Below, piece by piece: positions 1 through 27,107 of a stretch of DNA of 27,107 bases. Source of the stretch: a virus; IMG/VR virus record IMGVR_UViG_3300030202_001889, positions 1 through 27,107 of that record. One strand, given 5' to 3'. How positions within the stretch are numbered: the stretch's first letter is position 1; each line of letters begins with the position of its first letter. Below the pieces are notes generated by a model. That model saw nothing but the letters and a program-made list of their open reading frames with translations. It was not told the origin of the DNA and did no database searches. The position numbers were made by a program, and so were the translations under genes.

Positions 1-37
1 CAAAAGAATAATTTAGAGCGCAGAAGTCTTAAGTAAA

Positions 38-71
38 AAGTTTAATTTTTTTTTAAGCTAGATTAAAACTT
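38..71 (-). terminator. weak terminator-like hairpin after the minus-strand genes
   Basis: Read on the minus strand, an AT-rich inverted repeat (arms at 62-71 and 38-46, one bulged base) overlaps the stop codon of the leftmost gene and is followed by a short T run. It lies where the minus-strand operon should end. The stem has almost no GC pairs, so termination strength is doubtful. The first 37 bases of the window hold nothing else I recognise. Confidence 0.25.
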
Positions 72-258
72 AACTAGCTATATCTAGAAGACCTTTTTGT
101 GCGTCTTCAACACTTTGATCATTGATCTTTTTTCTAAGATCTTTGATTTTAATATCCATCCACTGCATATCAGGAGTCACTCTACCCTGAGATAACGCTT
201 GTGTTGCCCACTTGGACTCCAACTGAAGTTTCTCCGATATTAACTTTTGTAGTGCCAT
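70..258 (-). CDS. hypothetical small phage protein (62 aa)
   Basis: Not recognised. A charged, probably helical protein with Leu/Lys/Gln-rich N-terminal and central parts and no membrane segment or cysteine. The start is well supported: a full AGGAGGT Shine-Dalgarno sequence lies 8 nt before the ATG on the minus strand (plus-strand 267-273). It overlaps the 3' end of the gene before it by 77 nt in another frame, which is long. Either the two are translationally coupled or the C-terminal tail of the upstream gene is an extension past an older stop. It is the last gene of a three-gene minus-strand group. Confidence 0.7.
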   Translation of the reverse strand: MALQKLISEKLQLESKWATQALSQGRVTPDMQWMDIKIKDLRKKINDQSVEDAQKGLLDIAS

Positions 259-448
259 TACGGTCTACCTCCTCAAAGGTTAAGAAAAGGACATTGGGAT
301 CATGGAAACCAGGGCCTTCTCTTTCTGTTACGTCCCCTGAGTCAACCTTCTTTACAAAATCCTCAAGGACGGCCTTATCGTTCTCAGCCTCAAGCATCTC
401 ATCGACATATATATTTTTATAGTTTGCTTGGACGCGATATAGCTTCAT
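182..448 (-). CDS. hypothetical small phage protein (88 aa), possibly leaderless
   Basis: Not recognised. An acidic protein with a plausible fold up to about residue 60 (a sequence rich in Glu, Asp, Val and Phe) and a Gly/Val/Thr-rich tail of about 25 residues that overlaps the next minus-strand gene. No Shine-Dalgarno sequence precedes the ATG. Instead a consensus TATAAT lies five bases upstream, so transcription would start at or next to the start codon. The N-terminal pattern (MKLYRVQANY) resembles small conserved proteins of marine phages, but I cannot assign a role. Confidence 0.7.
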   Translation of the reverse strand: MKLYRVQANYKNIYVDEMLEAENDKAVLEDFVKKVDSGDVTEREGPGFHDPNVLFLTFEEVDRNGTTKVNIGETSVGVQVGNTSVISG

Positions 449-453
449 GAGGT

Positions 454-483
454 ATTATATATCAAAATGTGATATTATTGCAA
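454..483 (-). promoter_or_regulatory. sigma70-type promoter for the 88-aa gene, leaderless spacing
   Basis: On the minus strand TTGCAA (478-483) and TATAAT (454-459) are separated by 18 bp. The -10 box ends five bases before the ATG at 448, so the predicted transcript would begin at or just inside the start codon. Confidence 0.5.
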
Positions 484-485
484 TA

Positions 486-716
486 CTAAGCTGTTTTAAG
501 GGGTCTGCACTCAAATCTAATAGCTAATTTTTCGTTATTTATTCGATCTATTCCATATTCTTCATCTTCCACAAGTAATTTAAGAGTTTTTTGAGAGACT
601 GCATATCCTGCTATTGCACAATCGTAATGATTTGTGAACTGATAACCTGAAATATGTGGATTCATACACTGACTAGTTATCATACTACAAAGATGTAAAA
701 CTAAAATATACTTCAT
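486..716 (-). CDS. conserved small secreted phage protein (76 aa)
   Basis: The N-terminal 17 residues (MKYILVLHLCSMITSQC) form a short hydrophobic, signal-like segment. A mature domain follows with Cys17, Cys33 and a late Cys in a FECRPL motif, plus a hydrophilic charged middle. From memory, proteins of this shape (MKY-hydrophobic-C..HY.CA..GY..RF.C) recur in marine phage contigs, always without a known function. The cysteines suggest a disulphide-bonded periplasmic protein; this is inference. It is the first gene of the minus-strand group and diverges from the 811 gene, sharing about 95 bp of intergenic DNA. Confidence 0.75.
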   Translation of the reverse strand: MKYILVLHLCSMITSQCMNPHISGYQFTNHYDCAIAGYAVSQKTLKLLVEDEEYGIDRINNEKLAIRFECRPLKTA

Positions 717-746
717 TATCCTATATTATCCTACCTTATTATTTAC

Positions 747-776
747 TTGCATATCCCATGAAAATGTTTATATAAG
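747..776 (+). promoter_or_regulatory. promoter P1 with TATCCCAT in the spacer
   Basis: TTGCAT (747-752) and TATAAG (771-776) are separated by 18 bp, and the spacer contains TATCCCATG directly after the -35 box. Two other promoters in this window (5573 and 5815) carry the same TATCCCAT at nearly the same place. It drives the rightward operon starting at 811. A small inverted repeat (ACACT/AGTGT, 780-793) lies in the predicted leader, before the strong ribosome site. Confidence 0.55.
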
Positions 777-810
777 AACACACTATTAAGTGTAACAAAG
801 AGGAGGCCTT

Positions 811-1074
811 ATGGCAACAACAACAAAGTGCGACTCATCAGTGTTTTTGATCTGGAGTGAGAAAGTAAATACTATTTTATCACGGCTACCGAAAACTACT
901 ATTGATGGCCAACCGCTGGAATATCAAGATGATGAGTACCAAGATACGATGAAAAAACTGCAACAGTGTTCAATGAATTTTGAAGACATGCCGATTTATC
1001 CTATCAACGAAACCATTGCAAATAAACTTATACAAGATCAACAAAGGGGAGCCGATGAAAGACCTGATATTTAG
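811..1074 (+). CDS. hypothetical early phage protein (87 aa)
   Basis: Not recognised. A soluble, mildly acidic protein with a Thr-rich start (MATTTK), a central hydrophilic stretch rich in Asp/Tyr/Gln and a C-terminal helix. The start follows a strong AGAGGAGG ribosome site five bases upstream. It is the first gene after promoter P1, so it is probably expressed early. The next gene starts 19 nt before its stop, suggesting coupled translation. Confidence 0.7.
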   Translation: MATTTKCDSSVFLIWSEKVNTILSRLPKTTIDGQPLEYQDDEYQDTMKKLQQCSMNFEDMPIYPINETIANKLIQDQQRGADERPDI

Positions 1075-1162
1075 TATGATGTTTATTGCATTACTAACCA
1101 TTATCCCTGCAAAAGTTTTATTATTTATTTTTGCATCACTGGGATATTTAATGTTCTATTAA
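1055..1162 (+). CDS. tiny membrane protein (35 aa)
   Basis: Almost the whole protein is one hydrophobic segment: a short charged start (MKD), then about 30 residues dominated by Leu, Ile, Phe and Met, ending in LMFY. This start is chosen over earlier in-frame ones because AAGGGGAG lies just upstream and because the N-terminus then matches a membrane peptide. It overlaps the preceding gene by 20 nt. It may act as a small inner-membrane effector, but nothing specific can be claimed. Confidence 0.6.
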   Translation: MKDLIFSMMFIALLTIIPAKVLLFIFASLGYLMFY

Positions 1163-1178
1163 CCAAGGAGGAAAAGAT

Positions 1179-1967
1179 ATGAACAAACCAATACATAATA
1201 AATTTTTTGAAACTACTAATTATAGTAAGTTCAAAAAGACTAGAGGTAACAGACCTGTAGATGAAGCACACGTACAACAATTAAAAAAATTAATTGAAGA
1301 AAAAGATTTGTACGATCCAATACGTGTAAATAAAAACATGGAAGTCATTGACGGCCAACATACATTGGAAGCTAGAAAACAATTAGATCTAAAGATTCCA
1401 TATATTATTATGGACTCTGATGATCCATTGGATGTAGCACGTCTTAACACAGGTCGTAAGAACTGGTCTATGGAAAATTATTTGGATCAACACTGTGCAA
1501 GAAATAAAATGGATTACCGAATCTGTAGAAACAAAATGCAACAATACGGAATTAATGTTGCAGAGATGGTGGTTCTTTTGTTAAAGCAAACTTCACTGTG
1601 GGCAAGAATCAGTAATGATTTTAAAACAGGACGATTTGTAATTCCTGCTGGAGGTATTGAGCATGCAGATCGTATTGGATCTCAGTTGATGCAACTTAAA
1701 AAATACTTCTATGGTATGGAGTCTACTAAGAACAAAAGATTTAAACGTTCAATGGTAGTGTCTTATATTGTAGCTGACAAACATCCTAAGTTTGATCATA
1801 AAAGATTTAAAATTGCTTGTAAGAGTAAATCATCATGGTTTTTAACAGGTACATCTACTTCTGATTACATTGCCATTATTGAAAGAATCTACAATGCAGG
1901 TTTGACTCAAAAAAATAAAATAAATTTGGTTGAGTTTTATAAATCTAAAGAGTATCAAGAAAAATAG
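1179..1967 (+). CDS. ParB/Srx-fold nuclease-domain protein (262 aa)
   Basis: The N-terminal 100 residues match a ParB-like N-terminal domain: RPVDEAHVQQLKKLI (about 25-39), a DPIRVNKNMEVIDG strand-turn (46-59), then the phosphate/nucleotide-binding signature DGQHTLEARK (58-67), equivalent to the GERR or DGHHR box of ParB/Sulfiredoxin-fold proteins. The remaining 160 residues are basic and largely helical with no domain I recognise. In known families this fold binds CTP or acts as a nuclease. In phages such proteins may partition DNA, regulate genes or cut DNA. The start follows AAGGAGG. A possible small DNA-binding protein starts 9 nt downstream, suggesting a pair. The specific activity is unknown. 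Confidence 0.85.
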   Translation: MNKPIHNKFFETTNYSKFKKTRGNRPVDEAHVQQLKKLIEEKDLYDPIRVNKNMEVIDGQHTLEARKQLDLKIPYIIMDSDDPLDVARLNTGRKNWSMENYLDQHCARNKMDYRICRNKMQQYGINVAEMVVLLLKQTSLWARISNDFKTGRFVIPAGGIEHADRIGSQLMQLKKYFYGMESTKNKRFKRSMVVSYIVADKHPKFDHKRFKIACKSKSSWFLTGTSTSDYIAIIERIYNAGLTQKNKINLVEFYKSKEYQEK

Positions 1968-1975
1968 GAGAAACA

Positions 1976-2185
1976 ATGGACGTAAACAAATGGAAATCAA
2001 TTGCTGTTGATATCGAATCATACACAATTATTAGGGCTATGGGGGAGAATGGCCTTAGGAACCCAGGCAACATGATCAAAAAAATGGTAGCTGACACTAT
2101 TAAAAAGATAGCGAAGAAGGAAGGTGTTGCTGAAGTCAAAATGAAAGAGAATTTACTTAATCAAGGAAAGAAACTCTTGAAGTAA
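1976..2185 (+). CDS. possible ribbon-helix-helix DNA-binding protein (69 aa)
   Basis: The N-terminal pattern, a short alternating strand (WKSIAVDIESY), a helix, then NPGNMIKKMVADTIKK, has the shape of ribbon-helix-helix repressors, followed by a Lys-rich C-terminal helix. This is pattern recognition at low identity. It starts 9 nt after the ParB-like gene behind AGGAGAAAC and is the last gene before the terminator at 2223, so the two probably form a functional pair. Alternatively it is simply a small basic helical protein. Confidence 0.65.
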   Translation: MDVNKWKSIAVDIESYTIIRAMGENGLRNPGNMIKKMVADTIKKIAKKEGVAEVKMKENLLNQGKKLLK

Positions 2186-2222
2186 GTGATAGACATCTAG
2201 TAGATCACACGATAGGTGTTGG

Positions 2223-2252
2223 AAAGGGCCCGCGAGAGTGGGCCTTTTTTTT
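2223..2252 (+). terminator. intrinsic terminator of the first rightward operon
   Basis: A GC-rich stem (AAAGGGCCC pairing with GGGCCTTT, one bulged G, loop of about 8 nt) runs directly into eight T residues. This is a textbook rho-independent terminator, 38 bp after the last gene. Confidence 0.85.
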
Positions 2253-2254
2253 AC

Positions 2255-2283
2255 TTGCAATCAAAATAAAATTATCTTATTAA
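2255..2283 (+). promoter_or_regulatory. candidate promoter after the terminator
   Basis: TTGCAA (2255-2260) and TATTAA (2278-2283) are 17 bp apart, immediately after the terminator, and would restart transcription for the 2390 operon. The leader then contains an imperfect inverted repeat (about 2308-2344, ATGAAATAAGTG with CACTTTATTTTCAT). Confidence 0.4.
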
Positions 2284-2389
2284 TTTATTTGTATTCCTAA
2301 GCCTAAATGAAATAAGTGGGGCTTTCAAAACACTTTATTTTCATAGAACAATTAACACTCAATTTAACTTTAATAAAAAGGATTATTTT

Positions 2390-2641
2390 GTGGGTAAAGC
2401 TATTAAAAAGAGTAGCGAAGAAGCATTAAACCAGGCGTTGGACAAGCTAGTTATGGTGTGTCCAAATAAAAAAACTTATGATGAGTTAACTAGTTTGATG
2501 TTTCAATTGTATTGTGGAAATGACTTTGGTTTAGGAAATTTCAGTCTTTCTTTCCTCGATAAAATCGAGGATCGATGGCGAACTGGTAGAAAAGCTGCAG
2601 CGCAAGCTAAAGGTTTGAAGCTAGTCGTAAAAAATGCTTAA
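2390..2641 (+). CDS. hypothetical phage protein (83 aa), GTG start
   Basis: Not recognised. A soluble, helical protein with a basic start (GKAIKKSSEEALNQ), two cysteines (VCPNKK and LYCGND) and a C-terminal basic/Ala-rich helix (TGRKAAAQAK). The GTG start is chosen because AAAAGGATT precedes it and the coding pattern begins there; no ATG gives a comparable protein. Its stop codon lies at the foot of an inverted repeat that reaches into the next gene. Confidence 0.6.
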   Translation: MGKAIKKSSEEALNQALDKLVMVCPNKKTYDELTSLMFQLYCGNDFGLGNFSLSFLDKIEDRWRTGRKAAAQAKGLKLVVKNA

Positions 2642-2686
2642 CCACGGTGTCATTACTACATCCATATCTTTTCCCGCATCGTGGTT
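2640..2686 (+). repeat. inverted repeat at a gene junction
   Basis: AACCACG (2640-2646) and CGTGGTT (2680-2686) can form a 7-bp stem around a 33-nt loop, joining the stop of one gene to the start of the next. It would place the next ATG just outside the stem and might affect its translation. No T run follows, so it is not a terminator. Confidence 0.4.
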
Positions 2687-2914
2687 ATGCAAATGCAAAA
2701 AGTACCTAGATTACTAAAACAATCAATAATTATGATGGAGATTATGTCCGGTGAGGACAGAATGTTCTATCTGCAAAAAATGTGGGATTTGTATATTGAT
2801 GTGTATATGAGAACTCCAGTAAGAGGTCGAGGCCGTAAGCGTAAAAATGATCCTATAGATAAGAGGAAAGCCTATGAATTGTGCTCCGAACTTACTAAAA
2901 TTTTTGGGCATTAA
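2687..2914 (+). CDS. hypothetical basic phage protein (about 75 aa)
   Basis: Not recognised. A Met-rich amphipathic N-terminal half (MMEIMSGEDRMFYLQKMW) is followed by a strongly basic patch (RGRGRKRKND) and a helical C-terminus. The ATG at 2687 is preferred over the GTG at 2681, which lies inside the inverted repeat. A further ATG at 2693 is possible; no good ribosome site marks any of them. The basic patch suggests nucleic-acid contact, but this is inference. The next gene overlaps its 3' end by up to 41 nt. Confidence 0.55.
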   Translation: MQMQKVPRLLKQSIIMMEIMSGEDRMFYLQKMWDLYIDVYMRTPVRGRGRKRKNDPIDKRKAYELCSELTKIFGH

Positions 2915-3299
2915 ATTGAGCTTAGAAATTGTAAAACCTAAGGCTTTTGCAGAACAAAGATTATTTCAAGCTATCCTGGTACAGGCGTTAGAGGACGCTG
3001 TAAATACATCAAATTTTAAAAAAGAAACGTATCACAAACATGATTCTCATACGTGGTTTGTGAGTAATAGTGAGGATTTTCAAGATGTGTGTTGGGGTGC
3101 TGACATGGATCCTGATTTTGTACGGGGTGAATATTTAAAATTAGTAGATGCAGGTAAGATACATTTTACTAAGTTACAGTTATCCTGGATCCGTTATCGA
3201 CATTTATATAGGAAGTATCGAGAGTGTAATACTAAGGAAGAAAGAAGAAATATTAAGAAACTTATTTTGAAGGAAAATTTAAAAAGATTAGAGGACTAG
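2874..3299 (+). CDS. conserved phage hypothetical protein (141 aa or slightly shorter)
   Basis: From memory this belongs to a family common in marine and alphaproteobacterial phages, with a signature like RLFQAILVQALEDA (29-42), HDSHTWFVSN, then FQDVCWGADMDPDFVR and a basic C-terminal helix (KYRECNTKEERRN). The function is unknown. The Trp/Phe-rich CWGADMDPDFVR segment followed by a helix looks like a small DNA- or protein-binding domain. The ATG at 2874 makes a 41-nt overlap with the gene before. A start near residue 14 (a TTG) would remove most of the overlap, so the N-terminus is uncertain. It is the last gene before the iteron block. Confidence 0.75.
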   Translation: MNCAPNLLKFLGIKLSLEIVKPKAFAEQRLFQAILVQALEDAVNTSNFKKETYHKHDSHTWFVSNSEDFQDVCWGADMDPDFVRGEYLKLVDAGKIHFTKLQLSWIRYRHLYRKYRECNTKEERRNIKKLILKENLKRLED

Positions 3300-3320
3300 T
3301 CATGGGGGACGAATGAATTT

Positions 3321-3372
3321 TACTCCTGGGGGGAAAAACCAGAGAGCAATTAATGTTAAACCCCCAAGAGTA
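3321..3372 (+). repeat. hairpin with G/C-run arms
   Basis: TACTC-CT-GGGGG (3321-3332) pairs with CCCCC-AA-GAGTA (3361-3372), giving 5 + 5 base pairs with a 2x2 internal mismatch and a loop of about 28 nt. It lies 20 nt after the stop of the upstream gene. Without a T run it is not an obvious terminator, but it could terminate or stabilise the transcript. Confidence 0.45.
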
Positions 3373-3489
3373 ATTAACCAAAGTTTATAAGTGTTACAAA
3401 ACACAGTCAAAGTGTACCACAATACCGGATACCGGACAATGGAAAAATATCTACTATATAGATTATCTAGACCCCTGACCAATAAAAAG

Positions 3490-3503
3490 TACCCCTGGGG
3501 GTA
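3490..3503. repeat. 14-bp palindrome
   Basis: TACCCC-TG-GGGGTA: perfect 6-bp arms around a 2-bp centre, immediately before the GGTGTCCCT array. Size and symmetry suit a dimeric DNA-binding protein site. Confidence 0.5.
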
Positions 3504-3508
3504 AAAGA

Positions 3509-3611
3509 GGTGTCCCTGGTGTCCCTGTAGACTATTATTCAATTATATCAACACTTTTAATCGATTTAGTACTGTCCCTGTGGTGTCCCTCTGGTGTCCC
3601 TTAGGGACACC
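3509..3611. repeat. GGTGTCCCT iteron array
   Basis: Exact copies of GGTGTCCCT start at 3509, 3518, 3582 and 3593. The first two are directly tandem and the last two 11 bp apart, about one helical turn. A partial copy (CTGTCCCTG) starts at 3572. The last copy is followed, after one base, by its exact reverse complement AGGGACACC (3603-3611), making a 19-bp near-palindrome. Such arrays are typical of replication initiator, partition or repressor sites. Confidence 0.75.
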
Positions 3612-3656
3612 TACTACCCACTCTTGCGGGAACGCTATCGAAACTTTTTGGGGCTA

Positions 3657-3685
3657 TTACTTTTTGATGAAATAATCTATATAAT
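3657..3685 (+). promoter_or_regulatory. promoter with leaderless spacing
   Basis: TTACTT (3657-3662) and a perfect TATAAT (3680-3685) are 17 bp apart. The ATG of the next gene begins nine bases after the -10 box with no Shine-Dalgarno sequence, so the transcript probably starts at or within a few bases of the start codon. Confidence 0.5.
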
Positions 3686-3693
3686 AGAAAATT

Positions 3694-3915
3694 ATGTATA
3701 AGAAATTTAAAGCATTGGGTCAATTAGGTAAGTATTTATATAATCAAGGAAAAGACTACTATAAAGCTGGTGGAAAAAAAACAAAAGATATTATGAAAGA
3801 ATCTAATGTATCTAAAGAAGTTGCTAAATCAGACATAAAATCTGAAATAAAAAGAAAATTTATTAGAGGCGGTAAAAAACCATCTGACTTTTACAAAAAA
3901 CCTAAAGGAAGATAA
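3694..3915 (+). CDS. small Lys-rich basic protein (73 aa), probably leaderless
   Basis: Not recognised. A very basic protein: a Tyr/Lys-rich N-terminal helix (YKKFKALGQLGKYLY), a GGKKTK linker and a basic C-terminus ending in KKPKGR. There is no hydrophobic membrane segment. The high charge suggests binding to DNA or RNA, or a minor virion component, but nothing specific. The stop overlaps the ATG of the small terminase gene by one base (TAATG), so the two are translated together. The only start signal is the TATAAT promoter directly upstream. Confidence 0.65.
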   Translation: MYKKFKALGQLGKYLYNQGKDYYKAGGKKTKDIMKESNVSKEVAKSDIKSEIKRKFIRGGKKPSDFYKKPKGR

Positions 3916-4445
3916 TGCCTGGTGGACTTAAAAAGAAATCACTAAGAACTGAATTAGATTTAACTCCAAAACAAAAAATGTTTGTTGAAATATATGTTAA
4001 AGATTGGGGTTCTATTACACAAGCTGAAGCGTTAAAGCGTGCAGGCTATGTGTGTACTAATGAAAAAGATTATGGATCTGTTGCATCAAGAATGTTATCT
4101 AGAAAGCACAGCCCTCATATAGCAAATTATTTTGATAAATTATTTGATCTTGAAAAAAAGAAATATGAAAGTGACAACCTTAGACGATTCAAAAGGTTAG
4201 AAAGAATTGCTGACAAAGCCGAAAAAGATAAACAATATGCTGCAGCTATAAATGCTGAGTATAGATCTGGTCAACTAGCAGGTGCTTATGTTGATAGAAA
4301 AGAGGTTACTGTTAGTGGTCTGGAGGGTATGTCACGTGAGCAACTTGAAAAAAAGCTTGAGGAATTATCAAACAAGATCGATGGCTACAATGCCAAAACG
4401 ATTGAAATTGAATCCGAAGACGTTACAGCAATTGAAGAAAGCTAG
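3915..4445 (+). CDS. terS: terminase small subunit (176 aa)
   Basis: Recognises the phage packaging site and loads the large terminase. The N-terminal part has the terminase helix-turn-helix arrangement: LTPKQKMFVEIYVKDWG (about 17-33), then ITQAEALKRAGY (34-45). Next come SRMLSRKHSPHIANYFDKL and a long charged helical oligomerisation region (KKYESDNLRRFKRLERIADK). AINAEYRSGQLAGAYVDRKEVTVSGLEGMS is the usual C-terminal stretch of this family before a coiled coil. Length is normal for the family. The identification rests on motif pattern and on the large subunit in the same genome. Unusually, the large subunit lies 3.9 kb downstream rather than next door. Confidence 0.85.
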   Translation: MPGGLKKKSLRTELDLTPKQKMFVEIYVKDWGSITQAEALKRAGYVCTNEKDYGSVASRMLSRKHSPHIANYFDKLFDLEKKKYESDNLRRFKRLERIADKAEKDKQYAAAINAEYRSGQLAGAYVDRKEVTVSGLEGMSREQLEKKLEELSNKIDGYNAKTIEIESEDVTAIEES

Positions 4446-4536
4446 TTGGTCTGAGTGGTTAGATGTTTTTAACCAAGTGCATAATTCTACGATTACCACT
4501 TCAGTTGGAAAAATTAAGGTAGTAATTGATGACTAA
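4381..4536 (+). CDS. small phage protein overlapping terS (about 51 aa or shorter)
   Basis: The part after the terS stop codes, in a different frame, for a clearly protein-like stretch (KKASWSEWLDVFNQVHNS, then TTSVGKIKVVIDD). The start is uncertain: ATG at 4381 or 4390 inside terS, or TTG at 4432 giving 34 aa. From memory, similar short Trp-containing proteins sit behind terS in other marine phages. It overlaps the next ATG by 8 nt. No function can be assigned. Confidence 0.5.
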   Translation: MATMPKRLKLNPKTLQQLKKASWSEWLDVFNQVHNSTITTSVGKIKVVIDD

Positions 4537-4852
4537 AAAGAAACGACAACAATCTAAAATACTTAACTTCGATTTTAAAAATCTCGGTAACATAATTGAT
4601 GATTATCCATTTGTAGAAATAGAATGGCTGGACATAGAAGGTGATGCTGGTTGGTCAAGTACAAAAGATTTAGGCAAAGAACAGTTGCCTGTATGTGTAT
4701 CTAAAGGGTATTTGTTAAGTCAAAAGAATGGCATTACAAGAATATTTAGTGATTACATTAAGTCCAAAGATAAGCCTACATTTGACAATATTGGTAATAC
4801 AACTATTATTCCAACAGCAGTAATTAAATCAATTAGGAAAATAAAAATATAA
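4529..4852 (+). CDS. conserved marine-phage hypothetical (107 aa)
   Basis: A soluble beta-rich protein with a signature I associate with marine phage contigs: FVEIEWLDIEGDAGW (29-43), LPVCVSKGYLL, then TTIIPTAVIKSIRKI at the C-terminus. The function is unknown. The fold looks like a small beta barrel (alternating hydrophobics, Trp/Gly turns), but this is inference. The ATG at 4529 overlaps the previous stop; the TTG one codon upstream is the only alternative. There is no strong ribosome site, so coupled translation is likely. Confidence 0.75.
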   Translation: MTKKKRQQSKILNFDFKNLGNIIDDYPFVEIEWLDIEGDAGWSSTKDLGKEQLPVCVSKGYLLSQKNGITRIFSDYIKSKDKPTFDNIGNTTIIPTAVIKSIRKIKI

Positions 4853-4867
4853 AAAACTTACTTAATC

Positions 4868-5275
4868 ATGTCTAATAAAAATGGGGAAACTAGACTATGG
4901 CAAAAAGTAAAAAAAGGACTGACTGATTGCTTTCTTACCCGCATAGAATCTAGCACAATCAATGGTATTCCTGATATTCATGCTGTTACAGATTCACAGG
5001 TTTTTTGGATAGAACTTAAATCAGATTCATTAAGTTATCCTAAGCTAAATAAGTGGCAAATTGTATGGATTAACAAATATGTCATGGCAGGTGGTAAAGT
5101 AATTATCTTGAAAGAGACCCTCTTGCAGAAGTCTCTTAAACTGTACAGACCGGTGTCCGTGTTTACTGATGCTCGTTCACTGATCCCGTTTGCCTCGTTC
5201 TCGTTCCCGTTACAATGGCCAACGGTCCAGCAGCGCATGCTTCAGGAGCTGGCCCTGCCTCCGGATGCAGCCTGA
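4868..5275 (+). CDS. VRR-NUC-type nuclease (135 aa)
   Basis: Shows the compact VRR-NUC/PD-(D/E)XK pattern: an N-terminal helix (ETRLWQKVKKGL), GIPD at 33-36 carrying the catalytic Asp, then WIELKS at 47-52 with Glu49 and Lys51, and the usual C-terminal LNKWQIVWINKYVMAGGKVIIL helix-strand. VRR-NUC proteins of phages cut branched DNA or act as replication/repair nucleases. The last 40 residues (from about position 95) lie in DNA of markedly higher GC, where the CTCGTT repeats begin. They keep a family-like FTDARSL and FPLQWPTV pattern, so the reading frame seems intact. No ribosome site is visible before the ATG. Confidence 0.8.
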   Translation: MSNKNGETRLWQKVKKGLTDCFLTRIESSTINGIPDIHAVTDSQVFWIELKSDSLSYPKLNKWQIVWINKYVMAGGKVIILKETLLQKSLKLYRPVSVFTDARSLIPFASFSFPLQWPTVQQRMLQELALPPDAA

Positions 5276-5499
5276 TCCTCGTTCTCGTTCCCTGGCCACT
5301 GAACTTTTCCCTCTTTGTTTGTTCAGTGGCCTGGGATCCAGCAGCAGGTGATACAGCTCAGGTCTCGTTTCTCGTTGACAAACCTCGCTCGTTATGTGAT
5401 GACCAACTACACTGGTCCCCCATCTGCAGCTGGTGAGCTCAGGAGGCAGGTGAAGCTGTCGTTTCTCGTTCTCGTTTATGGATAAATCTCGTTCTCGTT
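5172..5499 (+). repeat. CTCGTT polar repeat cluster
   Basis: Twelve CTCGTT hexamers start at 5172, 5194, 5200, 5278, 5284, 5364, 5371, 5388, 5465, 5471, 5488 and 5494. Four pairs are exact 12-bp tandems of period 6 (5194, 5278, 5465, 5488). Six more copies follow at 5651, 5673, 6330, 6355, 6510 and 6542, and one at 7328. All are on the plus strand; I found no reverse-complement copy in the island. They fall in coding and non-coding DNA and in different frames, so selection appears to act on DNA or RNA, not protein. Confidence 0.8.
5294..5331 (+). repeat. strong 11-bp inverted repeat
   Basis: GGCCACTGAAC (5294-5304) and GTTCAGTGGCC (5321-5331) are perfect arms around a 16-nt pyrimidine-rich loop. 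Two more C-G pairs extend the stem past one T-T mismatch. A further GGCCACTG lies at 5504-5511 and an inverted CAGTGGCC at 5885-5892, so the same word is dispersed in the island. It sits 18 nt after the nuclease stop. With no T run downstream it is not a standard terminator. Confidence 0.65.
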
Positions 5500-5572
5500 C
5501 ACTGGCCACTGGTGAGCCCCCGCAGCGTGAGTTTCAGGGGGTGCTGGGATCTCCTTCGGCAAAAACTTTTGC

Positions 5573-5601
5573 TTGACTGGTATCCCATGATGTCGTATGG
5601 T
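5573..5601 (+). promoter_or_regulatory. promoter P2 with GGTATCCCAT spacer
   Basis: TTGACT (5573-5578) and TATGGT (5596-5601) are 17 bp apart. The spacer begins GGTATCCCAT and continues with TGTC, matching promoter P3 240 bp downstream almost base for base. It would give a leader of about 16 nt before the 5624 gene. Confidence 0.65.
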
Positions 5602-5623
5602 CAGACTAAACAAAGGAGAACTA

Positions 5624-5818
5624 ATGGCAATAGATTTCGATGCCCTCGATCTCGTTCGAGGAGAGAACAAAGCTCGTTCCTACAACAAGAGAGTAGATGA
5701 GCTACAGCAGCAGGTGACTGACCTTCAGGAGCTGGTAACTCAGATGGTAAAAGAACTTCCCGTGGAAAAGAAATGGTCGTTTGAAGAAAGATTAAAAAAA
5801 ATAAAAGAAAAGCCTTGA
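5624..5818 (+). CDS. small coiled-coil protein (64 aa)
   Basis: Not recognised. A heptad-like helix dominates (about residues 22-45, DELQQQVTDLQELVTQMVKE), followed by a charged tail (EERLKKIKEK). The start is the ATG behind AAAGGAGAAC; an earlier in-frame ATG at 5597 falls on the promoter -10 region and is rejected. It is the first gene of the island with its own promoter. Its stop codon overlaps the -35 box of the next promoter. A dimeric adaptor or regulator is plausible, nothing firmer. Confidence 0.7.
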   Translation: MAIDFDALDLVRGENKARSYNKRVDELQQQVTDLQELVTQMVKELPVEKKWSFEERLKKIKEKP

Positions 5819-5843
5819 CAGGTATCCCATCGTGTCTTATATA
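5815..5843 (+). promoter_or_regulatory. strong promoter P3 with GGTATCCCAT spacer
   Basis: A perfect TTGACA (5815-5820) and TATATA (5838-5843) are 17 bp apart; the spacer again reads GGTATCCCAT, two variable bases, TGTC. The transcript would have a leader of about 60 nt with an internal AGGAGG and a CAGTGGCC word before the 5913 gene. Confidence 0.7.
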
Positions 5844-5912
5844 TAGGACGCGGCCATGTTAGGAGGTAGGGAAACCGTAAACTTCAGTGGCCGTTAACCA
5901 AAGGAGAACTAC

Positions 5913-6074
5913 ATGAGCAAAGAAAAATCAATTCAAGAAACCGTCCCACACAAGGATGTCGAAGAGGCCAACAAACCTGAACCAGGAAAAATATATGCAC
6001 TGACTGGTGGACCAGGCACGCGCTGCATTGCAAACGGAAATACATGGAAAGAATCAGAGGTGAACGATGAGTGA
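5913..6074 (+). CDS. small conserved-looking phage protein (53 aa)
   Basis: A hydrophilic start (MSKEKSIQETVPHKDVEE) leads to a compact motif, KIYALTGGPGTRCIANG (26-42), with the Gly/Pro turn and aromatic strand of a small beta domain. From memory, short phage proteins with LTGGPGTR occur elsewhere in marine phages without a known role. It has a good ribosome site (AAAGGAGAAC) and is the first gene after P3. It overlaps the next gene by 8 nt. Confidence 0.7.
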   Translation: MSKEKSIQETVPHKDVEEANKPEPGKIYALTGGPGTRCIANGNTWKESEVNDE

Positions 6075-6429
6075 TGAACTGAAGGAATGGTTTCTAATGC
6101 CAAGCATAAAGGAATGCCTCGCAGAGTACGAAAAGCAGGACATAGGTTTAATTGCAGACATAGCTAAACACGGCTGTTCAGGAGGTGTCGCTGGTATTAT
6201 ATATTACGATGAAACAACTTCGTTTCATGAGCACCATCAGGAGGAGATCTGGCAACTAGTCCAGGACCACGCGGATGCAGCAGGACTGAAGAACGGTGAG
6301 TTTCTACAACACATATCGAAAGATCCAAGCTCGTTGAGGCATTTACTCAATGATCTCGTTTGGTGGGCGGTCGAAGTTCGGGCCCAAGAGCTGCACGAGC
6401 TGGTACCTGCAGCTGGAGCTGAAGCGTGA
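6067..6429 (+). CDS. DUF7222-like phage protein (120 aa)
   Basis: An acidic helical protein with a recognisable core: ADIAKHGCSGGVAGIIYYDETTSFHEHHQEEIWQ is the central pattern (about 30-63, quoted in part as HGCSGGVAGIIYY and FHEHHQEEIW). A C-terminal helix ends in WWAVEVRAQELHEL. I associate this H-G-C-G-G-I-Y-Y / F-H-x-x-E-E-I-W pattern with a phage family of unknown function (DUF7222, from memory, so tentative). The last 30 residues lie in CTCGTT-containing DNA. It overlaps the genes on both sides (8 nt and 4 nt), making an operon from P3. Confidence 0.7.
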   Translation: MSDELKEWFLMPSIKECLAEYEKQDIGLIADIAKHGCSGGVAGIIYYDETTSFHEHHQEEIWQLVQDHADAAGLKNGEFLQHISKDPSSLRHLLNDLVWWAVEVRAQELHELVPAAGAEA

Positions 6430-6527
6430 CCTTCGTTGTCGTTTGGCTGTGCCTTCTGTTTATGTTTCCCGGTTTCACATTAGCTGGGACTGGGATCCTG
6501 ATGCTCTCGCTCGTTGGTATACTTTGA
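6426..6527 (+). CDS. tiny membrane peptide (33 aa), GTG start
   Basis: GTG overlaps the previous stop (GTGA) and follows a GGAG sequence at a suitable distance. The product is almost wholly hydrophobic (VVVWLCLLFMFPGFTLAG, then ILMLSLVGIL), one or two membrane passes. The frame remains open and hydrophobic after the TGA, up to 6635, so this may be the first half of a longer membrane protein interrupted by one stop codon. Confidence 0.5.
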   Translation: MTFVVVWLCLLFMFPGFTLAGTGILMLSLVGIL

Positions 6528-6635
6528 TTCCCACATGTCGTCTCGTTTATAGAGCTGCACCCCCCTGCGCAGAAGCTACTGCTGAGTACAGGACTGGCGC
6601 TGGTAACTGCTGTGGTAAAGCTCGGTGTCGTTTGA
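6528..6635 (+). pseudogene. in-frame continuation of the membrane peptide past a TGA
   Basis: In the same frame as the 33-aa membrane peptide, 35 further codons follow the TGA at 6525 and end at another TGA (6633). They encode a short polar stretch (ELHPPAQ) and a second clear hydrophobic helix (KLLLSTGLALVTAVVKLGVV). There is no ATG, GTG or TTG near its beginning, so it could be made only by readthrough or in a relative with an intact codon. Point-mutation pseudogene, recoding and sequencing error are all possible. Confidence 0.4.
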
Positions 6636-6686
6636 AGTAATGGATAACATCTGTGTTGGATTACTATGGAGTTCCCCCCCTGCGCA
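6560..6686 (+). repeat. direct repeat CCCCCCTGCGCA
   Basis: Two exact copies of the 12-mer CCCCCCTGCGCA lie at 6560-6571 and 6675-6686, 115 bp apart, at the right edge of the GC-rich island. Direct repeats at an edge could be recombination footprints, but no partner copy is seen at the left edge. Confidence 0.55.
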
Positions 6687-6780
6687 CACAGATTACAAAC
6701 TAATAAGTTTGGTTTTTACTTTAGAATTATTCTAAAAGATAATTGTTGCGTTGATTGGTGGGATTTGATAAGAGAAGATT

Positions 6781-6828
6781 GTGGTTGAGATATGTACATC
6801 AGAAATTGAAGATATCGCACTCAACCAC
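6781..6828 (+). repeat. 9-bp inverted repeat upstream of the 6860 gene
   Basis: GTGGTTGAG (6781-6789) and CTCAACCAC (6820-6828) are perfect arms around a 30-nt spacer. The AAGGAG ribosome site of the next gene lies about 20 nt after the stem. A leader hairpin or an operator are both possible. Confidence 0.5.
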
Positions 6829-6859
6829 GCAAACCGTTTAACAAACAAGGAGAAAAGTT

Positions 6860-7282
6860 ATGGGACTAGATCAACACGCACACCTACGAGGTCAAAAGGT
6901 AGATTGGGACAAATACTATTCTGATGACCAAGAGGAACAATCAAAAGTTTTTGTGTGGAGAAAACACGCAAGACTACAACAGTTCATGGCGAAGAAATGG
7001 GACGAACAAAACCAACACCATGAGCATGACGGAATGTTATCACATTTAGGATTTAATTCTGACTGCGAAGCCCCTGTCTATATCACTCAAGAAGTTGCCA
7101 AAGAGTTAGCCGAACAAATACAAGAGGGTTATAAAGATTATGTAGCCGAAGACGGATTTTTCTGGGGGCAACAGTTCCAAGAGGAAAGTGTGAAAGAGTA
7201 CAAGGAACAAGATATCAAGTTCCTTAAATTTTGCGAACAAGCTATCAATGATAAAAAGGTCGTTGAATATTGGTGTAGTTGG
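6860..7282 (+). CDS. conserved phage protein of the MGLD..WRKH family (141 aa)
   Basis: Starts MGLDQHAHLRG and contains VWRKHARLQQFM (31-42), a polar loop, APVYITQEVAKELAEQI and a Gly/Phe-rich AEDGFFWGQQ segment before a charged C-terminal helix with KEQDIKFLKFCEQA. This layout is shared with small proteins of cyanophages and other marine phages, sometimes mislabelled phosphoglycerate kinase; no enzymatic activity is established. The start has a clear ribosome site (AAGGAGAAAAG). The stop TAA spans 7283-7285 and overlaps the ATG of the next gene. Confidence 0.75.
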
Positions 7283-7284
7283 TA

Positions 7285-7512
7285 ATGGCTAAAGATAAAA
7301 TTAATGAGGCGACTACTGTCGCCTCGTCTCGTTCTCGTGGTGGCAAGTTTGATAAAGATAAAACTAAACAACAGCACGGCACGGCACAGGAAGAAAAAAT
7401 AATATCAATCATAAATGATAAGGACACAAATGCTTTTGGTGATTTTGCTAAATTTTTGGAAGATCAACTTAATGAATATGTTAAAAAAGAAATTAAAAAA
7501 AAGTTAAATTAA
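7285..7512 (+). CDS. hypothetical small phage protein (75 aa)
   Basis: Not recognised. A polar, low-complexity N-terminal half (Thr, Ser, Arg, Lys, Gln) with SSRSRGGK, encoded by a CTCGTT-type repeat (7324-7338), then a helical C-terminal half (FAKFLEDQLNEYVKKEIKKK). It starts at the ATG overlapping the previous stop. The TTG two codons earlier is inside the upstream gene. The repeat suggests the CTCGTT family has spread just outside the main island. Confidence 0.65.
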   Translation: MAKDKINEATTVASSRSRGGKFDKDKTKQQHGTAQEEKIISIINDKDTNAFGDFAKFLEDQLNEYVKKEIKKKLN

Positions 7513-7515
7513 CTA

Positions 7516-7543
7516 TTGCATAAGATTTGATAAGATATATAAG
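7516..7543 (+). promoter_or_regulatory. promoter upstream of the 7588 gene
   Basis: TTGCAT (7516-7521) and TATAAG (7538-7543) are 16 bp apart, using the same two boxes as promoter P1 but without TATCCCAT. It falls in the only real gap between neighbouring genes here and precedes the ribosome site AAAGAGGT. Confidence 0.5.
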
Positions 7544-7587
7544 AATAGGGTATTTATAAAAATACATAACTTAACAAAGAGGTAAAA

Positions 7588-7911
7588 ATGCAAACAGTAA
7601 AAAAGCTAAAGCAAGACGAAAAAAAAGTAGTTCTTGCATATGCAACATTAAAGCTGAAAGCAAATAGACTTAACAAAGAGTTAGATAGTATGAAAGAACA
7701 CATTGTTAATCTATTTGAGAGAACAAACCAAAATCTAGTTATTGTTCAAGACGAGCATGGAAATAGTTTTGGTCTTCAAAAGATTAACCGAGTTAGAAAA
7801 TCTTTTGACAAAGATAAATTTAAATTAGCACATTTAGATTTATGGAATGCACACCAAAAGCAAATTGAGTATTGTGAGTATAAAGCTATTGGCGAGGTAT
7901 CAAATGCCTAA
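7588..7911 (+). CDS. hypothetical helical phage protein (107 aa)
   Basis: Not recognised by name. The first 55 residues are a charged coiled-coil-like helix (ATLKLKANRLNKELDSMKEH), followed by a small strand section (NLVIVQDEHGNSFGLQKI) and a basic region. The helix-strand-helix plan resembles small phage proteins near replication or recombination modules, but that is a loose impression. Start at ATG behind AAAGAGGTAAA. Its stop overlaps the next gene by 8 nt. Confidence 0.7.
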   Translation: MQTVKKLKQDEKKVVLAYATLKLKANRLNKELDSMKEHIVNLFERTNQNLVIVQDEHGNSFGLQKINRVRKSFDKDKFKLAHLDLWNAHQKQIEYCEYKAIGEVSNA

Positions 7912-8164
7912 TAATGATTTGATTAACATAGCTAATGTATTGAGTGAGAAATTAAACTCTAATGCACCTACTTCACTTGCTGACATGGTGGTGGACAATG
8001 GACAAAAAAAGCAACTCAACTATGAAATCATGTTCCAACTATTAATGGGCGAGTGTGAAAAGCACATACTCGAGAATGTTGGCAACCCTGTTGTAGATGA
8101 GTTCAAAGACAATGTACTTAAAAAGTTTAGTACACTTGTTCAAGCAATACATAATAACGAATAA
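7904..8164 (+). CDS. hypothetical phage protein (86 aa)
   Basis: Not recognised. A soluble acidic helical protein (LINIANVLSEKLNSNAP, MFQLLMGECEKHILENVG). I start it at ATG 7904, which follows GAGGT and gives an 8-nt coupling overlap; longer in-frame versions only read the upstream gene in another frame. It is the last gene before the inverted repeat at 8175, ahead of the large terminase. Confidence 0.65.
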   Translation: MPNNDLINIANVLSEKLNSNAPTSLADMVVDNGQKKQLNYEIMFQLLMGECEKHILENVGNPVVDEFKDNVLKKFSTLVQAIHNNE

Positions 8165-8174
8165 CTAACCCATA

Positions 8175-8204
8175 ACCAATGGCGTCTTAACTGACGCCAT
8201 TGGT
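8175..8204 (+). terminator. 12-bp perfect inverted repeat, possible terminator
   Basis: ACCAATGGCGTC (8175-8186) and GACGCCATTGGT (8193-8204) are perfect arms around a 6-nt loop, 11 bp after a stop codon and 150 bp before the large terminase start. It is very stable, but only isolated T residues follow. It may terminate weakly in both directions, protect mRNA ends, or be a protein-binding site. Confidence 0.5.
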
Positions 8205-8356
8205 GTATCTATCGCACACCTATAGCAAGGCTCATAATCAATCTCAAAATCGTTTTTAATTTTTACGCCATCAGGGTTCGCGTTGCTGTGCTGGGTTTTT
8301 TGAGGCGAAAGGGTTTACAAAGTAGGATATACAAATATACTAGGGTCCCAAACGAG

Positions 8357-9835
8357 ATGAAAATAGAAAACCTTACTGAAGACGAATTAAAAGACATTAT
8401 TCTGAAAAAGCAGTTGGAGTGGATCAAGTTATGCCAGGATAATTTTTTAATTTTTGCAGAGTCTGTCTGGCAAGATTTTATATATCGTAAAACAAAGGAC
8501 CCAAAGAACTATGGGCACCATCAAATTATTGCTGAAGCGTTTCAAGATATTGCAGATGGAGACGCAAAGAGGCTCGTGATCAATATGCCTCCACGTCATA
8601 CTAAATCTGAATTTGCATCATATTTATTCCCCGCTTGGTATATTGGAAAGTATCCAAAGAAAAAAATTATGCAGGTATCCCACAACGCTGAACTTGCTTC
8701 AAGGTTCGGTAGCAAAGTTAGAAATTTAATGAACACCAAGGAGTATAAAGAAATATTTGGAAATGTTACATTGAGAGAAGACAGTAAAGCAAAAGGCAGG
8801 TGGGAAACCAATCATGGTGGTGAATACTTTGCAGCGGGTGTTGGCGGATCTATCACAGGTCGAGGGGCCGATTTGCTTATTATTGATGATCCACATACGG
8901 AACAAGATTCCTTGTCGGATACAGCTATGGAACGTGCTTACGAATGGTACAGTTCAGGACCCAGACAGCGTTTACAACCCGGTGGCCGTATTCTTGTAGT
9001 CATGACTCGTTGGGCTACTGACGATCTTACAGGAAGGTTGGTAAAAGCACAGAGTGGTACTAAAGCGGATCAATGGAAAGTAATTTCATTTCCTGCAATC
9101 ATGCCTAACGATAAACCTGTATGGCCTGAGTATTGGAGTAAAGAAGATTTAGATTCTGTGAAAGCCTCAATCTCTACAAAAAACTGGAACGCACAATACA
9201 TGCAGGACCCAACCTCAGAAGAGGGTGCAATTATAAAAAGGGAATGGTGGCAAGATTATAATAAGGAGCAACTTCCAAGACTGCTCCATGTGATACAATC
9301 ATATGATACTGCATTTTCTAAAAAAGAAACTGCCGACTATTCTGCTATTACTACTTGGGGTGTCTTTGAACCTGTAGAAGGTTATGAGAAAGCAATTATA
9401 TTATTAGATGCTATGAAGGGTAGGTATGATTTTCCAGATTTAAAAAATGTTGCACTAGAGCAGTATCATTACTGGGAACCAGAAACTGTAATCATTGAAG
9501 CTAAAGCTTCAGGACAACCACTTATTCATGAACTTAGACGTGCAGGAATCCCTGTAATTGATTATGTTCCAGCTAGAGGACGAGACAAGCATACTAGAAT
9601 AAACAGTTGTGCTCCTGTATTTGAGTCTGGTATGGTGTGGGCACCTTTGGACGAACACTGGGCACAGGAGGTTATTGAGGAATGTGCAGCGTTTCCTAAT
9701 GGTCAGTATGATGACTATGTTGATTCTATGACCCAAGCTGTGTTAAGATATCGACAAGGTGGATTTGTTTCAACATATTCTGATGATTGGGATGATGAGC
9801 CAATGAAATTAGAAAAAGAGTATAAATATTATTAG
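8357..9835 (+). CDS. terL: terminase large subunit (492 aa)
   Basis: The ATPase-nuclease motor that cuts concatemeric DNA and pumps it through the portal. Residue numbers are from the ATG at 8357. The atypical Walker A box MPPRHTKSE is at 77-85, Walker B LLIIDDPH at 173-180, and a coupling motif VVMTRWATDD at 214-223. The C-terminal RNase H-like nuclease has Asp317 (SYDTAFS), Glu381 (VIIEAKASG) and the DDYVDS acidic group at 452-457. The frame is open to a GTG at 8288, adding 23 residues, but those look unlike coding sequence and the ATG is preferred. It lies 3.9 kb from the small subunit gene. The upstream hairpin may separate transcription units. Confidence 0.95.
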   Translation: MKIENLTEDELKDIILKKQLEWIKLCQDNFLIFAESVWQDFIYRKTKDPKNYGHHQIIAEAFQDIADGDAKRLVINMPPRHTKSEFASYLFPAWYIGKYPKKKIMQVSHNAELASRFGSKVRNLMNTKEYKEIFGNVTLREDSKAKGRWETNHGGEYFAAGVGGSITGRGADLLIIDDPHTEQDSLSDTAMERAYEWYSSGPRQRLQPGGRILVVMTRWATDDLTGRLVKAQSGTKADQWKVISFPAIMPNDKPVWPEYWSKEDLDSVKASISTKNWNAQYMQDPTSEEGAIIKREWWQDYNKEQLPRLLHVIQSYDTAFSKKETADYSAITTWGVFEPVEGYEKAIILLDAMKGRYDFPDLKNVALEQYHYWEPETVIIEAKASGQPLIHELRRAGIPVIDYVPARGRDKHTRINSCAPVFESGMVWAPLDEHWAQEVIEECAAFPNGQYDDYVDSMTQAVLRYRQGGFVSTYSDDWDDEPMKLEKEYKYY

Positions 9836-9843
9836 GAGTTAAC

Positions 9844-10545
9844 ATGACTATAAAAGCTGGAAGCATGTATGATAAAAAAATAAAAAAACAAAGAGAGATG
9901 AGGAAAAAAAATATGCTTACCGGTGGCCAAGCAAAAATTGCAGCCAAAGCTCCACCACCAAATGTTATTGATGAAAAAGATTTCGCTGTTCTAAGAGCAG
10001 AAAAGAAAAAAGTAAAACCAGTCAAAGCAAATCTTGGTTTAATGTTTATGAAAAAAGCAAAAGACAAAGGTGCTAAAGGTTTAGAATTTTTATCCCCACT
10101 TGCAATGCTTAAAAGAGTTTCTGGTAGAAAAATGGGTGGTGTAGCAAAATACAAAAGAGGAAGTGGTCTAGATCTTCCTGTAATTAGTTCAGTCAAACCT
10201 GGATCAAAAATTGGTAAGGGTAAAAAAACTACACTTGAACAAGTTAGAAAAGAAAAAGGTTTTAAACCTGGAGAAACTCCATCTCAGTTTAACAAAAGAA
10301 AAATGGCTTTAGAAGCAGGTAAGAAAGCATTAAGAGCATCTACTGTTGGTAAAATAGCTTTAGGTGTTGGTACTTTAGGAGTAGCTGCACAACAATACTT
10401 AAAATCTAAAATGAAAAAGAAAGACGAGCCTAAGAAAAAAATGGGTGGTGGCATGATGCAAAAGCCTATGGGTTATAAATCAGGCACCATGATCAAAGCA
10501 AGAGGTTGCAAACTAGGTAGAACGAAACCTACTAAAATTACATAG
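9844..10545 (+). CDS. basic Gly/Lys-rich phage protein (233 aa)
   Basis: Strongly basic, low-complexity protein with a Lys-rich N-terminus, a GGVAKYKRG motif (about 98-106), an Ala/Gly-rich helical segment (VGKIALGVGTLGVAAQQYL) and a distinctive end, MQKPMGYKSGTMIKARG then GRTKPTKIT. From memory, the C-terminal GYKSGT..KARGCKLGR..PTKI pattern is widespread in marine phages between terminase and portal. No activity is known; a virion or DNA-contacting role is inferred from position and charge. A GGVA-x-x-KRG motif recurs in the 22228 gene. Start follows AGGAGTTAAC. Confidence 0.8.
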   Translation: MTIKAGSMYDKKIKKQREMRKKNMLTGGQAKIAAKAPPPNVIDEKDFAVLRAEKKKVKPVKANLGLMFMKKAKDKGAKGLEFLSPLAMLKRVSGRKMGGVAKYKRGSGLDLPVISSVKPGSKIGKGKKTTLEQVRKEKGFKPGETPSQFNKRKMALEAGKKALRASTVGKIALGVGTLGVAAQQYLKSKMKKKDEPKKKMGGGMMQKPMGYKSGTMIKARGCKLGRTKPTKIT

Positions 10546-10553
10546 GAGGGACA

Positions 10554-12464
10554 ATGTCCCTGAAGGCAATACTTAGAGCGGGGAAGGAATTACTCAAGGC
10601 TAAGAAGCCTTCAGCAACACCGGCCACCGGACAACAACAAAGACAAATAACTTACGAACCTAAGCCTTCACAATCACAGGCTAAAGAATTAGTTACACAA
10701 GAATTAAAAAACCCACCTGTTGTTCTTAAAAAAACAAAACCCCTACAGATGGGTGATGACATGGCACCTGCTTTTGGTTCATCAACATATGACTGGGCTA
10801 TGAGAATGGGTAGATCAAAGTACACTGCAGATGAGTGGCTAGATCATTTAACATCAACTAGAAAAGTAAACTTTAAAATTTTTGGTAAGCCTGCACAGAA
10901 AACTGTCCGTGAACAAAAAAGATTTAAATACGATTCAGGCCCCTTTGCCGGTAAAGAGGTTAGTGTATCCAAAGAAGAATTATTTGATTCCAATTTAGCA
11001 GTATTCAATGAAGCAGGAGACCTAACAGGTGGCCTGTTATATGCAGCAAAAAAATTTGGTTTGAAGTTAGATGCTAATGAAATTGGAGCAATGTTAAAAT
11101 TAAATCCTATTAATAGATTAAAACCAATAGAACTTGGTGTTAACAAAGGTGCACAAGAAGCATTTGATGTAGCAGCAAAGAATGCAAGAAATACGGTAAG
11201 GGATTTACAAGTTAAATACAAAGACAACGATACCATAAAATATGAATTAGATAATTTACAATATTATTTAAAAGCTGATGAAGGTGTTCCAAGTAGATCA
11301 GCACTAAGAGATTTGAATGATACATTAAAAAATCTAACAAACTCTGGATTAGTATCTGTAGATGAAAAAAAAGCATTAAACAAAGTCATCGGTGAAATAA
11401 ATAATAAAGTTGGACCAATGCAGGCTACCAAAACTAGATACGGAAATGAAACTAATTACACACTACAAGGTGGTAAAGATTACAGAGAAACTATATTTAC
11501 TTTACCAGAAGATATTCCAACTAATGCATCGCTTCGAAATAAAGGTGGACACTTTGGTGATGAGATTGGTGATACAAATAATATTTATCATATCAGATAC
11601 GATACAAGGTTCACACCTGATGGTAAAAAAGTATTTATGATTAATGAAATACAATCTGATGTAAACCAGAGTATTGCAAAAAGTATGACTAAAGCCCAAC
11701 AACTAGCAGGCGAGAAAAGATTGAATCCTTTTAATGCTGATTTAGAATTAAATTTACTTGTCAGCCAACGTGGTAAGATGCTTAAAGATATGGATGATGC
11801 ACTTGTTAACAACGAGTTTGGTAGAGTGAATGCAATCGGTGCATCAATGAAAGATATAAATACAAAATTAAGAAGATTAACTACTAGACGAAATACTTAC
11901 AGTGATGATAAAAAAGATTACTTTCCAATGGTCGAATCAGATTCATATGGAGATCATGCAATTAAATATTTGATGCAGAAAGCAGCACGTGAGAATGTTG
12001 ATTACGTAGCCGTTGCCCCGTTTGACAAAGTAAGTTTCAGACAAGGTTACAAAGCGGGTAACGAAAGATTTTACGGTTATGCTAATGGTAAAGGTATTGG
12101 TAAAAAGGGTAAAGCGGTAATTCCAGATGTAATGTCTAAGAATGCAAGGTTCTATGGATCAAAAGCAGGGCCTACAAAAATATCTTTATCAGATCCAACA
12201 AAACCATATAAGTCTGTAAGTAGCGATACTTTTAAATATCCAAAAGATCATCCATTAAAAGGAAAAGAAATCAAAAGCACATACCACAGTAGTTCTGGTA
12301 TGAATCCTGAAAAGGGAACTAAGAATATTCCAGAAGGAGATCCACGCTTGTATTTTGATGCATATGCTATTAAAGTGGTTCCACTAATGAGAAATACACA
12401 AAAAACTTACAAGTCTAAAGGTGGACTTGTAGTGGATATGTTTAAACCAATAAGGTACAATTAA
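10554..12464 (+). CDS. large probable virion-associated protein with EIQSD motif (636 aa)
   Basis: The central region carries a pattern I know from very large phage virion or polyvalent proteins: a YRETIFTLPEDIP strand, a GGHFGDEIG turn, then HIRYDTRF and GKKVFMINEIQSDVNQS at about 345-372. Later come FPMVESDSYGDHAIKYLMQKAA and VAPFDKVSFRQGY. In other phages the equivalent EIQSDWHQ-type domain is found in injected or internal virion proteins, but its activity is not established. The N-terminal 330 residues look helical and contain no domain I recognise. It sits directly before the portal gene (2-bp gap). Length, position and motif suggest a head-internal or ejected protein. Start follows AGGAGGGAC. 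Confidence 0.7.
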   Translation: MSLKAILRAGKELLKAKKPSATPATGQQQRQITYEPKPSQSQAKELVTQELKNPPVVLKKTKPLQMGDDMAPAFGSSTYDWAMRMGRSKYTADEWLDHLTSTRKVNFKIFGKPAQKTVREQKRFKYDSGPFAGKEVSVSKEELFDSNLAVFNEAGDLTGGLLYAAKKFGLKLDANEIGAMLKLNPINRLKPIELGVNKGAQEAFDVAAKNARNTVRDLQVKYKDNDTIKYELDNLQYYLKADEGVPSRSALRDLNDTLKNLTNSGLVSVDEKKALNKVIGEINNKVGPMQATKTRYGNETNYTLQGGKDYRETIFTLPEDIPTNASLRNKGGHFGDEIGDTNNIYHIRYDTRFTPDGKKVFMINEIQSDVNQSIAKSMTKAQQLAGEKRLNPFNADLELNLLVSQRGKMLKDMDDALVNNEFGRVNAIGASMKDINTKLRRLTTRRNTYSDDKKDYFPMVESDSYGDHAIKYLMQKAARENVDYVAVAPFDKVSFRQGYKAGNERFYGYANGKGIGKKGKAVIPDVMSKNARFYGSKAGPTKISLSDPTKPYKSVSSDTFKYPKDHPLKGKEIKSTYHSSSGMNPEKGTKNIPEGDPRLYFDAYAIKVVPLMRNTQKTYKSKGGLVVDMFKPIRYN

Positions 12465-12466
12465 TC

Positions 12467-14785
12467 ATGGCAGTAGAAAAAGTAACAGAGGAATTAGCAG
12501 AAGAAGTAGTTGAGCAACCAGAAGGTCTACCTGTAGAGGTAGAAGTTGAAGGTGAAGAAGAGGTAATTGAAGAAAAACCTCAAGACGATTTTAATGCAAA
12601 CTTAGCAGAAAGCATGGACGAGCGAGAGCTTAAGGACATGGCCATGGAGCTTATTGAAGAATACAAAAAAGATAAGACATCCCGAAAAGAATGGGAAGAT
12701 GCTTACATCAAAGGTTTAGATTTATTAGGAACTAAGTACCAGGAGGTAACAAAACCATTTAAAGGAGCTTCCGGTGTCACGCATCCGTTGTTAGCTGAGT
12801 CTGTAACACAATTTCAAGCACAAGCCTATAAAGAACTTGTACCATCTGATGGGCCAGTTCGAACACAGGTCGTAGGTTTACAAACACCGGCTACCGAACA
12901 ACAAGCGGATAGAGTTAAAGATTATATGAATTACCTTCTTATGGAGGAGATGGAAGATTACACAACTGACATGGATCAGATGTTATTTTACCTACCGCTA
13001 TCTGGATCTACATTTAAGAAAATTTATTATGATGCAATGTTAGATAGACCTGTATCTAAATTTATTCCAGCAGAAGATTTAGTAGTTCCTTACTATGCAT
13101 CCGATTTGAAAGATTGTGAGAGAATAACTCACGTTATTAAAATGACACAGAACGATGTCACTAAAAAAATGGCTGCAGGATTTTATAGAGATATAGAATT
13201 AATTGATAGTAGCTCAGAACCAGATTCAGTACAGAAAAAATTAAATGAACTAGAAGGTGTAAAAGGTACTGGTTCAGATTATTTGAATACAATTCTTGAA
13301 ATGCACGTAGATTTAAATTTAGATGACTACGAGGATTTTGATGACAAAGCTAAAAAAATTAAAATTCCATACATTGTAACTATTGATGAAGGTAGTGGAG
13401 AGATTTTATCTATTTATAGAAACTACAAACCAGGTGATATGAGTTACGCAAGAACTGAATACTTTGTACACTACAAATTTTTACCAGGATTAGGTTTTTA
13501 TGGTTTTGGTTTAACACACATGATCGGTGGTTTATCACAAGCTGCAACTCAATCGTTAAGACAATTGATTGATGCAGGTACTTTAAAAAATTTACCAGCA
13601 GGATTTAAATCACGTGGCATTAGAGTAAGAGATGATGATCAACCAATTCAACCAGGAGAGTTCAGAGATGTAGATGCACCTGGTGGAAATATACGAGATC
13701 AGTTTTTTAACTTACCATTTACAGAGCCATCACCTACTTTATACAACTTAATGGGCTTTGTAGTACAAGCAGGACAGAAATTTGCAGCAATTACAGATTC
13801 AAATATTGGTAATGATGCTCAAAACAGAGCAGTTGGAACTACAATGGCGCTGATGGAAAGAGGATCACGTGTAATGAGTGGTGTTCACAAGCGTTGTTAC
13901 TACGCAATGAGACTAGAATTTAAAATTTTAGCAAGAATTTGTGGTGAATATTTACCACCAGAGTATCCTTATGATGTTTACGGTGGCCCAAGACAGATAA
14001 AACAGGCAGATTTTGATAGCAGAGTTGATATTTTACCTGTTGCAGACCCAAATATTATGTCTATGTCGCAAAGAGTGACGTTAGCACAGGCACAATTGCA
14101 AATTGCACAGTCAAATCCACAGATGCATAACTTACATGAAGCTTATAGACGTGTTTATGAAGCACTTGGAACAAAAACTATAGATCAAATTCTAAAACCA
14201 CCACCAAAACAACCTGAACCTTTAGACCCTGCAAAAGAAAACGCACGTGCGCTACAGATGAAGTTGTTAACAGCGTTTGAATTTCAAGATCACGATGCAC
14301 ATATTGCTGCTCACATGGCATTTATGGCATCAAGAATGGTGCAAATTAATCCTCAGGTGTATGCATTACTTCAATCACACATTTCTGATCACGTTTCATT
14401 CAAAGCTAAGGCACAAGTTAAGGAAATGATGATGCAAAACCCTCAAATGGTACAACTTGCTCAACAAGATCCTCAACAATTTGAAATTATGTTTGAAGCA
14501 GAAGTTGCAAAAGTTGCTGCACAGATAACACAAGAGTTAGTGAAGACTGAAAATGCTTCACAGAACAAAGAAGACCCATTAATTAAAATAAAACAACAAG
14601 AAATTGATTTAAGAGCTATGGATCTACAAAGAAAAGCAGATGAAACTAGATTTAGAGCAGAACAAGAGAATCAAAGAGCTGCTCAAAGACTTGAATTTGA
14701 TTACGATAGACTTGCAACACAAGACGCACAGTCAGATGAACGTTTAGAAATAGCGAGAGAGAAACTTGAAGCAACGAAAAAATAA
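12467..14785 (+). CDS. portal protein, P22-like (772 aa)
   Basis: Forms the dodecameric ring at the capsid vertex through which DNA is packaged. The N-terminal part contains DAYIKGLDLLG and KPFKGASGVTHPLLAESVTQF, which introduces the portal core. It is followed by DQMLFYLPLSGSTFKKIYYD and FIPAEDLVVPYYA, the characteristic wing/stem sequences of P22-type portals. The C-terminal 150 residues are Gln/Lys/Glu-rich (KQQEIDLRAMDLQRKADETR), consistent with a helical barrel. The length matches the family. The first 45 residues are strongly acidic. It is one of the most securely identified genes here. Confidence 0.92.
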   Translation: MAVEKVTEELAEEVVEQPEGLPVEVEVEGEEEVIEEKPQDDFNANLAESMDERELKDMAMELIEEYKKDKTSRKEWEDAYIKGLDLLGTKYQEVTKPFKGASGVTHPLLAESVTQFQAQAYKELVPSDGPVRTQVVGLQTPATEQQADRVKDYMNYLLMEEMEDYTTDMDQMLFYLPLSGSTFKKIYYDAMLDRPVSKFIPAEDLVVPYYASDLKDCERITHVIKMTQNDVTKKMAAGFYRDIELIDSSSEPDSVQKKLNELEGVKGTGSDYLNTILEMHVDLNLDDYEDFDDKAKKIKIPYIVTIDEGSGEILSIYRNYKPGDMSYARTEYFVHYKFLPGLGFYGFGLTHMIGGLSQAATQSLRQLIDAGTLKNLPAGFKSRGIRVRDDDQPIQPGEFRDVDAPGGNIRDQFFNLPFTEPSPTLYNLMGFVVQAGQKFAAITDSNIGNDAQNRAVGTTMALMERGSRVMSGVHKRCYYAMRLEFKILARICGEYLPPEYPYDVYGGPRQIKQADFDSRVDILPVADPNIMSMSQRVTLAQAQLQIAQSNPQMHNLHEAYRRVYEALGTKTIDQILKPPPKQPEPLDPAKENARALQMKLLTAFEFQDHDAHIAAHMAFMASRMVQINPQVYALLQSHISDHVSFKAKAQVKEMMMQNPQMVQLAQQDPQQFEIMFEAEVAKVAAQITQELVKTENASQNKEDPLIKIKQQEIDLRAMDLQRKADETRFRAEQENQRAAQRLEFDYDRLATQDAQSDERLEIAREKLEATKK

Positions 14786-14900
14786 TTCATTAAGTGGAGG
14801 AGTTAAATCTGGGCCACCGCCTAAGAGAGGACCGAATCCACAAGGAATAAAAGTTCAAGATGGCAAAAAACTCTTACGAAAGTCTTTCAGAAAAAAATAA
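14766..14900 (+). CDS. SGGVKSGPPPKRGPNPQG-type miniprotein (about 44 aa), start uncertain
   Basis: A frame open from inside the portal 3' end encodes NSLSGGVKSGPPPKRGPNPQ, a Gly/Pro/Lys-rich sequence I have seen after portal genes in related marine phages. The likely start is the TTG at 14766; no ATG exists in the open frame. Its last 14 codons overlap the beginning of the homing endonuclease gene in another frame and look unlike the first part (KKLLRKSFRKK), so the original 3' end was probably replaced when the endonuclease gene arrived. Confidence 0.5.
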   Translation: MKQRKNNSLSGGVKSGPPPKRGPNPQGIKVQDGKKLLRKSFRKK

Positions 14901-15222
14901 AATACTTTTCCTAGCTGGTCTTTTTGATGGTGAAGGAAGTTTTGGTATTTGGGGTAAGGGTAATGGAAGAAAAACATTTCAATGTGGTATTGAGATGTGT
15001 GATAAAGATATTTTAGATAGATTTTCTGATTTTTTTGGCGGTAATGTAATGAAAGTGCGAATAAGAAAGCCAAATTGGACACAAACCTGGAGATGGAGAC
15101 TATCTGGTACAAGGGCTTACGAATGTATAGATATTTTGATAGAATACATGTGTTTAAGAAGACAGGAGAAATACTATAATGTGGTTAAGCGCGATAAAAT
15201 TAGCCGTCTCTGCTGGAAGTAA
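14860..15222 (+). CDS. LAGLIDADG homing endonuclease (120 aa)
   Basis: Contains one catalytic LAGLIDADG motif, LAGLFDGEGSFGI at 18-30, with the acidic residue at its end, followed by the alpha-beta core (CDKDILDRFSDFFGG) and the TWRWRLSGTRAYECIDIL segment typical of single-motif enzymes that dimerise. It makes a site-specific double-strand break that copies the gene into homing-site-free alleles. It sits between the portal-linked miniprotein and the holin-like gene, overlapping both (41 nt upstream, 44 nt downstream), with no sign of an intron or intein. The ribosome site is poor. At 120 residues it is near the lower end of the family size, so activity is uncertain. Confidence 0.85.
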   Translation: MAKNSYESLSEKNKILFLAGLFDGEGSFGIWGKGNGRKTFQCGIEMCDKDILDRFSDFFGGNVMKVRIRKPNWTQTWRWRLSGTRAYECIDILIEYMCLRRQEKYYNVVKRDKISRLCWK

Positions 15223-15568
15223 AATATACGCTAACAAGCAGAAGACAAAAATGGCAATGTCAGAAGCACAATTGATGCATGCAACTAAGATGGCTCAAGG
15301 TGAAGAAGCTTACCAAGGTAAATTACTAGAAGCTCGTCAATCCGATTGGAAGGACGAGGCCGTACTCGTAATTCTTAGTTTGCCCGTGTTGGTGCTTGCT
15401 TGGGCAGTGATATCGGATGATCCAACTGCGATGGATAAAGTAAAATTATTCTTCGACATGTTCTCTCAACTCCCGTCATGGTTCACAAATTTGTGGATCC
15501 TTGTCGTGGCATCTATATATGGTATTAAGGGAACTCAAATCTTCAGAAACGGTGCAGGTAAGAAATGA
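15179..15568 (+). CDS. holin-like protein, GTA_holin_3TM type (129 aa)
   Basis: The N-terminal half is an Ala/Lys-rich helix (ANKQKTKMAMSEAQLMHATK); then QSDWKDE (54-60) immediately precedes a hydrophobic segment (61-79), followed by a short loop, a MFSQLPSWF element and another hydrophobic helix (about 103-118, ILVVASIYGI) leading to IFRNG. This order, including W-K-D-E before the first membrane helix, matches the 3TM holin family first described with gene transfer agents, and many marine phage homologues. The role would be timed membrane permeabilisation. Its first 15 codons lie within the endonuclease gene. The AGGAG ribosome site is good. Confidence 0.8.
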   Translation: MWLSAIKLAVSAGSKIYANKQKTKMAMSEAQLMHATKMAQGEEAYQGKLLEARQSDWKDEAVLVILSLPVLVLAWAVISDDPTAMDKVKLFFDMFSQLPSWFTNLWILVVASIYGIKGTQIFRNGAGKK

Positions 15569-15672
15569 AATATTTAGTAACAATCATTTATCATTGGTCA
15601 ACTAAATTAACTTCATGGTCTTGGACTAAATTATACGGAAACAGAACAACAGGATTAGGTTATAAAAAATGA
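15565..15672 (+). CDS. tiny Trp/Tyr-rich protein (35 aa)
   Basis: An ATGA overlap with the previous stop, a weakly amphipathic aromatic peptide (TIIYHWSTKLTSWSWTKLY), and an end, NRTTGLGYKK, resembling the GTGYK tails of miniproteins found at this spot in other marine phages. The aromatic face suggests membrane-interface binding. Function unknown. Confidence 0.65.
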   Translation: MKYLVTIIYHWSTKLTSWSWTKLYGNRTTGLGYKK

Positions 15673-15824
15673 ATCTAGATAGAGATTTAAAAGAATTAAG
15701 AAAACAGAAACAGATGAAAGATTCTGCTATCGCTCAGCTACGTAAGAGAAGCAAAGATTCAGTGGCTAGACCTAAAGCAGAAAAAAATATATTATCAACA
15801 GACCCAAGGATGCAACAGATATGA
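15669..15824 (+). CDS. tiny charged helical protein (51 aa)
   Basis: ATGA overlap at both ends. A Lys/Arg/Gln-rich helix (RDLKELRKQKQMKDSAIAQL), then a basic linker and LSTDPRMQQI at the end. No recognised domain; strict translational coupling with its neighbours supports it being a real gene. Confidence 0.65.
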   Translation: MNLDRDLKELRKQKQMKDSAIAQLRKRSKDSVARPKAEKNILSTDPRMQQI

Positions 15825-16027
15825 CAAAACTATGTGCTAGAGGCAAATCAGCTGCCAAAAGAAAATTTAAAGTTTACCCGTCTGCGTACGCAAATGCATA
15901 CGCTAGTAAAATTTGTGCAGGTAAAATAAAAGATCCATCAGGAACTAAGAAAAAAGATTGGGGACCTAAGAAAATGCGTGGTGGTGGAATAGCAATCAAA
16001 GGAACAGATTTCAAAGGCGTATTCTAA
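15821..16027 (+). CDS. conserved SAYANAYASKICAGK-type phage protein (68 aa)
   Basis: Contains LCARGKSAAKRKFKVYPSAY and NAYASKICAGKIKDPSG, a compact basic motif with two cysteines, well known by sight from marine phages and some large DNA viruses and always of unknown function. The C-terminal 12 residues, AIKGTDFKGVF, are nearly identical to the tail of the 16498 protein, including at DNA level. Very basic, so nucleic-acid binding is possible. It overlaps neighbours by 4 and 1 nt. Confidence 0.75.
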   Translation: MTKLCARGKSAAKRKFKVYPSAYANAYASKICAGKIKDPSGTKKKDWGPKKMRGGGIAIKGTDFKGVF

Positions 16028-16359
16028 TGAATAAAAAAGGTTCTTGTTGGGAAGGGTATGTCCAAAAAGGAATGAAGAAAAAAGGAAACCGTATGGTTCC
16101 TAATTGTGTGCCTGCTATGAGAACAGGTGGACTAACAAAATGGTTTAATGAAAAATGGGTAGATATTGGAGCAAAGAAAAAAGGTGGCAAGTATCAAGAG
16201 TGTGGAAGAAAATCTGCCAGTGGTTCAAAGCGGAAGTATCCGAAGTGCGTACCACTTGCAAAAGCCACAGCGATGACAAAGTCGCAAAAGGCCTCTGCTG
16301 TTGCCAGAAAGAGATCAGCAAGTAATGCAGGACCAAAACCAACTAACGTGAGGACATAA
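16027..16359 (+). CDS. basic Cys-containing phage protein (110 aa)
   Basis: Two recognisable blocks: KKGSCWEGYVQKGMKKKGNRM with VPNCVP (5-30), then a second, separate domain LTKWFNEKWVDIG, GKYQECGRKSA, YPKCVPLAKA and MTKSQKASAVARKR. The second block belongs to a small domain family of unknown function shared by phages and giant viruses (DUF6321-like, tentative, from memory). The order suggests a fusion of two miniproteins that are separate elsewhere. The paired CxxxC-type spacing hints at a metal or disulphide site. It overlaps its upstream neighbour by one base. Confidence 0.75.
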   Translation: MNKKGSCWEGYVQKGMKKKGNRMVPNCVPAMRTGGLTKWFNEKWVDIGAKKKGGKYQECGRKSASGSKRKYPKCVPLAKATAMTKSQKASAVARKRSASNAGPKPTNVRT

Positions 16360-16360
16360 A

Positions 16361-16498
16361 ATGTGGATATGGAAATGGATAAAAAAATGGTTTACTCCTA
16401 AACAGGAAGTAAAACCAGAACCTAAAAAACCTGCGATAGACTTAACAGGTCTTACTAAAGGTGATATAAAGAAATTAATCAAACAAGGAAAACTATAA
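16361..16498 (+). CDS. tiny protein with aromatic N-terminus (45 aa)
   Basis: The N-terminus WIWKWIKKWFTPK is a Trp/Lys amphipathic segment likely to lie on membrane surface, followed by a Pro/Lys linker (EVKPEPKKPA) and a short helix (LTKGDIKKLIKQGKL). Overlaps the next ATG by one base. No family recognised. Confidence 0.65.
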   Translation: MWIWKWIKKWFTPKQEVKPEPKKPAIDLTGLTKGDIKKLIKQGKL

Positions 16499-16782
16499 TG
16501 CCTAATATAAATAAATACAAAGCTCATGAAAAAATGATGCAAGATCCTGAAAGAAGAAAAGATTACATTAGAGAAAAAAAACGTCAAAAATCAGTTTCAA
16601 AAAGAAAAAAAATGCCAGCCAATGATCCAACAAAATTACCTGCTGGTTTAAAAAAAGATACAACGACAAGTGCGTATGGAGATGCAGGTAGAGGTAGACC
16701 AGTTCCTAAGTTTAATGAAGGTGGTATTTGTAGAGGTGCAGGTGCTGCAATAAAAGGCACAAATTTCAAAGGCGTTTTTTAG
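16498..16782 (+). CDS. basic phage protein with AIKGTNFKGVF tail (94 aa)
   Basis: Very Lys/Arg-rich (KMMQDPERRKDYIREKKRQK), then a Pro/Gly-rich segment (DPTKLPAGLKKDTTTS) with a RPVPKFNEGGI strand and the tail GAGAAIKGTNFKGVF. The tail repeats the end of the 15821 protein. Function unknown. It is the last of a tightly coupled miniprotein run (15565-16782). Confidence 0.7.
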   Translation: MPNINKYKAHEKMMQDPERRKDYIREKKRQKSVSKRKKMPANDPTKLPAGLKKDTTTSAYGDAGRGRPVPKFNEGGICRGAGAAIKGTNFKGVF

Positions 16783-16810
16783 TTTACAAAAATCCTAGAT
16801 AATATATAGA
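16783..16810 (+). promoter_or_regulatory. candidate promoter with leaderless spacing
   Basis: TTTACA (16783-16788) and TATAGA (16805-16810) are 16 bp apart. The -10 box ends six bases before the ATG at 16817, and there is no Shine-Dalgarno sequence, so a leaderless transcript is possible. Confidence 0.4.
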
Positions 16811-16816
16811 TTCGTT

Positions 16817-17023
16817 ATGAGTCTAAGAGCAACATTGCTACAAGCACTAGAAGATAGATATAATGCTCAAATATCTGAAGCTGATGCAACAATTCAAATA
16901 TATCTAGAAAAACCTGTAGCGATTGGTGAGCACCCACAACATTTAGAAGAGATAGATAAGCTGATTACAAAAATAGCTGAAGCAGAAGAAAAAATTGCTG
17001 TACTTCAACAATTTAAATTATGA
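16817..17023 (+). CDS. conserved small helical phage protein (68 aa)
   Basis: An amphipathic helix-turn-helix-sized protein: LLQALEDRYNAQISEADATI (7-26), then PVAIGEHPQHLEEIDKLI and a C-terminal coiled coil. From memory, the GIGEHP-x-x-x-EEIDKL pattern recurs in marine phages upstream of capsid genes. Function unknown. It has no ribosome site; see the adjoining promoter. It overlaps the next gene by 4 nt. Confidence 0.7.
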   Translation: MSLRATLLQALEDRYNAQISEADATIQIYLEKPVAIGEHPQHLEEIDKLITKIAEAEEKIAVLQQFKL

Positions 17024-17598
17024 TTGAAGGTGATGGTAAAGAGTATGAGTTATTAATTGAAGCTTGTAAATCTCTTACAGCTGATAATTTATTTACAGCG
17101 GAAATTGGTGTTAGACGAGGATTAGGGTCAAAACTAATTTTAATGAACTTAAAACATAAAAACCATTGGCATATAGGTATAGACCCTTATGGTAATTTAT
17201 CTTACTCACATTTTGATAAAAAAAATCCTATTACTTGCGACTACACCAACAGCATGAAATTACAATTAATTAAAGATTTAGACTATGAAAATTTTACTTT
17301 ATTTCAAATGGAGGATGATGAATTTATAAAAAGATTTTCAGATGGTGTTCCTATTTACAGGGATAAAAAAGAAATTATTAATACATATGATTTAGTTCAT
17401 TTTGACGGACCCCATAAAACAAAAGACGTAATTAAAGAAGCTATATTTTTTGGAGAAAGATCAAAAGTAGGTTCTATTTTTGTTTTTGATGATTATCCCT
17501 ATTATGATATAGATGCAGTTTTAAAAATTATAGTAAATGAATTCAGTTTTGATTTATTAAAACAAGGAAAAAGCAAACTTTCACTAATTAAAAAATAA
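17020..17598 (+). CDS. class I SAM-dependent methyltransferase (192 aa)
   Basis: Shows the Rossmann-like methyltransferase layout: motif I as AEIGVRRGLGSKL (27-39), an acidic strand end at HIGIDPYGN (51-59), and a motif IV-like YDLVHFDGPHKTKD (123-136), followed by IFVFDDYPYYD (153-163). The Asp/His pair HFDGPH resembles Methyltransf_24-type and cephalosporin-hydroxylase-like families that modify small molecules or sugars. The substrate is unknown. It lies in the structural operon, overlapping both neighbours, so it could modify a virion component, or DNA or RNA during infection. No target-recognition domain for DNA is visible. Confidence 0.75.
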   Translation: MIEGDGKEYELLIEACKSLTADNLFTAEIGVRRGLGSKLILMNLKHKNHWHIGIDPYGNLSYSHFDKKNPITCDYTNSMKLQLIKDLDYENFTLFQMEDDEFIKRFSDGVPIYRDKKEIINTYDLVHFDGPHKTKDVIKEAIFFGERSKVGSIFVFDDYPYYDIDAVLKIIVNEFSFDLLKQGKSKLSLIKK

Positions 17599-17816
17599 TG
17601 GACATAGATACAATATCACTCGTACAACATAAAGTTAAGAAAGCTCTAGCTAGACTCAAGTCACACGCTATATATGGTGTTGACACCATGGAGAAACTAC
17701 AATATGTTAGGGGTCAAATCAGATCTCTTGAAGATCTGCAACAGGATCTAAAAGACCTGCTGACAACAACGGAGTATGAAGATGATAGAGTCCACGGAGA
17801 CACCGAAACGGACTGA
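17598..17816 (+). CDS. small coiled-coil phage protein (72 aa)
   Basis: A helical, charged protein (LVQHKVKKALARLKSHAIYG, then YVRGQIRSLEDLQQDLKDLL), typical of short conserved phage proteins near the capsid genes. From memory, homologues occur in the same place in related marine phages. It starts with ATG overlapping the methyltransferase stop, and its 3' end overlaps the co-chaperonin gene by 41 nt. Function unknown. Confidence 0.7.
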   Translation: MDIDTISLVQHKVKKALARLKSHAIYGVDTMEKLQYVRGQIRSLEDLQQDLKDLLTTTEYEDDRVHGDTETD

Positions 17817-18228
17817 AGCTCTTCTAGATGCCTACAAGGCAAAAGAAGAAATAGAAACAGTCCTTGATCCAAAAGCGATCGACAAATCAACATTAGATAA
17901 ACTACCAAACCCAACTGGATATAGACTTTTAGTTCTGCCTTTTGCAGGACCTAAGAAAACTAAGGGTGGTCTTTGGTTATCTGATGCAACACAAGAAACA
18001 ATACAGATGACTACAGTTTGTGGTCTGGTATTAAAAATGGGAGATCTTTGTTATCACGATAAAGATAAATTTCCTAAAGGGCCTTGGTGCAAATTAAATG
18101 AATGGATAATTTTTAGTAGGTACGCAGGTTCAAGATTCAAAATAGACGGAGGAGAAGTAAGAGTTTTAAATGATGATGAAGTCATTTCAACTATAAGCGA
18201 CCCCAACGATATTTTGCACCATTACTAG
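17776..18228 (+). CDS. GroES-like co-chaperonin (150 aa)
   Basis: The Cpn10 fold is readable: PNPTGYRLLVLPFAGPKKT (about 45-63), a mobile-loop region (KGGLWLSDATQE), then VCGLVLKMGDLCYHD, a KLNEWIIFSRYAGSRF strand and a C-terminal IDGGEVRVLNDDEVIST. The N-terminal 40 residues are a phage-specific extension. Phage co-chaperonins such as T4 gp31 replace host GroES and let GroEL fold the phage capsid protein. The position, just before scaffold and capsid, suits this. Two starts exist (17776 and 17782); both follow GGAG. Overlaps the previous gene by 41 nt. Confidence 0.85.
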   Translation: MKMIESTETPKRTEALLDAYKAKEEIETVLDPKAIDKSTLDKLPNPTGYRLLVLPFAGPKKTKGGLWLSDATQETIQMTTVCGLVLKMGDLCYHDKDKFPKGPWCKLNEWIIFSRYAGSRFKIDGGEVRVLNDDEVISTISDPNDILHHY

Positions 18229-18237
18229 GAGGACTAA

Positions 18238-19245
18238 ATGGCAGACATACAAGAAAAAAATCCATCAGTAGAATTAGATACAGATGGTGTTAACGATCAA
18301 ACAATAGAAGTAGAAACTCCAACAGAGTCAACAACTGAATTTGAAAAAAAAGAAGATGTTGATTTAGGTTACACGGATGTTTCTGGTGGTAAAACTGCAA
18401 AAGAACTTTTACAAGAAGCAAAACAAACTGAAGCAGAAGAACCAAAAGCAGAACCAAAATTTGAACAAACTGAAGAAAAAGAAGAAGATTCAGGCCTTCA
18501 AGACTATTCTGAAAAAGTTCAAAAAAGAATAAAAAAATTAACCTTTCAAGCTAAAGAAGCTGAACGTAGAGAAAGAGCGGCAGTGGAGTATGCAAAAGGT
18601 TTAAAAAGTAAGTATGAAAGTGCTGAGAAAAAATTCGAAGAAACTGATACTAACTACCTTAAAGAATATAATGCTAGAATTGATTCAGAAAGAGATAAAG
18701 CAAAAGCTGAATTAAAGGTAGCTTTGGATTCTCAAGATGCAGATCAAATTATGGAGGCTCAAGATAAGCTTACAAAATTAGCTGTAGAAAAAGAAAAAGT
18801 TTCGATAACTCTTGGAGAAAAAGAGTCTAGAAAAAAAGAAATAGAATCACAACCTGTTGAAGAACAAACTCAGGCACCACAACCGCAAATAAGTACGAAA
18901 GCTCAAGAATGGGCTACTGAAAATGAGTGGTTTGGATCTGACAGAGTATTAACTTCTGCAGCGATGGGAATACATGAAGACCTGTTGCAGGAGGGAATTG
19001 ACGCGGAGAGTGATGACTATTATAATCAAATCAACAAACGTATGAAGGAGTATTTCCCTCAGAAATTTGCCGAATCTTCTACTGAAGAAACAACAAAAGC
19101 TGCACCCGTCCAAAACGTAGCTTCTGTTAGCAGAAGATCAGGTGGACGCAAGTCTGTGAAACTCACCAAATCACAGGTAGTTATCGCTAAGAAATTAGGG
19201 GTGCCGCTAGAGGAATACGCAAAATACGTGAAGGAAGGAGCCTAA
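18238..19245 (+). CDS. capsid scaffolding-like protein (335 aa)
   Basis: A highly charged protein with no predicted folded core at the N-terminus: acidic low-complexity (1-85, Glu/Thr/Lys-rich), a long coiled coil (about 88-205, rich in RRERAAVEYAKGLKSK and similar), then QEWATENEWFGSDRV and a basic C-terminal tail ending KLGVPLEEYAKYVKEG. Acidic start, long helix and a basic C-terminal end just before the capsid gene are typical of phage scaffold proteins, which bind coat protein and are removed before DNA packaging. No protease domain is visible. Good AGGAGGAC ribosome site. Confidence 0.8.
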   Translation: MADIQEKNPSVELDTDGVNDQTIEVETPTESTTEFEKKEDVDLGYTDVSGGKTAKELLQEAKQTEAEEPKAEPKFEQTEEKEEDSGLQDYSEKVQKRIKKLTFQAKEAERRERAAVEYAKGLKSKYESAEKKFEETDTNYLKEYNARIDSERDKAKAELKVALDSQDADQIMEAQDKLTKLAVEKEKVSITLGEKESRKKEIESQPVEEQTQAPQPQISTKAQEWATENEWFGSDRVLTSAAMGIHEDLLQEGIDAESDDYYNQINKRMKEYFPQKFAESSTEETTKAAPVQNVASVSRRSGGRKSVKLTKSQVVIAKKLGVPLEEYAKYVKEGA

Positions 19246-19246
19246 T

Positions 19247-19717
19247 ATGGAAACTATTAAAAAAACTTCACGCGAGTCTGAATCTAGAACTAAACTTTCT
19301 AGAAAGAAAGATTGGACTCCACCATCCAGTTTGGATGCGCCAGCGCCACCGCAGGGATATTCACATAGATGGATAAGAACCTCTGCAAACGGTTTTGAAG
19401 ATCCAGGTAATGTATCTAAGAAACTAAGAGAAGGGTGGGAATTTGTGAAAGCCGAAACACTTTTAAGTGAAATAGGTGAACATGATTATCCCGTCATTCA
19501 TGAAGGCAAACACGCTGGTTTAGTCGGAATTGGTGGCCTTGTGTTGGCAAGGATACCGGAGGAGATATTGAAAAGTCGTGCTGAGTATTTTAGAAAAATA
19601 ACTCAAGACAGAACAGACGCGGTTGATCGAGATCTTATGAAGGAGCAACACCCGGATATGCCTATCAATATTGATAGACAGTCTAGAGTTACCTTTGGTG
19701 GTAGTCGTAAAAAATAA
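19247..19717 (+). CDS. conserved head-associated phage protein (156 aa)
   Basis: A basic N-terminal tail (TSRESESRTKLSRKK), then PAPPQGYSHRWIRTSANGFED (32-52, quoted in part) with the GYSHRWIR motif, a KLREGWEFVKAE helix, a GGLVLARIPEEIL helix, and a basic end. From memory, the PPQGYSHRWIR protein lies between scaffold and capsid in other marine phages; role unknown. It could be a minor capsid or assembly factor. It begins 1 nt after the scaffold stop. Confidence 0.75.
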   Translation: METIKKTSRESESRTKLSRKKDWTPPSSLDAPAPPQGYSHRWIRTSANGFEDPGNVSKKLREGWEFVKAETLLSEIGEHDYPVIHEGKHAGLVGIGGLVLARIPEEILKSRAEYFRKITQDRTDAVDRDLMKEQHPDMPINIDRQSRVTFGGSRKK

Positions 19718-19785
19718 TTTTTTTGCATTACCTACTATAGATAGCTTGGATTAAATAAACTAACTAAGTTAAGGAGAACTGACAA

Positions 19786-20370
19786 ATGTCAAATCAACTG
19801 GAAAAGTTTGGTCTAAGACCATACAGAAAACTAGATGGTACACCATTAGCAGGAGCCCAAAACAGATACACAATTGCAGCAGGTTATGCGACTGCGATAT
19901 TCCAAGGTGACTTGGTACAGCCTACAGGTGCAGGTAATATCGAAAGACATACTGGCAATACAAGTGATGCTGTTGTGGGTGTTTTTAACGGAGTTTTTTA
20001 CAACGATCCAACTACTCAAAAGCCAACGTACAAAAATTACTACCCTGGTGGAATTACACCAACTCAAGGCGATATTACAGCCTTTGTTGTTGATGACCCA
20101 GACGCAGTATTTTTAATGGACGCAGACGCGGCTTTTACTAGAGCGGACTTGTTCAAAAACTACTCTGTTACTACTGCAGGTGGAGTAACACAAACAGGAA
20201 TATCAAGCGTGCAATTAGATGTAAGTGCTTCAGGTACTGCAGCTACTTTCGCGGTTCAAGCAATTGATATATCACAAGATCCCGATAATTCGGATACTAG
20301 TGTATCAAACGCTAACGTTCTTGTTAGAATCAACAATCACTTCTATAGAAGTGGTACAGGTATAGCGTAA
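19786..20370 (+). CDS. probable capsid decoration or minor head protein (194 aa)
   Basis: A beta-rich, Gly/Thr/Asp-rich protein (ATAIFQGDLVQPTGAGN, DAVVGVFNGVFY, VVDDPDAVFLMDADAAFTR) with little charge. Its position immediately before the capsid gene and the GLRPYRKLDGTPLAG start suggest a capsid-associated protein, a family seen before gpT-like capsids in marine phage contigs. The exact role (decoration or accessory) is inference. Strong AAGGAG ribosome site. The 68-bp gap before it includes TTGCAT and CTACTATAGAT, a possible but poorly spaced promoter. Confidence 0.7.
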   Translation: MSNQLEKFGLRPYRKLDGTPLAGAQNRYTIAAGYATAIFQGDLVQPTGAGNIERHTGNTSDAVVGVFNGVFYNDPTTQKPTYKNYYPGGITPTQGDITAFVVDDPDAVFLMDADAAFTRADLFKNYSVTTAGGVTQTGISSVQLDVSASGTAATFAVQAIDISQDPDNSDTSVSNANVLVRINNHFYRSGTGIA

Positions 20371-20385
20371 TAAAGGAGAATAACT

Positions 20386-21303
20386 ATGGCAATATCACGA
20401 TCACAACTAGTTAAAGAACTAGAGCCAGGTTTGAATGCTTTATTCGGCCTGGAATATAGTAGATACGAAAATCAGCATGCTGAAATTTTCGCTACTGAAA
20501 CATCTGACAGAGCTTTTGAAGAAGAAGTGATGTTAAGCGGTTTCGCTTCTGCACCAACTAAACAAGAAGGTGCTGGAGTAGTGTTCGATCAAGCAGGTGA
20601 AACTTTCACAGCTAGATACAACCACGAAACTATCGCTTTAGCATTTGCTATTACTGAAGAAGCGATTGAAGACAACCTATACGATAGACTTGCGGGTAGA
20701 TACACAAGAGCTCTTGCAAGATCTATGGCAAACACGAAGCAAGTTAAAGCTGCGAACATTCTAAACAATGCGCAAGTTACAACTGCTGTTGGTGGAGATG
20801 GTGAATCCCTAATCGGAAATGCTCACCCACTTGCAACAGGCGGAACTTTCTCAAACGTTTTAGCAACTGCTGCAGACCTTAACGAAACTTCACTCGAGCA
20901 GTCATTAATTGACATTGCTGGATTTGTCGATGAAAGAGGCTTAAAAATTGCTTCTTCTGGTAGAAAAATGATAATTCCAAAAGAATTACAATTTACTGCT
21001 GAGAGAATCATGAAGTCGCCAATGAGAGTTGGAACTGCCGACAATGACATCAATGCAATTAATAACATGGGAATGGTTCCTGAAGGTTACAGAGTTAATA
21101 ACTTTTTAACTGACACAGACTCATTCTTCTTGTTAACTGATGTGCCTAACGGATTAAAATACTTCGTTAGATCACCTATCAAAACTGCAATGGAAGGTGA
21201 CTTCGATACAGGTAATATGAGATTTAAAGCTAGAGAAAGATACAGCTTTGGTTGGTCAGACCCAAGATGTATATTTGGTAACGGAAACTTACCGACTAGC
21301 TAA
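20386..21303 (+). CDS. major capsid protein, Mu gpT-like (305 aa)
   Basis: Builds the icosahedral head. The N-terminal region (ELEPGLNALFGLEYSRYENQ) and the middle run of beta strands (ETFTARYNHETIALAFAITE) lead to EDNLYDRLAGRYTRALARSM, a spine-helix-like stretch. The second half has RGLKIASSGRKMIIPKELQ and the C-terminal KARERYSFGWSDPRCIFGNG, which in marine phage homologues is the conserved capsid end. The assignment to the Mu-like gpT family is from recognised pattern. Length is normal, no N-terminal protease cleavage is obvious. Followed by a strong terminator. AAAGGAG ribosome site. Confidence 0.9.
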   Translation: MAISRSQLVKELEPGLNALFGLEYSRYENQHAEIFATETSDRAFEEEVMLSGFASAPTKQEGAGVVFDQAGETFTARYNHETIALAFAITEEAIEDNLYDRLAGRYTRALARSMANTKQVKAANILNNAQVTTAVGGDGESLIGNAHPLATGGTFSNVLATAADLNETSLEQSLIDIAGFVDERGLKIASSGRKMIIPKELQFTAERIMKSPMRVGTADNDINAINNMGMVPEGYRVNNFLTDTDSFFLLTDVPNGLKYFVRSPIKTAMEGDFDTGNMRFKARERYSFGWSDPRCIFGNGNLPTS

Positions 21304-21335
21304 TAGTCAATATATTTAACCCTTAGGGTTACTTT

Positions 21336-21367
21336 AAAGGGGCGGTGTTCACATCGCCCCTTTTTTT
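21336..21367 (+). terminator. intrinsic terminator after the capsid gene
   Basis: AAAGGGGCG (21336-21344) pairs perfectly with CGCCCCTTT (21355-21363) around a 10-nt loop and continues into T residues to 21367. It is the strongest terminator in the window and lies 33 nt after the capsid stop. Confidence 0.88.
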
Positions 21368-21376
21368 ATGTATAAT
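21348..21376 (+). promoter_or_regulatory. promoter overlapping the terminator
   Basis: A -35-like TTCACA (21348-21353) lies in the terminator loop and a perfect TATAAT (21371-21376) follows 17 bp later, just after the T run. The start would be near 21383, so the same short segment ends one transcript and starts the next. Confidence 0.5.
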
Positions 21377-21399
21377 GAAAATACCTAGATAAATAATTA

Positions 21400-21440
21400 T
21401 TATGTAGACTGACTAGGCAGACGGTATAGAGACTACATAA
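21400..21440 (+). promoter_or_regulatory. leader hairpin before the 21466 gene
   Basis: TTATGTAG (21400-21407) and CTACATAA (21433-21440) are perfect 8-bp arms around a 25-nt loop in the predicted leader. A shorter GTATAG/CTATAC pair (about 21424 and 21446) competes with it. The second arms end just before the AGGAG ribosome site, so an effect on translation or stability is plausible. Confidence 0.45.
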
Positions 21441-21465
21441 CAAACGCTATACAGGAGAAAATATT

Positions 21466-21870
21466 ATGGCAAATACTACATTTACAGGACCTGTCCGATC
21501 GGAAAATGGTTTTGAATCAGTAACTAAAAATGCATCAACAGGTGCAATCACATCTAACGCTTCTTACGGAAAAGCTATTAGAGGTGGTGTTCAGTCTTTA
21601 TCAGGTGCTGGTGCAGTTGATTTAACTAACTTAGTAACTGAGTTAACTACTACTGGAGCTAATGCATTAACTTTAGCTGATGGTACAACTTCAGGGCAAA
21701 TTAAAATCATTAACATGATTGTTGACGGTGGAGATGGAACTTTAACTCCAACTACTTTTGCAAATGGAACTACGATTACTTTCGATGCAGTAGGAGAGTC
21801 AGCTACTCTAGTTTGGAATAGCACTGTTGGTTGGATTGCAAGTTCAACTCAAGGTGCAACAATAGCTTAA
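21466..21870 (+). CDS. structural protein, beta-rich (134 aa)
   Basis: Gly/Thr/Ala-rich with repeated strands (GPVRSENGFESV, GAITSNASYG, IKIINMIVDGGDG, TTITFDAVGESATLVW), and no charged helices. The N-terminal ANTTFTGPVRSENGF pattern is, from memory, shared by decoration or head-associated proteins in marine phages and some cyanophages. Placed just after the capsid gene under its own promoter, so probably abundant. A decoration or tail-fibre-like role is inferred, not proven. Confidence 0.75.
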   Translation: MANTTFTGPVRSENGFESVTKNASTGAITSNASYGKAIRGGVQSLSGAGAVDLTNLVTELTTTGANALTLADGTTSGQIKIINMIVDGGDGTLTPTTFANGTTITFDAVGESATLVWNSTVGWIASSTQGATIA

Positions 21871-21880
21871 TAATTAAATA

Positions 21881-21900
21881 GTGGCTCCTTCGGGAGCCAC
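21881..21900 (+). terminator. UUCG-tetraloop hairpin between structural genes
   Basis: GTGGCTCC-TTCG-GGAGCCAC: a perfect 8-bp stem capped by the stable cUUCGg tetraloop, ten bases after a stop codon. No T run follows and the next gene starts 18 bases later, so it is more likely a weak terminator, attenuator or RNA-stability element than a full stop. Confidence 0.6.
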
Positions 21901-21917
21901 AACTAAAGGAGAAAATT

Positions 21918-22226
21918 ATGTCAGGCGGAGGAAGTTTTAGTTCAGACCAAAAAGTACTTAACATGACTACGGTTGGTGCAAATACATTAGCAAAAACTGG
22001 AAGAATGAGAATTACTTCTATTCAAGGTGAAGGTATTGCAAGTTCAACAATTATTTTTTACGATTCAGCTGATGCATCATCACCTGGAACTGCAGTTGCT
22101 ACATACAATTTCAATACAGAAGGTTTAGAAGTTTATGTACCAGGTTCCGGTATTCTTTTTAAAGAAGGACTTGTTTATAATCTTGCAGGTTCTGGTGGAA
22201 GCATAACTATTACATATACAGGCTAA
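21918..22226 (+). CDS. structural protein, beta-rich (102 aa)
   Basis: A Gly/Ser/Thr-rich beta protein (KVLNMTTVGANTLAKTGRMR, then IASSTIIFYDSADASSPGTA, YVPGSGILFKEGLVY, and SGGSITITYTG). Small capsid-neighbour proteins of this composition in marine phages are treated as head or tail structural proteins. Follows the UUCG hairpin and a good AAAGGAG ribosome site. Function not established. Confidence 0.7.
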   Translation: MSGGGSFSSDQKVLNMTTVGANTLAKTGRMRITSIQGEGIASSTIIFYDSADASSPGTAVATYNFNTEGLEVYVPGSGILFKEGLVYNLAGSGGSITITYTG

Positions 22227-22227
22227 G

Positions 22228-22944
22228 ATGAGTAAATTTAGATTAACATATGCAGGCGGTAAATACGCAGGTAAGAAAATAGTTGATCTTGTTAAAAGCT
22301 TAAAAAAAAATAAAGCTACCAAAAAAAGAAATGAACGTTTTGAAAAAGTTCATGGTTATAAACCTAACAAAAGCACAGCTAAACCATTTCAGAATGTTTC
22401 CAGTAGCGGTAGTAATAGTAAATCAGCTATTATCCCAGCTAAATTACAATCACAAAGAGGAAGTTCTTTTAAAGTTCATAAAGTAAGAGGTAAGGGTGCT
22501 AATTCTCTAAGAGGAATGGGTTCAGGAAGACAAATAGGTTCTTCGGGTTCTGCAGAATCTTGGAGAATGGATATGGAAAAACTAACAAACATGCCTTCTT
22601 TTAACGAACTTACAAGATCAGTATTTAAGAAAAAAAGAAAAGCTCTTGGTGGTGTTGCTAGTTTTAAAAGAGGCGGAGATAATATGCCAGCTAGAAACAA
22701 AAAGAATTTTAGATCTACTAAAAGCGGTGCTGGTATGACTGCTGCAGGTGTTGCAGCCTACAGAAGAAAAAACCCTGGAAGTAAATTATCAACTGCTGTT
22801 ACGGAAGATAATCCAGGAAAGAAAAGAGCAGCACGTAGAAAATCATATTGTGCAAGATCAGCAGGACAAATGAAGAAGTTTCCTAAAGCTGCAAAAGATC
22901 CAAATTCAAGATTAAGACAGGCGCGAAGACGTTGGAAGTGTTAG
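22228..22944 (+). CDS. basic protein joining two miniproteins (238 aa), possible internal start at 22684
   Basis: The N-terminal 150 residues are Lys/Ser-rich (GGKYAGKKIVDLVKSLKKNK, GSGRQIGSSGSAESWRM) and end in the GGVASFKRGG motif that also occurs in the 9844 protein. The last 86 residues (MPARNKKNFRSTKSGAGMT, AYRRKNPGSKLSTAVTEDNP, KRAARRKSYCARSAGQMKK, ending RRWKC) match a well-known phage and giant-virus basic domain of unknown function that, as I remember it, usually begins at its own methionine. An AGAGG and GGAG stretch precedes the internal ATG at 22684, so two proteins may be made from one frame. Alternatively it is a true fusion. Confidence 0.75.
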   Translation: MSKFRLTYAGGKYAGKKIVDLVKSLKKNKATKKRNERFEKVHGYKPNKSTAKPFQNVSSSGSNSKSAIIPAKLQSQRGSSFKVHKVRGKGANSLRGMGSGRQIGSSGSAESWRMDMEKLTNMPSFNELTRSVFKKKRKALGGVASFKRGGDNMPARNKKNFRSTKSGAGMTAAGVAAYRRKNPGSKLSTAVTEDNPGKKRAARRKSYCARSAGQMKKFPKAAKDPNSRLRQARRRWKC

Positions 22945-22947
22945 TTT

Positions 22948-23589
22948 ATGGCATACTTAAATGCTGACATACCACCTATATACTGTAAGATAAGAAAGGA
23001 ATATTTATATGATCTTAAAAAACATCAAGGAGAGTCTGTTGACTGTTGTATCTTTAGTGTGGTCTCTATTACAGATCGCGCACTCTTATTTAATATCATG
23101 TTACCCAACGGTGCGTGCTTTTGGCGTTTGCCTATATCAGCGTTTTTTCAAGAAAAATTTAAAAGAGTCGAAGTGCCCGATATGCCTATCGACCAGCTTC
23201 AGTTGTGGAATTGTTTTAGTTATTATCCTAGTGTTCATTGCTTTAGTTTTCTAAGAGGTAAACGAGGAAAGTATTATGGAAAAGATAAAAAAAATTATCC
23301 ATTCGAATATTTATTTACCATTGATTGGGGTCACCCAGAAGGAAACATTTTGGATACGGAACATTCTGAGATACCCGCTGAACATAAGTGTGCGCATATA
23401 TTGGCTCTTGATGACGGTAATTATGCAGCTCAGCCTAATAATCGTATTTTGTGGGATGCTCCTAACTACACTGTTGGTGACGGGGTTCCAGACTATTCGG
23501 TGCAAACTACAAAGTGGAATGTTGAAAATAAAGATTGGCTTACAGAAGACAGTGACAAAATGTTTTACGAAATAAATAAAAATGATTGA
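22948..23589 (+). CDS. conserved marine-phage protein (213 aa)
   Basis: A soluble Cys/Trp/Tyr-rich protein: IPPIYCKIRKEYLYDLKKHQ start, GESVDCCIFSVVSI, PNGACFWRLPISAFFQ, then FLFTIDWGHP-like and NNRILWDAPNYTVG patterns and a charged end (ENKDWLTEDSDKMFYE). From memory, this protein is widely conserved in marine phages next to the lysis-type genes, never with a known role. It has a single long domain, no membrane segment, and starts 3 nt after the previous stop. It overlaps the next tiny gene by 8 nt. Confidence 0.75.
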   Translation: MAYLNADIPPIYCKIRKEYLYDLKKHQGESVDCCIFSVVSITDRALLFNIMLPNGACFWRLPISAFFQEKFKRVEVPDMPIDQLQLWNCFSYYPSVHCFSFLRGKRGKYYGKDKKNYPFEYLFTIDWGHPEGNILDTEHSEIPAEHKCAHILALDDGNYAAQPNNRILWDAPNYTVGDGVPDYSVQTTKWNVENKDWLTEDSDKMFYEINKND

Positions 23590-23680
23590 TAAATTTATAT
23601 ATAATTTTTTTGGGTTACTAGACAAAGCCTCCGAATGGATTGATAATATATTTTTTAGTAAAAAAAAGAAAAAAAAATAA
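23582..23680 (+). CDS. tiny amphipathic protein with poly-Lys tail (32 aa)
   Basis: An aromatic amphipathic helix (DKFIYNFFGLLDKASEWIDN) ends in FFSKKKKKK. I recall similar MIDK..FG..D..W peptides from marine phages near this position. It could bind membranes, but function is unknown. Overlaps the previous gene by 8 nt. Confidence 0.65.
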   Translation: MIDKFIYNFFGLLDKASEWIDNIFFSKKKKKK

Positions 23681-23682
23681 TT

Positions 23683-23781
23683 ATGGAGTATCAGAGGATG
23701 AACTATTACTTTACAGGTGCTTTAATAGTAGCTTTTGTATTAATAGCTCTTTTCTTACAACCAGGATATATACCTAGATGA
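23683..23781 (+). CDS. tiny single-pass membrane protein (32 aa)
   Basis: A short polar N-terminus is followed by one hydrophobic helix (TGALIVAFVLIALFL) and a short C-terminal QPGYIPR. ATG at 23683 or 23698; the ATGA overlap with the next gene supports it. Possibly part of a lysis set, unproven. Confidence 0.6.
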   Translation: MEYQRMNYYFTGALIVAFVLIALFLQPGYIPR

Positions 23782-24155
23782 GCAATAAACCACTTAACAT
23801 CGGAGAAGAGGCAAAAGTACAAATGCCTATGAAGACTGTTGCTAGTCTAATTTTTGTCGTTGCAGCAGGTGTCTTCGCATATACAGAGCTGACTGCAAGG
23901 TTGGTATCGTTAGAGACATCAAGAGAATTATTTGAAAATGATTTGTTGAAAAAAAGTCAACAAGTCCCCGTGGATCAAGAGCAACATTTTTTATTGGAAG
24001 ATCTTTATAAAACTGTAGAGAAATTACAGTCTACTCAAGAAATGAATATGACAAACAAAGTTAATATAGAATTTTTAAAATCACAATTAGAAAAAGCTTT
24101 AAGTGATATTGAAGAATTAAAAGATAAGGTAAGACAAAATGGAAACGGTCATTAG
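23778..24155 (+). CDS. membrane-anchored coiled-coil protein (125 aa)
   Basis: Starts NIGEEAKVQMPMKTV, then one membrane helix (about 20-37, VASLIFVVAAGVFAY) and a long coiled coil to the end (KVNIEFLKSQLEKALSDIEE, KDKVRQNGNGH). The pattern GEEAKVQMPMKTVASLI is highly conserved in marine phages, as far as I remember it. Topology with the helix near the N-terminus and a periplasmic or cytosolic coiled coil is that of an i-spanin, so a spanin or holin role is a reasonable inference. Overlaps neighbours by 4 and 17 nt. Confidence 0.75.
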   Translation: MSNKPLNIGEEAKVQMPMKTVASLIFVVAAGVFAYTELTARLVSLETSRELFENDLLKKSQQVPVDQEQHFLLEDLYKTVEKLQSTQEMNMTNKVNIEFLKSQLEKALSDIEELKDKVRQNGNGH

Positions 24156-24366
24156 TACAGTAGTTGCACTTTGTATGTTTGTAGCAGGAGAATTAAAGGA
24201 ACACAGAATCCAACCTGCAATGTCGGATTGTTTAAAAGGAAAAAGGGTTGCAGAACGTACAGCAAATGATAATATTCAATACAAATGCGGAAAAGTAAAA
24301 GTTGAACTTGAGTCGAACATAGACGGATCTAAAACTATTAAAAAAATTATAAATGAATCTGAGTAG
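24139..24366 (+). CDS. small secreted Cys-pair protein (75 aa)
   Basis: The N-terminus (METVISTVVALCMFVAGELK) is a signal-like hydrophobic segment; the mature part has two cysteines (SDCLKGKRVAERT and YKCGKV), likely a disulphide in the periplasm. Small partner proteins of this kind lie next to the coiled-coil membrane protein in other marine phages, as I remember. An o-spanin-like function is possible; there is no lipobox with the usual spacing, so this is only a suggestion. Overlaps the next gene by 14 nt. Confidence 0.7.
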   Translation: METVISTVVALCMFVAGELKEHRIQPAMSDCLKGKRVAERTANDNIQYKCGKVKVELESNIDGSKTIKKIINESE

Positions 24367-24829
24367 AAACTTTACCCTTCTAGAATTAATTAAATCGGAC
24401 ACAGCTGTTCGTAAGGGAATAAACAATAATCCAAATGCAGGTCAAATAGAGAAATTAAAAGCAGTTTGTGAAAATATACTACAACCCGTAAGAGACCATT
24501 TTGGTAGAGTGAAGATCACATCAGGGTTTCGTTCAGAAGACCTTTGCCTTGCCATAGGATCGAGTCGGAACAGCCAGCATGCAAAAGCTGAGGCGGCAGA
24601 CTTCGAATGTATTGGAATTGACAATGCTGAAGTAGCCGATTGGATTAAAAAGAACCTTCAGACAGATCAATTGATCCTTGAGTATTACACTCCAGGTGAA
24701 CCTAACAGTGGATGGATACATTGTAGTTGGATTCCAGAAGGAAGACGTGAACAATTTTTACTTGCTTATAGACAAGATGGAAAAACTAAGTATAAACCCA
24801 TCATAGGTAAAGCAAAGGATATAATTTAA
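24353..24829 (+). CDS. M15-type peptidoglycan peptidase, endolysin (158 aa)
   Basis: A zinc D-Ala-D-Ala or L-Ala-D-Glu type carboxypeptidase, the probable phage endolysin. FGRVKITSGFRSEDL (50-64) gives the substrate/turn motif, and SQHAKAEAADFE (74-85) gives the first zinc ligands, His76 and Asp83. GWIHCSW (120-126) supplies the last ligand, His123. Total length and motif order match the compact Peptidase_M15_3 proteins of phages. No signal peptide is present, so it needs a holin for release. The holin-like protein (15179) and the membrane coiled-coil protein (23778) are candidates. It would cleave peptidoglycan cross-links in the host cell wall. ATG start overlaps the previous gene by 14 nt. 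Confidence 0.88.
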   Translation: MNLSRNFTLLELIKSDTAVRKGINNNPNAGQIEKLKAVCENILQPVRDHFGRVKITSGFRSEDLCLAIGSSRNSQHAKAEAADFECIGIDNAEVADWIKKNLQTDQLILEYYTPGEPNSGWIHCSWIPEGRREQFLLAYRQDGKTKYKPIIGKAKDII

Positions 24830-24960
24830 TGGCAATAGGACGAGGACAAATATCTGCACAAATAGATGGTAAGTTAAGAGGTGCAAGAAGTGAAAAAAAG
24901 AAAAAATTACAAGCAAAAAAGAAACTTAATAGCAAAAAACCTAAGGTCTTCAAAGTTTAG
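24829..24960 (+). CDS. tiny basic phage protein (43 aa)
   Basis: Lys/Arg/Gly-rich (GRGQISAQIDGKLRGARSE, then KKLQAKKKLNSKKPKVFKV). From memory, small proteins with a PAQIDGTLRGA-like start recur at this place in marine phages. The ATG overlaps the endolysin stop (TAATG). Nucleic-acid binding or a virion role is possible, unproven. Confidence 0.65.
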   Translation: MAIGRGQISAQIDGKLRGARSEKKKKLQAKKKLNSKKPKVFKV

Positions 24961-25010
24961 TCAAAAAGTGATACAATCCAAGAAATTGTACAACCGTAAA
25001 AAGGATATTA

Positions 25011-25706
25011 ATGGCAACTTCAGGGACTACGACATTTGATCTATCAATAGAAGAAATAATACAAGAAGCCTACGAAAGATGTGGCATGGCTACAACAAGT
25101 GGTCATAGTTTAAGATCTGCAAGAACAAGTCTTAATTTATTGTTTGCTGAATGGGCTAACCGAGGTATTCATTTATGGAAGGTGGCCTTAAACGAGAAAC
25201 AATTAGTATCTGGACAAGCAAACTATACAGTAGATGGAAATGTTAGTGACGTACTCGAAGCTTTTGTGTCTACAACTGCTGCTGCTTCTAATTCAGTAAA
25301 TACACAAGATGTTGCATTAACAAAAATAGATAGATCTGCATATTCTGCATTACCTAATAAATTAGCTTTGGGACAACCATCTCAATATTATGTGGATAGA
25401 CAAGACACACCTGTAATATATTTATACCAAGCACCAGATTTAAACACATATACTTATTTGAAATATTATGTAATTAAAAGAATTGAAGATGCAGGATCTT
25501 ACACTAATGATGCTGATGTAGTGTTTAGATTTTTACCATGTATGGTAGCAGGACTTGCTTATTATTTAGCTATGAAAAACGCACCTCAATTAGTTCAACA
25601 AAATAAATTAATTTACGAGGATCAATTAAAAAGAGCTCTAGATGAAGATGGACAAAGAGCTTCAACTTATATTACTCCTCAATCATTTTATTATAATGGA
25701 ATTTAA
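25011..25706 (+). CDS. probable head-tail connector or stopper-like protein (231 aa)
   Basis: Starts TTTFDLSIEEIIQEAYERCG, an amphipathic helix seen at the N-terminus of P22 gp4-like DNA-stabilisation or connector proteins, then ARTSLNLLFAEWANRGIHLW, beta strands (YTVDGNVSDVLEAFVST), and a Tyr/Phe-rich C-terminal helix bundle (RFLPCMVAGLAYYLAMKNAP, QLVQQNKLIYEDQLKRAL). It is followed by the adaptor gene. Taken together it likely closes the portal vertex after packaging. The P22 gp4 comparison is by pattern, moderate confidence. Confidence 0.7.
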   Translation: MATSGTTTFDLSIEEIIQEAYERCGMATTSGHSLRSARTSLNLLFAEWANRGIHLWKVALNEKQLVSGQANYTVDGNVSDVLEAFVSTTAAASNSVNTQDVALTKIDRSAYSALPNKLALGQPSQYYVDRQDTPVIYLYQAPDLNTYTYLKYYVIKRIEDAGSYTNDADVVFRFLPCMVAGLAYYLAMKNAPQLVQQNKLIYEDQLKRALDEDGQRASTYITPQSFYYNGI

Positions 25707-25708
25707 CA

Positions 25709-26149
25709 ATGGCAAAATGGGCAACAGGTAAAAGATCACAAGCGATATCAGACAGATCAGGAATGGCTTTTCCTTATCAAGAAATGGTAAAAGAGTGGAA
25801 TGGTTCCCTTGTACATTTTTCTGAGTTTGAACCCAAACATCCACAAATAAGACGTAAACACACTACTTCAGATGCAATTGCTTTACAAAACACAAGACCA
25901 CTAAGATTTCAACAACCTCAAACAGTTGCTCAGAACGATAATACTAAATCAAACTCTGGTGGGACTATGGTTGGTGTAGCTAATTTAACTTTACCTGGTA
26001 ATTTTGCTTTTAACACAACACAACCTGCAAATGTTTTAACAAGTTCTGGTGTTGTAATAAGTACTATGAGACCAGCAGACCCTTCTTTACAAAATAGAAG
26101 AAGAAAATTAATTATAACAACAGGAACAGTAACAGTGAGTATTACATAA
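25709..26149 (+). CDS. conserved virion-module protein (146 aa)
   Basis: Lies between connector and adaptor, overlapping the adaptor by one base. The first half is basic and aromatic (KWATGKRSQAISDRSGMAFP, MVKEWNGSLVHFSEFEPKHP), the second is Gln/Thr/Asn-rich with beta character (PGNFAFNTTQPANVLTSSGV). From memory, the MAKWA.GK.A..I.DRSG..FPY pattern is common in marine phages at this spot, with unknown role. Probably a small tail or neck component by context. Confidence 0.7.
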   Translation: MAKWATGKRSQAISDRSGMAFPYQEMVKEWNGSLVHFSEFEPKHPQIRRKHTTSDAIALQNTRPLRFQQPQTVAQNDNTKSNSGGTMVGVANLTLPGNFAFNTTQPANVLTSSGVVISTMRPADPSLQNRRRKLIITTGTVTVSIT

Positions 26150-26811
26150 TGGCAATAACTTATTCAGATTTTTTAACACAAGTAAGAAACTTTACTGAAG
26201 TAGATAGTAATGTCTTAACTGATATTATTATAGGACAATTTATTAGAAATGTTGAATTAGATATAGCTGGTAAAGTTGATTATGATGACACAAGAAAATA
26301 CGCAACCTCATCATTTACTTCAAATAAAAGATATTTAGTTACTCCTGCAGATTTTTTAGTTATTAGATCTCTTCAAGTTTTTAGTACAACTGATCAGACA
26401 GGAACAAGAAGTTTTATGGAAAAAAGAGACACTAGTTTTATTACAGAATTTAACGGAACTGGTGCTACTGGATTACCTAAATATTATGCAAATTGGGATG
26501 AAACATCAATTGTTGTTGCACCCACACCAGACCAAGCATATGCAGTACAATTAAACTATATCATTACACCACCTAGTTTTACATCAACTAACACAACTTA
26601 TTTATCAGAATATCAACAAGGCATGCTTTTGGACGGTGTTTTAGCAGAAGCTTACGGTTTTTTAAAAGGACCGATGGATATGTACAATCTGTATAAAAGT
26701 AAGTATAATGAAGGAGTACAGAATTTTGCTCTCCAACAAATGGGGAGAAGAAGACGAGCAGAATACGATGATGGAGTTCCTAGAGTTAAGGTACCTTCAC
26801 CATCACCATAA
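26149..26811 (+). CDS. head-tail adaptor-like protein (220 aa)
   Basis: Starts with a helical part (YSDFLTQVRNFTEVDSNVLT), followed by FIRNVELDIAGKVDYDDTRK and strands (RYLVTPADFLVIRSLQVFST). Its second half has the typical adaptor features: QLNYIITPPSFTSTNTTYL, then MLLDGVLAEAYGFLKGPMDM and a C-terminal YKSKYNEGVQNFALQQ helix. The pattern L-L-x-G-x-L-x-E-A-Y-x-F-L-K-G is shared with the adaptor proteins of SU10-like podoviruses. It would dock on the portal ring. Overlaps its upstream neighbour by 1 nt. Confidence 0.78.
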   Translation: MAITYSDFLTQVRNFTEVDSNVLTDIIIGQFIRNVELDIAGKVDYDDTRKYATSSFTSNKRYLVTPADFLVIRSLQVFSTTDQTGTRSFMEKRDTSFITEFNGTGATGLPKYYANWDETSIVVAPTPDQAYAVQLNYIITPPSFTSTNTTYLSEYQQGMLLDGVLAEAYGFLKGPMDMYNLYKSKYNEGVQNFALQQMGRRRRAEYDDGVPRVKVPSPSP

Positions 26812-26829
26812 AATTAAAGGAGAACTATT

Positions 26830-27107
26830 ATGGCAATAACAACTAACGCAATTTGTAATTCTTTCAAAAAAGAATTATTACAGGGCAAACACGATTTTGA
26901 TACATCCTCTGATACATATAAATTAGCAATGTATACATCATCTGCAACTTTAGGTAAATCAACAGAAAACTACACAACTTCAAATGAAGTATCATCATCT
27001 GGTTACACTGCAGGTGGTAAAGCACTTGTTAATCAAGGTGTTAAAGTTTCATCTTCAGTAGCAATTACTGACTTTGCTGATTTATCTTTCACAGGAGTTA
27101 CATTAAC
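26830..27107 (+). CDS. virion structural protein, cut by the window end (partial, 92 aa visible)
   Basis: The frame opens with MAITTNAICNSFKKELLQGK and continues through a Thr/Ser-rich beta sequence (HDFDTSSDTYKLAMYTSSAT, then SSGYTAGGKALVNQGVKVSS) to the window edge without a stop. The MAITT....SFK.ELL.G.HDF pattern is frequent in marine phage structural modules and usually called a virion or tail protein, without precise role. The start has AAAGGAGAAC. The 3' end is missing. Confidence 0.7.
   Translation, partial: MAITTNAICNSFKKELLQGKHDFDTSSDTYKLAMYTSSATLGKSTENYTTSNEVSSSGYTAGGKALVNQGVKVSSSVAITDFADLSFTGVTL

Follow-up and report, generated by a model that had tools for sequence, protein, structure and literature searches.

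The short repeats that precede the small terminase gene (terS) of this virus raise the question of what such an array is for and of which protein reads it. The first-pass annotation had put forward four roles: a replication origin, a partition site for the product of the ParB-like gene at 1179, an operator, or the terminase recognition site. They are weighed here using the window, that is, the whole stretch of 27,107 nt that was analysed, together with related viral contigs.

Organization of the element

The box GGTGTCCCT occurs in exact form five times in the window, on the + strand at 3509, 3518, 3582 and 3593 and on the − strand at 3603-3611, while a degenerate copy (ACTGTCCCT, 3571-3579) lies exactly 11 bp ahead of the box at 3582. 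This recount of four direct and one inverted exact copies plus a degenerate one agrees with the first-pass annotation, which had described four exact 9-mers, a partial copy and a reverse complement in about 100 bp of non-coding DNA. The geometry that it gave was also recovered. The tandem boxes at 3509 and 3518 touch, the two boxes placed one helical turn apart (3582 and 3593) are separated by 11 bp, and the last pair, described as a 19-bp near-palindrome, reads GGTGTCCCT-T-AGGGACACC at 3593-3611 and is symmetric apart from the centre base. Likewise, the adjoining 14-bp palindrome corresponds to the near-palindrome TACCCCTGGGGGTA at 3490-3503, and the whole block is upstream of terS, which starts at 3915. 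On the likely gene map the 103 bases from 3509 to 3611 are non-coding, with the ORFs on either side ending at 3299 and starting at 3694, and the array region had no match to any RNA family or tRNA. When up to one mismatch was allowed, 9 box matches were counted in the window, against a mean of 2.75 in shuffled sequences keeping the dinucleotide content (none of 100 shuffles reached 9). A 9-mer with at least three G/C was present at most 3 times per 110 bp in 200 shuffles and 5 times in the window.

In addition, the array is enclosed by a pair of 22-nt inverted arms (3445-3466 and 3672-3693, 86% complementary) that was absent from the first-pass annotation. The arms provide two inverted copies of AATCTATATARTAG, and within the window the exact motif is found in these two arms only. 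The conserved element as a whole is larger, about 240 bp (approximately 3445-3693), with the boxes at its core. Its features and those of the terminase genes are the following:

3445-3466, unstranded: left arm of the outer inverted repeat, with AATCTATATAGTAG on the − strand at 3451-3464 (complementarity; motif conservation)
3490-3503, unstranded: near-palindrome TACCCCTGGGGGTA of 14 bp, just to the left of box 1; a terminator-like hairpin is listed here on the − strand
3509-3517, + strand: box 1, exact GGTGTCCCT; position conserved in relatives
3518-3526, + strand: box 2, exact GGTGTCCCT, in tandem with box 1; position conserved in relatives
3527-3570, unstranded: AT-rich spacer of 44 bp with the IHF-like TATCAACACTTTTA (consensus match)
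3571-3579, + strand: box 3, degenerate (ACTGTCCCT); intact at the same place in many relatives
3582-3590, + strand: box 4, exact GGTGTCCCT, 11 bp from box 3
3593-3601, + strand: box 5, exact GGTGTCCCT, 11 bp from box 4
3603-3611, − strand: box 6, inverted copy, forming the 19-bp near-palindrome together with box 5
3623-3635, unstranded: candidate cut or contact site TCTTGCGGGAACG, conserved 3′ of the array
3672-3693, unstranded: right arm, with the promoter-like AATCTATATAATAG at 3674-3687 (+), just ahead of the next gene
3694-3915, + strand: small ORF (73 aa) separating the array from terS, in a slot that differs from phage to phage
3915-4445, + strand: TerS, proposed reader of the site (PHROG 51; Pfam Terminase_2; HTH matching the SF6 G1P DNA-binding domain)
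8288-9835, + strand: TerL, proposed nuclease and motor (PHROG 38, E 2.3e-119; 69.7% identical to HTVC023P TerL)

A second inverted repeat, TTACTCCTGGGGG / CCCCCAAGAGTAA, was observed at 3320-3373, just past the ORF end at 3299. It is 92% complementary, has a 28-nt loop and resembles the palindrome at 3490.

Conservation, gene neighbourhood and host

Scanning viral contigs for two nearby boxes gave at least 120 stretches. The majority of the matches listed had a common layout, and a minority were unrelated chance or repeat matches. The boxes start at −86, −77, −22, −11 and 0 in 107 of the 142 marine viral arrays with enough flanking sequence and at −84, −75, −22, −11 and 0 in another 18, usually followed by the inverted box; boxes 1 and 2 are contiguous (9-bp period) and boxes 3 to 5 are spaced at 11 bp. 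The spacer between both groups measures 44-46 bp, has 22% GC and contains a near-invariant TAyCAA. A match to the IHF consensus with 0-1 mismatch was present in 83 of 136 spacers versus about 22% of shuffled spacers, an enrichment that is only suggestive because the arrays are related; the match in the window's own spacer is degenerate. The sequence TCTTGCGGGAACG, with up to two mismatches, was located 3′ of the array in 117 of 151 relatives, and both arms lie at near-constant distance around the array in 107 of 133, the other long genomes having at most one exact match each to the arm motif. The first-pass annotation had proposed looking for the repeats in close relatives, and 153 distinct related arrays carry them, beside terS wherever the contig reaches that far. 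No DNA similarity to named phages was detected for positions 3300-4445.

Of the 90 arrays in a first set, 87 are followed by the TerS gene on the same strand, and so are 142 of the 153 in a larger one; every contig of the remaining 11 ends less than 1 kb from the array. In this linkage to a small-terminase gene the element agrees with phage packaging sites in general. The distance from array to TerS ranges from about 105 to 1250 bp among relatives because small genes are inserted between them, and the usual upstream neighbour is a homologue of the ORF at 2874. It was observed that the slot at 3694-3915 is occupied by different small genes in different phages, including a basic family (195 aa in the phage of L034) that splits by box type in 14 sequences.

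Pfam Terminase_2 was assigned to TerS in 19 of 21 relatives. The structural model of the window's TerS had a medium overall confidence (pLDDT 73), reaching about 90 in the HTH. The predicted HTH aligned with the DNA-binding domain of SF6 G1P over 56-57 residues (Z 7.6, rmsd 1.7-1.8 Å, 26-27% identity), covering the whole domain; this Z score is moderate, and Pfam agrees with the assignment. The match came from a second structural aligner, while Foldseek gave no significant PDB match for the model and a profile search of PDB sequences with TerS returned nothing useful. TerS thus falls in the G1P/Terminase_2 family, as in pac sites of the SPP1/SF6 type.

The closest named relatives are the HTVC023P-type pelagiphages (TerL 69.7% and TerS 48% identical). 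In HTVC023P, immediately ahead of terS, a pair of adjacent CTAGGAAA boxes is followed by a spacer that contains ATCAATACTTCTAG and then by boxes at 11 bp plus an inverted copy. The layout is the same as in the window, but the box (CTAGGAAA) and the arm sequence are others. Among its relatives the boxes, whose types were read by eye, change as one: CTAGGAAA, CTAAGAAA (L259), CTGGGAAA (L264) or TTAAGAA-like (L272-L275). No comparable array was seen at the more divergent TerS loci of HTVC027P and 023Pt_psg01, and the main paper on the HTVC023P group (PMC9599517), searched for repeat, iteron, palindrome or origin wording, contained no such element. Outer inverted repeats with other sequences precede terS in separate lineages as well. 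Those of L211 (24 nt) and of L273 and phage DSL-LC04 (36 nt, 83% complementary) beat all shuffles, that of HTVC023P (27 nt, 78%) is weaker than these, and none was found upstream of terS in L278 and L276. In DSL-LC04 (L129, 20554-20773) the 36-nt repeat precedes the terS operon, its arms being 131 nt apart, and encloses an IHF-consensus match (AATCAATAGGTTA).

Bacterial genomes gave four matches, three of which look like chance. The real one is a phage contig in the Pelagibacteraceae single-cell genome AG-919-D18 (CACMNP010000007.1, L451; 47.8 kb), which carries the full array, a TerS 77% identical and a ParB homologue. AG-919-D18 is probably an infected SAR11 cell. This phage contig, together with the relationship to HTVC023P, indicates SAR11 hosts.

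Exchange of box alleles

A TerS-based search that ignored the boxes revealed relatives in which nearly all copies are GGTGTATCT. The 153 distinct arrays comprise 75 with GGTGTCCCT, 72 with GGTGTATCT and 6 mixed with GGTGGGTCT, figures that are not a census because they come in part from pattern searches limited to GGTGTNNCT. Mapped by parsimony onto FastTree trees, the box type needs at least 14 changes for TerS, 11 for ORF-2874 and 9 for ParB. The most similar pairs differ in every box and in a large part of the spacer although at least one of their flanks is almost unchanged, and an identical TerS HTH string accompanies both alleles (13 and 20 genomes). On these comparisons, the array exists as discrete alleles that switch as a set while TerS stays the same.

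Because an identical HTH goes with two alleles, this domain does not visibly read the switching bases. The TerS HTH residues were considered as readers of the variable bases and discarded, as no column segregated, and among close relatives no column of TerS, ParB or the ORF-2874 protein follows the allele. The other nearby proteins of close relatives did not segregate either, except for three poorly covered columns in one 87-aa ORF. The strongest split in a genome-wide scan (15 segregating columns, 5 versus 9 sequences) was in the patchy basic ORF between array and terS, and a second one (14 columns, 4 versus 3 sequences) fell in an ORF located 3′ of terL; given the small number of sequences, ancestry confounds both.

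Our tentative proposal, which is possible rather than probable, is that the array gives the packaging site an exchangeable identity tag, with cassettes of about 105 bp (GGTGTCCCT, GGTGTATCT or mixed GGTGGGTCT) being swapped and read by something other than the TerS HTH. Such a reader, for example a host protein, a competing phage or satellite, or another phage protein, would select for matching box copies within a genome. The matching copies and the swaps may reflect shape-based recognition by TerS with homogenisation of the repeats, a reader other than TerS, or escape from a competitor. Among the 153 arrays no satellites with the array but without terS were seen, arrays of that kind being contigs that end early. 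How TerS recognises pac has been called an open question (PMC9611059), and natural phages sharing the same TerS HTH and differing in two clean alleles offer a ready means of telling whether it is the bases or the shape of the DNA that TerS reads.

Candidate functions of the element

We consider that the element at about 3445-3693 is probably the packaging-initiation site (pac or cos) of this SAR11-phage lineage, bound by TerS. This reading is favoured because of the linkage to terS, the type of TerS, the geometry and the pac- or cosB-like layout, and it is held as probable, not as firm, because no reading of the switching bases by TerS is visible and because binding, cutting and genome ends at the site are predictions. 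Of the proposed roles, terminase recognition is the one supported, as a putative assignment, on account of the constant terS linkage, the SPP1/SF6-type TerS and the layout. As we infer it, a TerS ring of the SPP1/SF6 type would assemble on the box array, and bending of the AT-rich, IHF-like spacer would bring boxes 1-2 to boxes 3-6. TerL, positioned by TerS, would next make the first cut close by, for which TCTTGCGGGAACG and the outer arms are possible places, and packaging would run toward terS; the binding, the bend, the cut and the direction are all inferred steps. The contig ends that face terS show a modest excess within the array, but they are scattered and do not fall on one base, and they may be assembly breaks in a variable region.

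SPP1 and SF6 package by headful. In SPP1, pac consists of sets of direct repeats at the terS promoter, and the TerS proteins of SPP1 and SF6 are interchangeable though their repeats differ (PMC4737164). The window resembles these phages in having direct-repeat sets near terS and in the Pfam family and HTH fold of TerS, and the interchangeable TerS with different repeats echoes the cassette switching described above. In contrast to SPP1/SF6, its array is fully upstream of terS, is far more regular, and has an inverted box, an outer inverted repeat and an allele switch by cassette. In lambda cosB, TerS sites are placed on either side of an IHF site and one of them is inverted (PMC4669245). The boxes of the window similarly flank an IHF-like spacer, a likeness that comes from a consensus match alone, although there are six short boxes instead of the three R sites of lambda. 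Moreover, the window's TerS is from another family, cohesive ends at a nearby cosN belong to the lambda type, and the recognition residues do not follow the site sequence as in the lambda type, the same HTH being found with two alleles. The pac site of P1 has two groups of repeats and involves IHF. Its length is about 160 bp, within which there are seven hexamer repeats (PMC10028697). Short repeated boxes are thus common to P1 and the window, but those of P1 are Dam sites inside pacA while the window boxes are not GATC and lie outside the gene.

The main rival is a replication origin, in which the boxes would be iterons for a phage initiator, the AT-rich spacer would melt and the inverted promoter-like arms would prime both forks. 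Iterons beside an AT-rich stretch, a single array per genome and promoter-like arms in opposite orientation fit this idea, and a reader other than TerS would account for different boxes beside an identical TerS HTH. We nevertheless consider an origin unlikely: when GC skew was mapped, as the first-pass annotation had suggested, it was positive to the left and to the right of the array in four long genomes, with no inflection at the site. The constant neighbour is terS, the primase, helicase and polymerase genes being kilobases upstream, and none of the replication genes in the tested set follows box type. The origin is left unsupported because the skew keeps its sign and the replication genes lie further upstream. 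An activator or repressor bound to the phased boxes could also control the promoter-like right arm, making the array an operator or enhancer of the terminase operon, for which the 11-bp phasing would suit a protein on one face of the helix and AATCTATATAATAG lies just ahead of the start of the next gene. We give this quite a low probability, and not a lower one because of that promoter-like motif just 3′ of the array. In the long genomes this motif is not repeated at any other gene, a generic scan does not call it a sigma-70 promoter, the mirror-image left arm, which faces away from any − strand gene, would be superfluous, and a search for a regulator following box type found none. It must be noted that a promoter role of the right arm is compatible with the packaging, partition and origin readings alike.

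There is a slim chance that the arms are opposite-strand nick sites of a genome terminus, the 200-250 bp or so between them being duplicated as a long terminal repeat at the virion ends. Their symmetry and near-constant distance around the array would agree with it, as would the outer inverted repeats of L211 and DSL-LC04; however, no contig was seen with the array at both ends, long contigs run through it, and contig ends are not at the arms. Finally, the ParB-like gene (phrog_12305, E 2.8e-26) located 1.5 kb upstream had led to the idea of a partition site bound by its product, which we regard as very improbable. The idea fails because phages lacking the gene keep the site: the array is intact in L048, L058, L082 and L115, where the genes that flank ParB elsewhere are close together and ParB is missing from its place between them. 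In other phages ParB is only 35-45% identical while the box is unchanged, and among close relatives no ParB column follows box type.

No description of the packaging site of this lineage was found in the literature searched. The element is a landmark among viruses related to a highly abundant ocean group (PMC12753301), and a compact, computable site of this kind would allow packaging type, satellites and transducing particles to be searched for in uncultured ocean phages.

Some other traits of the window were recorded. Positions 5000-7000 have a G+C content of about 0.46, compared with about 0.34-0.36 elsewhere, and contain small ORFs; this region is possibly acquired DNA. Behind the portal gene, a 120-aa ORF (14860-15222) with the motif LAGLFDGEGSF, recognised by eye, looks like a free-standing LAGLIDADG homing endonuclease. 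A 150-aa ORF beside the capsid genes (17776-18228) matches in position the GroES co-chaperonin of HTVC023P and DSL-LC04.

Follow-up and report, generated by a model that had tools for sequence, protein, structure and literature searches.

A strand-polar CTCGTT array conserved beside the terminase genes of uncultured phages related to HTVC023P is probably a regulatory RNA

Introduction

Does a short motif, crowded on one strand beside the packaging genes of a phage, act as DNA or as RNA, and is it native to the genome that carries it? The question is raised by a 27,107-base uncultured virus record from IMG/VR, analysed here at its full length and referred to as the window, which comes from an ocean bacteriophage and in which the hexamer CTCGTT fills a GC-rich island between the terminase small- and large-subunit genes (terS and terL, Table 1). 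A first-pass annotation had described the motif as a polar, clustered signal at the level of the nucleic acid, had listed recombination, segregation, packaging and protein-binding RNA sites as possible roles, and had suggested from the jump in GC content that the DNA was acquired. Comparison with relatives supports the polar, clustered signal and leads us to see in the island a probable regulatory RNA of the phage, not acquired foreign DNA.

With Pelagibacter phage HTVC023P the window shares 69.7% identity in TerL (100% of the query covered) and 42.7% in the nuclease. The gene order TerS, small ORF, nuclease, TerL is common to both, with two extra genes ahead of the nuclease in HTVC023P; the likeness of TerS and of the small ORF was judged by eye only. 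By analogy with HTVC023P, the host would be Pelagibacter (SAR11). We found no mention of a CTCGTT array in the portions of the HTVC023P literature that were covered, including parts of PMC9599517 and PMC12753301; it could still be published.

Table 1. Features of the window discussed in the text (all on the plus strand)
Feature	Position	Strand	Evidence or remark
Terminase small subunit, terS	3915..4445	+	Pfam Terminase_2, E 7.2e-7; PHROG 51
Small PD-(D/E)XK-like nuclease gene	4868..5275	+	Likeness to Hjc, PHROG 2165/93 and PDB chains
Dense CTCGTT array	5172..5499	+	12 copies; 6 or 7 nt the commonest spacing in relatives
Covarying hairpin inside array	5281..5342	+	Covariance model R1, 71.5 bits
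Hairpin loop UUUUCCCUCUUUGUUU	5305..5320	+	Partly complementary to gene 7588 leader
Promoter-like sequence, consensus TTGACAnnTATCCCATGATGTCGTATGGT	5573..5601	+	After the array in 115/123 unique islands
Small ORF, 64 aa	5624..5818	+	CTCGTT copies at 5651 and 5673 conserved as nucleotides
Second promoter-like sequence, same type	5815..5843	+	TTGACA-17-TATATA
DUF7222 gene	6067..6429	+	Pfam PF23864, E 1.1e-14; CTCGTT at 6330 and 6355
Final two CTCGTT copies of island	6510..6547	+	Motif count
Mini-array CTCGTCTCGTTCTCGTG	7323..7339	+	Early in ORF 7285-7512, which lies just ahead of gene 7588
Leader hairpin of gene 7588, GTATTT-ATAA-AAATAC	7550..7565	+	61/93 distinct leaders
Ribosome-binding leader TTAACAAAGAGGTAAAA	7571..7587	+	Proposed target of hairpin loop
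Gene 7588, 107 aa, no assigned function	7588..7911	+	Proposed regulated gene
Terminase large subunit, terL	8357..9835	+	PHROG 38, E 2.3e-119

Results

A polar CTCGTT array in a GC-rich island

Recounting agreed with what had been reported by eye. Eighteen of the 20 plus-strand CTCGTT sites of the window fall within 5172-6547, the first twelve in the dense array (5172, 5194, 5200, 5278, 5284, 5364, 5371, 5388, 5465, 5471, 5488 and 5494) and the last six beyond it (5651, 5673, 6330, 6355, 6510 and 6542), while the two outside copies lie at 7328 and 9006 (about 9005 in the earlier reading). Four exact tandem dimers are present. The reverse complement occurs four times in the window and, as had been claimed, nowhere in the island. 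The earlier GC figures were reproduced (65% in 5221-5280 against 27% in 25561-25620); the window as a whole is 36.2% GC and the island (5150-6700) 49%. The first-pass annotation had also proposed comparing the count with a Markov model of the island itself, and here the outcome depends on the order of the model. The observed count exceeds the expectation at order 1 (0.34 copies, maximum 3 in 2000 runs) and order 2 (2.6 copies, maximum 11 in 2000 runs), whereas 18 copies are not unusual at order 3 (11.8 expected, maximum 25 in 1000), a background that largely stores CTCGTT itself.

The array keeps its place in relatives

Upstream sequence of 4.5 kb or more was available for 38 TerL relatives (38 distinct upstream sequences; only these were counted), and every one of them has at least five CTCGTT copies within 500 bases upstream of TerL, so the motif does recur in related contigs, where the first-pass annotation had proposed looking for it. 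The array is thus syntenic and conserved in uncultured phages related to HTVC023P. In a set of 123 unique islands, the density over the first 400 bases after the nuclease gene is 24 per kb forward and zero in reverse, as against 0.27 forward and 0.23 reverse per kb outside the islands; equal use of the two strands, which would have spoken against a polar signal, is not what we found in the islands. Over a 1400-base span, reverse copies are absent from 121 of the 123 islands and a single one is present in each of the other two. Gaps between copies in relatives are most often 6 (362 times) and then 7 (127 times), clusters appear by eye to be spaced about 80-100 bases apart, and copy number and order are kept across nucleases that are 47-100% identical. 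Since 47 of the 123 islands were retrieved with the CTCGTT pattern itself (the others through DUF7222 or TerL, plus the window), this set is no guide to prevalence; only the count among TerL relatives is.

A survey centred on the nuclease gave a similar picture. It comprised 406 records, of which 358 had a nuclease match and 335 had at least 500 bases downstream, and CTCGTT or an overlapping word was the top hexamer in 181 of the 183 loci nearest to the nuclease of the window. CTCGTT was also present in five loci whose nuclease is nearest to that of HTVC023P, at 50-67% identity (L142, L168, L170, L203 and L216). Separately, a scan of genome contigs with the array pattern gave matches that, among those listed, looked mostly unrelated judging by their titles.

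The reading of the GC jump as a mark of acquired DNA was not supported by this comparison, since the array stands at the same place in all 38 relatives and every one of the 123 islands is GC-rich (mean 52% and minimum 44% in the 400 bases after the nuclease gene, against a mean of 35% outside). Conservation at one place makes recent acquisition unlikely, so that the island would be an old resident, and the GC jump a lasting feature that plausibly stems from RNA structure.

Sister lineages place other repeats after a homologous nuclease

The array begins in the last codons of the nuclease gene, where the first CTCGTT cluster is read as Ser-Phe-Ser-Phe. The product resembles archaeal Hjc and related nucleases through weak matches: to Pfam Hjc with E 0.0053, below the curated cut-off, to PHROGs 2165 and 93, and, with a four-sequence profile, to nuclease and Hjc chains in the PDB (E 0.008-0.009). 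Its GxPD...ELK residues are invariant in four aligned sequences.

In the HTVC027P clade, the homologous nuclease is followed by a polar GCTTG array. At least six copies of GCTYG, most often spaced by 7, occur in 63 of the 64 unique loci that extend for 600 bases, with a reverse median of 0; the single miss is L439, and DSL-LC04 (L367, 0 copies) was left out. One of the 64 loci, 023Pt_psg01, has microsatellite-like GCTC/GCTT runs. Most loci with an HTVC023P-like nuclease have other, weaker repeats with no dominant hexamer and no strong array. These repeats are like the CTCGTT array in their position after the nuclease, and GCTTG is likewise polar, but the motif differs and covariance model R1, described below, found no equivalent of the CTCGTT-array hairpin in the loci searched. 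HTVC023P and HTVC027P have a common host, HTCC1062, and neither has a CTCGTT array (0 and 3 scattered forward copies, respectively, in the first 50 kb of the record). A motif determined by the host, such as a Chi-like site or a site for a host protein, is disfavoured by this observation; since the two phages share a host strain, the motif seems, from these sequences, to belong to the phage lineage.

Polar arrays after homologous nucleases in both the CTCGTT and the GCTTG clades would also suit a pair like the type III toxin-antitoxin systems (ToxIN), in which the repeat RNA would restrain the adjacent nuclease. The likeness to ToxIN lies in a nuclease gene beside a repeat RNA, whereas the nuclease family, the gene order and the repeat size all differ: the nuclease resembles DNA nucleases of the Hjc type and, considered as a ToxN-like endoribonuclease, matched nothing in PADLOC or NCBIfam at E 0.01, and the array is downstream of the nuclease gene and partly coding. 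Given also that a strong array is missing from most loci with an HTVC023P-like nuclease, we consider a toxin-antitoxin pair highly improbable.

A covarying hairpin inside the array points to RNA

Covariance model R1 finds a hairpin in 102 of the 123 unique islands (92/97 and 10/26), once per locus and, in all 92 of the former, on the nuclease strand; because R1 was built from these loci, its matches arise partly by construction. A loop pattern of the hairpin was absent from 28 of the 123 islands, seven of which R1 recovered. The 21 islands outside the 102 have a CTCGTT array with no hairpin detectable by R1, so the array does not need the hairpin. When R1 was run on 48 sources that included other nuclease clades, the hits in those clades were weak (E 0.03 or worse). 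Among 40 hairpins aligned from 46 listed, 14 of the 15 pairs show two-sided changes, and 96.9% of alignment cells are paired, compared with 74.9% after shuffling and less than 50% with slid partners.

The strand on which the structure acts can be read from its mismatches. In 62 distinct rows of a fixed alignment fitted to R1, from which eighteen R1 hits representing the reverse reading of the same hairpins had been dropped, G-U occurs 61 times against 75 expected by shuffling and A-C twice against 29. Since a G-U pair is A-C on the opposite strand, keeping the former and avoiding the latter points to a hairpin that would act as plus-strand RNA. Free registration of the arms was uninformative (G-U to A-C 30:9, and 70-77 to 25-33 with the arms swapped). 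Folding energy of the 401-nt island as a whole was no better than that of shuffles on the plus strand (z -0.93, 18/100 as low), with z -2.04 on the minus strand. Rfam 15 gave no match to the island at E up to 5, and its only weak matches in the window were two at 21231-21375.

These results bear on the possibility of a DNA-level signal that TerS or an initiator would bind, either for packaging initiation (pac/cos) or as an origin of replication. The island lies between terS and terL, and its repeats are short, polar and lineage-specific, much as P1 pac uses hexamers and as P1 pac and lambda cosB both have short repeats near terminase genes. A DNA role would also fit HTVC027P. There the nuclease, the GCTTG array and TerL share one strand despite several oppositely oriented small genes between the nuclease and TerL, and a gene that the array overlaps is on the opposite strand. 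Against this, the wobble asymmetry and the conserved single-stranded loop favour RNA, setting the CTCGTT array apart from pac and cosB, and upstream contig ends at TerL loci show, by eye, no evident pile-up at the island. A DNA-level signal is thus quite unlikely in our estimate.

The motif is held at nucleotide level in early genes

From the 3′ end of the nuclease gene, the array mostly extends to a conserved promoter-like sequence of consensus TTGACAnnTATCCCATGATGTCGTATGGT; within 1400 bases the density of CTCGTT falls from 25 per kb before this sequence to 4 per kb after it. Copies inside the genes that follow are unusually constant in their codons. In the first post-promoter gene, the small ORF of Table 1 (71 distinct sequences), all 67 DLVR contexts use CTC GTT, yet CTC accounts for only 168 of the 540 Leu codons. 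The next site in the same ORF is read in another frame, 41 of the 45 ARS contexts having GCT CGT TC with C, T or A as the last base. DLVW in the DUF7222 gene uses CTC in 45 of 48 contexts and has the complete CTCGTT in 32 of 48. Further downstream, SSRSR in ORF 7285 is written TCG TCT CGT TCT CG(T/G) in 26 of 26 contexts (31 distinct sequences). The earlier observation that the hexamer crosses coding and non-coding DNA in more than one reading frame is therefore borne out. Because CTC GTT is kept where synonymous codons were free to vary, selection on the nucleotide motif, beyond the protein, is suggested in these related rows. The rows behind the hairpin, codon-context and loop-leader comparisons are all related to one another, and shuffle and permutation counts are accordingly not probabilities.

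Tandem CTCGTT dimers and the GCTC runs of 023Pt_psg01 are what slippage or gene conversion might leave behind, and the array could on that account be a functionless low-complexity expansion. Such neutral growth is very hard to reconcile with the near absence of reverse copies, with a copy number and order kept among divergent nucleases, and with stem covariation and codon constraint, and it has in our view only a slight chance of being correct.

The hairpin loop matches the leader of gene 7588

The core hairpin has a polypyrimidine RNA loop of about UUUUNCCUCUUUGUUAGUU. Reverse-complementing the consensus of the loop (about UUUUNCCUCUUUGUUAG) gives the leader with the ribosome-binding site of gene 7588 (TTAACAAAGAGGTAAAAATG). 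Pfam and PHROGs matched this gene no better than weakly (E 0.02 or worse), and PADLOC and NCBIfam did not match it. Of 93 distinct leaders of the gene, 61 contain a hairpin of their own, with 8 distinct stems that show compensating changes (13/1860 after shuffling).

When the whole locus was searched with the reverse-complemented loop, the 7588 leader gave the longest exact match in 72 of 84 cases with ties included, and in 58 of the 84 with only the first such word counted. Control loops reached the leader in 0 (sense), 0 (reversed), 4 (complement only) and 1.8 (shuffled) of the 84 loci. Exact loop-leader matches extend up to 17 nt (L047). Loops match their own leaders better than permuted ones (11.4 against 10.5 nt; 0 of 2000 permutations as high, 62 distinct combinations), and some minority loops fit minority leaders: AACAAAAAGGA in L144 and L192, AACTAACAAAGG in L214 and CAAACTAACAAAGAGG in L212. 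In six loci with AACTAAG loops (L032, L137, L153, L179, L185 and L193), the leaders had no match at the changed bases. Ranked by duplex energy, the 7588 leader came first among the windows for 23 of 69 pairs and reached the top 1% for 43 of them. At the locus analysed here, pairing at least as good is offered by 12 of 1343 other windows, and the loop may therefore act on several Shine-Dalgarno sites, as judged from predicted pairing.

The TerL leader was considered as a target of the array and rejected. AACGAG at 8351 precedes the TerL start and could pair with CUCGUU, but CTCGTT persists in relatives, such as L143, that have AACGGT at this place, and CAAGC is absent beside the start in the HTVC027P-like leaders examined.

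The breadth of pairing by energy is one of several observations that would suit a simpler arrangement, in which the CUCGUU RNA is a sponge or scaffold for one RNA-binding protein, the hairpin a spacer and the loop a generic anti-Shine-Dalgarno sequence. The sites are many and short, with a 6-7 nt spacing that would be tight for binders of double-stranded DNA, the early genes contain the same motif, and some islands have the array with no detectable hairpin. What speaks against it is that exact complementarity singles out one leader in most loci, over as much as 17 nt, and we regard this arrangement as rather unlikely.

Discussion

Comparison among relatives establishes the conservation and polarity of the array, covariation of the stem, wobble asymmetry, complementarity between loop and leader, and retention of CTCGTT in early genes. 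The reading that we prefer, with a probability of roughly one half, is that the island specifies a plus-strand structured antisense regulatory RNA in which CUCGUU repeats would be protein-binding sites. The island would be transcribed in the plus direction into a structured RNA whose core is the long hairpin with its polypyrimidine loop, flanked by linkers that repeat CUCGUU. The loop would pair with the 7588 leader and lower translation of gene 7588, and CUCGUU would be a single-stranded binding site for a putative RNA-binding protein. Since the mRNA just upstream of 7588 has CUCGUU repeats too, this protein would possibly bring the array RNA and the 7588 mRNA together. Among the roles that the first-pass annotation had guessed, protein-binding RNA sites are thus closest to the evidence, which favours RNA, and recombination and packaging stay at the level of suggestions.

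Such an antisense RNA would combine features of several known systems. CopA/CopT, lambda OOP and trans-acting sRNAs are antisense RNAs that direct a loop to a ribosome-binding site. The array hairpin is similar in having a loop complementary to a ribosome-binding leader, with some lineage-specific matching of loop to target, but it sits amid a large polar set of CUCGUU repeats that starts within a nuclease gene, and it lies on the same strand as its proposed target, about 2.2 kb away. CsrB titrates CsrA, which binds repeated GGA in the hairpin loops of CsrB. Like CsrB/RsmZ sponge RNAs, the array has many copies of a short motif around hairpins and the same motif in neighbouring genes; unlike them, its main motif is CUCGUU (12 CTCGTT against 6 GGA in 5172-5572, with 19 AGGA in 5150-6700, counted irrespective of loops), its binding protein is putative, and an antisense loop is present. 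TRAP binds (G/U)AG repeats, which are likewise short, nearly regular and suited to a multi-subunit RNA binder, whereas the array differs in motif and spacing and no TRAP-like gene was noticed in passing.

A broader generalization is speculative and, as we judge it, unlikely to hold in full: that HTVC023P-type pelagiphages have a nuclease-linked array RNA with a polar motif of 5-6 nt that varies by lineage (CTCGTT, GCTTG, GCTCG) while the place after the nuclease is kept. This would be a new class of riboregulator, in which one phage protein would read the motif on the array RNA and on early mRNAs, matching loop to leader.

This island suggests that high local GC in an AT-rich phage can be a sign of RNA structure instead of acquired DNA. 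A conserved RNA element beside the packaging genes would offer a way into how these phages regulate their small genes.

Sequence elements between terS and terL

Within the promoter spacers (TTGACAnnTATCCCATGATGTCGTAT) of the window a word, TATCCCAT, is repeated, and words resembling it were seen by eye between terS and terL of HTVC027P and of 023Pt_psg01, a locus of the HTVC027P-clade set. This word may be an operator for an early regulator. Immediately 5′ of the TerL start, HTVC023P relatives carry GGGGACCC, where the window's clade has GGGTCCC; either sequence could possibly be a late promoter or operator element. The HTVC023P-like phages, at L364, one of their loci, and at related loci, also carry other repeated units 3′ of the nuclease (TTGAGA...AACAACGAAA-like words, three times), and by eye these units vary among relatives. 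Outside this interval, the LAGLFDGEGSF of an ORF resembles the LAGLIDADG motif, and we take the ORF to be a candidate homing endonuclease.

Positions of the features in the window and in other loci
Feature	Locus	Position	Remark
ParB-like gene	window	1179-1967	PHROG 12305, E 2.8e-26
TATCCCAT word	window	5581, 5823	
GGGTCCC	window	8341-8356	immediately 5′ of TerL start; in window's clade
ORF with LAGLFDGEGSF	window	14860-15222	3′ of large ORF 12467-14785
Post-nuclease repeats	L364	14887-15100	
RF02976 match	L365 (HTVC027P)	17753-17873	Rfam
RF02976 match	L369, L371, L373, L380		Rfam
GC-rich segment	L367 (DSL-LC04)	14500-17000	between terL and terS

Range of the RNA family and possible range of a GC island

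The Rfam RNA family RF02976 ('Flavobacterium-1') matched HTVC027P and four of the 13 other loci searched (90-97 bits), and by these sequence matches pelagiphages are therefore among its carriers. GC between terL and terS of phage DSL-LC04 reaches 0.69, against a mean of 0.52 over the 50 kb analysed, so a GC island at this locus may have a range wider than the pelagiphages.
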